DNA from: Actinomycetota bacterium | GTDB lineage: Bacteria; Actinomycetota; Actinomycetes; Streptosporangiales; Streptosporangiaceae | NCBI GenBank assembly: GCA_021324595.1 | Contig: JAJPIV010000094.1 | Span: 1-54,382 of the forward strand | Length of the DNA: 54,382 nt | Reading direction: 5' to 3' | In this document: positions 1 through 54,382 of the stretch, piece after piece | How positions within the stretch are numbered: the first letter of the stretch is position 1 | How the letters are laid out: every line of letters starts with the position of its first letter | Notes under the pieces: model-generated | Database searches by the model: none | The model's input: the letters and a program-made list of their open reading frames with translations, nothing else | What the model was told of the DNA's origin: nothing | Made by a program: the position numbers and the translations under genes

Positions 1-107
1 AGGCGTGTATCTATGCGCTCCGGACTCCCGCAGCGACCCCCACGGCCCTGACCTGCGGCCTCAGCCCTCAATGTGGCCTAGAACCCCGACTAACTGCGGA
101 ACCCCGG
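1..107. repeat. Left copy of 107-bp terminal inverted repeat
   Basis: Bases 1-107 are identical to the reverse complement of the last 107 bases of the window. The match stops exactly at base 107 (next base C here, G in the other copy). The repeat has no convincing coding content and abuts an IS701-type transposase remnant. It is probably part of a multicopy mobile element at which the contig ends, rather than a telomere. Confidence 0.9.
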
Positions 108-972
108 CCCTGGAGATGATCGATGAGATGACCGGCCCGGGCGGATGGGGCGTGCTGGAGCAGATCACCGCCGCCGGCGGCAGCCGGCCGGTGGTGGTGG
201 CCGATGTCGGCCATGGCGACAACACCACCTTCCGGTGCGAGCTGACTGACCGCGGCTGGTGCTACGTGCTGGCGGTCAAGGGTGCCACCAGCGCGCACGC
301 GGGTCACGCGCAGCCGGTGACTCCCGTCCGGCGCGGCGGGCCGGGCCGGCCGCCCAGGCCCGCCTACCCGCACCCGCCCGCCAGCCTGCGCCAGCTCGCC
401 CTCGCCCATGCCGATCTGGCCCGGCCGGTGACCTGGCGCCAGGGCACCAAGACCAGCCCCGGCAACCCCACCGCCGCCATGACCAGCTGCTTCCCGGCGA
501 TCCGGGTCCGGCCCGCCAACCGCGGCATCCCCCGCGCACCTGACGGCAGCCTCCCCGCGTGCCGGCTGCTGGCCGAATGGCCCCCCGAAGCCGAAGAGCC
601 CGCCGATTACAGGCTGTCCACCCTCCCCGAAAACACCCCCATCGAAGAGCTGGCGCGCCTGGCCAAGATCCGCTGGCGCATCGAGCACGACTACAGGGAA
701 CTGAAAACCGGCCCGGGCCTGGACCACTTCGAAGGCCGCTCCTGGACCGGCTGGCACCGCCACATCACCCGCGCCGTCCTCGCCCAGGCCTTCATCACCA
801 TGATCAGAACCGACCCCAAAGCCCATGCGCCGGGACGACTCTCTACCAGGTCCTGCACGAACTGCAGATCGTCCTGGCCCTCATCCTCGGCGCCTGCCCC
901 CTGTGCTGCCAGCCATTAACCCTCGGACCGGCCCGCTGCCGCCCTCGCAGCCACCTAACAAAGTCCTACTAG
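108..972 (+). pseudogene. IS701-family transposase remnant (5'-truncated, frameshifted)
   Basis: The reading frame from about base 112 encodes the C-terminal two thirds of an IS701/IS4-type DDE transposase. Typical blocks are visible: VVVADVGHGDNTTFRCEL, then TPGNPTAAM-like and RVRPANRGIPRAPDGSLP, then the IRWRIEHDYRELKTG segment with the catalytic Glu, and DHFEGRSWTGWHRH. The N-terminal half with the first catalytic Asp is missing because the frame runs into the 107-bp end repeat. Near base 825-835 the frame shifts: the expected C-terminal tail (LYQVLHELQ, then a CPLCCQPL cysteine motif) continues in another frame and stops at 972. It cannot make an active transposase. The codons are in the same GC range as the neighbours. 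Confidence 0.85.
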
Positions 973-2060
973 AGGATCTCGCGCGGGCTGACGCCGGCGC
1001 CGCCCGAGGCGCTGCTCGCGTAGGCCGCGAGCGCGAACCTCAGCACGTCAGCGGCCTCCTGGCCGCTCCACAGCAAGGGGCCGGCGCCGGAGCGCAGCCA
1101 GCCGGTCCAGTGCCGCCCCGAGTCACGGAAGCTGCTCGCCCAGTCGTCGTCGAGCGCGTGGTAGCCGCGCATCACCCCGTCAGCGTAGACCTCCAGGCTC
1201 GGCTCCTGGATGCCGCGGGCGGTGCACCGGTTGACGCGCGCGAAGCCGCGGGTCCCGGTGACCTCCCAGCGCTCGTCGTTGGTGTAATAGTCCGACCGCA
1301 GGTACATGTCGGGCGCCAGGGTGATGTCCCAGCTCCCGCGGACGCCGCCGTCGTGCTCCCAGGCGATCACGGTCGGCGCGTCCAGGTCGATCCCGTGGCC
1401 GAAGGACGTGGTGCCGATCCACGCCCGGACCTCGCGCACGGGGCCGAACAGCCACAGCGCGGTGGAGAGCTTGTGCCAGCCGTCATCGAACACCAGGATC
1501 CCGCGGCCCCGGCGCATCTGCTCGATCTGCCACTCGAAGCTGCTCCACGGCACCTCCCAGCCGCCGTTGCCGGTGCCGACCATCCGCATGTGATATCCCG
1601 CCACCTCGCCGATCTCCCCCGACTCGACGACCGCCTTGAGCCGGCGGAGCGGCTCGTAGAACAGGTAGTTCTCCATCACGCGCAGCACGCGGCCGCTGGC
1701 CTTCGCGGCGTCGAGCATGCGCTGGGCGTCCGCCAGGTCATTGCACATCGGCTTCTGCAGGTTGACGTGCCAGCCCCAGCCGAGCATCTCCACCACGGCG
1801 TCGGCGTGCAGCGGGATCGGCAGCAGCACCTCCGCGGCGTCCACCGCGATGCCGCTCGCCGCCAGCTGGGCGGCCGACTCGAACGTGGCGGCGCCCGGCC
1901 AGTCCGCCTGGCGCTGCGCCCGGCGCTCCTGGCTCGGATCGACCAGGGCCACGACCTCGGCGTCGGGGTTGCCGAGGTAGGCGCGGACGTTCAGGTCGTA
2001 GATCCGGCCGAGGCCGATGATCGCGACCCGCACGGGGCGATCGTAAGGGATGAAGCTCAT
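969..2060 (-). CDS. Gfo/Idh/MocA-family NAD(P)-dependent oxidoreductase
   Basis: The 363-residue protein has the family's two-domain layout. An N-terminal Rossmann fold carries the nucleotide loop IIGLGRIYD (Gly16, Gly18), and the catalytic lysine motif appears as NLQKPM (Lys103-Pro104), a variant of the usual EKP. The C-terminal beta-sheet domain contains the DDGWHKL segment that commonly supplies the active-site histidine. Such enzymes oxidise or reduce sugars, inositols or related polyols; the substrate cannot be told from sequence. The start is the ATG at 2060, beside an AT-rich stretch that probably holds the promoter. It is transcribed divergently from the PucR gene, so that regulator may control it, but no operator for this gene stands out. 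Confidence 0.85.
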   Translation of the reverse strand: MSFIPYDRPVRVAIIGLGRIYDLNVRAYLGNPDAEVVALVDPSQERRAQRQADWPGAATFESAAQLAASGIAVDAAEVLLPIPLHADAVVEMLGWGWHVNLQKPMCNDLADAQRMLDAAKASGRVLRVMENYLFYEPLRRLKAVVESGEIGEVAGYHMRMVGTGNGGWEVPWSSFEWQIEQMRRGRGILVFDDGWHKLSTALWLFGPVREVRAWIGTTSFGHGIDLDAPTVIAWEHDGGVRGSWDITLAPDMYLRSDYYTNDERWEVTGTRGFARVNRCTARGIQEPSLEVYADGVMRGYHALDDDWASSFRDSGRHWTGWLRSGAGPLLWSGQEAADVLRFALAAYASSASGGAGVSPREIL

Positions 2061-2175
2061 AATTACGATTTTCAGTCTCTTCTAGGCTTGATGGTCGCGA
2101 GTGACCTCGCAGCACAGTATCCGGTGCATGCCGGGCGCCGCGCGGCCGGCCAGGCGCGCCCGGCGCCCAGCCCGG

Positions 2176-2193
2176 ACTGTGCCCGGGCACAGT
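2176..2193. promoter_or_regulatory. 18-bp perfect palindrome, candidate PucR operator
   Basis: ACTGTGCCCGGGCACAGT is a perfect 18-bp palindrome lying 33 bp upstream of the PucR ATG, between the divergent dehydrogenase and regulator genes. The half-site ACTGTGCCC recurs at 5568 and 5601, upstream of the third gene of the methionine block. The position suits an autoregulatory operator. The link to this regulator is an inference. Confidence 0.5.
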
Positions 2194-2226
2194 GCCCAGG
2201 CGAATCGCCCCCGATACGCTGCGGGC

Positions 2227-3582
2227 ATGGGCGACAGCCGCCCGGCCCGCGCCGCGCCGTCCCCGGGCGGGCCCGACATCGCCAGGGAGAACGCGGCGCT
2301 GCGCCGGCTCGTCACCGTCTACCGGCACCTGTCCGGCCTGGCCGCGCAGAACGCCGACCTCGCCGCGGTCGCCGAATTGATCGCCGGCCACGCCCGGGCG
2401 ACCGTGGCGGTCGTGGACCCGGCGATGGGCATCCTCGCCGCCGCGGCGCCCGGCGAGCCGCCGCCGCAGGCGGAGCGGTATGTCCGCGAGCTCGTCGTCC
2501 ACCCGCGCCTCGGCGAGGTGCTCGCCGCGACCGCCCGGGCGCGGCGGGCGCTGCGCTTCCCTGACGCCGGGACCTCGGCCGCCGTGACCGTGGCGCCGGT
2601 GCTCGTCGGCGACGAGGTGTCGGCCTACCTGGTCGCGCTCGACGGCGACGGGCGCTGGGGCGGCGGCGACCGGGCCGGCGACGACGCCCGGCTGCTGCTC
2701 ACCGAGCATGCCGCCACGATCTGCGGCGTCATCCTGGGGCGGGATCGCGTCGTCGCCGCGGCCGCGGGCCGTGCCCGGCACGACCTGGTCGAGGGCCTGC
2801 TGGCCGGGCGCGGCCGCGAGGACGGCGACCTGGACCGCTGGGCCAGGCACCTGGGCTACGATCCGGCCGCCGATCATCACGTGGCGTGCGTGATCGTGGA
2901 CGCGCCCGAGCCCGCGGACCGGCAGCGGGCCACGGCCGAGGCCGAGCACTTCGTCAGCACCCGCGCCCCGGACGCGATCATCGCGCTGCGCGAGGCCGAG
3001 GTCGTCGTCGTGCTGCCCGAGCCGGGGCGCGGGCCCCGGCCGCGGGCGCAGGAACTCGGCGAGGCGTGCGTGCGCCGGCTGGCCGGCCTGGTCCCGCGGG
3101 CGACCGTGACCGTCGGCATCGGCGGCGCCTGCCGCGAGGCCGCCGCGGTCGCCACGTCCTACGCGCAGGCCAGGCGGGCCGCGGAGACCGTGCGCCGGCT
3201 CGACCGGGCCAGTTGCGTCGTCACCTTCGCCGACCTGGGCATCCGGCGGCTGCTGCTGCAGGTGCCGGACCTGGGCCAGCTGCGCGCCTTCGCCCGGGAG
3301 GTGCTCGGCGGGCTGGCCGACCCGGACCGGGAGCACGCGGCGGACTACCTGGCGACGCTGTCCTGCTACTTCCGGGAGAACGGCAGCCTGCGCCAGGTCT
3401 CGGCCCGGCTGCACGTCCACCCCAACACGGTGAGCTACCGGCTGCGCCGCGTGGAGGCGCTCACCGGGCTGGACCTGGCGAGCCACCGCGACCGGCTGAT
3501 GGCACAGGTCGCGCTGGAGATCCTGGACGCGGTCGGCGGCGGGCCGGCGGCGGAGGCGGGAAGGGACGGGATGAGGCGGTGA
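2227..3582 (+). CDS. PucR-family transcriptional regulator (CdaR-like)
   Basis: The 451-residue protein has a GAF-like sensory N-terminus (about residues 10-170), a GGDEF-like CdaR middle region (about 185-330) and a C-terminal PucR helix-turn-helix. The last is visible as NGSLRQVSARLHVHPNTVSY followed by RLRRVEALTGLDL (about residues 385-418), the signature of the family. PucR/CdaR proteins usually respond to small metabolites and often regulate nitrogen or purine metabolism. The start chosen is the ATG at 2227, just after a palindromic candidate operator. The stop overlaps the GTG of the next gene by 4 bases, so it is co-transcribed with the methionine block and is probably its local regulator. 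Confidence 0.88.
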   Translation: MGDSRPARAAPSPGGPDIARENAALRRLVTVYRHLSGLAAQNADLAAVAELIAGHARATVAVVDPAMGILAAAAPGEPPPQAERYVRELVVHPRLGEVLAATARARRALRFPDAGTSAAVTVAPVLVGDEVSAYLVALDGDGRWGGGDRAGDDARLLLTEHAATICGVILGRDRVVAAAAGRARHDLVEGLLAGRGREDGDLDRWARHLGYDPAADHHVACVIVDAPEPADRQRATAEAEHFVSTRAPDAIIALREAEVVVVLPEPGRGPRPRAQELGEACVRRLAGLVPRATVTVGIGGACREAAAVATSYAQARRAAETVRRLDRASCVVTFADLGIRRLLLQVPDLGQLRAFAREVLGGLADPDREHAADYLATLSCYFRENGSLRQVSARLHVHPNTVSYRLRRVEALTGLDLASHRDRLMAQVALEILDAVGGGPAAEAGRDGMRR

Positions 3583-5456
3583 ACGACGTCCGCGAGGAGC
3601 TCGCCCGCCGGGTGCTGGTCTGCGACGGGGCGATGGGGACGATGCTGCACGCGGCGGGAAACTCGCTGGACAGCCCGCTGCCCGCGCTGAACCTGACCGA
3701 CCCCGCCCTGGTCGCCACCATCCACGAGGCATACCTCGGGGCGGGGGCCGACGTCATCCAGACCAACACGTTCGGCGCGAGCCGGCTGCGCCTGGCGATC
3801 CACGGCGCCGCCGGCTCGGTCCGCGAGATCAACGCGGCCGGCGTGCGGATCGCCCGCCAGGCCAGGGAGCGGGCCGGGCGGCGGGCGTTCATCGCCGGAT
3901 CGGTCTCCCCCGCGGTGACTGCGAGGGGCCGCCCCTCGGCCGACCCAGCCGCGCGCGCGGCAGCGATCCGCGAGCAGGTGGAGGCGCTCGCCGAGGCCGG
4001 CGCGGAGCTGATCATCCTGGAGACCTTCGGCTACCTGGACGAGCTGGCCGAGGCCGCCGCCATCGCCACGTCGGCGACCGGGCTGCCGGTGATCGCGCAG
4101 GCCACGTTCTCCCAGGACGGCCGCGCGCTGAGCGGCGAGACGCCGAGGGAGGTCGCGCTCGCGCTGGGCGAGCTGCCGCTCGCGGCGATCGGCACGAACT
4201 GCACGCTCGGCCCGCTGCACACGCTGACCATCGTGGAGCAGCTGCGGCGGAGCACCGGGCTGCCGGTGACCGCCCAGCCGAACGCCGGCCTGCCGCAGCG
4301 CGTCCACGGCCGGCGGTTCGAGTACCACATCGACGGCGGCTATGTCAGCCGGTACGCCCGCCGGTACGCGGAGGCGGGCGCGGCCCTCGTCGGCGGCTGC
4401 TGCGGCACCACGCCGACCCACATCCGGGCGATCGCCGAGCAGATCGCCGCGCTGCGGGCGGACGGCGGGCCGGGGGCGGGAGGGACGGCGCGCGGGCGGC
4501 GGACGGGCGCCGCACGGGCCGCCGGCCGGCCGCGGGCCGGGCCGGCGGACGGCGACGGCCGCCGCGGGCAGGCCGGCGGGCCCGACCGGGGCGGCCTGGC
4601 CGAGCGCCTGGCCCGGGGCGAGTTCGCGGTCGCCGCCGAGATCGCGCCCCCGGTCGGCGGCGTCGGCGACCAGGCGGTCGCGGACGCCGGCCGGCTGCGC
4701 GCGCACGGCGTCGATCTCTTCCTGGTCGCCTCCCGGGAGAGCCCGCGTGCCCAGCTCGGCTCGGTGAACCTGTCCCTGCACCTGCGGCAGCGGCTCGGCG
4801 TCGAGGCGATCGCCACGGTCACCACCTGGGACAAGACGATCATGGCGCTGCAGGCCGACCTGCTCGGCGCGCACGCGCTCGGCATGCGCACGGTGGTCTG
4901 CGAGACCGGGAACCCGCCGCTGCGCGGCGACTACCCGAACGTGGACGGCATCTGGGAGGTCGACTCGGTCGGCCTGATCGGCCTGCTGGCCGGGCTGAAC
5001 CACGGTCGCGACAGCGACGGCCTGGACCTGGCGACCAAGACCTCGTTCCACGTGGGCGCGCGGTTCAACCCGGCCGCCGCCGACCTGCGCCAGGAGGCGT
5101 CGCGGGTCTGGGCCAAGCTCCGCGCCGGGGCGCAGTTCCTGATCAGCAGGCCGGTCTACGAGCTCGACACGTTCCGGCGGCTGCGCGGGCTGCTCTCCGG
5201 CGCCGAGGTGCCCATGCTGCTCACGATCGCGCCGCTGCGCTCGGCCGAGCAGGCCGAGTACCTGGCCCACGAGGTCCCGGGCGTGATGGTCCCCGAGGCG
5301 GTGCTGCGCGCGCTGGCCGCGGCCGGGGACGAGGCCGCGGAGGCCGGGCTGGAGCTGGCCGTCGGCCTGGCCGCGAGCGCCCGCGCCGTGGCCGCCGGGG
5401 TCGTGCTCGCCGGCGGCGACCCGGCCGCACAGGTCCGCCTGCTCGGCGCCCTGTGA
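3579..5456 (+). CDS. Bifunctional homocysteine S-methyltransferase / methylenetetrahydrofolate reductase
   Basis: The 625-residue fusion begins with a zinc-dependent homocysteine S-methyltransferase domain (about 1-295; VCDGAMGTML start, ligands Cys208 in GTNC and Cys274-Cys275 in GGCCGTTP). A Gly/Arg/Ala-rich linker (about 296-340) leads to a methylenetetrahydrofolate reductase barrel (about 345-625; EIAPP, then DLFLVASRESPRAQ and FHVGARFNP). This is the arrangement of YitJ-type bifunctional proteins: the reductase makes 5-methyl-THF and the transferase moves a methyl group to homocysteine to give methionine. The GTG start at 3579 overlaps the PucR stop, indicating translational coupling. 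The following genes also belong to methyl-group metabolism. Which methyl donor the first domain uses is not evident. Confidence 0.9.
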   Translation: MNDVREELARRVLVCDGAMGTMLHAAGNSLDSPLPALNLTDPALVATIHEAYLGAGADVIQTNTFGASRLRLAIHGAAGSVREINAAGVRIARQARERAGRRAFIAGSVSPAVTARGRPSADPAARAAAIREQVEALAEAGAELIILETFGYLDELAEAAAIATSATGLPVIAQATFSQDGRALSGETPREVALALGELPLAAIGTNCTLGPLHTLTIVEQLRRSTGLPVTAQPNAGLPQRVHGRRFEYHIDGGYVSRYARRYAEAGAALVGGCCGTTPTHIRAIAEQIAALRADGGPGAGGTARGRRTGAARAAGRPRAGPADGDGRRGQAGGPDRGGLAERLARGEFAVAAEIAPPVGGVGDQAVADAGRLRAHGVDLFLVASRESPRAQLGSVNLSLHLRQRLGVEAIATVTTWDKTIMALQADLLGAHALGMRTVVCETGNPPLRGDYPNVDGIWEVDSVGLIGLLAGLNHGRDSDGLDLATKTSFHVGARFNPAAADLRQEASRVWAKLRAGAQFLISRPVYELDTFRRLRGLLSGAEVPMLLTIAPLRSAEQAEYLAHEVPGVMVPEAVLRALAAAGDEAAEAGLELAVGLAASARAVAAGVVLAGGDPAAQVRLLGAL

Positions 5457-5567
5457 GCGGGCCCCGGGAGGGCGCGCCGGGCGGCCCCCGCCGGGGGCGC
5501 CCGTGCACCGGCCCGGATCGCGCGCGCCTCCCCCGGCGGCGGCCAGGCGCCGCGGCCGGCCCGCCCG

Positions 5568-5609
5568 ACTGTGCCCCGCCCCAGCCCGCGGGCTGCCAGT
5601 ACTGTGCCC
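5568..5609 (+). promoter_or_regulatory. Two direct ACTGTGCCC half-sites, candidate operator
   Basis: ACTGTGCCC occurs at 5568 and again at 5601, 33 bp apart (about three helical turns), in the 246-bp gap before the methyltransferase gene. It is exactly half of the perfect palindrome upstream of the PucR gene. The shared motif suggests common control of the two ends of the methionine block. I see no strong -35/-10 pair here. Confidence 0.4.
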
Positions 5610-5617
5610 GCGCCCGG

Positions 5618-5642
5618 TGCGCGCGCCGCCGAAGGCGCGCAC
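5618..5642 (+). other. Strong hairpin in the intergenic region
   Basis: GTGCGCGC and GCGCGCAC form a perfect 8-bp stem around a 9-base loop, 60 bases before the next start codon. There is no T-run, so it is not a classical terminator. It could attenuate read-through from the upstream gene or stabilise the transcript end. Confidence 0.4.
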
Positions 5643-5702
5643 AATCGCCGCAGGGCAGCCGGCGGCGCGGCGCGGCGCGCCGGGGCGAGGGGAGGCGGCG
5701 CA

Positions 5703-7250
5703 GTGCGGATCGACGTGCGGGCGGTCGCCCGGCTGCGCGGCGCGACCGCGGCCGACGTTCCCGCCGCGCTCGGCCAGGTGTTCGACGCGGTGACCGCGAG
5801 CCCGCTCGACCTGGCCAGGCTCCGGGTCGCCTGCGACTGGATCCAGTACCGGGAGAACTTCCGCGAGCCGGTCGCGCTCCGACGGGTGCTCGCCGGGGAC
5901 GCGCCGGCCCGCGGCGCCGAGGCGGCCCGTGCCGGCGGGCCGGGCCCTGCGGATCCCGGCGGGGACCAGGCCCGGGCGGACCCTCCGGTGGCCTCGGACC
6001 GGGAGCTGGAGATCGCGCTCGACCTGCGGCGCGCCGGACCGGACCTGGCGGCCCGGCTCAAGGAGGCGCTGGCCGGCCACGCCGAGCCTGGCTGGGCGCC
6101 CGGCGCCGTGCTCGAGCCGTGGGCCCCGCTCAGCGAGAGCTGCATCTGGCGGTTCAACACCCTCTACTGGCAGGCGCTGTCCCACTGGGAGCGGGCGACC
6201 GGGCACGAGTACGAGCAGGCGCTGCCCGGCGGGCGCAGCGACGCCCGCGACGGCGCTACCGCCCGGGAGCTGATCTTCGAACTGCTGCGCGCCTGGGACG
6301 AGCTCGGCGCGCGCCGCGCGCTCCCGGACGAGCTGTACATCGTCGAGCTCGGGGTCGGCAACGGCAGCCAGGCCCGCACCTGGCTCGACGCGTTCGCCGA
6401 GCTCGACCGCGCGCACGGGCGCGGCTACTACCGGCGGCTGCACTACCTGATGGGTGACTACTCGCCGCACGTGCTCGAGCGGGCGCGCCAGGCGGTCGGC
6501 CACCACGGCGAGCGGGTGAGCGCGCTGGTGCTGGACGCGACCAGGCCGGCCGTCACGCTCGGCTTCCTGCGCGGCAAGGCGTTCTTCGTCTACATCTCCA
6601 ACGTCTACGACAACCTGCCCACCGACGAGGTCGCGAGCCTGTCTGGCCGCCACTACCTGGTGCACGCCCGCGCCTACCTGCCCCGCGCCGACGCCGCCGA
6701 GATCGCCGCCCGGTACCGGCTGCGCGCGGATGAGCTGCCCGCGGCGGTCGGGCGGCTGCTGCGGATCGGCCCGGAGCTGCTCAGCGAGGCGGACCCGGCC
6801 AGGTTCCCCGGCCCCGGCCGCGCGGTGGCGTTCTGGCGGGACACCTGGGCGGCGCTGCGCCTGCAGGAGCGGTACGCGCCGCTCGAAGGGCTGGACGCCT
6901 ACCATGCGGCCCCGGGCCTGACCGGCGAGGTCCTGCGGCCGCTGCTGGACGGCCACGGCGACATCCGGATGCAGGTCAGCAACGGGGCGCTGGCCAGCTT
7001 CGCGGGCACGCTCCCGCTGCTCCACCCGTTCGGCCGGCTCACCTGCCACGACCTGTTCGTCACCGACCCCGCCGAGTACCAGGCCGGCTTCTTCGGCCCG
7101 GGCAAGTACGACGGCTCGGTGGTCAACTGGGTGAACGGCCCGCTGCTGCGCCTGGCCGGCGGCAGGCGCGGGTTCGCGGTGACGGTCTCGCCCTTCCCCG
7201 GGCGGCCGGGCACCCGGGTCAAGACGCTCACCGCCGTGATGCGGGACTGA
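5703..7250 (+). CDS. Class I SAM-dependent methyltransferase-like protein, substrate unknown
   Basis: The 515-residue protein has a recognisable SAM-binding motif I, YIVELGVGNGSQ, at about residues 211-222, preceded by a long N-terminal region not seen in small methyltransferases. Downstream lie LHYLMGDYSPHVLERA and FFVYISNVYDNLPTD, positions typical of motifs II-IV. I cannot assign a substrate. The GTG at 5703 is chosen because GAGGGGAGGCGG precedes it at good spacing. It lies between two methionine-synthesis genes and ends 1 base before the next start, so it is part of that operon. Possible roles are methyl transfer into or out of the homocysteine/SAM cycle, or modification of a metabolite made elsewhere. 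The region at 5900-6000 is an Ala/Gly/Pro-rich low-complexity insert. Confidence 0.6.
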   Translation: MRIDVRAVARLRGATAADVPAALGQVFDAVTASPLDLARLRVACDWIQYRENFREPVALRRVLAGDAPARGAEAARAGGPGPADPGGDQARADPPVASDRELEIALDLRRAGPDLAARLKEALAGHAEPGWAPGAVLEPWAPLSESCIWRFNTLYWQALSHWERATGHEYEQALPGGRSDARDGATARELIFELLRAWDELGARRALPDELYIVELGVGNGSQARTWLDAFAELDRAHGRGYYRRLHYLMGDYSPHVLERARQAVGHHGERVSALVLDATRPAVTLGFLRGKAFFVYISNVYDNLPTDEVASLSGRHYLVHARAYLPRADAAEIAARYRLRADELPAAVGRLLRIGPELLSEADPARFPGPGRAVAFWRDTWAALRLQERYAPLEGLDAYHAAPGLTGEVLRPLLDGHGDIRMQVSNGALASFAGTLPLLHPFGRLTCHDLFVTDPAEYQAGFFGPGKYDGSVVNWVNGPLLRLAGGRRGFAVTVSPFPGRPGTRVKTLTAVMRD

Positions 7251-7251
7251 C

Positions 7252-8352
7252 ATGGCGGCCCCGCGCGGACCGGACCGCCTCCCCCTGCTGCCGACCACCG
7301 TGGTCGGCTCCTACTCCGTTCCCGACTGGCTCGGCCGCCTGAAGACCGAGTACTACCAGCGGCGGATCAGCGCCCGGCACCTCGACGAGATCCACGAGGT
7401 GGCGATCAAGGCCGCGCTCAAGGACCAGGAGGTCGCGGGCGTGGACATGGTCTCCGACGGCGAGCTGCGGCGGGACAACGACATCGACTACCTGCTGGCG
7501 AGGATGCCCGGGGTCCGGATCGCCGACCGGGCCAAGGCCGACTACTACGACTACTACGAGGCGTGGGTGGACGGCCCGCTGCCCGAGCCCGGGCCCGGGC
7601 TGGATCTCGGGCTCGCCGCCGACCTGGCGTTCACGATGGACAACACCGACCACCCGGTCAAGTTCTCCTTCACCGGCCCCTTCTCGCTGTCCAGGCGGCT
7701 GCGGGCGCCGGCCGGCACGGATCCCGCGGAGCTGGTCCGGTCGGTCGCGCGCGTCCTGAACGCGCAGGCCCGGCAGCTCGCGCGGGCCGGCGCCGGGGTG
7801 CTCCAGATCGACGAGCCGTTCCTGGCCGGCCATCCCGACCAGGTCGGGCTCGCCGTCGAGGCGGTGAACATCGTCACCGCCGGCGTGCCGGCCAGCTGGG
7901 CGCTGCACGTCTGCTACGGGAACCGGCACGCCAGGCCGCTGTGGGAGGGGCACTACGACTTCCTGTTCCCCGCCGTGCTGGGCGCCCGGGTCGACCAGCT
8001 GGTGCTCGAGTTCGCCCGCAAGGGCCTGGAGGACCTGCGCCTGCTGCGCGGCTACGACTGGGACCGCGCGGTCGGCGTCGGCGTGATCGACGTGAAGACT
8101 GACCAGGTCGAGCCCGCCGGCCTGGTCGCGGACCGGATCCGGCGGGCGCTCGACGTGGTTCCCGCCGAGCGGCTGTTCGTCAACCCCGACTGCGGGCTGC
8201 GCCATGTGCCGCCCGCCGCTGCCCGGGCCAAGCTGCGGGCGATGGCCCAGGGCGCCGCGCAGGTCCGGCGCGAGCTGGGCCGGCCGGGCCGGACTGCCCC
8301 CGCGACGCCCGATCCCCCGTCCCCTCCGGTGGAGGCAGGTACCAGCCGCTGA
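7252..8352 (+). CDS. MetE-core (cobalamin-independent methionine synthase C-terminal domain) protein
   Basis: The 366-residue protein is a stand-alone MetE-like catalytic barrel. It starts with the family [15 protein letters not shown] block, has [12 protein letters not shown] in the substrate pocket and keeps plausible zinc ligands His219 and Cys221 (HVCYGN) and Cys314 (NPDCGLR). Full MetE is about twice as long because of an extra N-terminal barrel. Short core proteins like this one transfer methyl groups to homocysteine from donors other than polyglutamyl methyl-THF in some organisms, or have related activities. It follows the methyltransferase gene by one base and precedes a metK-like reading frame, so methionine formation is the likely role. 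The donor is unknown. The last 25 residues are a Pro/Ala-rich tail. Confidence 0.82.
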
Positions 8353-9569
8353 GCACCCCGATCGCCCACCCCGCCGGCGGATTCGCCTTCACGTCGGAGT
8401 CCGTGACCGCCGGCCACCCGGACAAGATGGCCGACCAGATATCCGACGCCATCCTCGACGCCGCGCTCGCCGCCGACCCCGGCTCCGGGCCGCCGCCGAG
8501 ACCTGCTCACCACGGGCCTGATCGTGATCGCCGGGGAGATCACCACGAGCGCCGCCCTGGACTACGCCGCGATCGCGCGGCGGACGGCCCGGGAGATCGG
8601 CTACGACAGCGGGGACGCCGGCTTCGACGCCAGCGCGGTCGGGGTGATCATCGCCCTGGACAAGCAGTCCCCCGACATCGCCCGGGGCGTCGATGCCGCG
8701 CGCGAGGCGCGCGGCGGCCGGTCCGGCGACCCCTACGACCTGGCCGGCGCCGGCGACCAGGGGATGGTGTTCGGCTACGCGGCCAGCGAGACGCCCGAGC
8801 TGATGCCGATGCCGATCACGCTCGCCCACGCCCTGGCCCGCCGGCTGGCCGAGGTCCGGGCCTCGGGCGCGGTCCCCGGCCTGCGCCCGGACCCCAAGAC
8901 CCAGGTGACCGTCGCCTACGACGCCGCCCGCCGGCCCGTCCGGGTCGAGAAGGTGCTGATCTCCGCCCACCACGCCGACGGCGTGCAGGACAAGCTCCCC
9001 GGCGCGCTCTGGTCGGAGTCGTCACCGCCGTGCTGCCCGGCCACCTGTACGACCCCGCGGCGCTGCGCGGGGAGTTCTACGTCAACCCGACGGGCCGGTT
9101 CGTGGTCGGCGGGCCGGTGGGCGCCGCCGGCCTGACCGGGCGCAAGATCATCGTCGGCACCTACGGCGGGTTCGCGCGGCACGGCGGCGGCGCGTTCTCC
9201 GGGAAGGACCCTTCGAAGGTGGACCGCTCGGCCGCCTACGGCGCCCGGTACGTGGCCAAGAACCTCGTCGCGGCCGGCCTGGCCGACCGCGCGGAGGTGC
9301 AGGTCGCCTACGCGATCGGCATGGCCAGGCCGTTCTCGCTGCTGGTGGAGACGTTCGGCACCGAGAAGGTGGACCGGGCGCTCCTGGCCGAGCTGGTGCG
9401 CTCCCATTTCGACCTGCGCCCGGCCGCGCTCATCGACCATCTGGACCTGCGCAAGCCGCGGTACCGGGCGACGGCCGCCTACGGGCACTTCGGCCGCAGC
9501 GAGCCGGAGTTCACCTGGGAGCGGACCGACAAGGCGGACGCGCTGCGCCGCGACGCCGGCTTGCCCTGA
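8349..9569 (+). pseudogene. metK: S-adenosylmethionine synthetase, frameshifted (metK-like)
   Basis: All main MetK blocks are present but in different frames. [20 protein letters not shown] is in the first frame. After GDPGS-like residues at about 8485, [27 protein letters not shown] and [15 protein letters not shown] continue in a second frame. From about 9008, [26 protein letters not shown] and [19 protein letters not shown] return to the first. Restoring reading needs one extra C near 8486, one near 8503 and a third indel near 9007. The start would be CTG at 8349, overlapping the metE-core stop as CTGA, where ATGA would be usual. It is either a decaying gene or a set of consensus errors in C-rich runs. 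If real, a second metK must exist elsewhere, since SAM synthesis is essential. Confidence 0.8.
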
Positions 9570-9570
9570 T

Positions 9571-9599
9571 GCGGGCGGGCCCGGGGGCCGGCCGCCCGC
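9571..9599. terminator. GC-rich hairpin between convergent genes
   Basis: GCGGGCGG (9571-9578) pairs with CCGCCCGC (9592-9599), directly after the metK-like stop and before the converging protease gene. It has no T-tract, as is common in high-GC actinobacteria, so termination function is inferred from position. Confidence 0.4.
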
Positions 9600-9643
9600 C
9601 CCGGGTGCCGCCTCCCCGGCCGCCCGGCCCGGCTGCCGCCTCC

Positions 9644-10807
9644 TCAGCCGGCCGGCCCGACCGCCAGGATCACGGTCGCGGAACGCGGCTGCCCGAACTG
9701 GCTGGTCCAGCCGACCGTGACCCGGTCGCCCGGATGATGGCGCTCAAGCGCCGCCTGCAGGGCCTCGGGCGAGGTGACCCGGACCCCGCCCACCGAGGTG
9801 ATCACATCGCCCGCGGCGATCCCGGCCCCGGCGGCCGGCGTCCCGGGCAGGACCCCGGCGACCGCCGCTCCGCTGCCCGGCGGCACGCCCTGGGCCTGCG
9901 CCTGCGCCGCGGACATGATGCCGACGCCGAGGAACGCGGTCTTGCCCAGATGGATGCCCGCGCCCGCCCGGCCGGCCTCGATCCGCCGCGCGATCGCCAT
10001 CGCCTGGTTGACGGGGATCGCGAACGCCCGGACCTGCGCCTGGCCGCCGGAGAACTGGTACCCGGACGAGGCGGCCGTGTTGATGCCGATCACCCTTCCC
10101 GCGGTGTCGACCAGGGGGCCGCCCGAGTCGCCCGGCTGGATCGGCGCGTCGTGCCCGATCAGCCCGGTCAGCCGCTCTGACGTGCCGGCGGACTGGTCCG
10201 AGGCGGTGATCGCCGCCCCGAGCCTGAGCACCCTGCCGGTCACCACCGACGGCGCGCCGCCCTGGCCCCCGGCGTTGCCCAGCGCCACGACGCGGTCGCC
10301 GACCCGCACCGACGCGGAGTTCCCCAGGGTCGCGGTGGCCAGCCCGGCCGCGCCGCTCAGCTGTAGCACGGCGACGTCGCGGCCGCGGTCGTAGCCGACC
10401 ACGCGCGCCGGGTAGGTCCGCCCGTTCCCCACGTCGGTGACCCGGATCGCCGTCGCGCCCTCGATCACGTGGTTGTTGGTGAGCACCTCGCCGGACGGCT
10501 GCAGCACGATTCCGGTCCCGGCCGACTCGGCCTGCTGATAGCCGAGCACGGAGACGATGTCGACCAGGGCGGGCGAGACCCGCCTGCTGACCTGCGCGGT
10601 CGTCAGCTGGGGCGCGGCCGGCCCGGTGCCCGCCGTGCTCTGCCATACCAGCACGCCGCCGAGCGCGACCGCCGCGGCCACGGCGAGGGCGGCGAGCCGC
10701 CGGCCCGCCCGCCGTCGTGGCGGGGGAGGCGGCGGGGGCGGCGGGGGATGCGGAGGCGGCGGCACCGGCCCGGGCCCCGTTGCCCAGGCCGGGAACATGG
10801 TCGTCAT
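9644..10807 (-). CDS. Membrane-anchored HtrA/DegP-like serine protease with PDZ domain
   Basis: The 387-residue protein has a short cytoplasmic head ending in a run of ten prolines (residues 21-30), one transmembrane segment (about 38-56), a trypsin-like domain and a C-terminal PDZ domain (about 290-385). The catalytic triad is visible as His113 (NNHVIEG), Asp144 (GRDVAVLQL) and Ser228 (PGDSGGPL). The protease domain faces outside the cell, where such enzymes degrade or refold damaged exported proteins. The ATG at 10807 has AGGGGGC upstream. It has no functional link to its neighbours; it is convergent with metK and runs the same way as the nitronate monooxygenase gene. Confidence 0.92.
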   Translation of the reverse strand: MTTMFPAWATGPGPVPPPPHPPPPPPPPPPRRRAGRRLAALAVAAAVALGGVLVWQSTAGTGPAAPQLTTAQVSRRVSPALVDIVSVLGYQQAESAGTGIVLQPSGEVLTNNHVIEGATAIRVTDVGNGRTYPARVVGYDRGRDVAVLQLSGAAGLATATLGNSASVRVGDRVVALGNAGGQGGAPSVVTGRVLRLGAAITASDQSAGTSERLTGLIGHDAPIQPGDSGGPLVDTAGRVIGINTAASSGYQFSGGQAQVRAFAIPVNQAMAIARRIEAGRAGAGIHLGKTAFLGVGIMSAAQAQAQGVPPGSGAAVAGVLPGTPAAGAGIAAGDVITSVGGVRVTSPEALQAALERHHPGDRVTVGWTSQFGQPRSATVILAVGPAG

Positions 10808-10910
10808 CGGAGTGTGCCCCCTTGGCTGATCTGGGTCATCCGTCGGTCACATGCTGACGCACGGACCTGAAGGCGGCCTGAAAGCCCGCTGACCGCCGCC
10901 CAGATCTTCC

Positions 10911-11945
10911 TTATGCCCGCGGATGCCGGGGATCGAGCAGGCCGATGACTTCGGCCGCGGGCCTGGCCGCGGCCTGCCGGAAGCCCGTCCCGGCCCACAG
11001 GCTCATCCGGTCCGCGTCGCTCCGCGCCGCGGCGGCCGCGCGGAGCGGCCGGGTGGCGTTGTTGATCTCGGGGAAGGCGGCCGGGGCGGCCGGGTGCGCG
11101 CGCATGAACCCGTTGACCAGGCTGCGGGCGGGCCGGCCGCTGAAGGCCCGGGTCACGGCGGTCCCGGTGAACCTCGGATCGGCGAGCGCGTCCTTGTGCG
11201 CCGGGTGTGCGCCGCTCTCCGGGCAGCGCAGGAACGCCGTCCCGCACTGGGCGGCGACCGCCCCGGCGCCGAGCGCGGCAGCCACCGCCTCGGGCGTCAC
11301 GATCCCGCCGGCGGCGATCATGGGCAGGCCGACCGCCGCGACCTGCGGCAGCAATGCGAGCAGCGGCAGGTGCGGGGCGTCGTCGTTGCGGAACGACCCC
11401 CGGTGCCCTCCCGCATCGGCGCCCTGGACGCACAGGCAGTCCGCCCCGGCGGCCGCGGCGACCCGGGCCTCCGCGACGCTGGTCACGGTGACGCAGACGA
11501 GCGACCCGGCGCGCTGGAACGCCGAGACGATCTCCCGGGACGGGCAGCCGAACGTGAAGCTGACGACCGCCGGCGGGTCGGCGAGCAGCGCGTTCACCTT
11601 GTCCTGCCAGCCGTCGTCGTCCCAGGAGGGGTCGCCGGGAGCCGCGCCCAGCGCCTCGGCGTCCGCGGCGAGCGAGGCCACGTACCTGCGCACGTCCTCC
11701 GGCCGCCCGGCCGGCGGGCCGGGCACGAACAGGTTGACGCCGAAGGCCTCGCCAGTGAGCGCGCGGACCGCTGCCATGTCCTGCCTGACCTGGTCGGCGC
11801 CCCGGCCGACGGTGGCCAGGAAGCCGAGCGCCCCGGCCTGCGCGGCGGCGGCGACCAGCCCGGGTGTCGAGGGGCCGCCGCCCATCGGGGCGACCACGAC
11901 CGGCCGCCGGATCAGCTCGGCGATCCCAGTCCCAGAGCGTGTCAT
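10911..11945 (-). CDS. Nitronate monooxygenase / 2-nitropropane dioxygenase family FMN protein
   Basis: The 344-residue TIM barrel starts with RRPVVVAPMGGGPSTP and contains FGVNLFVPG, the phosphate-loop region CLCVQGADAGGHRGS with the conserved GADAGGH, and PMIAAGGIVTPEAVAAALGAGA. These features fit FMN-dependent nitronate monooxygenases, which oxidise alkyl nitronates such as propionate-3-nitronate; close relatives act in fatty-acid metabolism. The ATG at 11945 is preceded by AGGGGGAGTT at good spacing, so a longer in-frame extension upstream is unlikely. It stands alone, with 289 bp of non-coding sequence upstream. Confidence 0.85.
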   Translation of the reverse strand: MTRSGTGIAELIRRPVVVAPMGGGPSTPGLVAAAAQAGALGFLATVGRGADQVRQDMAAVRALTGEAFGVNLFVPGPPAGRPEDVRRYVASLAADAEALGAAPGDPSWDDDGWQDKVNALLADPPAVVSFTFGCPSREIVSAFQRAGSLVCVTVTSVAEARVAAAAGADCLCVQGADAGGHRGSFRNDDAPHLPLLALLPQVAAVGLPMIAAGGIVTPEAVAAALGAGAVAAQCGTAFLRCPESGAHPAHKDALADPRFTGTAVTRAFSGRPARSLVNGFMRAHPAAPAAFPEINNATRPLRAAAAARSDADRMSLWAGTGFRQAAARPAAEVIGLLDPRHPRA

Positions 11946-12234
11946 CGGAACTCCCCCTTTGCGCCGTCGCATCGAAGATGCCACGGCCCGCCGTGCCGCG
12001 CGGGCCGCGGGAGCCGGGCGCCGGCGCGGGCCGCGGCCGGTCCTCCGCCGGCCGGCGGGGACGGCTGCCCGCCGGCCGGCCTCCTTCGCCAGGATGCCCG
12101 CCAGGCGGGGGGCCGATGCATCGCCGCCCGCGCCTCGCCGCCGCACCCGCCGCCGGCATCCCGCCAGGCCGGGGCTCCGGCGTGGCGCCGGGCCGGGCGA
12201 TGCGGCAGGCGGCCCGTTCTGCTAGGGATGAGGA
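11946..12234. other. 289-bp divergent intergenic region
   Basis: This stretch separates the divergent nitronate monooxygenase and HD-domain genes. It is extremely GC-rich, with several short GCCGGC-type inverted repeats around 12045-12085, but I find no clear promoter hexamers, RNA gene or conserved small protein in it. Confidence 0.5.
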
Positions 12235-13020
12235 ATGGATGCCAGCGAGCGGTCGCTGCTGACCGCGATGCCGCTGCACGCGATCACGGCGCTGCACGGC
12301 GAGGCGGGCCTGCGCGAGCGGCTCGCCGCGGAGACCGCGTCCATGCCGGCGGCCGGGCGGGAGCAGGTCGGCCAGGCGCTCGGGCTCGCCGCCCGGCTGC
12401 ACGCCGCCGACCGGCGGCAGCGCGAGCCGTACGTGAACCACGTCCTGCGCGTGGCCATCCGGATCCTCGCCTACTACGAGGTCGCGGACCCGGATGTGAT
12501 CTGCGCCGCGCTGCTGCACGACGCCGTCGAGGACCACGCCGACGACCTCGCCTGCGGCCAGGGCGCCGGCGGCGCCCTCGCGGTGATCGCGTCGCGATTC
12601 GGTGAACGGGTGGCCGGGCTGGTCGGCGCGCTCACCGTCCCGCCGTCCCCGGCCGGGGCCGGCGGGCACCGGCACTACGCGCGGCACGTCGCCGCGGCGC
12701 TGGAAGGCAGCCCGTGGGCGCGCGTGATCAAGGCGTCTGACTTCGCCGACAACGGAGCAGGCCTGATCCACGCCACCGGGCCGCGGCCGCGGCGGCTCGC
12801 CGCCAAGTACGCGCCGCTCGTCCCGGTGCTGCGGGACATGATCACGCGCCCCGACACGCCCCTGGCCGAGCATGTGAAGGACCGGATCCTGGCGCAGCTT
12901 GCCCGGGCGGCCGCGCGGTTCACCGCCCTCGGCGCCGGGCCGGCGCGGCGCGACCGGGATCCGCGCGCCGACGCCGACGACCCTGCGCGGGCGCCTGCCA
13001 CGGGACCCGGCAGGCCCTGA
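12235..13020 (+). CDS. HD-domain protein resembling the RelA/SpoT (p)ppGpp hydrolase domain
   Basis: The 261-residue protein carries the metal-binding pattern of SpoT/Mesh1-type hydrolases: His in PYVNHVLRVA, His-Asp in ALLHDAVEDHADD, and a late Asp in VIKASDFADN, followed by FGERVAGLVGALT between them. No synthetase or TGS domain follows, so it would be a small stand-alone hydrolase acting on (p)ppGpp or a related nucleotide. The last 30 residues are a charged, probably disordered tail. The ATG at 12235 follows GGGATGAGGA. It converges with the GNAT gene with one base between stop codons. Substrate assignment is by family only. Confidence 0.72.
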   Translation: MDASERSLLTAMPLHAITALHGEAGLRERLAAETASMPAAGREQVGQALGLAARLHAADRRQREPYVNHVLRVAIRILAYYEVADPDVICAALLHDAVEDHADDLACGQGAGGALAVIASRFGERVAGLVGALTVPPSPAGAGGHRHYARHVAAALEGSPWARVIKASDFADNGAGLIHATGPRPRRLAAKYAPLVPVLRDMITRPDTPLAEHVKDRILAQLARAAARFTALGAGPARRDRDPRADADDPARAPATGPGRP

Positions 13021-13021
13021 G

Positions 13022-13846
13022 TCAGCCGATCAGGCGGTCGGGCCAGCGGCGGCGGTGGGCGGCCAGCACCGGGGCGCAGTCCGGGTCCTCGGCGGGCAGC
13101 ATCGGCGCGATCAGGTCGGCCTCCTCCGCGAGACGGCACCGGCCGGAGGCCACCAGCGGGCACGGGCGGCCCGTGCGCAGCCGCGGCCCGGCGCAGACGC
13201 GGACCTCGTAGCCGGCCTGCCGTAGCGCCGCGACGGCCCGCGCATCATGCCAGCCGCGTTGCTCCACGAGCACGCGCCGCCCCGCCGAGCCGGCCGGGAA
13301 CCCCGGCATCCCGCCGGATGCGGATATCTCCAGGCACGCCACCGAGAAGTCCGTCTCCTCGGCCCGCACCCAGCCGTAGGGCTCCAGCAGGTGCAGCATC
13401 GCGCCGTTGCCCAGATTGACCAGCGCGCGCAGCCGCGCGTACCCGGCGCGGCCCGCCCCTTCCGCCAGCTCGGCGAGCAGGATCCGGCCGAGCCCGGCTC
13501 CCTGGTACTCGTCCAGGATGGTGATGCCGAGCTCGGCAACCTCGCCATCCACCGGCACGTACCTGCCCTCGGCGACCAGCCGCCCCGGCTCCCCGGGCAC
13601 GGCGGCGACCAGGCAGGCCATGCCCGTGGACGGGTCGACGCGGGCCAGCCGGGAGGCGACCGCCGGGCTGATCAGCCCGCCGTGGAACCGGCTGCGCGAC
13701 GACTCCTGCGACAGCCCGGTGAACAGCCGTGCGATCGCCTGCGTGTCCTCCGGCCCGGCCCAGCGCAGCACCACGGTCCGCCCGCCGCGCAGCCGGACCG
13801 GGCCTGCCCGGGCCCTTGCCGCCCGGACCTCATCCACCGAGGTCAC
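13022..13846 (-). CDS. GNAT-family N-acetyltransferase
   Basis: The 274-residue protein holds one GNAT domain in its first 170 residues: VVLRWAGPEDTQAIARLF start, SRFHGG, then the acetyl-CoA loop region ELGITILDEYQGAGLGRILL (Q/R-x-x-G-x-G/A) and LVNLGNGAMLHLLEPYGW. The C-terminal 90 residues contain several cysteines and resemble no domain I can name. GTG at 13846 is the likely start. The amine substrate cannot be predicted and the neighbours give no clue. Confidence 0.75.
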   Translation of the reverse strand: MTSVDEVRAARARAGPVRLRGGRTVVLRWAGPEDTQAIARLFTGLSQESSRSRFHGGLISPAVASRLARVDPSTGMACLVAAVPGEPGRLVAEGRYVPVDGEVAELGITILDEYQGAGLGRILLAELAEGAGRAGYARLRALVNLGNGAMLHLLEPYGWVRAEETDFSVACLEISASGGMPGFPAGSAGRRVLVEQRGWHDARAVAALRQAGYEVRVCAGPRLRTGRPCPLVASGRCRLAEEADLIAPMLPAEDPDCAPVLAAHRRRWPDRLIG

Positions 13847-14000
13847 GCCTGGAACCTAGGCGCTCGCCGGTGCCCGCGCCAGGGGCGTTGGTCCCGGGAC
13901 AGGCCGCATGCCGGGCCGCCTCGTCCCGCTCCCGGTGCCGCCCGGGCCGGGCTGGCCTCCGAGCCGGGACGGCGGCAGGTGGTGCCGGCCTGGCGGCGGG

Positions 14001-14918
14001 CTAGCCGATCCTGGGGATGACCTCGGCGGCCAGCCGCTCCATCTGCTCGCGCATCTCGTACAGCGGCGTGAACAGGATCAGCTCGGCGCCGGCCGCCGCG
14101 ACCTCCCGCGCCGCCGCCGCGCAGTCCTCGGCGGTGCCCGCGGCCGCGGCTGCCTCCGCGTCCGGCACCCGCCGCCCGTAGATTCGCTCGATCCCGGCAC
14201 GCGCCCGCTCCCTGGCCCGGTCCGCGTCCGGCTCGACGGCGACGTAGACGCGCTTGGCGATGCCGAACCCCTCCGCCGGGCGGCCGGCCGCGGCCAGTGC
14301 CTCCCGCACGGTCGTGACCTGCCGGGCGAACGCCGCCGTGGGCGCCCCGCCCGCGCCGAAGAACCCGTCGCCGAGTGCCACGGCGCGCCGCAGCGCGGAC
14401 GGGGCGCTCGCGCCGAACCACACGGGCGGGTGCGGCTTCTGGGCGGGCTTGGGCTCCATGGCCGCGTCCCGGAGCTGCCAGAACCGCCCTTCGAAGGTGA
14501 CCCGCGGCCTGGTCCACAGGGCCTTCATCAGCGCCAGCCCCTCGGTGAAGCGCGACACGTAGCTGGACGGGTCCACGCCGAACGCGCCGAACGCCTGCCC
14601 CCTGCCCCCCGTGCCGACCCCGACCTCCAGCCGGCCGCCGCTCAGCTGGTCCAGCGTGCTCAGGCTCTTGGCCAGGTGGACCGGGCTGTGGAGGGTGGAC
14701 ACGAAGACCGCGCACCCCAGGCGCATCGTGGCCGTGCAGGCGGCGGCGAACGTCATCACCTCGGCCGGCCCGAGCCGGGGGCTGGTCCCCAGCACCTGCT
14801 CCTGGGCCCAGGCGCTGTCAAAGCCCAGCTCCTCGGCGCGCGCGAGGTACGCGGCGAACTCGCCGGGATCGAACTGGCCATCGGAGAAGAACTGGGGGAT
14901 GCCGATGCCGAACCTCAT
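14001..14918 (-). CDS. LLM-class F420-dependent oxidoreductase
   Basis: The 305-residue luciferase-like barrel starts with MRFGIGIPQFFSDGQFDP and contains FDSAWAQEQVLG, FAAACTATMRLGCAVF, the GGRLEVGVGTGGRG substrate-loop block and HPPVWFGASAPSALRRA. This is typical of actinobacterial coenzyme F420-dependent enzymes, which transfer hydride to varied substrates, and it implies that the host makes F420. The ATG at 14918 is chosen because it opens directly on the first beta strand. It is transcribed away from the SDR gene, with 81 bp between them. Confidence 0.85.
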   Translation of the reverse strand: MRFGIGIPQFFSDGQFDPGEFAAYLARAEELGFDSAWAQEQVLGTSPRLGPAEVMTFAAACTATMRLGCAVFVSTLHSPVHLAKSLSTLDQLSGGRLEVGVGTGGRGQAFGAFGVDPSSYVSRFTEGLALMKALWTRPRVTFEGRFWQLRDAAMEPKPAQKPHPPVWFGASAPSALRRAVALGDGFFGAGGAPTAAFARQVTTVREALAAAGRPAEGFGIAKRVYVAVEPDADRARERARAGIERIYGRRVPDAEAAAAAGTAEDCAAAAREVAAAGAELILFTPLYEMREQMERLAAEVIPRIG

Positions 14919-14999
14919 CGGCGCATCGTAGCGCCGCCCGCGTCCCGGGGCCGCGGTCGCGCCCGCCCGGGCTCGCTTGCCCGGCCTAGACTTGCCGCC

Positions 15000-15824
15000 A
15001 TGGGGCGGGACGGGCGGCTGGCAGGCAAGTGCGCGCTGATCACCGGGGGGACGAGCGGCATCGGGCTGGCGATCGCCGCGCGGTTCGTGCAGGAGGGCGC
15101 GCGCGTGGTGGTGACCGGCCGGGACGACGAGCTCGGCCAGCGCGCAGCGCGCTCGCTCAGCGGCGAGCATGCCGCCGGGCACGACCGGGCGGCGCGCTTC
15201 GTGCGCGCCGACGCGGCCTCCCCCGGGCAGGTCGCCGATTCGGTGCGGGCCGCGGCCGAGCATCTCGGCGCGCTGGACATCCTGGTCAACAACGCGGGGA
15301 TCGGCGTCACGGCGCGCCTGCTCGACACCCCGCTCGCCGACTACGACCACGTCATGGACGTCAACGTGCGGGGCTACTTCCTCTACGCCCAGCACGCCTA
15401 CCCGCACCTGGCCAGGCGGCGCGGGTGCATGATCCACATAGCCTCGGACGCCGGCGTGTGGGGCGAGCAGTCGATCGGCCTGTACTCGGTCACCAAGGCT
15501 GCGGTGATCATGCTGGGGAAGATGCTCGCGCTCGACGGCGGCTCCGACGCGGTCCGCTCGAACGTGCTGTGCCCGGGCGACATCTGGCCGGGCATGCGCC
15601 ACATGGCGCCGCCGGGCGAGCAGGACCGCGGCGAGGATGGCGACTGGCCGGTCCCGCCGATCGGCCGGGTCGGCCAGGCCCGGGACGTCGCCGCGGCCGC
15701 GGTCTTCTACGCCAGCGACGACGCGGCGTTCATCACCGGGACGACGCTGCTGGTCGACGGCGGCATGACCGCCGGGTACCTGCATCGCGAGCGCTCCGGC
15801 CGCCAGGGCCGGCCAGGCACGTGA
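15000..15824 (+). CDS. Short-chain dehydrogenase/reductase (SDR)
   Basis: The 274-residue classical SDR has the dinucleotide motif TGGTSGIG (about residues 16-23), VNNAG, the catalytic Ser in MIHIASDAGVW, Tyr-x-x-x-Lys in GLYSVTKAA, and the C-terminal TGTTLLVDGG segment. An NAD(P)-dependent alcohol/ketone reaction is expected, substrate unknown. A gap of 28 bp with GC-rich self-complementary sequence separates it from the converging thiC gene. The start at 15000 is the only ATG placed just before the Rossmann fold. Confidence 0.88.
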   Translation: MGRDGRLAGKCALITGGTSGIGLAIAARFVQEGARVVVTGRDDELGQRAARSLSGEHAAGHDRAARFVRADAASPGQVADSVRAAAEHLGALDILVNNAGIGVTARLLDTPLADYDHVMDVNVRGYFLYAQHAYPHLARRRGCMIHIASDAGVWGEQSIGLYSVTKAAVIMLGKMLALDGGSDAVRSNVLCPGDIWPGMRHMAPPGEQDRGEDGDWPVPPIGRVGQARDVAAAAVFYASDDAAFITGTTLLVDGGMTAGYLHRERSGRQGRPGT

Positions 15825-15852
15825 CGGCGGCGGGCCGGCCCGGGCGGGCCGC

Positions 15853-17626
<1,774 letters not shown>

Positions 17627-17770
17627 ACGGCCCCAGGATACCTCGCATGGCCGCCCCGGCCCACCGGGGCAGGCTCCGCCCGCCGGGGCCACGGCCGATT
17701 CCTCCCGCCCACCCGCGCCCGGGCGGCCGGCTTGTGACGCCTGCGCATGCGCCGTTACGATGCGTCAATC

Positions 17771-18283
17771 ATGAGCGCTCTCCCCGGTGGCCCGATCGCG
17801 AGCAGGCCGCTCCATTTGATCTGGATCCCCGACTGCTCCGGGTCGATGAGCGGCGACATGATCCAGGCCCTGAGCTTCGCCGTCCGCGAGGCCCTGCCCG
17901 CGATGAGGATACCGCCGATGACCGGGCGGGCGCTGCCGCCGGTGCCCGTGCTGGTCAGCGACGGCCAGCCCACCGGCGACTCCGGCTCGGGCCTGAAGGC
18001 CCTCATGGACCAGCCGCGGGGCAAGAAGGCCATCCGGCTGAGCATCGCGGTCGGCCAGGACGCCGACCACGACGTGCTGACCAAGTTCATCGGGGCCGGC
18101 GAGCTGAAGCCGCTTCAGGCCAGCAACGCGGCCTGCCTGGTCAGCTACATCAAGTGGGCGTCGACGGCGGTGCTCAAGGCCGCGTCCTCGCCGGCCGGCC
18201 ACCCGGCCACCGTCCTGGCTGGCGCGGCCGTTCCGATCCCGGTCGCGCCGCGGGCCGACCCGGGCGCCGCGGACGTGTGGTAG
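17771..18283 (+). CDS. vWA-domain protein (TerY-like) with internal deletion
   Basis: The 170-residue protein begins as a TerY-type von Willebrand A domain: LHLIWIPDCSGSMSGDMIQA provides the MIDAS DxSxS (Asp21-Ser25), and VPVLVSDGQPTGDSGSGL plus the RLSIAVGQDADHDVL segment provide later strands. Between ALPAMR (residue 46) and PPMTGRALPP, roughly 60 residues expected in this family are absent in frame, including the loop that supplies the MIDAS threonine. Metal binding may be lost. The usual C-terminal zinc-binding TerY domain is also absent, although a fragment resembling it lies at 20.0-20.2 kb. It is the first gene of a four-gene unit with PP2C and YbjN genes. The ATG at 17771 is preferred over an upstream in-frame ATG. 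Confidence 0.75.
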   Translation: MSALPGGPIASRPLHLIWIPDCSGSMSGDMIQALSFAVREALPAMRIPPMTGRALPPVPVLVSDGQPTGDSGSGLKALMDQPRGKKAIRLSIAVGQDADHDVLTKFIGAGELKPLQASNAACLVSYIKWASTAVLKAASSPAGHPATVLAGAAVPIPVAPRADPGAADVW

Positions 18284-18294
18284 CTGGCCCGGCC

Positions 18295-19302
18295 ATGCGG
18301 CGGTGGATCCCGGGCCTGAGGGCCGTGACGGCCCGCAGGGCCGGGTCCCCGGCCGCAGCCGCGGCGCCTGCCGCCGACCCGTGGCGGGTGACCGGGTGCT
18401 CCGTGCGCGGGGCGTCCCACCTGCGGGCCGGCCTGGAGAGCCAGGACGCGATCGGCTGGATCCCGGCCGCGGGCACGGGCTGCCGGGTGGCGGTGTCGGT
18501 CGCCGACGGCCACGGCAGCCCGAGGAACTTCCGCAGCGCCACCGGAGCCCGCCTGGCGATCGAGGTCTCCCACGAGCTCGCCGGCGAGCTGCTCGCCCTC
18601 CCCGAGGGCGTGCCCGGCCTGCCGCTGCTGAAGGACCGGCTGGAGCAGAGCGCGCCGCGGCGCCTGGTCCGGGCCTGGCGGGCCCGCGTGGACGAGCACC
18701 TGTCGCAGTGGCCGTTCACCCCCGCAGAGCTGGCGGCGGCCCGGGAGCGGGACGGCGACGAGGGGCCCGGGTGCCTGGCGCGCAACCCCTACCTGGCCTA
18801 CGGGTCCACCCTGGTGACCGCGGTCGCGATGGAATCGTGCATGGCGTTCTGGCAGATCGGCGACGGCGACGTGCTGCTCGTGGCCGGCGACGGTCAGGCC
18901 AGCCGGCCACTGCCGCGGGACGAGCTGCTGGCCGGCAACGAGACCACCTCGCTGTGCACGGCGGAGGCGTGGCGGCTGTTCCGGGTCGCGGTGCTCGGCA
19001 CCACGGCGCCGGTGGTCCTGGCCTCGACCGACGGGCTGGCCAACTCGTTCCGCGACGAGCAGGGCTTCTTCCGGTTCGGCTCCGACCTGCTGCGGATGCT
19101 CGCCGATGACGGGATCGACGCGGTCGGCGGCAGGCTCGGCGGCTGGCTCGGCCAGATGACCGCCGAGGGCAGCGGCGACGACATCTCGCTCGGCCTGCTC
19201 TGTCGGCCGGCCGCGCTGCCCGCCGCCCGCCTGCCGGAGGGCCGGGACGGCCCCGGGCCCGCTGCGCCGGACCGCGAGCGCGGAGAGGACGCGACCTGGT
19301 GA
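18295..19302 (+). CDS. PP2C-type serine/threonine protein phosphatase
   Basis: The 335-residue protein has the metal-binding motifs of PP2C phosphatases: VSVADGHGS (Asp71-Gly74), FWQIGDGDVLLV, APVVLASTDGLANS and SGDDISLGLL near the C-terminus. A short Ala-rich N-terminal extension (about 1-30) precedes the domain. Such phosphatases are typically paired with a vWA protein and a kinase in TerY-P-type phosphorylation modules; here the vWA gene is 12 bp upstream and no kinase is seen. The stop overlaps the next GTG, indicating coupling. Metal residues appear intact, so it may still be active although its partners look damaged. Confidence 0.87.
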   Translation: MRRWIPGLRAVTARRAGSPAAAAAPAADPWRVTGCSVRGASHLRAGLESQDAIGWIPAAGTGCRVAVSVADGHGSPRNFRSATGARLAIEVSHELAGELLALPEGVPGLPLLKDRLEQSAPRRLVRAWRARVDEHLSQWPFTPAELAAARERDGDEGPGCLARNPYLAYGSTLVTAVAMESCMAFWQIGDGDVLLVAGDGQASRPLPRDELLAGNETTSLCTAEAWRLFRVAVLGTTAPVVLASTDGLANSFRDEQGFFRFGSDLLRMLADDGIDAVGGRLGGWLGQMTAEGSGDDISLGLLCRPAALPAARLPEGRDGPGPAAPDRERGEDATW

Positions 19303-19517
19303 ACGAGGCGGCCGCCCAGCAGATGCGCCGGATCATCTCCAGCTACGGGCCGGGGATCTGCGACGACCCGCGGCGGGTCGAGGCGCTGCTGCGCGACCTG
19401 TCCGGCGAGCCCAGCTGCGCTTGCGCGCTGAGCGTCCCCGGGTTCGCCACCCACGTCGGCGGGGCACGGGCCTGGCCGCGACCGATCATCCGACTGCCGC
19501 TGGAGGTGCCGCCGTGA
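19299..19517 (+). CDS. Small protein of 72 residues, possibly truncated
   Basis: GTG at 19299 overlaps the PP2C stop and the stop overlaps the next GTG, so this frame is fixed between two genes of one operon. Residues 8-38 (MRRIISSYGPGICDDPRRVE and LLRDLSGE) resemble a short helical domain found in larger actinobacterial signalling proteins that normally continues for several hundred residues. After about residue 38 the similarity ends in an unrelated Pro-rich tail. It may be the remnant of a bigger gene joined by deletion. Function unknown. Confidence 0.5.
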   Translation: MNEAAAQQMRRIISSYGPGICDDPRRVEALLRDLSGEPSCACALSVPGFATHVGGARAWPRPIIRLPLEVPP

Positions 19518-19915
19518 GCTGGGAAGACCTGAGGAGCACGTACGTGTCGATGCTGACCGAGGAGGGGTTCCGGCCCGAGATCGACTCGTACGGGGACATC
19601 CACTTCAAGTTCGAGGGCGGCAACTACTACATCACGAACAACTGCGACGACACCTACTTCTACCTGCTCTACCCGAGCTTCTGGTCGATCAGCGGCGACG
19701 CCGAGCTCTCGCGCGCGATGCGGGCAGCGAACGCGGCGACGAGGACGACCAAGGCCGCCAAGGTGTACGTCCACCCCGACGGCTCCGACGTGAGCGCCAC
19801 GCTGGAGGTCCTCGTCGCCTCCCCGGCCGACGTGCGCGCCTTCCTGGCCAGGGGGTTCCGGTGCATCCGCAGCGCGGTGAACAGCTTCATCGAGGAGATG
19901 AACAAGCAGAACTGA
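19514..19915 (+). CDS. YbjN-like domain protein
   Basis: The 133-residue protein starts at GTG 19514. It has the alternating pattern of YbjN/type III chaperone-like folds: a helix (LRSTYVSMLTEEGF), strands IHFKFEGGNYYITNN and FYLLYPSFWSI, then a helix with many alanines and ALEV-type strands ending in a long helix (FIEEMNKQN). Such proteins are thought to bind partner proteins rather than catalyse reactions. It closes the vWA-PP2C operon, which suggests that it is a chaperone or adaptor of that module. Confidence 0.7.
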   Translation: MSWEDLRSTYVSMLTEEGFRPEIDSYGDIHFKFEGGNYYITNNCDDTYFYLLYPSFWSISGDAELSRAMRAANAATRTTKAAKVYVHPDGSDVSATLEVLVASPADVRAFLARGFRCIRSAVNSFIEEMNKQN

Positions 19916-20038
19916 CGGCGCGGGCAGGTCACGCCGCCAGGGATGCTGAGCCGGCGGACGAAGTCCGGACGGCCTCGGGCGGCATCGTGTGCCAGGTACC
20001 GCCGCGGCCGGGTCCGGGAGTCCACCTGGCGGGCCGCC

Positions 20039-20325
20039 ATGAGCCGGCTCCGCGACGCAGTCCTGCATTGCGGCTGCGGTGCGGAGAACTGCTACGACGA
20101 TGCCGCGCTGCGGGCCGGGGCGGCGGCCGCGTGCTGGAAGTGCCGCGGTTCTGCCGCATCGCGCTGACCAACCTCACGGAGGTGATGATCACCAACGTGT
20201 TCGGGGACACTCACGTGGGCATCACGAGGTTCGGGGCCACGATGACCCGCCCCCGCCTGACGGCGCGCCGGCCGTCATGCCAGCCGTCCCGGCAGCCGGA
20301 CGGCCGCCGGGCGAGCGGCGCGTGA
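20039..20325 (+). pseudogene. Possible remnant of a TerY_C/kinase zinc-ribbon domain
   Basis: The 531-bp gap between the YbjN gene and cydA holds a cysteine-rich fragment: LHCGCGAENCYDDAALRAG then CWKC at 20066-20145. After a frame change at about 20130-20150 comes VPRFCRIALTNLTEVM and FGDTHVG. Two CxC/CxxC pairs followed by strands and a late HVG resemble the metal-binding tail that ends TerY-type vWA proteins and their partner kinases. No start, full domain or single frame remains. It suggests decay of a larger module. The rest of the gap (20326-20446) is leader sequence for cydA. Confidence 0.42.
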
Positions 20326-20446
20326 CCGGACCAAGGTCCCCGGGCGCCGGGGCCGCAGGTCACTGGCGGCGCGGCGGCGGCCCCTGGTGGGCTGGGCGGG
20401 GCGAGCCAGGGCGGCCCGCCCGGGGAGCACCTCGAAGGAGCCGGCG

Positions 20447-21829
20447 GTGAGCGTCCTCGACCTGGCGCGGTGGCAGTTCGCAATCACGACCATCTACCAC
20501 TTCATCTTCGTGCCGCTGACCATCGGGCTCTCCCTCGTCGTGGCGGGCATGCAGACCGCCTGGCATCGCAGCCGGAACAGCGCGTACCTGCGGATGACCA
20601 TCTTCTACGGGAAGCTCTTCCTGATCAACATGGCGCTCGGCGTCGTCACCGGCATCGTGCAGGAGTTCCAGTTCGGCATGAACTGGTCGCAGTACTCCCG
20701 GTTCGTCGGGAACATCTTCGGCGCCCCGCTGGCGATGGAGGCGCTGCTCGCCTTCTTCCTGGAATCGACCTTCGTCGGGCTGTGGGTCTTCGGCTGGAAC
20801 AAGCTCTCCCCCCGCGTGCACCTGGCCACGATCTGGCTGACCGCGGCCGGCACCAGCCTGTCGGCGTACTTCATCCTGGCAGCCAACTCCTGGATGCAGC
20901 ACCCGGTCGGGTACCGGATCGACCCGGCCACCCACCGCGCCGTGCTGACCTCGATCTGGGCGGTGCTCACCAACAGCACCGCGATCGACGCCTGGCTCCA
21001 CGTCTTCTTCGCCTCGGTGCTCACCGCCGCGGTGGTGCTGATCGGCGCCAGCGCCTGGAACCTGGCCCGGGGCGCCTTCACCGACGTCTTCCGCGGGTCG
21101 CTGCGGCTCGGCCTGTCGCTCGCCCTGGCCGCCGGGATCGCCGTCGCGGTCACCGGCGACGTTCAGGCCAGGCTGATGGACAGCCAGCAGCCGATGAAGA
21201 TGGCCGCGGCCGAGGCCCTCTACGACACCGCGTCGCCGGCCCCGTTCTCGCTGCTGACGATCGGGAACCTGAACGGCCAGCGGCAGCTGTGGTCGGTCAA
21301 GGTTCCCTACCTGCTGTCGCTGATCGCCACCCTCAACCCGCACGGCACGGTGCAGGGAATCAACAACGTCGAGAAGGCGTACGAGAAGAGGTACGGACCG
21401 GGCAACTACCGGCCGTACATCCCGGTGACCTACTGGTCCTTCCGGGTCATGATCGGCCTCGGCCTGATCACGGCGCTGTTCGGCGCGATCGGCCTGTGGC
21501 TCACCCGGCGCCGCCGCGTCCCGCGGGCCCGCTGGTTCTACCGGTCCGCCATGGGCGTGGTCGCCCTCCCCTACCTGGCCAGCACGACCGGCTGGCTCTT
21601 CACCGAGATGGGCAGGCAGCCCTGGACCGTGTTCGGGGTGCTGCAGACGTCGGCGAGCGTCTCCACCGGGGTGACCGGCTCGTCGGTGATCATCTCGATG
21701 GCCGCCTACACCCTGGTCTACGCGGCCCTGGCGGCGATCGCGCTGAGGCTCGCGCTCGCGCACATCAGGAACGGCGCGCCCGAGGAGGCCGGGCCGCAGG
21801 CCGAGCAGGCGCCGGCCTTCAGCTACTGA
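20447..21829 (+). CDS. cydA: Cytochrome bd ubiquinol/menaquinol oxidase subunit I
   Basis: The 460-residue membrane protein has about nine transmembrane helices. Haem ligands are recognisable: His in TTIYHFIFVPLTIG near the N-terminus, His in AWLHVFFASVL, and Met in LFTEMGRQPW. The quinol-binding loop begins with DSQQPMKMAAAEALY and is of the short type usual in actinobacteria. It oxidises menaquinol and reduces oxygen with high affinity without pumping protons. GTG at 20447 follows GAAGGAG at good spacing. It starts the cydABDC operon. Confidence 0.97.
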   Translation: MSVLDLARWQFAITTIYHFIFVPLTIGLSLVVAGMQTAWHRSRNSAYLRMTIFYGKLFLINMALGVVTGIVQEFQFGMNWSQYSRFVGNIFGAPLAMEALLAFFLESTFVGLWVFGWNKLSPRVHLATIWLTAAGTSLSAYFILAANSWMQHPVGYRIDPATHRAVLTSIWAVLTNSTAIDAWLHVFFASVLTAAVVLIGASAWNLARGAFTDVFRGSLRLGLSLALAAGIAVAVTGDVQARLMDSQQPMKMAAAEALYDTASPAPFSLLTIGNLNGQRQLWSVKVPYLLSLIATLNPHGTVQGINNVEKAYEKRYGPGNYRPYIPVTYWSFRVMIGLGLITALFGAIGLWLTRRRRVPRARWFYRSAMGVVALPYLASTTGWLFTEMGRQPWTVFGVLQTSASVSTGVTGSSVIISMAAYTLVYAALAAIALRLALAHIRNGAPEEAGPQAEQAPAFSY

Positions 21830-21854
21830 CGAGCCGATTGCGGGGACCCACGAC

Positions 21855-22946
21855 ATGACTCTCGCGGACTTCTGGTTCATCGTGATCGCCGCCCTGTGGA
21901 CCGGCTACTTCGTCCTGGAGGGATTCGACTTCGGCGTCGGCATCCTGCTGCCGGTCATCGGCAGGAACGACGCCGAGCGCCGGACCCTGATCAACGCGAT
22001 CGGCCCGGTCTGGGACGGCAACGAGGTGTGGCTGCTGACCGCGGGCGGGGCGACGTTCGCGGCGTTCCCGCTGTGGTACGCGACGCTGTTCAGCGGGTTC
22101 TACCTGGCGCTGCTGCTGATCCTGCTGGCGCTGATCGTCCGCGGGGTGGCGTTCGAGTTCCGCGGCAAGGTGGACGAGCCGCGGTGGCGGGCCCGGTGGG
22201 ATGCCGCGATCACCGCCGGATCGGCAGTGCCGGCGCTGCTGTGGGGGGTGGCGTTCGCCAACATCGTCCGAGGCGTGCCCGTCAACGCCGCGGGCACGTT
22301 CACCGGCAACCTGCTGACCCTGCTGAACCCGTACGCGCTGCTCGCCGGCGTCGCGACGCTGAGCCTGTTCGCCCTGCACGGCGGGATCTTCCTGTCCCTC
22401 AAGACCGCCGGCGACCTGCGGGCGCGCGCCAGGACGGCGGCGCTGCGCACCGCGATCGCCGCGATCCCGGCAGCCGCGGCGTTCCTGCTGCTCACCCAGG
22501 TCGCCCACGGCAAGCCGTGGACGGACGCGCTGGCCGCGGCCGCCGCGGCGGCCCTGCTGGCCGGCGTGGCGCTGGCCCGCCGCGCCCGCGAGGGCTGGGC
22601 ATTCGCCTCCCTGGCCGCCACGCTGCTGCTGACCGTGGCCACCCTCTTCGGCGACCTGTACCCGGATGTGCTGCCATCCACGACGAACCGCGCGTTCAGC
22701 CTGACCGTCGCGAACGCCTCCTCCGCGCACTACACGCTGGTGGTCATGACCTGGGTCGCGCTGATCTTCACCCCGGTCGTGCTCGCCTACCAGGGGTGGA
22801 CGTACTGGGTGTTCCGCAAGCGGCTCACCCCGGCCGACTTCCCGGTCAGCTCCGCCGGCGCGGTCATCGTGCCCGGCCGCGGCACGAGCGGCCCGGGACG
22901 GGGCACATCCGGGCCCGGGGATCCGCCCCGCACGGCGGCGCGCTAG
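21855..22946 (+). CDS. cydB: Cytochrome bd oxidase subunit II
   Basis: The 363-residue protein has about eight to nine transmembrane helices and the family blocks FVLEGFDFGVGILLP, GPVWDGNEVWLL, FPLWYATLFSGFY and RGVAFEFR. It pairs with CydA, 25 bp upstream. The C-terminal tail carries a short tandem repeat (GRGTSGP twice) that is not part of the fold. Co-transcription with cydA and the exporter genes is clear from spacing. Confidence 0.97.
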   Translation: MTLADFWFIVIAALWTGYFVLEGFDFGVGILLPVIGRNDAERRTLINAIGPVWDGNEVWLLTAGGATFAAFPLWYATLFSGFYLALLLILLALIVRGVAFEFRGKVDEPRWRARWDAAITAGSAVPALLWGVAFANIVRGVPVNAAGTFTGNLLTLLNPYALLAGVATLSLFALHGGIFLSLKTAGDLRARARTAALRTAIAAIPAAAAFLLLTQVAHGKPWTDALAAAAAAALLAGVALARRAREGWAFASLAATLLLTVATLFGDLYPDVLPSTTNRAFSLTVANASSAHYTLVVMTWVALIFTPVVLAYQGWTYWVFRKRLTPADFPVSSAGAVIVPGRGTSGPGRGTSGPGDPPRTAAR

Positions 22947-22958
22947 CCGGGCAGGCCG

Positions 22959-24707
22959 GTGAAGCCGATCGACTGGCGGCTCGTCCGCCGATCGGGCAGC
23001 GCCAGGGCGTGGCTGGCCGGCACGGTGGTCCTCGGGGCGGCGTCCACCGCGCTGATCATCGCCCAGGCGGGCGTCCTGGCGCGGGTCCTGGCCGGGGGCC
23101 TGGCCCCCGGTGCCCTGGCCGGCGAGCTGACGGCGCTCCTGGCGATCGTGGCCGCCCGGGCGCTCGCCGCCTACGGCGGGGAGGCGGCTGCCCTGCGGGC
23201 GGCCGCCCGGGTCAAGTCCGACCTGCGCCGGGCGCTCGCCGGGCACGTGCTGCGGCTGGGCCCGGCCTGGCTGTCACGGCAGCGGCCCGGTGAGATCACC
23301 GCCGTGGCCACGGCCGGGCTCGACGCGCTCGACGGCTACTTCTCGCGGTACCTGCCCCAGCTCGTGCTCGCCGTGATCGTCCCCGTGGCCATCCTGGCCC
23401 GGGTCGCGGCGGTCGACTGGATCTCGGCGCTGGTGATCGCGCTGACCGTGCCGCTGATCCCGGTCTTCGCCGTCCTGGTCGGCCTGCACGCCAAGGCCCA
23501 GGCCCAGCGCCAGTGGAACCTGCTCGCCCGGCTCGCCGGCCACTTCCTCGACGTGGTGGAGGGCCTGCCCACGCTCAAGCTGTTCCGCAGGTCGGTGCCG
23601 CAGCAGCAAGTCATCGCGCAGGTGACCGAGCAGCACCGGGCGGCGACCATGCGGACGCTGCGGACGGCCTTCTTGTCCTCGCTGGTGCTGGAGCTGTGCG
23701 CGACGATCTCGACCGCGGTCGTGGCGGTCGAAGTGGGACTGCGGCTGCTCGGCGGCGACCTGAGCTACCAGACCTCGCTGCTGGTGCTGCTCCTGGTGCC
23801 CGAGGCATACATCCCGCTGCGCGCCGTCGGCCTGCACTTCCACGCCAGCGCCGAGGGCGCTGCGGCGGCGGACCGGGCGCTGGGCATCCTCCAGGCGCCG
23901 CTGCCCGGCGGGCAGGCCCCGGCCCCAGCCGGGCCGGCCGGCCCCGGGGCGGCCCCCGGCGGCGCCCGCCCGCGCGGCGGCCCCGCCACAGCCCGCCCGC
24001 CCGACCCGCGCACGGCGGCGATCATCCTGCGCGACGTGGTGCTGCGCCACCCGGGCCGGCCCGCCCCGGTCCTGGACGGGCTGAGCCTGGACATCCGCCC
24101 CGGTGAGCACCTGGTCATCACCGGCCGCAGCGGCGCGGGGAAGAGCTCGCTGCTCGCGGTGCTGCTCGGCCTCGCCGTTCCGGAGTCCGGGCTGGTCCAG
24201 GTCGGCGGCGTCGACCTGGCCGCGATCAGCCCCCGCGCGTGGCAGCGCCTGCTCGCCTGGGTTCCCCAGCATCCGTACCTGTTCGCCGGGACGCTCGCGG
24301 AGAATATCGTCCTGGGCCGCCCGGGCGCCCCCCGGGAGCACGTCGAGCGAGCCGCGCGCCTGGCCGGCGCGGCCGAGCTGATCACTGCGCTCCCGGCCGA
24401 CCTGGACACCCAGCTCGGCGAGCGCGGTACCCGGCTGTCCTCCGGCCAGCGGCAGCGGGTCGCCCTGGCGCGGGCCTTCCTGCGGGACGCGCCGCTGCTG
24501 CTGCTCGACGAGCCGACCGCGCACCTGGATCCCGGCAGCGCCCGCGACCTGGCCGGCGTGCTCGCGGCCCTGAGGGCCGGACGCACGGTCGTGGAGGTCA
24601 GGCACGACCACGAGCTGGCGGCAGGCGCCGACCGAGTGCTCAGGCTCGACGGCGGGCGCCTTCGCCCGGCACGGCTGGCCGCGCCGCGCCAGCTGGCGGC
24701 GCCGTGA
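22959..24707 (+). CDS. cydD: ABC exporter subunit CydD
   Basis: The 582-residue protein joins a six-helix membrane domain (about 1-310) to an ATPase domain (about 345-580) with Walker A GRSGAGKSS, signature LSSGQRQRVALARAFL and Walker B LLLLDEPTAHLD. The region 300-345 is an Ala/Pro/Gly-rich linker. With CydC it exports thiols (cysteine/glutathione in E. coli) needed for assembly of cytochrome bd. GTG at 22959, 12 bp after cydB; the stop overlaps the cydC GTG. The signature has Ser instead of the first Gly (SSGQ), a minor variation. Confidence 0.95.
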   Translation: MKPIDWRLVRRSGSARAWLAGTVVLGAASTALIIAQAGVLARVLAGGLAPGALAGELTALLAIVAARALAAYGGEAAALRAAARVKSDLRRALAGHVLRLGPAWLSRQRPGEITAVATAGLDALDGYFSRYLPQLVLAVIVPVAILARVAAVDWISALVIALTVPLIPVFAVLVGLHAKAQAQRQWNLLARLAGHFLDVVEGLPTLKLFRRSVPQQQVIAQVTEQHRAATMRTLRTAFLSSLVLELCATISTAVVAVEVGLRLLGGDLSYQTSLLVLLLVPEAYIPLRAVGLHFHASAEGAAAADRALGILQAPLPGGQAPAPAGPAGPGAAPGGARPRGGPATARPPDPRTAAIILRDVVLRHPGRPAPVLDGLSLDIRPGEHLVITGRSGAGKSSLLAVLLGLAVPESGLVQVGGVDLAAISPRAWQRLLAWVPQHPYLFAGTLAENIVLGRPGAPREHVERAARLAGAAELITALPADLDTQLGERGTRLSSGQRQRVALARAFLRDAPLLLLDEPTAHLDPGSARDLAGVLAALRAGRTVVEVRHDHELAAGADRVLRLDGGRLRPARLAAPRQLAAP

Positions 24708-26563
24708 TCGCCCGTGCCCGCGCGGCACGCCCGGGCCTGCCGCCGGGTGGCCCCGCATCCGGGGCCCGCCCTGCCGCGCCGGGCGCGCGGCGGCCTCGCG
24801 GCCCGCTGACCCGGCTCCTCATCCTGGCCCGGCCATGGCGCGCCAGGCTGGCGCTCGCAGTGCTGGCGGGGGCGCTGGCCACGGGCTGCGCGGTCGCCCT
24901 GCTCGCGGTCTCCGGATTCCTCCTGGCCAGGGCATCGTTCCACCCGAACATCGTCGCGATCTCCGTCGCGGTGACCGCGGTGCGCGCCCTCGGCATCGGC
25001 AAGGGAGCGTTCCGGTACGGCGAGCGGCTGGCCTCGCACGACGTGGCGTTCCGGGTGCTGAAGGACGTGCGGCTGGCGATCTACCGCAGGCTGGAGCGGC
25101 TCGCCCCGGCCGGCCTGCCGGCCTTCCGCTCCGGTGACCTGCTCGCCCGGCTCGTCGGTGACGTCAACGCGACCCAGGACCTGTTCATCCGCGGCATCGC
25201 CCCCCCGGCCACCGCAGTGCTGGTCGGCGCCGGCGCCACCGCGGCCGGCCTGCTGCTGCTCGCCCCGGCGGGGCTGGTGCTCGGCGCCGGCCTGCTCCTC
25301 GCCGGCCTGGCGGCGCCATGGCTCACGGCAGCGGTCGCGCGCCGGTCCGCCCGCGCCGCCGCGCCGGCGAGGGGGGACCTGGCCGCGCGCTTCGCGGCCA
25401 TGATCGACGGCGCCGCCGACGTGCACGTGCTCGGCGCGCAGGAACAGGTCCTGGCCGCGATCACCGAAGCGGACGCGGCGCTCACCCGGACCTCCGTCCG
25501 CTCGGCCACCGCCGAGGCGCTCGGCGCGGGACTAGGCACCGCCGCGGCCGGCCTGACGCTGTGGGGCGCGCTGGTGCTCGGCGTGGGCGCGGCCGGGTCC
25601 GGCGCGCTCGGCCGGGTCCCGCTGGCGGTGCTGGCCCTGACCGCGCTGGCCGCGTTCGAGGCCGTCACCGGGCTGCCCGCCGCCGCGAGCCAGATCGCGC
25701 AGGCGCGCACCAGCGCAGGCCGCGTCACGGCCGTGCTGGATGCGGCGGACCCGGTCACCGAGCCTGCCGTCCCGGCGCCCGCGCCGCAGGGCCCGGTGCA
25801 CGTGCGGGTCAGGGGCCTGCGGGCCGGCTACCCGGGGGGGCCGGGAACGCCGGTGGTCGACGGCCTCGACCTGGACCTGCGGCCCGGCCGGATCGTGGCG
25901 CTCGTCGGGCCGGCCGGCGCCGGCAAGTCCACGGTCGCCGCCGTGCTGCTGCGGTTCCTGGAGCCGTCGGCCGGCTCGGTGACGCTGAACGGGATCCCGG
26001 TCACGGACCTGGCGGGCGAGGACGTCCGCAGGCTCATCGGCGGCTGCCCGCAGGACCCGTACCTGTTCGACACGACGATCGCCGAGAACCTCCGGCTGGC
26101 CAGGCCGGGGGCATCCGATGCCGACCTGGCCGATGTCGCCGGGCCGGCCCGGCTGGCAGGCTGGATCGAGTCGCTGCCGCACGGCTGGGACACCCCGGTC
26201 GGGGCGCACGGCGTCGCTGTCTCCGGGGGCGAGCGCCAGCGGATCGCCCTCGCCCGCGCCCTGCTGGCCGATCCGCCGGTCCTGATCCTGGACGAGCCGA
26301 CCGCGCACCTGGACCCGGAGAACCGCGCCGGCCTGACCGCCGCGCTGCTCGACGCCGCCCGGGAGCGCGCCGTGCTCCTGATCACGCACGACCTGGACCA
26401 GGCCGCCCTGGCCGACGAGATCGTGGTGCTGGAGCGCGGGCGGGTCACCCAGCGCGGCACGCACGAGCAGCTGCGATCGGTGCCCGGCTGGTACGCCCAG
26501 GTCGCATGGCAGCGCGCCCGCTGGGTGCCGGCGGGGGGCGCGCCGGGCCGTTGCCGCATGTAG
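24704..26563 (+). CDS. cydC: ABC exporter subunit CydC
   Basis: The 619-residue protein has a membrane domain with the family motif FRYGERLASHDVAFRVL and an ATPase domain with Walker A GPAGAGKST, signature VSGGERQRIALARALL, Walker B VLILDEPTAHLD and switch His in LLITHDLDQA. It partners CydD, whose stop codon overlaps its GTG. The first 35 residues are an Arg/Pro-rich extension; a later start is possible. It completes cydABDC in the usual actinobacterial order. Confidence 0.95.
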   Translation: MIARARAARPGLPPGGPASGARPAAPGARRPRGPLTRLLILARPWRARLALAVLAGALATGCAVALLAVSGFLLARASFHPNIVAISVAVTAVRALGIGKGAFRYGERLASHDVAFRVLKDVRLAIYRRLERLAPAGLPAFRSGDLLARLVGDVNATQDLFIRGIAPPATAVLVGAGATAAGLLLLAPAGLVLGAGLLLAGLAAPWLTAAVARRSARAAAPARGDLAARFAAMIDGAADVHVLGAQEQVLAAITEADAALTRTSVRSATAEALGAGLGTAAAGLTLWGALVLGVGAAGSGALGRVPLAVLALTALAAFEAVTGLPAAASQIAQARTSAGRVTAVLDAADPVTEPAVPAPAPQGPVHVRVRGLRAGYPGGPGTPVVDGLDLDLRPGRIVALVGPAGAGKSTVAAVLLRFLEPSAGSVTLNGIPVTDLAGEDVRRLIGGCPQDPYLFDTTIAENLRLARPGASDADLADVAGPARLAGWIESLPHGWDTPVGAHGVAVSGGERQRIALARALLADPPVLILDEPTAHLDPENRAGLTAALLDAARERAVLLITHDLDQAALADEIVVLERGRVTQRGTHEQLRSVPGWYAQVAWQRARWVPAGGAPGRCRM

Positions 26564-26607
26564 TATTTGACCTCGATACATTTTCGCCTGGCTAACGGAG
26601 CGCCGTC

Positions 26608-27156
26608 GTGACCAGCGACCTCGTGGCGATGCGTGAAGCGGCCGGCCCGGCCGTGGCCGCCGACCCGGCCGTGCTCGCCGACCGGCTCCGGCTGACGCTG
26701 GTCCGCCTGGGCCGGCAGCTGCGAAGGCAGGATCCGCCGGGCCTGAGCGTCACGCTGTACTCGGCCCTGGCCACGATCGCCGACCACGGCGAGCTGGCGA
26801 TCGGCGAGCTCGCCGAGGCCGAGCGAGTCCCCGCCTCGGCGGCCACCCGGATCGCCGACCGCCTGCAGGAGGCGGGCTGCGTGGTCCGCCGGCCCAACCC
26901 CAGGGACCGGCGCGGGGTGAACCTGGTCATCACCGCCGAGGGCCGCCGCCGGGTCGCCGAGCGGCGCGAGCGGGGCAGCGCGTGGCTGGCCGGCCGGCTG
27001 AGCGGGCTCAGCCCCGCCGACCGGCAGGCGCTGGCGTCCGCGCTGGCCGTGCTCGACGCGGCCCTGGGCGGGGACGGCGAGGCCTGCGGGGCGCCGGGCG
27101 GCCTGCGGGGCGCCGGGCGGCCAGCGGATGGGGATGCCAAGGAGGCACTGAGGTGA
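26608..27156 (+). CDS. MarR-family transcriptional regulator
   Basis: The 182-residue protein has the winged-helix core of MarR proteins: AIGELAEAERVPASAATRIA as the recognition helix region, DRLQEAGCVVRRPNPRDRRG as wing, and NLVITAEGRRRV. The C-terminal 25 residues are Gly-rich and low in complexity. GTG at 26608 lies 44 bp after cydC, in a gap containing TTGACC at 26567 and a partial inverted repeat (GTAT/ATAC) that could be an operator. The stop overlaps the MFS start, so it is the local regulator of the exporter. Confidence 0.88.
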   Translation: MTSDLVAMREAAGPAVAADPAVLADRLRLTLVRLGRQLRRQDPPGLSVTLYSALATIADHGELAIGELAEAERVPASAATRIADRLQEAGCVVRRPNPRDRRGVNLVITAEGRRRVAERRERGSAWLAGRLSGLSPADRQALASALAVLDAALGGDGEACGAPGGLRGAGRPADGDAKEALR

Positions 27157-29045
27157 CCACGTCCACGCCTGCGCCCGCGCGGGCGCGCCTGGAGGTCGGG
27201 CCGCACTACAAGTGGCTGGTGCTGTCGAACACGACGATCGGGGTCCTGCTCGCGTCGATGAACGCGACGAGCCTGATCATCGCGCTGCCGGTCATCTTCC
27301 GGGGGATCCGCCTCAACCCGCTCGATCCGGCGAACTTCCCGTACCTGCTGTGGATCATCATGGGCTACATGCTGGTCACGGCCGTGCTGGTGGTCACGGT
27401 CGGCCGGATCGGCGACATGTTCGGGCGGGTGCGGATCTACAACCTCGGCTTCGCCCTGTTCACCCTCGGCTCGGTCCTGCTCTCGGTGGTGTGGAGCCAC
27501 GGCTCGGCGGGGGCGCTGGAGCTCGTCTTCATGCGGATGTTCCAGGCCATCGGCGGGACCTGCCTGATGGCCAATTCCGCGGCGATCATCACCGACGCGT
27601 TCCCGACCGAGGAGCTGGGGCTGGCCCTCGGGATCAACATGGTGGCCGGCATCTTCGGCAGCTTCTTCGGCATCGTGGCCGGGGGCCTGCTCTCGGAGGC
27701 GGGCTGGCGCTGGGTGTTCCTGGTGAACGTCCCGTTCGGGCTGTTCGGCACGGTGTGGGCCTACCTGAAGCTGAAGGAGATCGGCGTCCACCACCGGGCC
27801 AGGATCGACTGGCTCGGCAACGTCACCTTCGCCGCGGGGCTCGGCATGCTGCTGGTGGGCGTGACCTACGGGATCAAGCCATACGGCCGCGCGCTCACCG
27901 GCTGGGGCAACCCGTTCGTCCGCGAGATGATCGTCGGCGGCCTGGCGCTGCTGATCGCGTTCGCCCTCATCGAGCGCAAGGTGAGGGAGCCGATGTTCCG
28001 GCTGTCGCTGTTCCGCATCCGGGCGTTCACCGCCGGGAACATCGCGCAGTTCCTCGCGGCGATCGGCCGCGGCGGCATGCAGTTCATGCTGATCATCTGG
28101 TTCCAGGGCATCTGGCTGCCCCAGCACGGCTACAGCTTCCAGGTGACCCCCCTGTGGTCGGGGATCTACATGCTGCCGATGATGCTCGGCTTCGTCATCG
28201 CCGGGCCGGTCTTCGGCCGGCTCTCGGACCGCTTCGGCGCCCGCCCGTTCGCGACCGCGGGCATGGTGCTGTCGGCCGTGGCCTTCCTGCTGATCATGGC
28301 GTTCCCGCCTGACTTCGCCTACGTGCCGTTCGCGGGGGCGATGCTGCTGAGCGGCATCTCCATGGGCATGTTCGCCTCGCCCAACACCGCCTCGATCATG
28401 AACTCGGTCCCCGCCCGGGACCGCGGCGTGGCATCGGGCATGCGGGTGACATTCGGCAACGCCGGGATGCCGCTGTCGATGGGGCTGTTCTTCACGCTGA
28501 TGGTGGTCGGGCTCAACGCCAAGGTTCCCGGGGCGATGATGCGCGGCCTGACCGCGCACGGGGTTCCCGCCGCGGTCGCGGGCCAGCTCTCCCACCTTCC
28601 GCCCCTGGGGTACCTGTTCGCCTCGCTGCTCGGCTACAACCCCCTGGGCAAGCTCCTCGGCCCGGCGATCCTGTCCCGCCTGCCCGCTGGCCAGGCCGCG
28701 GTCCTGACCAGCCGGTCGTTCTTCCCCGAGCTGATCGGCGCCCCGTTCAAGCACGGCCTGGTCCTGGTGCTGACCTTCGCGGTGGTGGCCAGCCTGGTCG
28801 CGGCGGTCGCCTCGGCGCTGCGCGGCTCGCGGTTCGTGCACGAGGAGGCGGGATCCACGATCGGCAACGGTCACCGTGCCGCGCCGGTGCCGGCCGGCCC
28901 GCCGGCCGCGGCGGCGCCTGGCGGCGACGGGCTCGGCGACGGGCTCGGCGACGGCGCGGCCGGCACGGCCCGCGCGCCCGGTGACGGCACGGTCAGCCCG
29001 GCCGGGGAAGGCACGGTGCAGGGCGGAGGCCATGGCGGGCCATAG
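27153..29045 (+). CDS. MFS drug-efflux transporter, DHA2-like
   Basis: The 630-residue membrane protein has about 14 predicted transmembrane segments. MFS hallmarks are present: VLLASMNATSLIIALPVI in helix 1, GRIGDMFGRVRIYN in the first loop, RMFQAIGGTCLMAN in helix 4, GLLSEAGWRWVFLVNVPFG in helix 5 and GRLSDRFGARP in the second half. It likely exports hydrophobic toxic compounds by proton antiport. The C-terminal 60 residues are a cytoplasmic tail with a GDGL tandem repeat. GTG at 27153 overlaps the MarR stop, the common MarR-efflux pairing. Confidence 0.9.
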   Translation: MTTSTPAPARARLEVGPHYKWLVLSNTTIGVLLASMNATSLIIALPVIFRGIRLNPLDPANFPYLLWIIMGYMLVTAVLVVTVGRIGDMFGRVRIYNLGFALFTLGSVLLSVVWSHGSAGALELVFMRMFQAIGGTCLMANSAAIITDAFPTEELGLALGINMVAGIFGSFFGIVAGGLLSEAGWRWVFLVNVPFGLFGTVWAYLKLKEIGVHHRARIDWLGNVTFAAGLGMLLVGVTYGIKPYGRALTGWGNPFVREMIVGGLALLIAFALIERKVREPMFRLSLFRIRAFTAGNIAQFLAAIGRGGMQFMLIIWFQGIWLPQHGYSFQVTPLWSGIYMLPMMLGFVIAGPVFGRLSDRFGARPFATAGMVLSAVAFLLIMAFPPDFAYVPFAGAMLLSGISMGMFASPNTASIMNSVPARDRGVASGMRVTFGNAGMPLSMGLFFTLMVVGLNAKVPGAMMRGLTAHGVPAAVAGQLSHLPPLGYLFASLLGYNPLGKLLGPAILSRLPAGQAAVLTSRSFFPELIGAPFKHGLVLVLTFAVVASLVAAVASALRGSRFVHEEAGSTIGNGHRAAPVPAGPPAAAAPGGDGLGDGLGDGAAGTARAPGDGTVSPAGEGTVQGGGHGGP

Positions 29046-29099
29046 CGCCCGCGGGCGGCGTGGCGCCTCCGGCCGGCGCCCGCCGGCGCGGCCCGCTCG

Positions 29100-30671
29100 T
29101 CACGTGCCGATGCAGGCCCCGTCCCCCGAGCGCGGGTCGGCGGCCCCGGCCAGCATGCCGTCGCCGGCGACCCGGATCACCTGGGCGTGACCGAACGACT
29201 GGTCGCCGGGCTCCCCCTGCCTCACCTGGTAGCCACGATCGCGCAGGCCCCGCGCCCAGGCGGGCGGGGCGCCGTGCTCCACGCGGACCAGCGGCGGCTC
29301 GTCGGCCTGCCAGATGTCGAAGTCGGTCGTGGGCTCCCGGCTGAGGATCCACCGCGGGGCGCCGACCGCCTCGCCCGGCGATTCCCCCAGGCGGAGCATC
29401 CGGACCAGCAGCTGCAGCAGGATCTGCGGCTGGGCATCGGCCCCCATGGTCCCGAGCACGGCATCCAGCGCCCCGCCGGGCGTGGTGACGACCACCGGCG
29501 TCAGGGTGTGCGGCGGCCGGCGGCCCGGCGCGTACTCGGCCGGGTGCCCCGGCCGGAGCGAGAAGCCCATGCCCCGGTTGTGCAGGAAGATCCCGTGCCG
29601 GGGAAGGATCAGGCGCGAGCCGAAGTCGGCGGCGTTCGACATGATCAGCGAGACGCCGCACCGGCGGGAGTCGATCGCGCACAGGTAGGTCGTCCCGCCG
29701 TCGCCGTAGACGTCCGCGAGGCCCCGGCTGGCCCGCTCGCGGATCGCCGCGGCGCGCGGGCCCAGCCGCTCCGGCGCGATCAGGGCAGTGCCGTCGGCGT
29801 GCTCGTGCAGCACGGCCGGCCGGTCGTAGGCCGCCTGCCGGGCGGCCTCGACGAGGAGGAACGCCCAGAGCTCATCGGCCGGATCGTCCGGCAGGCCCGC
29901 CTGCGCGGCGATCCAGGCACCGCCGAGCGCGAGGTAGCCCTGCGAGTTCGGCGGCACCGTCCACAGGTCGCGCCCGAACGCCTCCAGCCGCAGCGGCTCG
30001 GCCCAGTCCGCGCTGGCCCTGGCCAGGTCGGCGGCCGTGAACTCGCCCGCGCCGACCGTGAGGAGGTCCTCTCCGGCGGGCCCCAGATAGAAGCCATCCC
30101 GGCCGCGCGAGGCGATCGCCGCGAGCGCCTCGCCGACGCCGGGCAGCGCGAGCCGCCGGCCGGCGACCAGCGGGGCCGGGTCGCCGAAGGCCGCCGAGCG
30201 CTCGGCGGCGGACAGCCCGGCGCTGGCCGCGGCGAGCGTGGGCGACACCGGGAAGCCGTCCCGGGCCAGCCGCCTCGCGGGCTCCAGCAGCTCGCCGAGC
30301 GGCCGTGAGCCGAACCGCTCGTGCAGCGCCGTCAGGCCGTCCACGAACCCGGGCACCGTGACGCTGCGCACGTCCCCCTGGAACGGCATGCTGGTCGCGC
30401 CCTCGGCGCGCAGCCGTTCCGCGTCGGCGCCCGAGCCGGCCCTGCCGGAGGCGTTCAGCGCGGCGGGGGGCTCACCCGGCGGCGCGACGAGCGCGAACAT
30501 GTCGCCGCCGAGGCCGGCCATGTGCGGTCCGGTGACCGCCATCGCCGCCGCCGCCGCCACCGCCGCGTCCGCGGCGTTGCCGCCCCGCGTCAGCGCGGCC
30601 GCCCCGGCCAGGGCGGCGAGCTGGCTGGCCGCCGCGACCGCCCCGCCCGGCGCGTACCTGGTCAGGGTCAT
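29100..30671 (-). CDS. Gamma-glutamyltransferase-family Ntn hydrolase
   Basis: The 523-residue proenzyme has family blocks AALTRGGNAADAAVAAAAAM, GPHMAGLGGDMFAL and, at the expected processing site, GDGGTTYLCAIDS with nucleophile Thr327 (normal GGT has TTHYS; here TTYLC). DAQPQILLQLLVRM and GAPRWIL follow. It lacks an obvious signal peptide, unlike secreted glutathione-cleaving GGTs, and is closer in length to cytoplasmic YwrD/HpxW-type members. HpxW of Klebsiella is an oxamate amidohydrolase. Because FdrA, carbamate kinase and DUF1116 occur nearby, an amidohydrolase of an oxamate-like compound is worth considering. It follows the ABC ATPase stop by one base, the last gene of that operon. Confidence 0.8.
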   Translation of the reverse strand: MTLTRYAPGGAVAAASQLAALAGAAALTRGGNAADAAVAAAAAMAVTGPHMAGLGGDMFALVAPPGEPPAALNASGRAGSGADAERLRAEGATSMPFQGDVRSVTVPGFVDGLTALHERFGSRPLGELLEPARRLARDGFPVSPTLAAASAGLSAAERSAAFGDPAPLVAGRRLALPGVGEALAAIASRGRDGFYLGPAGEDLLTVGAGEFTAADLARASADWAEPLRLEAFGRDLWTVPPNSQGYLALGGAWIAAQAGLPDDPADELWAFLLVEAARQAAYDRPAVLHEHADGTALIAPERLGPRAAAIRERASRGLADVYGDGGTTYLCAIDSRRCGVSLIMSNAADFGSRLILPRHGIFLHNRGMGFSLRPGHPAEYAPGRRPPHTLTPVVVTTPGGALDAVLGTMGADAQPQILLQLLVRMLRLGESPGEAVGAPRWILSREPTTDFDIWQADEPPLVRVEHGAPPAWARGLRDRGYQVRQGEPGDQSFGHAQVIRVAGDGMLAGAADPRSGDGACIGT

Positions 30672-30672
30672 G

Positions 30673-31503
30673 TCAGTGCAGCACCTTGGACAGGAACGCG
30701 CGGGTCCGCTCGTGCGCGGGATTGCCGAGGACCTCTGCCGGGGGGCCGGCCTCGATGATGCGGCCGTGGTCCATCATCATCACCCGGTCCCCGACGCCGC
30801 GCGCGAAGCCCATCTCGTGCGACACGACGACCATGGTCATTCCCGTCTCGGCCAGCTCCCGCATGACCTCGAGCACCTCGCCCACCATCTCCGGGTCCAG
30901 GGCGCTGGTGGGCTCATCGAAGAGCATCAGCCTCGGGCGCATGGCCAGCGCCCGGGCGATCGCCACGCGCTGCTGCTGGCCACCGGAGAGCTGGCGGGGA
31001 TAGGCGTCCGCCTTCTCCGCGATCCCGACGCGGGCCAGCAGCTCGCGCGCGTCGGCCAGCGCCTGCCGCCTGGGCACCTTGCGGACCCGGATCGGCGCGA
31101 GCGCCACGTTCTGGATCGCGGTGAGATGGGGGAAGAGATTGAACTGCTGGAACACGAAGCCGATCTCCTGCCGCTGCCGCGCGATCTCCGCCTCCGACTC
31201 CTCGACCAGCTCTCCCCTGGCGTTCTGCCGGTAGCCGATCAGATGGCCGTTCACCAGGAGCCGCCCCCGGTCGATCCGCTCGAGATGGTTCATGCACCGC
31301 AGCAGGGTGGTCTTGCCCGAGCCCGACGGCCCGATGACGACCACGACCTCGCCGTTGCGGACCTCGAAGGAGACGCCATCCAGGACGTGGATCCTCCCGA
31401 ACCACTTGTGGATGCCCTCGCCCAGGACGACCGGCTGGCCGCCGGCCCCTGCGGCGTTGTCGCCCGCCGTGGCGCGGGCAGCCGCCGCGGAGTCCCGGGT
31501 CAC
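30673..31503 (-). CDS. Polar amino-acid-type ABC transporter ATP-binding protein
   Basis: The 276-residue ATPase has Walker [14 protein letters not shown]-loop [13 protein letters not shown], signature [15 protein letters not shown], Walker [15 protein letters not shown] and His in [10 protein letters not shown], all typical of GlnQ/HisP-type importers. A 20-residue N-terminal extension precedes the domain. GTG at 31503 overlaps the permease stop by 4 bases. It energises uptake of an amino-acid-like solute captured by the lipoprotein encoded two genes upstream. The organisation (binding protein, permease, ATPase, hydrolase) suggests that the imported solute is the hydrolase substrate or its precursor. 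Confidence 0.93.
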
Positions 31504-32297
31504 CGCGCTCCCCTCAGCTGGTCCGCGGCGATGGCACCGCCGCCACCGCCGAACAGCCGCTCCCGCAGCGTGACGCGCTCTGCCACGTAGCCGCCCCGGG
31601 ACTGCAGCCGGCGCTCGATCGCGGCCTGGACGAACGACCAGGCCGTGGTCATGGCGATGTAGTAAATGGCGGCGACCAGGAAGATCTCGAACGTCCGGAA
31701 GGTCGCGGAATTGTAGTCCTGGGCGGCCAGGAACAGCTCCTGCAGCCCGATCACGCTCAGCAGCGAGGTGACCTTCAGCATGTTGTTGAACTCGTTGCCG
31801 AGCGGCGGGATCACCACGCGCATCGCCTGCGGCAGGACGACGTGGCGCATCGCCTGGCGCCGCCGCATGCCCAGCGACCCGGCGGCCTCCGCCTGGCCCC
31901 GGTCGACCGAGTCGATGGCCGCCCGCATGATCTCGGCCATGTAGGCGCCCTCGTTGATGGTCAGCGTCACGATGCCGGCCTGGACGACGCCGGGGATGGA
32001 GACCGGCCCGATCGTCACGGTGTTGAACGAGTACAGGCCGAGGGCCGACAGGCCGTCGTACACGATCACCGCCTGGACCAGCAGCGGCGTCCCGCGGATC
32101 AGCCAGATGTAGCCGCTGGCGAAGGCCCGCAGCGGCAGCCGCCGGCTGCGCCGGAAGAGCGCCAGGACCAGGCCGACGACCACGCCGAGCGCCTGGGCGA
32201 TGACCGCCAGGTAGATCGTGCGGATGGCGCCCTGCACGAACGTCGAGGGCGGGTGGAGCAGCAGGCCCTCGAAGAAGGACCAGTCGAAGTGCAGCAC
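31500..32297 (-). CDS. Polar amino-acid-type ABC transporter permease
   Basis: The 265-residue protein has about five transmembrane helices and the His/Glu/Gln-transporter block [37 protein letters not shown], and the EAA-type loop [21 protein letters not shown] shown here in part. A single permease gene implies a homodimer. GTG at 32297; 10 bp separate it from the binding-protein stop. Confidence 0.92.
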
Positions 32298-32307
32298 GGC
32301 GGCGGCC

Positions 32308-33162
32308 CTACTTGAGGATGTCCAGCCGCAGGCCCCACTTGATCATGATCTTCTGGTAGGTCCCGTTCCTCCGGAGGATCGCGAACGCGCGCGCGATCGC
32401 CCGGGTGAGCGCCTTGTCGGGCTTGTTGACCGCGATCCCGGTGAGGATCTGGCCGAACGGCCGGCCGGCGAACTGGAAGGTGCCCGGCGCCTTGGACATG
32501 TCGTACGAGGCCGTCTCCACGGTGGTGCCGTAGGCGGCGACGTGGCCGAGCGCCAGCTGCTCCAGCGCGTCGGAGTCGCGCAGGAACGTCTGCACCTTGA
32601 TCGGCTGCCTGCCGGCCTTGACGCAGGCCTTGCTCTGCTGCGCCAGGTAGTCCGTCACCGTGGTGCCGGTCTCGGCCGCCACCGTGAGCCCGCACAGGTC
32701 GCTGATCCCGGTGACGTGGTGAGGGTTGCCGTGCGCTACCAGCACGGCCTCGCTCGAGTACATGTAGTCGATGAAGTTCACGACCAGCCGCCGGGAGGGC
32801 TTGTCGAACAGCTGGGAGATGATCGCGTCGCAGTGGCCCGCCTGCAGGGCGGGGATGATCCCGGCGAACGCGGTGTTGACCCAGACCGGCTTCACCCCGA
32901 GCTCGGCCGCGATCGCGTTGCCGAGGTCGATGTCCGAGCCGGTCGGCGTCGTGCCGTTGGAGTAGAACTCCAGCGGCGGTGAGGAGATGTCGGAGCAGTA
33001 CCTGATCTCGCCTGGCTGCCCGAGCGCGCCCGCGGGCACCTTCACCGCGGCGGCCGGGGCCGGGCCCGATCCCCCCGCGCCGCCCGAGCAGCCCGCCACC
33101 ACCAGCCCGATCAGGGCCGCGCCGGCCGACGCCAGTGGCAGATACGACCTTGGACCGAACAT
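32308..33162 (-). CDS. ABC transporter substrate-binding lipoprotein
   Basis: The 284-residue protein has a lipoprotein signal ending in LIGLVVAGCSGG (lipobox VAGC, Cys about 25) and a type 2 periplasmic-binding fold: IRYCSDISSPPLEFYSN, GSDIDLGNAIAAELG, FAGIIPALQAGHCDAIIS and FGQILTGIAVNKPD. The segment lacks the usual Arg/Asp set I would need to call a specific amino acid, so the ligand is left open. ATG at 33162 is preceded by GGGAGGCGGG. A LacI-type palindrome 35 bp upstream suggests regulation by the adjacent LacI protein. Confidence 0.9.
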   Translation of the reverse strand: MFGPRSYLPLASAGAALIGLVVAGCSGGAGGSGPAPAAAVKVPAGALGQPGEIRYCSDISSPPLEFYSNGTTPTGSDIDLGNAIAAELGVKPVWVNTAFAGIIPALQAGHCDAIISQLFDKPSRRLVVNFIDYMYSSEAVLVAHGNPHHVTGISDLCGLTVAAETGTTVTDYLAQQSKACVKAGRQPIKVQTFLRDSDALEQLALGHVAAYGTTVETASYDMSKAPGTFQFAGRPFGQILTGIAVNKPDKALTRAIARAFAILRRNGTYQKIMIKWGLRLDILK

Positions 33163-33196
33163 GGGACCCGCCTCCCGCACCAGCAAGCGCACCGCG

Positions 33197-33214
33197 TGCC
33201 AAATCCTTTTGGCA
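33197..33214. promoter_or_regulatory. LacI-type operator candidate
   Basis: TGCCAAATCCTTTTGGCA is an 18-bp interrupted palindrome (7 of 9 positions symmetric, TGCCAAA/TTTTGGCA), the shape of LacI/GalR operators. It lies between the LacI gene and the binding-protein gene, in an AT-rich patch unlike the surrounding DNA. Confidence 0.6.
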
Positions 33215-33258
33215 GACGCTAGGCGCATCCTGGTCCGGTGTCAAGAGCGGCGGCCCGG

Positions 33259-34269
33259 TCAGCGGGCGGCCGTGGAGGCCCGCACCCGTAGCGTGGCGGT
33301 GACATAGGCGGGCGCGGTCACCGGCGTGCCGTCGAGCAGCCCGAGCAGCATCTCCACGGCGGCCCGCGCCTGCAGTTCCGGATGCAGGTCGAGCGCGGTC
33401 ATCGGCGGATCGCCGTCCCGGGCATCGGCGCAGTCGACCCCCGCGGCGAGCAGCACGTCCGCGGGGACCCGGCACCCGGCGACCCTGGCGGCCCGCAGGG
33501 CGCCGCGCACGAACCTGGCGGCGAGCACGAACACCGCGCCGGGCGGAGAGCCGCCCGTGAGCAGCCGCCGGGTCGCGTCGAACGCGCTCTGCTCCCCCGG
33601 CCGCATCGCCACGGGGACGACGAGCTCCGGGAGGCCCCGTTCCGCGACCCAGGACCGGTAGGCGGCCACCGACTGGGTGACCCAGCCCCAGTCCGACCGG
33701 GGCGCGAGCATCGCGACGGACCGGGCCCCGCGCTCGGCGAGGTGATCCAGCACCTGGCGGGTGTTCGCCTCGGCTTCGGTCGCCACGTACCACCGGTGCC
33801 CTGGCCGGCCCAGGTCGCGCTCCACCGTGACGACCGGGAGGTCCAGGTCGCGCAGCAGGGTGACCCGCGGGTCCATCGGCGACGGGTCGACCACGATCCC
33901 GCCGTCCACCGCGAGCCCGCGCAGCCCGGTCTTCGTGGTCGCCGGCGGCAGCAGGAGCAGCGCCTGCTCGCGGTCGAAGGCCGTGGCCGCGGCCACGCTC
34001 GCCAGCTTCAGGTAGAAGTCAAGGCTCAGCACCTCGTCGTTGCGCGCATCGACGCTCACGGGAAGGAGCAGGCCGACCGCGCCCGAGCGGCCGGAGCGCA
34101 GCCCGCGGGCATGGCGGTTCGCCCGGTAGCCCAGCCGCGCCACGACCTCAGCGATCCGCTCCCGGGTCGCCGGGTCCACCCGGCCCTTGTCGTTCAGCGC
34201 GTGTGACACGGTGGTCACCGACACGCCCGCCGCCCTCGCGACGTCCGCGATGGTCGGACGAGTCGCCAT
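33259..34269 (-). CDS. LacI-family transcriptional regulator
   Basis: The 336-residue protein opens with the LacI helix-turn-helix (TIADVARAAGVSVTTVSHAL, hinge GYRANRHARGLRSGRSGAVG) followed by a two-lobed ligand domain (FYLKLASVAAATAFDREQAL, GIVVDPSPMDPR, and so on). The ligand domain is related to sugar-binding proteins but several family members sense purines or other small molecules. It sits upstream of an amino-acid-type transporter and a Ntn hydrolase; the only LacI-like palindrome nearby is directly upstream of that transporter. It is separated from the glycosyltransferase stop by 65 bp, so it may start its own transcript. Confidence 0.9.
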   Translation of the reverse strand: MATRPTIADVARAAGVSVTTVSHALNDKGRVDPATRERIAEVVARLGYRANRHARGLRSGRSGAVGLLLPVSVDARNDEVLSLDFYLKLASVAAATAFDREQALLLLPPATTKTGLRGLAVDGGIVVDPSPMDPRVTLLRDLDLPVVTVERDLGRPGHRWYVATEAEANTRQVLDHLAERGARSVAMLAPRSDWGWVTQSVAAYRSWVAERGLPELVVPVAMRPGEQSAFDATRRLLTGGSPPGAVFVLAARFVRGALRAARVAGCRVPADVLLAAGVDCADARDGDPPMTALDLHPELQARAAVEMLLGLLDGTPVTAPAYVTATLRVRASTAAR

Positions 34270-34334
34270 CAGGCCCGCGTCGCAGGTAGCCGCACAGGTC
34301 AGAGGATAACCGCCCGGGTGGCTCCCGGCCGCGC

Positions 34335-35531
34335 TCAGCCGCGGGCCGGCTCCCGGGCGAGGGCCCGAGCGTAGACCAGCTCGTGCTCCCGGGCCGAGCG
34401 CTCCCAGGTGAACCCGCGGCACGCCGCCCGGCCGGCGGCGCGCAGCGCCGCGGCCAGGGCGGGGTCGTCGAGGACCGAGCCGATGGCCGCCGCCAGCGCC
34501 GCGTCGTCGCCGGCCGGCACGAGCAGCGCGTCCCGGCCCGGCACCACGAACTCCCGGAAGACCGGCAGGTCGGAGGCGACCACCGGCAGGCCGGCGCTCA
34601 TCGCCTCCAGCACCGCCAGGCCCCAGCCCTCCTTCGTGGAGGGGAACGCGAGGACGTCGGCGGCCGCGTACCAGCCGGGCAGCTGCGCGTCTGGCACGGT
34701 GCCGAGCTGGATCACGTCGGCGCCTAGCCGCAGGCCCAGCCCTGGCAGCATGGCGAGGACCCGCTCGGCGTAGGCGCGGTAGTCCTGGAAGGAGTGGCCG
34801 CCCACGACCGCGAGCACGGCCCCCCGGCCCGCGCGCTTGAGCCGGGCCACCGCCCGCACCAGCGTGTCGCTGCCCTTGCGCGGCTCGATCCCGCCCACCG
34901 ACAGGATCAGCGCCTTTCCCAGCGCGCCGGCCCTGGCCCGCAGCGAGCGGGCGAGGACCGGATCGGCGCCGCTGAAGCGCCCGGCCTCGACGCCGTTGTG
35001 GACCACGCCGGCGGTCACGCCGTGCTCCTCGAGCAGCAGCCGCCGCCAGTGCTCGCTGACCACCAGCACCCGGTCCGGCTCGGTGATCGCCTGCCGCTGG
35101 CAGTCGATCAGCGCCGGGCTGGTGAAGTCGTCGATGTGGTGGGCGGTCCTGATCACCACCGGCCGCGCCGGCGACCGCCGGGCGCCGGCCGCGCCGTCCC
35201 TGATCCGGCATGCCGCGCGCGCCGAGATGCAGTCCTGGGCGTGCAGGATCGGGTAGCCGCCGGCGTGCGCGGCGAGCCCGGCGGCCAGCGCGGCGATGCT
35301 GGCGAAGACGCGCTCCTCCAGCGTCGGCAGCGGCGGCGGGGCGGGGATGATCGTCACCGGCGCGCGCACCGGCCGGTGGAAGCCGGCGGCCGGGTCGCCG
35401 AGCGCGAACACGCGGACCTGGTTGCCGCGGGCGTGCAGCGCCTCGGCGAGCGCGAGCGTGTGGACGACCCCGCCGCGCGGCTTGACCGAGTAGGTCAGCA
35501 GCGCCACCGGCGCGGCCTGCCCGCCGGTCAC
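34335..35531 (-). CDS. Glycosyltransferase, MSMEG_0565-like family (GT4 type)
   Basis: The 398-residue GT-B enzyme opens with YSVKPRGGVVHTLALAEALH and has ILHAQDCISARAACRI, RTAHHIDDFTSPALIDCQRQ and DRVLVVSEHWRRLL, then the nucleotide-sugar region (ILSVGGIEPRKGSDTLVRA, FPSTKEGWGLAVLEAMSAGL). The N-terminal blocks are those I associate with the MSMEG_0565 family, a component of the conserved nitrogen-starvation nitrilase (nit1) gene set. GTG at 35531 overlaps the fdrA stop by 4 bases. Donor and acceptor are unknown; a small-molecule acceptor made by neighbouring enzymes is plausible. Confidence 0.82.
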   Translation of the reverse strand: MTGGQAAPVALLTYSVKPRGGVVHTLALAEALHARGNQVRVFALGDPAAGFHRPVRAPVTIIPAPPPLPTLEERVFASIAALAAGLAAHAGGYPILHAQDCISARAACRIRDGAAGARRSPARPVVIRTAHHIDDFTSPALIDCQRQAITEPDRVLVVSEHWRRLLLEEHGVTAGVVHNGVEAGRFSGADPVLARSLRARAGALGKALILSVGGIEPRKGSDTLVRAVARLKRAGRGAVLAVVGGHSFQDYRAYAERVLAMLPGLGLRLGADVIQLGTVPDAQLPGWYAAADVLAFPSTKEGWGLAVLEAMSAGLPVVASDLPVFREFVVPGRDALLVPAGDDAALAAAIGSVLDDPALAAALRAAGRAACRGFTWERSAREHELVYARALAREPARG

Positions 35532-37075
35532 CCGTGCCCGCCGGCGGCCAGGTCCGGCTGGCGCAGGGCGATCGCCGCGGCGGTGCGGGCCGCCCGGGCG
35601 GCGGTGTCGGTGACGACCACCCCTGCCTCCCGGAGCGTGGCCCGCTGCGCGTCCCAGCCCTGCGGATCGGCCCGGGTGCCCAGCACGTAGCCGACCACCG
35701 CCACGCCGGCGTCTGCCAGCTCGGCGCACGCGCCCGCGATCTGCCCCGCCGGATCGGGGTGCGACCCGTAGCCGAGCACCACGTCGAGCAGCACCACGGC
35801 CACGTCCTCCTCCCCCGCCTGGCCGCGCAGCACGTCCAGGCGCGCGGCCGGGTCGATCATCGGATGGGGCCTGCCCCGGGTGAACTCCTCCTCGCCCAGG
35901 TCCAGGCAGACGTGGGCGTGCCCGGGAGCGGGCAGGCCGAGACCGGGCCGCAGCGGCGCGTTGGAGTGGACCGGGCCGACCAGGTCACCGAGGATCACCT
36001 GCGCCTCGTAGCAGAGCGTGCCGCCGGTGAACAGGCCCCGCACCGCGGTCCTCCGGTCGGCCAGGCGGGCCGCGGCGCTCGCCGCGGCGGCGCGCAGGCC
36101 GCGGGACAGGTCGGGCACGGGGTGGCCGAGCCGCCGGGCGACCATGACCGCGCCGGCCTCCAGCGTCGGCGCCATCGGGACCCCGGCGATCCGCCCGCCC
36201 GGCGCGCTCAGCCCGATGCACGCGCCGATCAGCGGCTTGGACCGGCAGGCGCCGACCACCTCGGCCGCCACGCTCAGGTCCGGGGGCTTGGAGACCAGCA
36301 GCACGGCATCGGTGCCCGGATCAGCGTCCAGCGCGCGCAGCGCGGCCCGCGTCATCCGGCCGCCCACCGCCGCCGACAGGTCACGCCCGCCGACCCCCAC
36401 GACGTGGGATATCCCCACGCCCCACCGGTCGAGCAGGGTCATCACCTCCTGCGCGCCGGTGCCCGCCGCCGCGACCACGCCGACCCGGCCACGCCGCACG
36501 GCGTTCGCGAAGCCCAGGCCGGTGCCGCCGAGGACGGCGGTGCCCGCGCCGGGGCCCATCACGAGCCGGCCCAGCCCCTCGGCGCGCTCCTTGAGCTCCA
36601 CCTCCTCCGCGACGGGGACGTTGTCACTGAACAACAGCACGTCCAGTCCCGCGCTGAGCGCCTGGTGCGCGGCCAGCGCGGCGAACGGGCCGGGCACCGA
36701 GACCACCGCCACGTTGGCCCCGGGCAGGCGGGCGGCCGCGTCCGCGACGGTCCTCGGCGCCTCCTGCCCGGGCGATCCGGCCGGCTCGCCCGGCTCCTGC
36801 TCGCCGAAGAGCGCCGACCACCCGCGCTCGAGCGCCGCGTCGGCCGCGGCCTGGTCATCGGCGCGGGCCGCGAGCACCAGGTCGTTGGCGCCGGCGTCGC
36901 CGAGGTCGGCGGCCGGGAAGCCGGCCTCCGCCAGCTCCGCCACGCCGCCCGGCGTGGCCATCAGCGCGCTGGCCCACCGCACCCCGGCGCCGTCGCGCAT
37001 CCGCCGGGACGCGCTGAGCAGCATGAGCGAGTCACGGTAGGCGCCGGAGAACACGCGCACGCGGGCGGCGGTCAC
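35528..37075 (-). CDS. fdrA: FdrA-like protein (acyl-CoA synthetase-related subunit)
   Basis: The 515-residue protein is related to the succinyl-CoA ligase alpha fold. It contains a Rossmann-like block (NVAVVSVPGPFAALAAHQAL), FSDNVPVAEEVELKERA, RLVMGPGAGTAVLGGTGLGF, VGVVAAAGTGAQEVMTLL and VGVGGRDLSAAVGG, and a C-terminal half with GLFTGGTLCYEAQVIL and ILLDVVLGYG-like VVLLDVVLGYGSHPDP. These are the FdrA/YlbE-partner motifs. In E. coli FdrA, YlbE (DUF1116) and YlbF (DUF2877) together are reported as oxamic transcarbamylase. It is coupled by 4-base overlaps to carbamate kinase upstream and the glycosyltransferase downstream; DUF1116 is 10 kb away and DUF2877 is not seen. Confidence 0.88.
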   Translation of the reverse strand: MTAARVRVFSGAYRDSLMLLSASRRMRDGAGVRWASALMATPGGVAELAEAGFPAADLGDAGANDLVLAARADDQAAADAALERGWSALFGEQEPGEPAGSPGQEAPRTVADAAARLPGANVAVVSVPGPFAALAAHQALSAGLDVLLFSDNVPVAEEVELKERAEGLGRLVMGPGAGTAVLGGTGLGFANAVRRGRVGVVAAAGTGAQEVMTLLDRWGVGISHVVGVGGRDLSAAVGGRMTRAALRALDADPGTDAVLLVSKPPDLSVAAEVVGACRSKPLIGACIGLSAPGGRIAGVPMAPTLEAGAVMVARRLGHPVPDLSRGLRAAAASAAARLADRRTAVRGLFTGGTLCYEAQVILGDLVGPVHSNAPLRPGLGLPAPGHAHVCLDLGEEEFTRGRPHPMIDPAARLDVLRGQAGEEDVAVVLLDVVLGYGSHPDPAGQIAGACAELADAGVAVVGYVLGTRADPQGWDAQRATLREAGVVVTDTAARAARTAAAIALRQPDLAAGGHG

Positions 37076-38040
37076 CGGGACCGCCCGGCGGGCGAGGTGG
37101 CCGGCTCGATCCGGGTCCCCTGCTCCGGGCCGGTCCCGGTGACGGTCGCGGCGAGCAGGGCGGGCGTGGTGATCACGGCGAGCTGGCCGCCCTCCCGCAG
37201 GAACCGCAGCGCCGCCTCGACCTTCGGCCCCATGCTGCCGGGCGGGAACTGGCCCTCCGCCAGGTGCCGGGCGGCCTCCTCCGCGGTGACCGTGCCCAGG
37301 GCGCGCTCGCGCGGGGTGCCGAAGTCGAGCCGGACCCGGTCCACCGCGGTGACGAGCAGCAGCGCCTGCGCGCCGAGCCGCGTGGCGAGCAGGCCGGCTG
37401 CCCGGTCCTTGTCGATGACCGCCTCCGCGTATCCGGCCGGCGCCCGGCCGCCGGGCGCCGGCGCGAGCGGGACGCCGCCGCCGCCCGCCGCCACGACGAG
37501 CAGGCCCGCGTCCACCAGCGCCCGGATCGCGCGGATCTCCAGGATCTGCGCCGGCGGAGGCGACAGGACGACCCGGCGGTGACCGCGCCCGGAGTCCGGC
37601 CGCACGGTCCAGCCCCGCTCGGCGGCCAGGCGCTCGGCCTGGGCCGGGTCGAAGAACGGGCCGATGGGCTTGGTCGGTACGGCGGACGCGGGATCGGACT
37701 GGTCCACGGCGACGTGCGTGACCAGGGCGGCGGCGCTGCCCGGGCCGCGGACCTCGTCGATCGCCCGGACGATGATGCTGCCGAGCGCCCCCTGGGTCAT
37801 CGCGTTCAGGATCGCCAGGGGCTGCGCGGGCACGAGCGTCGTGGACTCCTGCTGCAGCGCCAGGTTGCCCACCTGCGGCCCGTTGCCGTGGACGAGGACC
37901 ACCCGCCAGCCCGCGGCGATGATCGCGTCCACGGACGCCGCCATCTCACGGGCATTCGCCTGCATCTCCTCGCACGTGCCGGACTCGCCGGGCCGGGTGA
38001 GCGCGTTGCCGCCGAGGGCGATCACCGCGGTCTTGGACAT
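37072..38040 (-). CDS. arcC: Carbamate kinase
   Basis: The 322-residue amino-acid-kinase-fold protein starts with TAVIALGGNALTRPG and has VLVHGNGPQVGNLALQQE, a substrate loop DPASAVPTKPIGPFF, RRVVLSPPPAQILE, VVAAGGGGVP, AVIDKDRAAGLLA and GSMGPKVEAALRFL, matching catabolic carbamate kinases. These convert carbamoyl phosphate and ADP to ATP, CO2 and ammonia. The ATG at 38040 has AAGGATCTC upstream. It leads an operon with fdrA, so its carbamoyl phosphate probably comes from FdrA/DUF1116-dependent phosphorolysis of a ureido compound rather than from arginine; no arginine deiminase or ornithine carbamoyltransferase is present. Confidence 0.93.
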   Translation of the reverse strand: MSKTAVIALGGNALTRPGESGTCEEMQANAREMAASVDAIIAAGWRVVLVHGNGPQVGNLALQQESTTLVPAQPLAILNAMTQGALGSIIVRAIDEVRGPGSAAALVTHVAVDQSDPASAVPTKPIGPFFDPAQAERLAAERGWTVRPDSGRGHRRVVLSPPPAQILEIRAIRALVDAGLLVVAAGGGGVPLAPAPGGRAPAGYAEAVIDKDRAAGLLATRLGAQALLLVTAVDRVRLDFGTPRERALGTVTAEEAARHLAEGQFPPGSMGPKVEAALRFLREGGQLAVITTPALLAATVTGTGPEQGTRIEPATSPAGRSR

Positions 38041-38083
38041 GAGATCCTTATCGGTGGCTGGGCGGGCGAACCCGAGTAGCATA

Positions 38084-38109
38084 GGTAACGATTCGTTTCG
38101 AATAGTAAA
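38084..38109. promoter_or_regulatory. Palindromic motif between carbamate kinase and the rightward genes (copy 1)
   Basis: An AT-rich patch contains the perfect interrupted palindrome ATTCGTTTCGAAT (38091-38103) preceded by GGTAACG. A related sequence with 18 of 26 identical positions occurs at 38998-39023, before the radical SAM gene. It is a candidate shared operator in the divergent promoter region. Confidence 0.45.
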
Positions 38110-38129
38110 CGCGGGGGGCGAAGGGCGCA

Positions 38130-38891
38130 ATGGGCCACGGCAGGCCTGCGGACATCCCGCCCGAGGTCCTGCGCCGGTGGGAGCAGGCCGAGGCGAGGCT
38201 GTTCCCGCTGATCATGAGCCATCCCGGCGAGTACGAGCGGGCGGTGCGGGCAGTCCAGCGGGTGCGCGACATGCTCAGGGTCACCTGCCCGGACGTGCCC
38301 GCGCTGCTGGCCGTCGGCCGCGCCCCGGCCGGACCGGGCCCGGACCCGGGCAGCCCCGGCCACGGGGCGGGCAGCCCCGGCCACGCGGTGGGCGATCCCG
38401 GCCACGCGGCGGGTCACCCCGGCCTGGCCGAGGCGCCCGCGGGCCTGCCGGCGGATGTCGTGCTCGCCGCGGCCTGCGCCTCGCGCTACCGGGAGCTCGT
38501 GGCCGAGCAGGCGGCCCGCTCGCGGCGGGACAGGTTCGCGGAGGCGGTCCGGGCGGCCGCGGGCGAGCCCGGGGCCGGGCGGGCCCCGGGCGGCCGGCGG
38601 GCGCCCTCCGGGCCGGCCGCCTGGGCGACCGTGGAGCAGTCCGGCGACCGGGAATCCCTGCCGTACCGCCCCTACCAGCGGGTCGAGGCGCACCTGCCGT
38701 CCGGGCGCGCGGTGGTCGTCTCGGCCGTCCCGGACGAGACCCTCAGCCGCGTCGCCTGGCACCTGGACGAGGCGGCGCTCGACCCGGCGGACGGCAGCCT
38801 GGCCGTAGGCCGCCGGATCGGCAGCTACCCGACCGCGGCGGCCTGCGAGGCCTCCCTCGCGCTCGCGAAGGCGCGGCTAGGCGGCGCCTGA
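38130..38891 (+). CDS. Uncharacterised 253-residue protein with PGH repeat linker
   Basis: I do not recognise this protein. The N-terminal part (PPEVLRRWEQAEARLFPLIM, YERAVRAVQRVRDMLRV) is helical. Residues 70-100 are an SPGHxxG/DPGHxxG tandem repeat likely to be disordered. The C-terminal part (SLPYRPYQRVEAHLPSGRA, VVVSAVPDETLSRVAWHLDE) is more compact. No signal, membrane segment or metal motif is visible. The ATG at 38130 follows a GGGGCGAAGGG stretch. It is the first rightward gene from the shared promoter region and precedes the radical SAM gene by 179 bp, so it likely belongs to the nit1-like locus. Confidence 0.65.
   Translation: MGHGRPADIPPEVLRRWEQAEARLFPLIMSHPGEYERAVRAVQRVRDMLRVTCPDVPALLAVGRAPAGPGPDPGSPGHGAGSPGHAVGDPGHAAGHPGLAEAPAGLPADVVLAAACASRYRELVAEQAARSRRDRFAEAVRAAAGEPGAGRAPGGRRAPSGPAAWATVEQSGDRESLPYRPYQRVEAHLPSGRAVVVSAVPDETLSRVAWHLDEAALDPADGSLAVGRRIGSYPTAAACEASLALAKARLGGA
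38346..38430 (+). repeat. Imperfect 21-bp tandem repeat, about four units, within a gene
   Basis: Units of the type GGCAGCCCCGGCCACGCGG recur in frame and encode SPGHGAG, SPGHAVG, DPGHAAG, HPGLAEA. The repeat length is a multiple of three, so copy-number change would not break the gene. Confidence 0.7.
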
Positions 38892-38997
38892 CCGGCGCGC
38901 CCTCCGCTGACGCCCCGGGGGCCGGCCGGCGAGGAGCCGCGCGGGGAAATCTCCGGCCGGGGGTTGCCTGCGCAGGGCCTCAGGGTCTATCAAGGAT

Positions 38998-39023
38998 GGT
39001 AAACGTTCGTATCGCATGACAAA
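38998..39023. promoter_or_regulatory. Related motif before radical SAM gene (copy 2)
   Basis: GGTAAACGTTCGTATCGCAT matches the motif at 38084 in its GGTAA start and its TTCGTxTCG core. It lies about 50 bp before the radical SAM start, inside an AT-richer patch. This copy is less palindromic. Operator function is inferred from recurrence only. Confidence 0.4.
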
Positions 39024-39070
39024 GACCGCGCCGCCTCCCTGGAGCCCAGGCCGATCCGAAGTGAGGGGTC

Positions 39071-40345
39071 ATGACCGGATCCACTGCCCCGGCCGCGCGG
39101 GGGTCACGTCCCGGCTCGCAGGCAACGCCCCCGGCGCCCGCGGGGGCCCTGTCAGGCGCCGCCGGGCCGGCCCAGCCCTCCCCGCCGCGGGCCGCCGGGC
39201 CGGCCCAGCTGCCGCCGGAGCGCCTGGCGCACCTGATCGCGGAGCTGCAGGGGCACGGGCTGCGGGTAGAGGTGGAGATGGAGCGGCGGCGCGGCGGGGC
39301 GGGCCCGGCGGACGCGGGGATGCTGTGGATCGACGGGCATCCCGCGACCGTGCCCACGTCGGCGCGGTACGCGCGCTCGTCGCCCTACGTGCTCCGTGCC
39401 GAGGACGACGGCTGGGCGATCTACCGGGACGGCGAGCGGCTCGCGCCGGCCGAGCCGATGCGCCGGCCGCGGTTCTACGACCTGGCGACCGATGACGGGA
39501 TCCCGTACTGGAAGATCGCGCTGCTGCACCTGGACTCGCTGGCCAGCACCGTCATCCAGACCTGCGCGTACTGGGGGAACTCCGACCAGTGCGCGTTCTG
39601 CGGGATCGGCGTGACGCTGGCCAACGGCCGGACCATCGCCAAGAAGACCCCGCGGATGCTGGCCGAGGTCGCCGTCGCGGCGCGGGACCTCGACGGCGCG
39701 GTCGACGTCACGCTCACCACCGGCAGCACGGCCACCCCGGACAAGGGCGCGCTCTACGTCGCCGCCTGCGGCCAGGCGGTGCGGGAGGCATCCGGCCTGC
39801 CGGTGGAGGTGCAGTTCGAGCCGCCCGGTGACCTTGCCGTGATCGACCGGGTGAGGGAGATGGGCATCGACTCGGTCGGCATCCACGTCGAGTCGTTCGA
39901 CCCGCGGGTGCTCGCCCGCGTGGCACCCGCCAAGGCCCGCACCGGCATCGAGGGGTACTTCCGCGCATGGGAGCGGGCGGTGGCCGCCTTCGGCCGCGGG
40001 CGGGTCTCCACCTACGTGATCCTCGGCATGGGCGAGGACCCGGACGTGACGGTCGAGGGCTGCCGCCGGGCCATCGACATGGGCGTCTACCCGTTCATCG
40101 TGCCGCTGCGCCCGACGGCCGGCAGCCTCATGGCGCAGGTGGACCCGCCGTCACCCGGCTACATGGAGTCGGTCTACCGCAAGGTGGCGCCCTACCTGGC
40201 CGCCCACGGGCTCGGCGGCCAGGGCGCGTCCGCCGGCTGCGCGCGCTGCCAGGCCTGCTCGGCGATCCGGCTGCTGGAGTCGGCGGAGGGGGGCGACGGC
40301 GGTGGCCCGCGCACCTTCCTCCCGCTGGCCGGCCCGGGCCGCTGA
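39071..40345 (+). CDS. Radical SAM protein, MSMEG_0568-like family
   Basis: The 424-residue protein has an atypical cluster motif CAYWGNSDQCAFC (Cys165, Cys174, Cys177, spacing CX8CX2C) in place of CX3CX2C. Further blocks are VDVTLTTGSTATPDKGA, PVEVQFEPPGDL, GIDSVGIHVESFD, STYVILGMGEDPDVT and VYPFIVPLRPTAGS. The C-terminus has a second cysteine group (GCARCQAC, about 389-395) that could hold another cluster. These features match the MSMEG_0568 family, the radical SAM member (NitD) of the nitrogen-starvation nitrilase cluster, whose reaction is unproven. The first 45 residues are a disordered Ala/Pro extension. ATG 39071 follows AAGTGAGGGGT. Confidence 0.88.
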   Translation: MTGSTAPAARGSRPGSQATPPAPAGALSGAAGPAQPSPPRAAGPAQLPPERLAHLIAELQGHGLRVEVEMERRRGGAGPADAGMLWIDGHPATVPTSARYARSSPYVLRAEDDGWAIYRDGERLAPAEPMRRPRFYDLATDDGIPYWKIALLHLDSLASTVIQTCAYWGNSDQCAFCGIGVTLANGRTIAKKTPRMLAEVAVAARDLDGAVDVTLTTGSTATPDKGALYVAACGQAVREASGLPVEVQFEPPGDLAVIDRVREMGIDSVGIHVESFDPRVLARVAPAKARTGIEGYFRAWERAVAAFGRGRVSTYVILGMGEDPDVTVEGCRRAIDMGVYPFIVPLRPTAGSLMAQVDPPSPGYMESVYRKVAPYLAAHGLGGQGASAGCARCQACSAIRLLESAEGGDGGGPRTFLPLAGPGR

Positions 40346-40823
40346 GCCCCGGCCGCGGGGGCCCGCGCTGGAGTGCCGGGCGGTCCGCGGCCCGGCCGAG
40401 CTGGCCGCGCACTTCCGCGTCCGCCACCAGGTGTTCGTGGCCGAGCAGGGGCTGTTCGGCGGGCCGGGCGCCGGGCCGGGCGCCGACCGGGACGGCCGGG
40501 ACGACGACCCGGCGACCGTCCACGTCATCGGCCTCGCGGGCGGCGTCATCTGCGGGACGGTGCGGCTCTACCCGCTCGACGGCAGCGCCTCGCGCTGGCA
40601 GGGCGACCGGCTGGCCGTGCTGGCCGGCCACCGCAGGCACGGCCTCGGCGCCCCGCTCGTCCGCTTCGCGGTGCGGGAGGCCGGGGCGCGCGGCGGGCGC
40701 GTCATGGAGGCCTACATCCAGCCGCCCAACGTCGCGTTCTTCGAGTGGCTCGGCTGGCAGCGGGCGGGCGGCACCGTCCGGTACGCCGGCATCCCCCACC
40801 AGCGCATGGTCATCGGCCTGTAG
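40302..40823 (+). CDS. GNAT acetyltransferase, MSMEG_0567 N-domain-like
   Basis: The 173-residue protein overlaps the end of the radical SAM gene by 44 bases if GTG 40302 is used; a later start is possible. It shows AELAAHFRVRHQVFVAEQGL, then HVIGLAGGVICGTVRLYPL, the acetyl-CoA loop LAVLAGHRRHGLGAPLVRFA, and YIQPPNVAFFEWLGW, the pattern of the MSMEG_0567 acetyltransferase (NitE). In mycobacteria this domain is fused to an AIR-synthase-like domain; here the partner is a separate gene on the opposite strand, 63 bp downstream and converging. The substrate is unknown. Confidence 0.83.
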   Translation: MARAPSSRWPARAAEPRPRGPALECRAVRGPAELAAHFRVRHQVFVAEQGLFGGPGAGPGADRDGRDDDPATVHVIGLAGGVICGTVRLYPLDGSASRWQGDRLAVLAGHRRHGLGAPLVRFAVREAGARGGRVMEAYIQPPNVAFFEWLGWQRAGGTVRYAGIPHQRMVIGL

Positions 40824-40886
40824 GCACCTGCCGCCGGCCCGGCCCGGCACCGGGCGGGGAGCCCCGCCGCCGGCCGGGATCGCCTC

Positions 40887-41858
40887 TCACGTCCGCATCC
40901 GGCCCGCGGGGCGGCGCAGGTTGGTCACCGACTCGCGGCTCAGGTCGAACGCGGTGCGGACCTCGCCGCCGCGCCGGAGCCGGACCTGGCCGGTGGCGTC
41001 CAGGCGCCCGACCGGCGCGGCCGTCAGCCCGCGCCCGGCGAACGCCCGCGCGCAGTCGCCCTCCCTGCCCTCGGGCACGCACAGCAGGAACGCGAAGCAC
41101 GGGAAGCACAGCAGCCAGCGCTCCAGGCTGACCCCCGCGGGGACCGGGAGCGCCCCGAGATCGACGGTCACGCCGAGGCGATGGCACTCCAGGAGCATGG
41201 CCAGCGAGCCGACCAGCCCGGCCATGCTGACGTCCTTGGCCGCCGCGATCCAGCCGTCGCGGGCGCCCTCCGCGAGCAGGCGCACGTCAGCGGCGAGCCG
41301 GCCGCCTCGCTCGGCGAAGGAGGGGAAGAAGGGGTAGTCCTCGCGCATCGCCCCGTCCAGGCAGCACGCGACCACCAGGGTCTGCCCGGGCTCGGCCCGG
41401 CAGGACGAGAGCGGCCGCTCCGCCCGGCCGAGGCCGAACGCGGACAGCGCCGGCGGGCCGTCGGTGATGGTGAGGTGGCCGCCGACGACCGGGATCCGGT
41501 ACAGCTCCGACGCCCACCGCATCCCGCCGAGCACGGCCCGCGCCACCGGCTCGGGGCCGGTGAAGGTGTCGACGATGGCCAGCGGCCACGCGCCCATCGC
41601 CGCGAGGTCGTTGGCGTTCGTGGTGACGGCGGCGACCCCCGCGCCGTGCGGGTCGGCGGCGACGAACGAGGGCAGGATCGCCTCGCCGCCGACGACCAGC
41701 TCGGACCCGCCGTCGCGGACCACCGCCCCGTCGTCGCCCGGCCCGGCCAGCCAGTCGGCGCTCTGGAGCACCTCGCTCACCAGGCCGATGGCGGCCTTGC
41801 CGCGCACGCCCGGGCTGTTCCGGATCCGTTCGACGAGGTCAGGCAGATCGGAGGTCAT
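40887..41858 (-). CDS. AIR-synthase-related protein, Sll0787-like family
   Basis: The 323-residue PurM-fold protein has GPGDDGAVVRDGGSELVVGG near the N-terminus (the usual GDDAA-type ATP/Mg segment), TTNANDLAAMGAWPLAIVDT, GGMRWASELYRIPVVGGHLT, and AAKDVSMAGLVGSLAMLLE, followed by a variable domain with LLCFPCFAFLLC. These match the Sll0787/MSMEG_0567 C-domain family (NitF), relatives of aminoimidazole ribotide synthase and selenophosphate synthase that activate an oxygen with ATP. ATG 41858 is preferred for its GGGG at 9 bases; ATG 41867 is the alternative. It is divergent from the ComA-like operon and convergent with its likely functional partner GNAT. Confidence 0.83.
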   Translation of the reverse strand: MTSDLPDLVERIRNSPGVRGKAAIGLVSEVLQSADWLAGPGDDGAVVRDGGSELVVGGEAILPSFVAADPHGAGVAAVTTNANDLAAMGAWPLAIVDTFTGPEPVARAVLGGMRWASELYRIPVVGGHLTITDGPPALSAFGLGRAERPLSSCRAEPGQTLVVACCLDGAMREDYPFFPSFAERGGRLAADVRLLAEGARDGWIAAAKDVSMAGLVGSLAMLLECHRLGVTVDLGALPVPAGVSLERWLLCFPCFAFLLCVPEGREGDCARAFAGRGLTAAPVGRLDATGQVRLRRGGEVRTAFDLSRESVTNLRRPAGRMRT

Positions 41859-41885
41859 CGCCACCATCCCCGGCCGGACAGCCGC

Positions 41886-41914
41886 TTGCACTAAAGTAGA
41901 GGCATATCTATCAT
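41886..41914 (+). promoter_or_regulatory. Sigma-70-type promoter giving a leaderless transcript
   Basis: TTGCAC (41886-41891), a 17-bp spacer and TATCAT (41909-41914) form a good vegetative promoter in an AT-rich island. The ATG of the next gene is at 41922, seven bases after the -10, so transcription would start at or next to the start codon. No Shine-Dalgarno sequence is present, which agrees with a leaderless mRNA. Confidence 0.65.
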
Positions 41915-41921
41915 AGCATTC

Positions 41922-42707
41922 ATGCCGCCGCCCGCCTTCCTCGACCTGCCCGCCCGGGCGGCCAAGCCGCGCCGCGCCGGGATCACGCACGTGCTCGACG
42001 GCGGGATGCCGCTCGGCCAGATGGCGGACCTGCTGCGCGCCAGCGCCGCGTTCGTGGACGTCTGGAAGCTCGGCTGGGGCATCGCCTACCTCGACCCGGA
42101 CCTGGAGGCCAAGCTCGAGCTGCTCGCGGCGCACCGGGTGCTGGCCTCGCCAGGCGGGACGCTGCTGGAGATCGCGTGGGCGCAGGGCCGCCTGGCGGAG
42201 TTCCTCGGCTGGGCGCAGGCGGCCGGCTTCCCGTGCGTGGAGGTGAGCGCGGGCACCGTCCCGATGGCCCCGGCGGACAAGCGGGCGGTGATCGCCGAGG
42301 CGAGCGAGCGCTTCATCGTCCTCGCCGAGGCCGGGGCGAAGGACCCGTCGGCCCGGCAGGCGCCGCGGGACTGGGCGCGCGAGGTGGCCGGTGACCTGGC
42401 CGCCGGGGCCACCTGGGTGATCGCCGAGGGCAGGGCGAGCGGCACGGTCGGCATCTACGACGCGGCCGGCGCGGTCCGCGAGGACGTGGTCTCGGCCATC
42501 GCCGAGGCCGCCGGGCCGGGCGCCTGCGTGTTCGAGGCTCCGCGCGAGGCGCAGCAGGCATGGTTCGTGCGCCGGTTCGGCCCCGACGTGAACCTGGCGA
42601 ACATCGGGCCGTCCGCCGCGCTGGGGCTGGAGACGCTCAGGCTCGGCCTGCGGGCCGACACCTGGCGGGCGGGCGCGCCCGCCCCCGCCGGCGCGCTGGC
42701 CCGGTGA
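41922..42707 (+). CDS. Phosphosulfolactate synthase-like (ComA family) protein
   Basis: The 261-residue TIM barrel has the ComA blocks RRAGITHVLDGGMPLGQM, FVDVWKLGWGIAYLD, CVEVSAGTVPMAPADKRAVI, WVIAEGRASGTVGIYD, VFEAPREAQQAWFVRRFGP and NLANIGPSAALGLETLRLGL. ComA adds sulfite to phosphoenolpyruvate in coenzyme M and sulfolactate synthesis, but no ComB/ComC phosphatase or dehydrogenase follows, so this homologue may add another nucleophile to PEP or a related acceptor. It begins a five-gene operon with 4-base overlaps (GTGA to the next gene) and is read from an apparent leaderless promoter. Confidence 0.88.
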   Translation: MPPPAFLDLPARAAKPRRAGITHVLDGGMPLGQMADLLRASAAFVDVWKLGWGIAYLDPDLEAKLELLAAHRVLASPGGTLLEIAWAQGRLAEFLGWAQAAGFPCVEVSAGTVPMAPADKRAVIAEASERFIVLAEAGAKDPSARQAPRDWAREVAGDLAAGATWVIAEGRASGTVGIYDAAGAVREDVVSAIAEAAGPGACVFEAPREAQQAWFVRRFGPDVNLANIGPSAALGLETLRLGLRADTWRAGAPAPAGALAR

Positions 42708-43696
42708 CCGGCGCGGTGAACCTGACCGCCGACCGGTACCGCGGCGTGAGCCTGGCCGCCGTCCCCGTGCCGCTGGACGAGGACGGCCTGCGCGGCTACT
42801 TCACCGGCCGGCCGGCCTACCGCCGCACCCGGTACATCGTCGTGCGGGCCGCCGGGCAGGACGCTGCGGCATCCGCGGCTGCCGCCGGCGAGGCGGCCGG
42901 GCGCGGCCGGACCGCCGTCGTCGAGGTGGGCAAGGAGTCGGACGGGCCGTTGTTCTCCCCGATCGTCACGGTCACCCTGCTGGCCGGGCCGGAGGAGACC
43001 GCGTTCGTCGAGGCGCCGGAGGCCGACGTCGGCATCCCGACCCTCCTGGCCAAGGTCGCGGCGGGCCGGGCCCCGTGGGCGCGGTGCGTGGTCGTCCGCG
43101 GCAGGTACGGGCACGTCGGGTTCATCGCCGACCCGGAGCCGGTCCGGGTCACGGTCGTGGACGTGGTGCCCCCGTTCCCGGCCAAGCTCGCCGACCAGGC
43201 GGGCCGGGTGCTGGACCTGGCCGAGGACCTCCCGCCGGTGGAGCTGCGGCCCGAGGCCACCGACCTGCGCTCGCTGGCCGCCACGGCCCCGGCCGCCCAC
43301 TACCTGTTCCCCTGCCGGGCCGGGTCGGCCGGCGGCCAGGCCGGCCCGGGGGACGCGGGGGACGAGCCGCCCGGGCTGGCCGCCACGGTCTCCTACCTCG
43401 ACGAGGTCCCCGAGCCGGCCGAGTGGACCCTGGTGGGGTGCGAGCGTTCGCGTGCCATCCACGACTGGTTCTACCGCAGGGACGTGCCGGTGGTGGACAT
43501 GTGCCCCCGGGCACTCGCCGTGCGCGCGCTGCGCGCCGGGAGGCTGCTGCCGCCCGTGCTCACCAAGTGCTGCCTGCTCGAGGACCGCGTCCGCGCCGAG
43601 GACGGCCTGGTGGTGGTGCCCTGGGGCGCCAGCCTCGCCCAGGTGCGCGACGGCCTGGCCCTGGCGGCCGGCGGCCGGGGGCACGCGGCGCCATGA
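42704..43696 (+). CDS. Uncharacterised actinobacterial protein in ComA-lyase operon
   Basis: I recognise no catalytic family in this 330-residue protein. It begins YRGVSLAAVPVPLDEDGLRG, followed by RRTRYIVVRAAG, GRTAVVEVGKESDGPLFSPI, VTLLAGPEETAFVEAPEAD, then RGRYGHVGFIADPEPVRVTV and PPFPAKLADQAGRVLDLAED. The C-terminus has HDWFYRRDVPVVDMCPRALA and LTKCCLLEDRV with adjacent cysteines that might bind a metal. It has no signal or membrane segment. GTG 42704 overlaps the ComA-like stop, and the stop overlaps the next ATG, so its product is made in proportion to both neighbours. It resembles domains annotated as of unknown function in actinobacteria. Confidence 0.75.
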   Translation: MTGAVNLTADRYRGVSLAAVPVPLDEDGLRGYFTGRPAYRRTRYIVVRAAGQDAAASAAAAGEAAGRGRTAVVEVGKESDGPLFSPIVTVTLLAGPEETAFVEAPEADVGIPTLLAKVAAGRAPWARCVVVRGRYGHVGFIADPEPVRVTVVDVVPPFPAKLADQAGRVLDLAEDLPPVELRPEATDLRSLAATAPAAHYLFPCRAGSAGGQAGPGDAGDEPPGLAATVSYLDEVPEPAEWTLVGCERSRAIHDWFYRRDVPVVDMCPRALAVRALRAGRLLPPVLTKCCLLEDRVRAEDGLVVVPWGASLAQVRDGLALAAGGRGHAAP

Positions 43697-45090
43697 CCGG
43701 CCGGATCACCGACTCGGCGTTGCACGGGCACCTGTGGGGCACCGACGAGGCGCGCGCGATCCTCGGCGAGCGCGGCCGGCTCCAGGGCTGGCTCGACGTG
43801 ATCGCGGCGCTGGCCCGGGCGCAGGCGGCCGAGGGGATCATCCCGGCGGCGGCCGCCCGGGCGATCACCGGCCACGCCCGGGTCGAGCTGATCGACCTGG
43901 GCTACGCCGCCGAGCAGACCCGGGCGACGGGCCATTCCACGCTCGGCCTGATCCGCGCCCTCGCGGCCAGGCTGCCCGGGCACGCCCGGGAGCACGTGTA
44001 CGTCGGCGCCACGGTCCAGGACGTCACCGACACCTGGGCCGCGCTCGCGATGCGCGGGGTCGGCGCCATCGCCTGGCGTGACCTGCGGAGCGCCGAGGCC
44101 CTGCTGCTGGAGCTGGCCGAGCGGCACCGGGACACCCCGATGTGCGGGCGCACCCACGGCCAGCCCGGCAGCCCGGTCACGTTCGGCTGGAAGGCCGCGT
44201 CCTGGGCCGACGAGATCCGGCGCCACCTGGACCGGCTGCGCGAGGGCGCGCCCCGCTGGCTGGTCGGCCAGCTCGGCGGCGGCGTCGGGAGCCTGGTGTT
44301 CTACTCCGGCCGCGGCCTGGCGGTCCGGGCGCGGTTCTGCGCCGAGCTCGGCCTCCTCGACCCGGGCATCTCCTGGACCGCCGCGCGCGACCGGGTGGCG
44401 GAGTTCGGCGGCGTGCTCGCGCTGATCTGCGGCACCCTGGCGCGCATCGGCTCGGAGGTCTACGAGCTGCAGCGGCCCGAGATCGGCGAGCTGGCCGAGC
44501 CCGCCGCGGCCGGCGCCGTCAGCAGCATCACCATGCCGCACAAGCGCAACCCGGAGCGCAGCGAGCACCTCGACACGCTGGCCCGCCTCGCGCGGGCGAA
44601 CGCGGCCCTGCTCAGCGAGTCGATGACGGGCCAGCACGAGCGCGACGGCCGGGCGTGGAAGGCCGAGTGGGTGGCGCTCCCGGAGGTAAGCCTGCTCGCC
44701 GCGGCCGCGCTGGAGACCGCCCTGGCGGTGCTCGGCGGGCTCGAGGTGGACGCCGGGGCGATGCTGCGCAACCTGCGGCGGCACGGCGCGGCGGGCAGCG
44801 AGCAGGCGCTGGCGAGGCTGGCGCCGCTGATCGGCGGCCGCGCGGCGCAGGAACGGCTCCAGCGCGCCCTCACCGCGGCCGCGGAGCCGGGCGCGGGGCG
44901 GGAGGCCGGCGCCGCGCCGGAAGCCGTGGCCGGGCTGCTGCGCGAGGCCGGCGCGGCCGGCCCGGGGAGCGGCGGCGACGCGGCGGGCGCCTGGGCGCCC
45001 GACCCCGGTGCCTGCCCGCAGATGGTCGACCTGGTCCTCGCCCGCGCGGCGGCGGCCAGGCGGGCCGAGCCGCAGGAGTGGCCCCCGTGA
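43693..45090 (+). CDS. PurB/PcaB-like lyase of the aspartase/fumarase superfamily
   Basis: The 465-residue protein has the three conserved regions of the superfamily: TGHSTLGLIRALAARL-type C1 preceded by YAAEQTRATGHS, CGRTHGQPGSPVTFGWKAAS in C2, and SSITMPHKRNPERSEHLDT (about 277-295, with the mobile-loop serine) in C3. It is closest to adenylosuccinate lyase and carboxymuconate cycloisomerase. The last 60 residues are an Ala/Gly-rich extension not seen in PurB. Since it sits in an accessory operon next to a second lyase, it is unlikely to be the housekeeping PurB. It probably eliminates an amine or other group from a succinyl compound, releasing fumarate, or the reverse. Confidence 0.88.
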   Translation: MTGRITDSALHGHLWGTDEARAILGERGRLQGWLDVIAALARAQAAEGIIPAAAARAITGHARVELIDLGYAAEQTRATGHSTLGLIRALAARLPGHAREHVYVGATVQDVTDTWAALAMRGVGAIAWRDLRSAEALLLELAERHRDTPMCGRTHGQPGSPVTFGWKAASWADEIRRHLDRLREGAPRWLVGQLGGGVGSLVFYSGRGLAVRARFCAELGLLDPGISWTAARDRVAEFGGVLALICGTLARIGSEVYELQRPEIGELAEPAAAGAVSSITMPHKRNPERSEHLDTLARLARANAALLSESMTGQHERDGRAWKAEWVALPEVSLLAAAALETALAVLGGLEVDAGAMLRNLRRHGAAGSEQALARLAPLIGGRAAQERLQRALTAAAEPGAGREAGAAPEAVAGLLREAGAAGPGSGGDAAGAWAPDPGACPQMVDLVLARAAAARRAEPQEWPP

Positions 45091-46712
45091 CCGGGAAGCC
45101 GATGGCCGGCAGCCCGCCCGGCCCTGCGGCCGGCCGGGCACCCGGGCCGCCGGCCGGCCCCCCGTCTGGCCCCGCGGCACCCGAGCTGGTCGCGGCCGGG
45201 TTCGAGCTGGAGGTGGCCGACGCGCCGCTGCTGCACGAGCCGATCACGCTCGCCGACATCGCGCACGTCCTCGACCTGGGCATGGCCGGGGTGATCCCGG
45301 AGCAGGCCGCCCGCCGGATGCTCGCGCTCCTGCTGGAGGTCCTCGACATCCCGGCGGACCGGTTCCCGTACGACCCGGCCCACGGCGAGCTGTACAACTC
45401 CCGGGAGCGCTACTTCGTCAGCCGGGCCGGGGACCTGGCGGGATGGCTGCACGCCGGCCGGCCGCGCCGGGAGGCGATGCGGATCGCGTTCCGGCTGTGC
45501 CTGCGCGACGGGCTCACCGACCTGATGGCCGCCGCCGCCGCGCTCGCCGATGACCTGACGGCGCTCGCCCTGGCGCACACCGGCACGCTCCTGGCCGATC
45601 AGACCTACCTCCAGCACGCCCAGCCATCCACCTTCGGCCATTACGCCCTGTCGTTCGCCTACCCCGTGCTGCGCGAGGGGCGGCGCCTGGCCGCGGCGCT
45701 CGCGTGGGCGGACGCCAGCCCCGGCGGCGCGGGATGCGTGAACGGGACGCGGCTGCGCAGCGACCGCGCCACCATCGCGCGGCTGCTCGGATTCCGCTGC
45801 GTCGCCGAGCACACCAGGGACGCGATGTGGCAGACCGACGGCCTGTTCGACATGGTCGCGGCGGCGGCCGGCCTGGTGGTCTGCCAGGCGAAGCTGGCCG
45901 AGGACCTGGAGATCTGGGCGAGCCAGGAGTTCGACTACGTGAACCTGTCCGACGCCCACAGCCGGTCGAGCGTGCTCATGCCGCAGAAGCGGAACCCGTA
46001 CGCGCTGTCGATCATCCGGGGCTCGGCGGGCAGCATCATCGGCAAGCTGACGGGCCTGCTCGCGATCGCGAAGACCCCGTCCGCCAGGAGCGACAACCTG
46101 ATCTTCGCCTACGGCGAGGTGCCCAGGGCGCTCGGCCAGGCGGTGCGCACCACGGCCCTGACCGCCGGCGTCGTCAGGGGCCTGGAGGTGAACGCGGCCA
46201 GGATGCGGGACGCGCTGGACGCGGGCTTCTCCCAGGCGACCGACCTCGCCGAGTTCGTGATGCAGGAATGCGGCATCGACTACCGGACCGCCTACCGCGT
46301 GGTCGGCGAGGCGGTGCGGGAGGCGAGCGCCTCCGGCCTGCGCGGAGCCGACGTCGACGGAGCGATGCTGGACCGCGCCGCCGCCGGCGTCATCGGCCGC
46401 GGCCTCGGCCTGGCCGGCCGTGACCTGAGCGAGGTCCTCGATCCCTGGCAGATCGTGCTGAGCCGGACGGCGCGCGGCGGCGCCGCCCCGGAGGAGGTCG
46501 CCAGGATGGCCGGGCAGGTGCGGCGCGAGGCGGCCGAGCTGGCCGCCGAGGCGCGGACGTGGCAGGACACGTACCGCACGGCCCGGGAGGAGCTGCTCGC
46601 CGCGGCCCGGCGGTGCGCCGAGGCGGGCGCCTGGCCGGCTGCCCGGGCCGGCGGCCCGGAGGAGGACGCGCGCGGTCCCGGTGGCCGCGCGGAGCGCCAG
46701 AGGAGGCGATGA
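45087..46712 (+). CDS. ArgH-like lyase of the aspartase/fumarase superfamily
   Basis: The 541-residue protein resembles argininosuccinate lyase: ELYNSRERYFVSRAGDLAGW early, LADQTYLQHAQPSTFGHYAL as the C2-like region, and SRSSVLMPQKRNPYALSII (about 292-310) as the C3 loop with the catalytic serine. Known ArgH paralogues include EDDS lyase, so a C-N lyase acting on an aspartyl adduct is plausible. The first 30 residues are a Pro/Gly-rich extension. It is 70-80 residues longer than ArgH. GTG 45087 overlaps the previous stop; the stop overlaps the DUF1116 start. Arginine synthesis is unlikely because no other arg gene is near. Confidence 0.87.
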   Translation: MTGKPMAGSPPGPAAGRAPGPPAGPPSGPAAPELVAAGFELEVADAPLLHEPITLADIAHVLDLGMAGVIPEQAARRMLALLLEVLDIPADRFPYDPAHGELYNSRERYFVSRAGDLAGWLHAGRPRREAMRIAFRLCLRDGLTDLMAAAAALADDLTALALAHTGTLLADQTYLQHAQPSTFGHYALSFAYPVLREGRRLAAALAWADASPGGAGCVNGTRLRSDRATIARLLGFRCVAEHTRDAMWQTDGLFDMVAAAAGLVVCQAKLAEDLEIWASQEFDYVNLSDAHSRSSVLMPQKRNPYALSIIRGSAGSIIGKLTGLLAIAKTPSARSDNLIFAYGEVPRALGQAVRTTALTAGVVRGLEVNAARMRDALDAGFSQATDLAEFVMQECGIDYRTAYRVVGEAVREASASGLRGADVDGAMLDRAAAGVIGRGLGLAGRDLSEVLDPWQIVLSRTARGGAAPEEVARMAGQVRREAAELAAEARTWQDTYRTAREELLAAARRCAEAGAWPAARAGGPEEDARGPGGRAERQRRR

Positions 46713-48142
46713 TGGAACCAGCCGGCCCCGCGCCGTCCCTGCCCGAGGCGGTCGGCGTCGTGAACGTCGGGTTGTCCCTGTTCGCCGACGCGGTGGCGGC
46801 CCAGGGGGCGCCGGTGGTCAGCGTCGACTGGCGGGTCCCGGCGGGCGGCCGGCCGGACGAGGTGGCGATCCTGCGACGGCTGTACGGGCCGCACGCCGCG
46901 CGCATCGACGCGGCCAACAAGGAGGTGGCCAGGCGGCTCGACGCCGGCCAGCCGCTGCTGACCGGCGTGTCGACCGTGGCCGAGGCGGTGCCGGGGCTGG
47001 CCGGGCGGGCGCTGCTGCACTGCGGTCCTCCGGTCGAGTACGAGCGGGCACCCGACCCGCTGCGCCGGTCGATGCGGGCCGAGGTGGTCGCCGAGGGCTG
47101 GGCGGCCTCGGCGGCCGGCGCGGACGAGCTCCTGCGGTCCGGCCAGGTCTGGCTGGCCTGCGCCAACGACCACCGCGTCGTGGTGCCGATGGCGACCGCG
47201 CTGGCCCCCGGCGCGCCGGTCTACGTGGTCCAGGAGCAGGCGGCCGGGGCGACGGCGTTCGCCCCCATCTCGCAGGGACCCGGCGACGTGGCGTGGTTCG
47301 GCAGGGACAGCGACGGCGCGATCGCCCGGCTGGTCTTCCTGCGCGAGGTGGCCGCGCCCGCGGTGCGGCGGATCCTGTCCCTGGCCGGCCCGCTGGACGT
47401 GCTCTCGGTCGCCGCCCAGGCGCTGGCGATGGGCGACGACATCCACGTCCGCACGCAGGCGGCGACGAACCTGCTGATCCGGGGCTGGCTGCCGTACCTG
47501 GCCGAGCTGGGCGGCCGGGCCCGGCGCGAGTTCTCCCGGTTCCTGTCGGGCAACCACCTGTTCTTCCTGACCATGGCGATGGCCGCGGCCCGGGCGCTGA
47601 CCGAGTGGGCGGGCCAGGTGACCGGCTCCTCGGTGGTGACCACGATGGCCCGCAACGGCGCCACCTTCGGGATCAAGCTGGCCGGCTCGGACCGGTGGTT
47701 CACCGCCCCGGCCCCGCCGGTCGGGCACGCGCTGTACTACCCGGGCCACGGCCCCGGGAGCAGCGCGCCCGACATCGGCGACAGCGCGGTCCTGGAGCTG
47801 ACCGGGCTGGGCGCGGCCGCCGCGGCCGGGTCGCCCGCGGTCGCCCAGTTCGTCGGCGGGTCGATGACCGCCGCCGCGGCGCTGACCAGCCGGCTGGCCG
47901 CGGTGAGCGTGGCGCGGTCCACGCGGTTCAAGATCCCGGCCCTGGACATGGCCGGGACCCCGCTCGGGGTCGACGTGCGCAAGGTCGTCGAGCTCGGGAT
48001 CACGCCGGCGGTCACCACCGGCATCCTGGACCGCGACGGCGGCGCCGGGCAGGTCGGCGCGGGCGTGGCCGAGGCCCCGCTGGCGTGCTTCGCGGCGGCG
48101 CTAGCCGACCTGGAGCGCCGGCTCGCCGGCGGCGCCGGCTAG
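46712..48142 (+). CDS. DUF1116 (YlbE/AllG-like) protein
   Basis: The 476-residue protein begins VGVVNVGLSLFADAVAAQG and VVSVDWRVPAGG, and has DAANKEVARRLDAGQPLL, GRALLHCGPPVEYERA, RSGQVWLACANDHRVVVPM and YVVQEQAAGATAFAPISQGPG. Later come FFLTMAMAAARALTEWA, STVVTTMARNG-like SVVTTMARNGATFGIKLAG, and DIGDSAVLELTGLGA. These are DUF1116 hallmarks. In E. coli the homologue YlbE works with FdrA and YlbF as oxamic transcarbamylase. Here FdrA and carbamate kinase are in another operon of the same locus. ATG 46712 is chosen because GGAGG lies five bases upstream; ATG 46709 is directly adjacent. It overlaps the OsmC gene tail to tail by 42 bases. Confidence 0.9.
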   Translation: MEPAGPAPSLPEAVGVVNVGLSLFADAVAAQGAPVVSVDWRVPAGGRPDEVAILRRLYGPHAARIDAANKEVARRLDAGQPLLTGVSTVAEAVPGLAGRALLHCGPPVEYERAPDPLRRSMRAEVVAEGWAASAAGADELLRSGQVWLACANDHRVVVPMATALAPGAPVYVVQEQAAGATAFAPISQGPGDVAWFGRDSDGAIARLVFLREVAAPAVRRILSLAGPLDVLSVAAQALAMGDDIHVRTQAATNLLIRGWLPYLAELGGRARREFSRFLSGNHLFFLTMAMAAARALTEWAGQVTGSSVVTTMARNGATFGIKLAGSDRWFTAPAPPVGHALYYPGHGPGSSAPDIGDSAVLELTGLGAAAAAGSPAVAQFVGGSMTAAAALTSRLAAVSVARSTRFKIPALDMAGTPLGVDVRKVVELGITPAVTTGILDRDGGAGQVGAGVAEAPLACFAAALADLERRLAGGAG

Positions 48143-48538
48143 CACCACCTCGACCGGCGGGGCGGACGCGATCGTGTTCGACACGTAGCAGTGCGCCAGC
48201 GCGGGCCTGACCAGCGGCTCGATCAGCTCGGGGGGCGCGGTCGAGGCCACGGCCAGCCTGAGCCGGGAGAACCTCGGCCCGTCGTAGGTCCCGGTCGCGG
48301 TGACGGCCAGGTCGGGCAGCCGCACCCCGCGCTTGCCCGCCGCCCACGCCAGCGCGAGCGCGTAGCAGGAGGCCGCCGCCGCGAGCAGGTACTCGGTGGG
48401 CATCGGCCCGGCGCCGGTGCCGCCGGCGCTCACCGGCTCATCGACCACCAGGTCGAAGCCCCCGGCGGCGACCCGGCAGCGCCAGCCGCCCTCCCAGCGG
48501 GCGGTCACCGAGCTGGCGCCCGGCCGGCTAGCGGCCAT
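48101..48538 (-). CDS. OsmC-family protein
   Basis: The 145-residue protein has the OsmC/Ohr fold pattern: ARWEGGWRCRVAAGGFDLVV, DEPVSAGG, then PTEYLLAAAASCYALALAWA with the first catalytic cysteine, GVRLPDLAVTATGTYDGP and ALAHCYVSNTIAS with the second. OsmC proteins reduce organic peroxides using paired cysteines. The ATG at 48538 limits overlap with the accessory-protein gene to 11 bases; an in-frame ATG at 48619 would add a repetitive STAGA N-terminus encoded by the overlap. It is the last gene of the nitrile hydratase operon and might protect the cobalt enzyme's oxidised cysteines or act independently. Confidence 0.82.
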   Translation of the reverse strand: MAASRPGASSVTARWEGGWRCRVAAGGFDLVVDEPVSAGGTGAGPMPTEYLLAAAASCYALALAWAAGKRGVRLPDLAVTATGTYDGPRFSRLRLAVASTAPPELIEPLVRPALAHCYVSNTIASAPPVEVVLAGAAGEPALQVG

Positions 48539-48995
48539 CTCCGGCGCCCGACGGCGCCGCGGCGGATGGCTCGCGCCCGCCGTGCTCGCGCCCGCCGTGC
48601 TCGCGCCCGCCGTGCTCATGGCGGGCGTGGCCGCGATCCGGCTGGGCCGCGAGCAGCGCGGCCCGCTCCCCCACCTCCGCCTCGCTGACCAGGCCCGCCC
48701 CGGCGAGCGTGCGCTCGAGGGCGCGCAGCCAGCACCGGTAGTAGTTCCACTCCTCCTGGCCGGCCCGGTGCGCCTGCCAGTCGCCGATCTCGGCGATCAG
48801 CCGCTGCCGGAAGTCCTCCCAGGCGAAGTGCCCGGCCTGGTGCAGGGCCATCGCCACGCCGAAGGCCTGGCTCTCCCACGGCTCGGCGAAGACCAGCTCG
48901 CCATTGTCCCTGGGCGGCGCCGCCACGCCGGCGGCGTCGAGCAGGTAGCCCGGGTCCGCCCGGCCCGCCCGCCCGTGCCCCGGCCGCGCGGTCAC
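48528..48995 (-). CDS. Nitrile hydratase accessory/activator protein (P14K-like)
   Basis: The 155-residue protein is a beta-subunit-like chaperone: [40 protein letters not shown], and [20 protein letters not shown] followed by [12 protein letters not shown]. These match the activators that deliver cobalt to the alpha subunit by subunit exchange. GTG 48995 overlaps the alpha-subunit stop, the standard beta-alpha-activator order. The C-terminus ends with a histidine-bearing repeat (HGGRE three times) coded by a 15-bp tandem repeat; it may help bind metal or be incidental. Confidence 0.88.
48568..48619. repeat. 15-bp tandem repeat, three and a half units
   Basis: The unit GCGCCCGCCGTGCTC is repeated head to tail. 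On the minus strand it encodes HGGRE repeats at the end of the activator protein and, in another frame, STAGA repeats in a possible N-terminal extension of OsmC. Confidence 0.8.
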
Positions 48996-49582
48996 GGCCC
49001 GCTCACCTGGGCCACGCCCACCATCGAGTCCCTGGTCACCAGGGCGGCGAGCTCCTCCTCCGTGAGGCGCTCGGTGCCAGGCGGGCGCAGCGGCAGCACC
49101 ATGTACCTGACCTCCGAGCTGGAGTCGAAGACCTTGATCTGCACGTCGTCCCCGAGCACCAGGCCGAACTCCGCGAGCACCTGCCGCGGCTCGCGGACCA
49201 CGCGGGAGCGGTAGGACGGGTCCTTGTACCAGGACGGCGGCAGTCCCAGGACCGGCCACGGGTAGCAGGAGCAGAGCGTGCACACCACGACGTGGTGCAG
49301 CCGCGGGGTGTTCTCCAGCACCACGATCTTCTCCCCCTGCGCTCCCTTGAAGCCGAGCTCGGCGATCGCTGTCGTGCCGTCCGCCAGCAGCCTGGCCCGG
49401 TACTGCGGGTCGGTCCACGCCCGGGCGACCACCTTGGCCCCGTTCATCGGGCCGACGGACTGCTCGTAGGCCTTGATGAAGCTGTCCACGGTGGCCTGGT
49501 CGATCAGCCCGCGCTCGGCCAGCAGCGAGGCGAGGGCCTCCGCGCGCAGCGCCGGGTCCAGGTGGCTGGTCGCGGTGGTCAT
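48992..49582 (-). CDS. nthA: Cobalt-type nitrile hydratase alpha subunit
   Basis: The 196-residue subunit carries the metal-binding loop [11 protein letters not shown] with Cys101, Cys104, Ser105 and Cys106; Thr102 marks the cobalt type (iron enzymes have Ser there). Flanking blocks are [56 protein letters not shown] and [15 protein letters not shown]. The two metal-loop cysteines become oxidised in the mature enzyme. It hydrates nitriles to amides. It overlaps the beta-subunit stop by 4 bases, and no amidase gene is in the window. Confidence 0.97.
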
Positions 49583-50238
49583 GTCGCCGGCTCCAGGTAG
49601 GGCTCGAACAGGTCGATGGTGAGGCTGAACGGCTCGGCGTCCGGCCCCCACAGCTCGCGCGAGTCGAACTCGACCGAGTAGACGTACTGGGGATCCTCGC
49701 CGAGGAAGTGCGCCGCGCTGTCGGGGAAGACGTGCCCCGGGCCCTGCGCGGCCACCAGGCCGGCCCGGCGCCGCACGTACCGCGGCGCGCGGCAGTGCCC
49801 CGCCGGGTGCAGGTCGCGCACCCGCACCCGGTCGCCCACCGAGAACGCGCGCGGGCGGTCGATGGCGCGCAGGTTGCCGGCGCCGCCGGAGGCCATCTGC
49901 GGCTTGTGCGGCTCGGGCGGGGCCGGCTCGCCCGCCGCAGCGCCGCGCAGCCGCGCGGCCCGGGCGCTGACCTGCCCGGCGCTGACGATTCCGCTGTCCT
50001 CCAGCAGGATCTGCGCGCCGATCAGCCACCTGTTGTAGTAGCCGCGCAGGTACTCGCCGGGCGGCACCCGCTCGATGGCGTGGCGGAACGCGTGCAGGTT
50101 CGCCCCGGCGGCGCGGATCGCCAGCAGGCCGAGCGCGAACGCGGTGCCCTCCCACGGCTGCGCGAACGGGGGGCCGGCGTCGAGCGGGAGCACGTGCCCG
50201 AACCCCTGCATCCCGCCCACGTCATGGATTCCGTCCAT
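49579..50238 (-). CDS. nthB: Nitrile hydratase beta subunit
   Basis: The 219-residue subunit begins with the family start [16 protein letters not shown] and has [38 protein letters not shown] and, in the C-terminal SH3-like part, [20 protein letters not shown] and [17 protein letters not shown] 50238 is chosen because it gives the usual start, with AAGGGAG upstream. It assembles with the alpha subunit as an alpha-beta heterodimer. Beta-before-alpha order is typical of cobalt enzymes. A 73-bp gap separates it from the Sll0783-like gene. Confidence 0.96.
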
Positions 50239-50311
50239 GGCGGCTTGCGCTCCCTTCACGGGCGCCAGCCCCGGCGCCGGGCCGCGCGGGCCCGGCGCCG
50301 GCGGCGGCCCG

Positions 50312-50800
50312 TCAGACGGTCCAGGTGTTGAGCTGGAACGCCCCGGCCCGCCAGGCGGTCAGGGCGGAGTCGAGCACGTCGAGGGGGTTGAACGCCTGGA
50401 CGCCGTCGATCAGGTCCTCCTCGCGGAATCCGTACAGGGCGCCCATGGCGAACCGGCAGGCATAGACCTTGGCGCCCTCCTTCAGGAGGGTCTCGATCTG
50501 GCGGTTCACGGCCAGGTTGCCCGGGAACCCCTCGGTGCCGACCGTCGGGTAGCCGCGGGTGCGCGAGGCGAGCAGGACCCCCGGCCCGTACAAGATGATG
50601 GAGACGTCGAAGCCCTTGCGGACCAGGCGGGTCGCGGTGAGCAGGTTCACCAGCGACACCGAGCCCTCGAAGGGCACCGAGTGGATGAAGATGAAGGCCT
50701 TCTCGCCCGGGTTGGCCTGGATGTCCTCGAAGAGCTTCTCCTCGGTCTTGTACAGGGAACCGCCCGGCTCCGCGCGGGGGGTCTCGACGGTGATCGGCAT
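50312..50800 (-). CDS. DsrE-fold protein, MSMEG_0572/Sll0783-like nitrogen-starvation family
   Basis: The 162-residue protein has the blocks of the Sll0783 family: KLFEDIQANPGEKAFIFIHS, VPFEGSVSLVNLLTATRLVR, FDVSIILYGPGVLLASRTRG, EGAKVYACRFAMGALYG and NPLDVLDSALTA, ending NTWTV. Homologues (NitB) are the first gene of nit1 clusters and are induced by nitrogen starvation in cyanobacteria. The fold is shared with sulfur-carrier DsrE proteins, and Cys in YACRFA is conserved in the family. Its location directly upstream of nitrile hydratase genes is the strongest link between the nit1-like set and nitrile metabolism here. ATG 50800 follows AGGAGCAGCC. Confidence 0.88.
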   Translation of the reverse strand: MPITVETPRAEPGGSLYKTEEKLFEDIQANPGEKAFIFIHSVPFEGSVSLVNLLTATRLVRKGFDVSIILYGPGVLLASRTRGYPTVGTEGFPGNLAVNRQIETLLKEGAKVYACRFAMGALYGFREEDLIDGVQAFNPLDVLDSALTAWRAGAFQLNTWTV

Positions 50801-50851
50801 GGCTGCTCCTGATTCTCTCGTGTTCGGTTGCCGACGGGCTGCGCCGTGACA

Positions 50852-51106
50852 TCAGGCCGCTGGACCAAGGGGAGGCTCCCCCGCCGTCCAGGTCATGCGA
50901 TGGCTGCCCGGCATGCGGCGCATGATCGCCGACCGCAGGCTCCAGGGCAGCGCCCGGTAGGCCGGGGCGTACACCCGCAGCCAGAAGACCGCCGCGCCGC
51001 GCGGCGGGCGCGGCGGCGGGACCCCGTACTTGGCGGCGACCTTCTCCTGCGCCGCGATCATGAGGTAGCGCTCCGACGTGGCGCGCAGCCAGCGCGAGAA
51101 GCTCAC
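50852..51106 (-). CDS. Small 84-residue protein of unknown function
   Basis: I do not recognise this protein. It is basic, with an N-terminal helix FSRWLRATSERYLMIAAQEK, then VAAKYGVPPPRPP, a second helix-forming part VFWLRVYAPAYRALPWSLRS and a tail with MPGSHRMTWTAG. No cysteine or membrane segment is present. GTG 51106 has GGAGGCTGAG upstream, partly within the oxidoreductase end, so it is translated in an operon between the flavoprotein and the Sll0783-like gene. The position suggests a subunit or adaptor for one of them. Confidence 0.7.
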   Translation of the reverse strand: MSFSRWLRATSERYLMIAAQEKVAAKYGVPPPRPPRGAAVFWLRVYAPAYRALPWSLRSAIMRRMPGSHRMTWTAGEPPLGPAA

Positions 51107-51107
51107 C

Positions 51108-52442
51108 TCAGCCTCCGATCCGGGAGAGCAGGTTCTGCGCCGCCAGGGCTATCGGCTCGTTGAGCGCCCCGATCGGCGGCGAGTACACGTTCTCCATCGT
51201 CGCGAGCTGCCGGGCGGTGATGCCCGTGCGGACCGCCATGGCCAGGAAGTCCGCGCGCTCCTTGATGCCCTCGGCCCCGACCATCTGGGCGCCGATCAGC
51301 CGCAGCGACCCGGGCTCGGCGAGCAGCTTGACCCGGATCTTCTTCACCCCGGGGTAGTAGCGGGCGCGGGAGATGCCCTCGGCCACGCCCACCACGTGGG
51401 GGATGCCGAGCGCGGTCGCGAGCGTCTCGCTGAACGAGACGCCGCCGATCATCCATTCCCCCGCCACCATCCCCCACGGCACGCTCACCGGCTGGTAGGA
51501 CCTGCTCCCGCCGGCGGCGTTCGTCCCGGCCACCTTGCCCTGGGCGTAGGCGTGGCTGCCCGACAGGCCCTGGACCGGGATGCCGGACACGCTGTGCGGC
51601 ACCTCCACGCAGTCGCCGGCCGCCCACACGTCCGGCGTGGTGGTGGCCATGCGCTCATCGACGATCACCCCGCCGGCCGAGCCGGTCCTGATGCCCGCGG
51701 CCGCCGCCAGCGCCGTGTTCGCCTGCTTCTTGGTGCAGACCACCGCGAGGTCGCACGGGATCTCGCCGTCCGAGGTCAGCACGGCCGAGACGGTCCCGTC
51801 GCCGGCGAAGCCGGTGAGGGTGGTGTTGAAGTGCAGCCGGGCGCCCATCTGCTGCCAGGACTCCTGGACCGGCCCGGCGATGTCGGGATCGGTGGCCGCC
51901 GTCAGCGCCCAGGCACCGGGATCCACCAGGTGGGTCTCGATGCCGCGGTGGCACAGCGCGGTGACCATCTCCAGCCCGAGCGGCGACGCCTCGATCACGA
52001 CCGCCGCCTTGACCCGGTCCAGGACGGTGTCCCACTCCATGGCGCGGCGGATGTTCTTGACGAAGTACAGGCCGCCGAGCCCGGCGCCGGGCACGCCGGC
52101 GGGCGCGTAGCCGAATCCGGTGCAGACGATCAGCTTGTCGTAGCGGACCTGGCCCTCGCCGGCGACCGTGACCGTCTTGGCCGCGGCGTCCACGGCGGTG
52201 ACGGCCGTGGAGTACCTGATGTCGATCCCGGCGTCCTCGTAGGTCTGCTTGGTCGCCAGGAACAGGCGCTCGAAATCGGGGATCTCCTTGCCGTGGACGT
52301 ACGGGATGCCGCACGGGCTGTAGCCGACGTCCTCGAACTCGGTGTAGACGCGCACCTCGGCGCCCGGGTCGGTGCCCTTGGCTGCCCCGGCGGCGCCGAT
52401 TCCGGCGGCCCCGCCGCCGATCACCACGATTCGCTGCGCCAC
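51108..52442 (-). CDS. FAD-dependent pyridine nucleotide-disulfide oxidoreductase, CoA-disulfide reductase-like
   Basis: The 444-residue flavoprotein has the FAD motif VVIGGGAAGIGAAGAAKG, the single redox cysteine Cys44 in GYSPCGIPYVHGKE (as in CoA-disulfide reductase and NADH oxidase), a second nucleotide region AVVIEASPLGLEMVTALCHR in which the usual GxGxxG is altered (EASPLG), and FAD-binding TPDVWAAGDCVEVPHSV. A dimerisation domain follows (YYPGVKKIRVKLLA, MVGAEGIKERADFLAMAV). It may reduce a persulfide, CoA disulfide or O2. The altered NAD-loop glycine is notable. It leads the nitrile hydratase operon; GTG 52442 has AGGAGGG upstream. It is not the flavoprotein family usually found in nit1 clusters. 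Confidence 0.87.
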   Translation of the reverse strand: MAQRIVVIGGGAAGIGAAGAAKGTDPGAEVRVYTEFEDVGYSPCGIPYVHGKEIPDFERLFLATKQTYEDAGIDIRYSTAVTAVDAAAKTVTVAGEGQVRYDKLIVCTGFGYAPAGVPGAGLGGLYFVKNIRRAMEWDTVLDRVKAAVVIEASPLGLEMVTALCHRGIETHLVDPGAWALTAATDPDIAGPVQESWQQMGARLHFNTTLTGFAGDGTVSAVLTSDGEIPCDLAVVCTKKQANTALAAAAGIRTGSAGGVIVDERMATTTPDVWAAGDCVEVPHSVSGIPVQGLSGSHAYAQGKVAGTNAAGGSRSYQPVSVPWGMVAGEWMIGGVSFSETLATALGIPHVVGVAEGISRARYYPGVKKIRVKLLAEPGSLRLIGAQMVGAEGIKERADFLAMAVRTGITARQLATMENVYSPPIGALNEPIALAAQNLLSRIGG

Positions 52443-52502
52443 CGGCTACCCTCCTGTGCGAGCAGGTGGATGGTCATTTAGTATCCGCGATGCTTCGTAC
52501 AC

Positions 52503-52532
52503 TATAATGACGACAGGCCCGTATGACGTCAA
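52503..52532. promoter_or_regulatory. Overlapping divergent promoters for flavoprotein operon and XRE-cupin gene
   Basis: On the minus strand TTGACG (52532-52527), a 17-bp spacer and CATTAT (52509-52504) form a promoter for the nitrile hydratase operon. On the plus strand TATAAT (52503-52508) is a strong -10 for the XRE-cupin gene, with only a weak -35 (TAGTAT). The two -10 elements occupy the same bases, so the promoters should compete. TAGTNT-type half-sites flank the region. Confidence 0.6.
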
Positions 52533-52544
52533 GACGAGCCATGC

Positions 52545-53204
52545 GTGACGGATGAGTGGGGATGGATGAACCGGTCGCCTCGAACCCAGGGCCCGCCCTG
52601 CCTCGACGCCCAGCCGTCGGCGCGCGGGGAGGACGACGACCTTGAGCGGATCGTCGGATCGATCGGCCTCAAGGTGTTCAGCCTCCGCAAGAGCATGGGC
52701 CTGTCGCTCCAGCAGCTTGCCGAGCGCTCGGACGTGTCCGCCGCCGCGATCCACAAGATCGAGCAGGGCGGGATGGTGCCGACCATCACGACGCTGCTGA
52801 AGATCGCCGGCGCCCTCGGCCGGCCGGCCTCGTTCTTCGTGGAGGAGGACGGGGGGCGGGAGGACTTCGTGGTCCTGACCCCCGCCGAGGAGACCCGGCC
52901 GGTCTACACCTCGCACCGCGGCATCACGCTGAGCAGCATCTCCGGGCCCTACGCCCGGTTCATGCTGGCCGGCGCCCGGGCGACCGTCACCGCGGGGGCC
53001 AGCAGCGGCAAGAAGCCCATGCAGCACCCGGGCGAGGAGCTCGTGCACGTCACCGAGGGCGTGCTCGAATTCAGCATCGCGGGCCAGGCGTACCGGGTCC
53101 GGGCCGGGGACACGCTGCACTTCCGCGGCGACCAGCCGCACTCGTGGCGCAACCCGGGCGACGCCGACGCGCACGCGGTCTGGATGGCCCTTAGGCCCCA
53201 GTAG
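52545..53204 (+). CDS. XRE-family regulator with C-terminal cupin domain
   Basis: The 219-residue protein combines a helix-turn-helix (GLSLQQLAERSDVSAAAIHK, IEQGGMVPTITTLLKIAGAL, about 48-90) with a cupin barrel (about 120-215). The latter shows KPMQHPGEELVHVTEGVLEF with the metal-binding His/Glu set, GDTLHFRGDQPHSW and DADAHAVWMAL. Such regulators bind a small ligand in the cupin and often repress an adjacent catabolic operon and themselves. It diverges from the nitrile hydratase operon with overlapping promoters, so it is the probable local sensor. GTG 52545 is used; ATG 52566 is an alternative start. Confidence 0.88.
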   Translation: MTDEWGWMNRSPRTQGPPCLDAQPSARGEDDDLERIVGSIGLKVFSLRKSMGLSLQQLAERSDVSAAAIHKIEQGGMVPTITTLLKIAGALGRPASFFVEEDGGREDFVVLTPAEETRPVYTSHRGITLSSISGPYARFMLAGARATVTAGASSGKKPMQHPGEELVHVTEGVLEFSIAGQAYRVRAGDTLHFRGDQPHSWRNPGDADAHAVWMALRPQ

Positions 53205-53209
53205 CGGCG

Positions 53210-53231
53210 GCCCGCCCATGGCCGGGCGGGC
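53210..53231. terminator. Hairpin between convergent genes
   Basis: GCCCGCCC (53210-53217) pairs with GGGCGGGC (53224-53231) around a 6-base loop, directly after the XRE-cupin stop and before the converging DUF1348 gene. It lacks a T-run, so bidirectional termination is inferred. Confidence 0.5.
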
Positions 53232-53245
53232 CCCGCCCGGCCCGC

Positions 53246-53701
53246 TCAGCGCAGCGGGAAGGTCACCCCGTGCTCGGCGGCCGGGCGAGGCCCGAAGATG
53301 CGCCGCTCGGCGAGCTCGATCGCCACGTCGTTGATGCTGGCCTCACGCCGCCGCATCAGGCCGTCCTGGTCGAACTCCCACAGCTCGTTGCCGTAGCTGC
53401 GCCACCACTGGCCCTGCGGGTCGTGGCTCTCGTACTGGAACCGCACCGCGATGCGGTTGCCGTTGAAGCTCCACAGTTCCTTCCGCAGCGCGTAGTCCAG
53501 CTCCTTGGCCCACTTGCGCCTGAGGAACGCCACGATCTCCGCGCGCCCGGTCAGGAACTCGTCCCTGTTGCGCCAGACCGAGTCCTCGGTGTAGACGAGC
53601 GCGACGCGCTCCGGATCGCGGGTGTTCCAGGCGTCCTCCGCCGCCTGGACCTTCTGCCGGGCCGTCTCCTCGGTGAACGGCGGGAACGGCGGACGTGACA
53701 T
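53246..53701 (-). CDS. DUF1348 / SnoaL-like NTF2-fold protein
   Basis: The 151-residue protein matches the DUF1348 branch of NTF2-like proteins almost end to end: [99 protein letters not shown] and [15 protein letters not shown]. The cavity fold can host varied small-molecule reactions; no activity is known to me. ATG 53701 has GGAGGCTGAG upstream. It converges with the XRE-cupin gene and borders the transposase remnant, so it may be the last intact gene before the mobile-element end. Confidence 0.87.
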
Positions 53702-53702
53702 C

Positions 53703-54269
53703 TCAGCCTCCTGCGGGTGCCGGGCGGCCGCCCTCGCGGCGGACACGCCAATGATCGGCGCCAGCAGCCGGTCCCGTCCACCGGGGCCGGGCCCCACTTG
53801 ATCCCAACCCGCCCGCTCGGTCCGGCCGGCCGCCGCCGACAACGCAACCGGACGGAGGCACCGCGGCCGTACCTGAAGCTTGACGGGCAGCTCGGATCCC
53901 GGCGAGCAGGCGCCGCTCCGGCACCGCCGGGTCCCCGGCTCGCCGCCCGCGCAGGTGGTCACGGTAGGGATCAACGAATGCCGGCCGGCACCAGGGCGCG
54001 CGGATGATGCGCTGGGGCTCGGCTGCTCGCGCGTGCGGCTGGACGGTGTTCGGCCCCAGATTCAGCCTTCGGGAGCATTCCAGCAGGCCGGTGCTCTGAT
54101 CGAGCAGATCGTGGACCGGCCGCCACCGCTGCGCGGTCGTCTTCGCGTGCTTGCCGTCCCGGAACGGCGGCCGGGCGCTGGCCAGGCAGGAGCTGCGCGC
54201 GGCAGCCACCACCATCCGGGCTGCCTCTTCCCGGATCTCAGGTGAGTACTTCCGGAATTTCCCTGCCAC
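53703..54269 (-). pseudogene. Chimeric transposase remnant (IS3 OrfA start joined to ISL3-like fragment)
   Basis: On the minus strand the reading begins at ATG 54269 with MAGKFRKYSPEIREEAARMV, the N-terminus of an IS3-family OrfA. After about 25 residues it changes to [40 protein letters not shown] and [20 protein letters not shown], which resemble an internal helix-turn-helix portion of ISL3-type transposases. The rest is non-homologous. Neither element is complete and no catalytic DDE residues are present. The start is 6 bases inside the right end repeat boundary. It records nested insertions and deletions. Confidence 0.7.
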
Positions 54270-54275
54270 GTGATC

Positions 54276-54382
54276 CCGGGGTTCCGCAGTTAGTCGGGGT
54301 TCTAGGCCACATTGAGGGCTGAGGCCGCAGGTCAGGGCCGTGGGGGTCGCTGCGGGAGTCCGGAGCGCATAGATACACGCCT
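54276..54382. repeat. Right copy of 107-bp terminal inverted repeat
   Basis: The reverse complement of this segment equals bases 1-107 without mismatch. It follows the chimeric transposase remnant. Identical inverted ends beside unrelated IS fragments suggest that assembly stopped in the same multicopy sequence on both sides. Confidence 0.9.

Follow-up and report, generated by a model that had tools for sequence, protein, structure and literature searches.

Gene content of the operon

The window, i.e., the whole stretch of 54,382 nucleotides analyzed here (contig JAJPIV010000094.1 of a Streptosporangiaceae assembly), carries five open reading frames in tandem on the + strand, here named XcbB (41922-42707), XcbA (42704-43696), XcbD (43693-45090), XcbC (45087-46712) and AllG (46709-48142). 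At each of the four junctions, neighboring genes share four bases (GTGA at 42704, ATGA at 43693, GTGA at 45087 and ATGA at 46709), in agreement with a sequence-only reading of this DNA that had described a five-gene overlapping operon. As overlaps of this kind are frequent in actinobacteria, a fixed stoichiometry of the five products can only be inferred from them; the grouping as such exceeds chance, since the five-gene set co-occurs again in dozens of loci. The family calls of that reading also hold, with matches to ComA (PF02679, 253 bits), DUF7714 (265 bits), Lyase_1 (120 and 117 bits, the second gene additionally with ASL_C2) and AllG (PF06545, 213 bits, cut-off 27), DUF1116 being the former name of AllG. 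Its view that these proteins form no known pathway fails: judged by homology, genes 1-4 represent the bacterial pathway to coenzyme M (CoM), as XcbB (ComA), XcbA (DUF7714), XcbD and XcbC, and gene 5 encodes the AllG subunit of oxamic transcarbamylase.

XcbB, a predicted phosphosulfolactate synthase of the ComA family, shows 50% identity to XcbB of Nocardioides JS614 and 39% to Xaut_5052; its closest solved chain is the phosphosulfolactate synthase 1u83, and the archaeal ComA equivalog model TIGR03849 gives 225 bits, below its cut-off of 280. XcbA matches the XcbA family NF052538 (276 bits, cut-off 150), is 40% identical to JS614 XcbA and 37% to Xaut_5051, and its residues C204, C246, H253, C267, C289, C290 and E293 are invariant in an alignment of 18 sequences. 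XcbD and XcbC are enzymes of the aspartase/fumarase superfamily. The best family of XcbD (49% identity to JS614 XcbD, 42% to Xaut_5054) is NF052536 and that of XcbC, a predicted phosphosulfolactate lyase (46% to JS614 XcbC, 38% to Xaut_5053), is NF052535; both miss the NCBIfam cut-offs (551 of 600 and 431 of 575 bits, respectively), as does the XcbE of the classical locus L032 (313 of 450 bits). XcbC possesses motifs of the TYLQxAQPSTFGHY type and the PQKRNPYAL type that are common to Xaut_5053 and the XcbC proteins of classical (type 1) loci, unlike argininosuccinate lyase.

The sequence-only reading had proposed that a carbamoylated, aspartate-derived compound is built or dismantled by two fumarate-type eliminations. 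Both lyases indeed belong to the superfamily in question and the postulated carbamoyl-transfer subunit is present as AllG. However, XcbD and XcbC are the best matches of the two lyases and in the ArgH-like enzyme the residues of the argininosuccinate lyase motif are replaced by those of XcbC, so that aspartate/fumarate chemistry was rejected and this proposal retains next to no probability. Four other Lyase_1 genes of the genome, ranked from partial translations, have argH (C76), purB (C129), pcaB (C69) and fumC (C117) as first match; the separate argH- and purB-ranking genes rule out that the two operon lyases are the only purB and argH of the genome, in line with what that reading had supposed.

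The surrounding gene cluster

On the - strand upstream of the operon are encoded a GT4 glycosyltransferase (34335-35530, start approximate; PF00534), which takes the position of the MSMEG_0565-type enzyme in relatives and the counterparts of which in loci L026 and L030 are TIGR04047 proteins, FdrA (AllF; 35528-37075; NF004760, 381 bits, below the cut-off of 433 though the top family) and a carbamate kinase (37072-38040, start approximate; TIGR00746, 305 bits, cut-off 358; NF009007, 271 bits, above the cut-off of 266). These are followed on the + strand by an MSMEG_0568-family radical SAM protein (NitD-like, 39071-40345; TIGR04043, 386 bits, cut-off 304) and an MSMEG_0567/Sll0786-type N-acetyltransferase (NitE-like, 40302-40823; TIGR04045, 74 bits, cut-off 68), and on the - strand, divergent from XcbB, by an sll0787-type AIR-synthase-like protein (NitF-like, 40887-41861, start approximate; best family TIGR04049, 247 bits, cut-off 321). 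Downstream of AllG, the - strand encodes an OsmC-like protein (48101-48619, start approximate; PF02566), a nitrile hydratase accessory protein (48528-48995, start approximate; TIGR03889, 80 bits, cut-off 46), the nitrile hydratase alpha subunit (48992-49567; TIGR01323, 298 bits, cut-off 250) with the motif VCTLCSC and solved relatives of the Co-type, the beta subunit (49579-50259; TIGR03888, 196 bits, cut-off 152), an MSMEG_0572/Sll0783 family protein (NitB-like, 50312-50800; TIGR04044, 204 bits, cut-off 110) with a conserved Cys in YACRF, and a CoA-disulfide-reductase-like flavoprotein (51108-52442; best family TIGR03385, 236 bits, cut-off 579) with a single active-site-type Cys in YSPCGIPY. 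A regulator, by eye of the XRE-cupin type, follows on the + strand (52545-53204) and has homologues in at least 26 of 56 window-like loci.

According to an excerpt of PMC11326118, the E. coli oxamic transcarbamylase is AllFGH, found with AllK, it works in both directions and it requires AllH. The window likewise holds an AllG homologue and a probable FdrA homologue together with a carbamate kinase, but one domain is shifted from FdrA to AllG: the N-terminal domain of AllG (about residues 6-61, of which 8-58 match FdrA model positions 504-554) is the one found at the C-terminus of FdrA in E. coli, and the FdrA of the window, covering model positions 8-494 of 555, lacks it. FdrA and AllG are tied together because AllG bears this domain. 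The AllG profile also matches 3clq and 3dmy. AllH, in contrast to E. coli, was not found in the window genome nor in six of the eight type-3 genomes; it is present in 16 of 26 genomes, and in just eight of these is it no more than about 2 kb away from the window-type AllG.

The Pseudomonas Nit1C cluster nitBCDEFGH acts in cyanide assimilation, as stated in an excerpt of PMC11049912. Counterparts of its radical SAM, GNAT and MSMEG_0572-family proteins are encoded in the window, the NitB-, NitD- and NitE-type proteins all scoring above their cut-offs, and so is a candidate for its AIR-synthase-like protein. Unlike in Pseudomonas, CoM genes are added, genes for transcarbamylase subunits and carbamate kinase lie alongside, often together with those for nitrile hydratase, and a NitC nitrilase (TIGR04048) above the cut-off of 503 bits was found in none of 26 genomes, including the window genome (best 246 bits). 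The nitrile hydratase in the cluster of Pseudonocardia thermophila was rejected as the enzyme of 1ire, which presumably originates from this species, as it scores 238 bits to 1ire and 293 bits to its best chain.

Distribution of the cluster among relatives

The XcbA loci compared are the best 80 of 124 relatives, a selection that is closest to the family of the window and favors window-like loci; 56 of them are window-like (type 2), 18 are classical alkene/epoxide loci (type 1) and six are unassigned. Several of the 80 lie on the same contigs as loci from the other searches of the analysis. Types were assigned from tblastn matches within about 10 kb, type 2 requiring AllG or FdrA, and the label 2/3 stands for any one nitrogen-side gene without a classical marker. 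Gene counts per locus are lower bounds, as many contigs end within the cluster: among the 56 type-2 loci, at least 43 encode the AIR-synthase-like protein, 42 OsmC and 39 the flavoprotein. Window-type AllG, by score class, occurs in all 21 type-2/3 genomes, and in the window and many other loci it follows XcbC. The nitrile hydratase alpha subunit is missing in 6 of these 21 in a whole-genome count that is not restricted to the cluster copy, and some genomes have an amidohydrolase in its place. Among 396 genomes of the phylum, the radical SAM protein exceeds its cut-off in 9 of 10 with XcbA versus 13 of 386 without (Fisher 8e-12, kinship ignored). The conserved cluster, comprising xcb, FdrA (AllF), carbamate kinase, Nit1C-type genes, OsmC, the flavoprotein, the regulator and often nitrile hydratase, is new as a context, and the earlier suspicion of something undescribed is substantiated insofar as the wider cluster points to an undescribed physiology. 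Beside some loci lie conserved families without a Pfam match (L050:7505-8134, L084:19115-19390, L080:5640-6329 and L141:11385-12008).

Split clusters (type 3) hold much of the other half elsewhere in the genome. The eight second loci of this type encode AllG and carbamate kinase throughout, the glycosyltransferase in seven, FdrA in six, nitrile hydratase alpha in five, and the radical SAM and AIR-synthase-like proteins in four each; in two of the eight no FdrA was found next to AllG, nor was AllG found near locus L053. In three genomes AllG, carbamate kinase and Nit1C-type genes lie together without adjacent xcb genes and without XcbA anywhere, and therefore the nitrogen module can do without CoM.

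These distributions bear on the possibility that CoM serves as a redox thiol alone, together with OsmC and the CoA-disulfide-reductase-like flavoprotein, and that the nitrogen genes are linked by co-regulation and not by chemistry. The frequent company of OsmC and the flavoprotein with xcb agrees with this, and neither was found in the 20 kb covered for each of the three clusters that lack xcb. Against it, AllG follows XcbC as described and gene distances track one another, with Mantel r of 0.53-0.83 between XcbD and eight partner genes when shared descent is ignored. As merely co-regulated genes are expected to drift apart, co-regulation alone is less favored and we regard it as rather unlikely.

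Relation to alkene and epoxide degradation

To our knowledge, bacterial CoM is known solely from alkene/epoxide degradation. Its pathway was reported by Wu (2022, PNAS) and by Partovi (2018, JBC). The description of the Xcb pathway used here is drawn partly from an excerpt of PMC8727900 and from the NCBIfam names. The xcb clusters of Xanthobacter autotrophicus Py2 (pXAUT01, Xaut_5051-5055) and Nocardioides sp. JS614 (pNOCA01) encode homologues of XcbA, XcbB, XcbC and XcbD with 37-50% identity and have the XcbC and XcbD motifs in common with the window; on the Nocardioides plasmid also the gene order B-A-D-(E)-C is the same, except that the window lacks XcbE. In contrast to these clusters, the operon of the window is translationally coupled to AllG, nitrogen genes replace the epoxide genes around it and its genome encodes neither XcbE nor an epoxyalkane:CoM transferase (EaCoMT)-like protein.

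That the operon is an ordinary one for alkene/epoxide degradation would fit with biosynthetic proteins and a gene order that are identical in kind, and with the classical clusters present in the same family (e.g., L032-L036). However, an EaCoMT-like protein is found in all five type-1 genomes but in none of the 21 type-2/3 genomes, that of the window included (best single piece among them 108 bits, 35%), and an epoxide role was rejected on this ground. The window genome has no close homologue, its best single piece (77 bits) being a MetE-like gene at 7252-8352. Moreover, a branch with SH-aLRT 100 separates the type-1 XcbD proteins from all others, and the XcbD of the window falls among type 2. 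We thus consider a role in epoxide degradation highly improbable. A single clade of the 61 XcbD rows labeled type 2 is rejected by the AU test (p 1.5e-6), with two cut, unassigned loci kept outside type 2; separation by one branch is thus shown for the type-1 group alone.

The product of the operon

No XcbE was found in the window or in the remainder of the genome (best score 34 bits against a cut-off of 450), which is a draft that is 97% complete. This may indicate that the product is another sulfonated thiol or a cysteine adduct, such as the product of XcbD. XcbE was not found in L052, L060 and L096 either, and no XcbE is annotated next to the second xcb set on pXAUT01; for L024, L027, L028, L029 and L031 its absence is judged solely by gap size. 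On the other hand, 45 of the 48 type-2 loci with both XcbD and XcbC carry XcbE, placed between the two; the ancestral product of the type-2 operon is therefore probably CoM. As another PLP-dependent C-S lyase could finish the route and the genome is a draft, a product other than CoM appears unlikely, though less so than the epoxide role. One case, G516, suggests from its gene content that both kinds of cluster make the same product: in its window-type cluster (L137), XcbB, XcbC and AllG are retained, XcbA is reduced to a remnant, and both XcbD and XcbE are missing. This genome has two further XcbA genes above the cut-off at other sites, one being that of the classical locus L103.

Proposed role in nitrogen metabolism

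We consider it reasonably probable that the operon combines the bacterial (Xcb) route to CoM, or its immediate precursor, with AllG, and serves a nitrogen module via carbamoyl phosphate; product, substrate and flow of the cluster are inferred. Judging from the families, XcbB would add sulfite to phosphoenolpyruvate (PEP), XcbC would eliminate phosphate to give sulfoacrylate and XcbD would add a thiol donor. The sequence-only reading had named, as grounds against its proposal, that the ComA-like protein simply makes phosphosulfolactate with comBC elsewhere; this applies by half, as phosphosulfolactate is very probably the product of the protein, but the route would go on via XcbC and XcbD. The last step, elsewhere that of XcbE, would have to fall to another C-S lyase in the window genome. 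The thiol would be supplied to the surrounding conserved module, which may use a compound with a cyano or carbamoyl group as its nitrogen source: Nit1C-type proteins, assisted by nitrile hydratase in those clusters that have it, would prepare a carbamoyl compound, FdrA and AllG would phosphorolyze it to carbamoyl phosphate, and carbamate kinase would convert this into ATP, CO2 and NH3.

Tentatively, CoM itself is a candidate cyanide carrier, although we hold this to be much less probable than the general role. Cyanide, free or derived from nitriles, would yield CoM-S-CN, which nitrile hydratase, or perhaps the amidohydrolase replacing it in some genomes, would hydrate to CoM-S-CO-NH2; FdrA/AllG would phosphorolyze the latter, setting CoM free and yielding carbamoyl phosphate, from which carbamate kinase would then form ATP, CO2 and NH3, and the flavoprotein would hold the thiol reduced.

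HypE acts in cyanide synthesis. The cluster could analogously run in the biosynthetic direction, with carbamoyl phosphate carbamoylating a thiol and the AIR-synthase-fold protein dehydrating it to a thiocyanate, as a small-molecule analogue of what HypE does. The prevalence of the AIR-synthase-like protein in type-2 loci is consistent with this, as are the reversibility of oxamic transcarbamylase and a weak alignment of the C-terminal half of XcbA to a HypD-like fold (Z 5.7, rmsd 3.8 over 156 residues, and in a second comparison Z 5.2, rmsd 3.9 over 150, both below the level to trust). Foldseek searches with whole XcbA and with this half gave no trustworthy match, the one weak match under E 0.001 having a probability of 0.28. 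However, the adjacent nitrile hydratase would undo the product, MSMEG_0567 and MSMEG_0572 are named as nitrogen-starvation families, which points to nitrogen uptake, and AIR-synthase-like genes occur also in clusters lacking CoM genes. Synthesis of such a thiocyanate is thus very unlikely.

Under the favored role in nitrogen metabolism, a gene cluster common to many soil actinobacteria seems to link CoM, a rare sulfur cofactor, to cyanide- or nitrile-type nitrogen metabolism. Of the best 80 of 124 XcbA loci, 56 lie in a non-epoxide setting with Nit1C-type genes and transcarbamylase subunits that would make carbamoyl phosphate, from which a testable substrate class for the Nit1C-type genes follows. 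XcbA gains a second context for finding its reaction, and CoM is predicted in many culturable actinobacteria, including Pseudonocardia, Actinomycetospora, Nonomuraea, Microbispora, Sphaerimonospora and Geodermatophilus. If CoM does act as cyanide carrier, this would constitute an energy-conserving pathway for nitrogen from cyanide or nitriles and a role of bacterial CoM beyond epoxides.

Predicted coenzyme M biosynthesis genes

The sequence-only reading described five coupled genes at 41922-48142, and this holds: they lie on the plus strand, and all four junctions are four-base overlaps. With Pfam and NCBIfam models the genes were assigned, in order, to ComA, the DUF7714/XcbA family, Lyase_1 (best model XcbD), Lyase_1/ASL_C2 (best model XcbC) and AllG. 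The first four, hereafter XcbB, XcbA, XcbD and XcbC, are predicted from sequence to be coenzyme M (CoM) biosynthesis genes; the ComA, XcbD and XcbC proteins score below the NCBIfam cut-offs of the archaeal ComA, XcbD and XcbC models. On pNOCA01 of Nocardioides sp. JS614 the order is phosphosulfolactate synthase, hypothetical protein, adenylosuccinate-lyase-like, PLP enzyme and argininosuccinate-lyase-like, and the window shows the identical order except for the PLP enzyme, with protein identities of 50% (XcbB), 40% (XcbA), 49% (XcbD) and 46% (XcbC). Toward Xanthobacter Xaut_5051-5054, which we take to be the characterised xcb set, identities are 39%, 37%, 42% and 38%, respectively. XcbC carries TYLQHAQPSTFGHY and SRSSVLMPQKRNPYAL, similar to Xaut_5053 and classical-cluster XcbC and unlike an argininosuccinate lyase, which has AQPILLAHH and STGSSIMPQKKNP at the same two motif sites. 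In the accessible text of PMC8727900, XcbB1 is described to add sulfite to PEP, XcbC1 to form sulfoacrylate by phosphate elimination, XcbD1 to catalyze an addition reaction and XcbE1 a thiolation.

The operon lyases could have been the genome's only purB and argH. The genome holds six Lyase_1 matches including these two, and the other four rank highest as fumC, argH, pcaB and purB (from partial translations), so that the operon lyases are extra copies.

Conserved neighborhood

A phylum-wide sample of 396 genomes yielded XcbA in 10, and a sample of 100 genomes from the family likewise in 10. The window proteins were compared by tblastn with the XcbA loci of both samples and then with 80 named loci, the best 80 of 124 relatives, a selection that favours window-like loci. 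This neighborhood analysis, proposed from the sequence alone, revealed a conserved setting and two kinds of locus among these best 80 of 124: 56 are window-like (type 2, with adjoining nitrogen genes), 18 classical (type 1, the alkene/epoxide CoM locus) and six unassigned. Counted as far as the contigs reach, the 56 window-like loci of this selection contain genes for AIR-synthase-like (in at least 43), OsmC (at least 42), CoA-disulfide-reductase-like (at least 39), AllG (at least 38), MSMEG_0572 (at least 36), GNAT (at least 29), regulator (at least 26), FdrA (at least 23), radical SAM and carbamate kinase (at least 22 each), MSMEG_0565-type glycosyltransferase (at least 20), AllH (at least 19) and nitrile hydratase alpha proteins (at least 16). 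By record title, carriers other than MAGs include Pseudonocardia, Actinomycetospora, Nonomuraea, Microbispora, Sphaerimonospora mesophila, Geodermatophilus ruber and Nocardioides guangzhouensis. Two loci titled Bifidobacterium breve MAG (L083, L086) hold this soil-type cluster, and these titles look wrong. Upstream of OsmC and xcb, nickel-pincer-type genes are present at L054:4264-8190, L078:3365-4723 and L045:5560-6480, with matches to PF01969 (LarC-like), PF00731 (LarB-like) and, weakly, an NAD/Asn-synthase family (LarE-like); up to 15 loci of Pseudonocardia/Actinomycetospora share these families.

The MSMEG_0568 radical SAM protein exceeds the cut-off in nine of 10 genomes with XcbA vs. 13 of 386 without it (Fisher p 8e-12, n=396, uncorrected for shared descent). 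Of 26 genomes compared, all 21 of type 2 or 3 (type 3: split cluster) encode an AllG of the window-type score class (201-235 bits), as does one of the five chosen as type 1, the Pseudonocardia MAG G516; allantoin-type AllG scores 278-333 bits, and a few proteins in genome G512 are intermediate. Proteins similar to epoxyalkane:CoM transferase (EaCoMT; 47-60% identity) occur in 5/5 type-1 vs. 0/21 type-2/3 genomes. In a quick XcbD tree a branch with an SH-aLRT of 100 separates type 1 from all other sequences, and the window falls inside a starred set of type-2 sequences plus one unassigned (support 99). XcbD distances correlate with those of AIR-synthase-like (0.83), AllG (0.75), carbamate kinase (0.74), FdrA (0.73), OsmC (0.71), radical SAM (0.69), MSMEG_0572 (0.59) and flavoprotein (0.53), each reached in 0 of 2000 permutations, common descent being uncorrected here as in the other association statistics.

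XcbE and XcbA

No XcbE exceeds the cut-off in the window's genome (best 34 bits). Of the 48 type-2 loci with both XcbD and XcbC among the best 80 of 124 relatives, 45 have XcbE between these two genes, and XcbE is the top NCBIfam model for this gene, always below cut-off, in L030, L037, L040 and the classical locus L032. Its loss is therefore probably secondary and would have occurred in several lineages. The Xanthobacter Py2 plasmid pXAUT01 carries a second xcbABCD-like set, Xaut_5067-5070 (L162:26212-30820), with no xcbE annotated alongside and a disulfide-oxidoreductase gene nearby.

The AlphaFold model of XcbA has a pLDDT of 88 and that of its C-terminal half 91. Foldseek returned no trustworthy match for either; the C-terminal half aligns with HypD over 150-158 residues at a Z of about 5, below the trust level. 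Invariant Cys/His residues suggest metal or redox chemistry.

AllG, FdrA and AllH

E. coli AllF (FdrA) and AllG comprise 555 and 419 residues and form one enzyme, for which AllH is required, according to the accessible text of PMC11326118. The window FdrA has 515 residues and covers model positions 8-494, and the window AllG has 477, of which residues 8-58 resemble FdrA model positions 504-554. The AllG profile matches FdrA 3dmy at 421-476 and the uncharacterised 3clq from profile position 64 onward. A domain has shifted between these partners, and because it moved between these two proteins, AllG is predicted to work with FdrA. AllH was absent from the window's genome; it is present in 16 of 26 genomes, within about 2 kb of window-type AllG in only eight. 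A second, distant AllG (L138, contig C62, 38% identity) is encoded in the window's genome.

Split clusters and genomes with both kinds

Eight Pseudonocardia loci without AllG near xcb were traced and have it elsewhere in the same genomes, at second loci with AllG and carbamate kinase (8/8 each), glycosyltransferase (7/8), FdrA (6/8), nitrile hydratase alpha (5/8), radical SAM and AIR-synthase-like (4/8 each). The parts of these split clusters are kept within the genome, though off one stretch. Pseudonocardia dioxanivorans CB1190 is a laboratory strain carrying a split cluster.

In G516 (locus L103), two genes score above the XcbA cut-off (contigs C133, C8), and EaCoMT-like proteins are encoded as well. 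Its window-type cluster L137 holds XcbB, XcbC, AllG, AllH, OsmC, AIR-synthase-like, flavoprotein, MSMEG_0572, nitrile hydratase, glycosyltransferase, FdrA and carbamate kinase; XcbD and XcbE are missing from it and XcbA is a short remnant (L137:7219-9751). The simplest reading of this one draft genome is that copies elsewhere supply the missing steps, so that both kinds make the same product. Genome G424 also has both kinds of cluster (L032, L038), each showing the full set of five genes.

Relation to Nit1C and proposed mechanism

The accessible text of PMC11049912 ties the nit gene cluster Nit1C to cyanide assimilation in Pseudomonas via the nitrilase NitC. Compared with it, the window has NitB-, NitD- and NitE-type proteins above cut-off and a NitF-type protein below it; NitC above cut-off was found in 0 of 26 genomes. 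Nitrile hydratase alpha is encoded anywhere in the genome in 15 of 21 type-2/3 genomes. A PF04909 amidohydrolase is present at the loci of four of the six others (L072, L073, L080, L105), and together with nitrile hydratase alpha at two further loci.

The contig of the operon also encodes a MetE-like protein (PRK04326 244 bits, cut-off 406) adjoining a 559-residue protein with a weak methyltransferase match (5571-8352), a cytochrome bd oxidase subunit I homologue (20387-21829), such oxidases often being cyanide-insensitive, and a gamma-glutamyltranspeptidase adjoining an amino-acid/ectoine-type ABC transporter (29100-33228).

Gene identities and order, conservation, absences and the domain shift are observed; in the proposed mechanism the Xcb enzymes would form CoM or a close precursor, FdrA/AllG would phosphorolyse a carbamoyl compound, and carbamate kinase would gain ATP and release NH3. 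In a bolder and rather unlikely form, cyanide would be carried on CoM, first as thiocyanate and next as S-carbamoyl thioester, which would explain why a thiol, a hydratase, a CoA-ligase-related transcarbamylase and a disulfide-reductase-like enzyme occur together. This bolder form is weakened by the patchy distribution of nitrile hydratase, the missing XcbE and AllH and the clusters without xcb. Our literature search, outside which most subscription journals lay, found nothing joining CoM to Nit1C or nitrile nitrogen.

In three genomes (L140, L141, L142), AllG and carbamate kinase occur together with Nit1C-type genes, with no xcb, flavoprotein or OsmC within the 20 kb covered and no XcbA genome-wide. 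All three clusters contain an aminotransferase and an amidohydrolase, and two also contain a luciferase-like monooxygenase plus a PLP decarboxylase, the Pfam names coming from L141 and the others being named by similarity. Perhaps a different carrier takes the place of CoM there. Since Nit1C/AllG clusters exist without xcb, CoM looks, from gene content, like one solution among several for the same nitrogen module.
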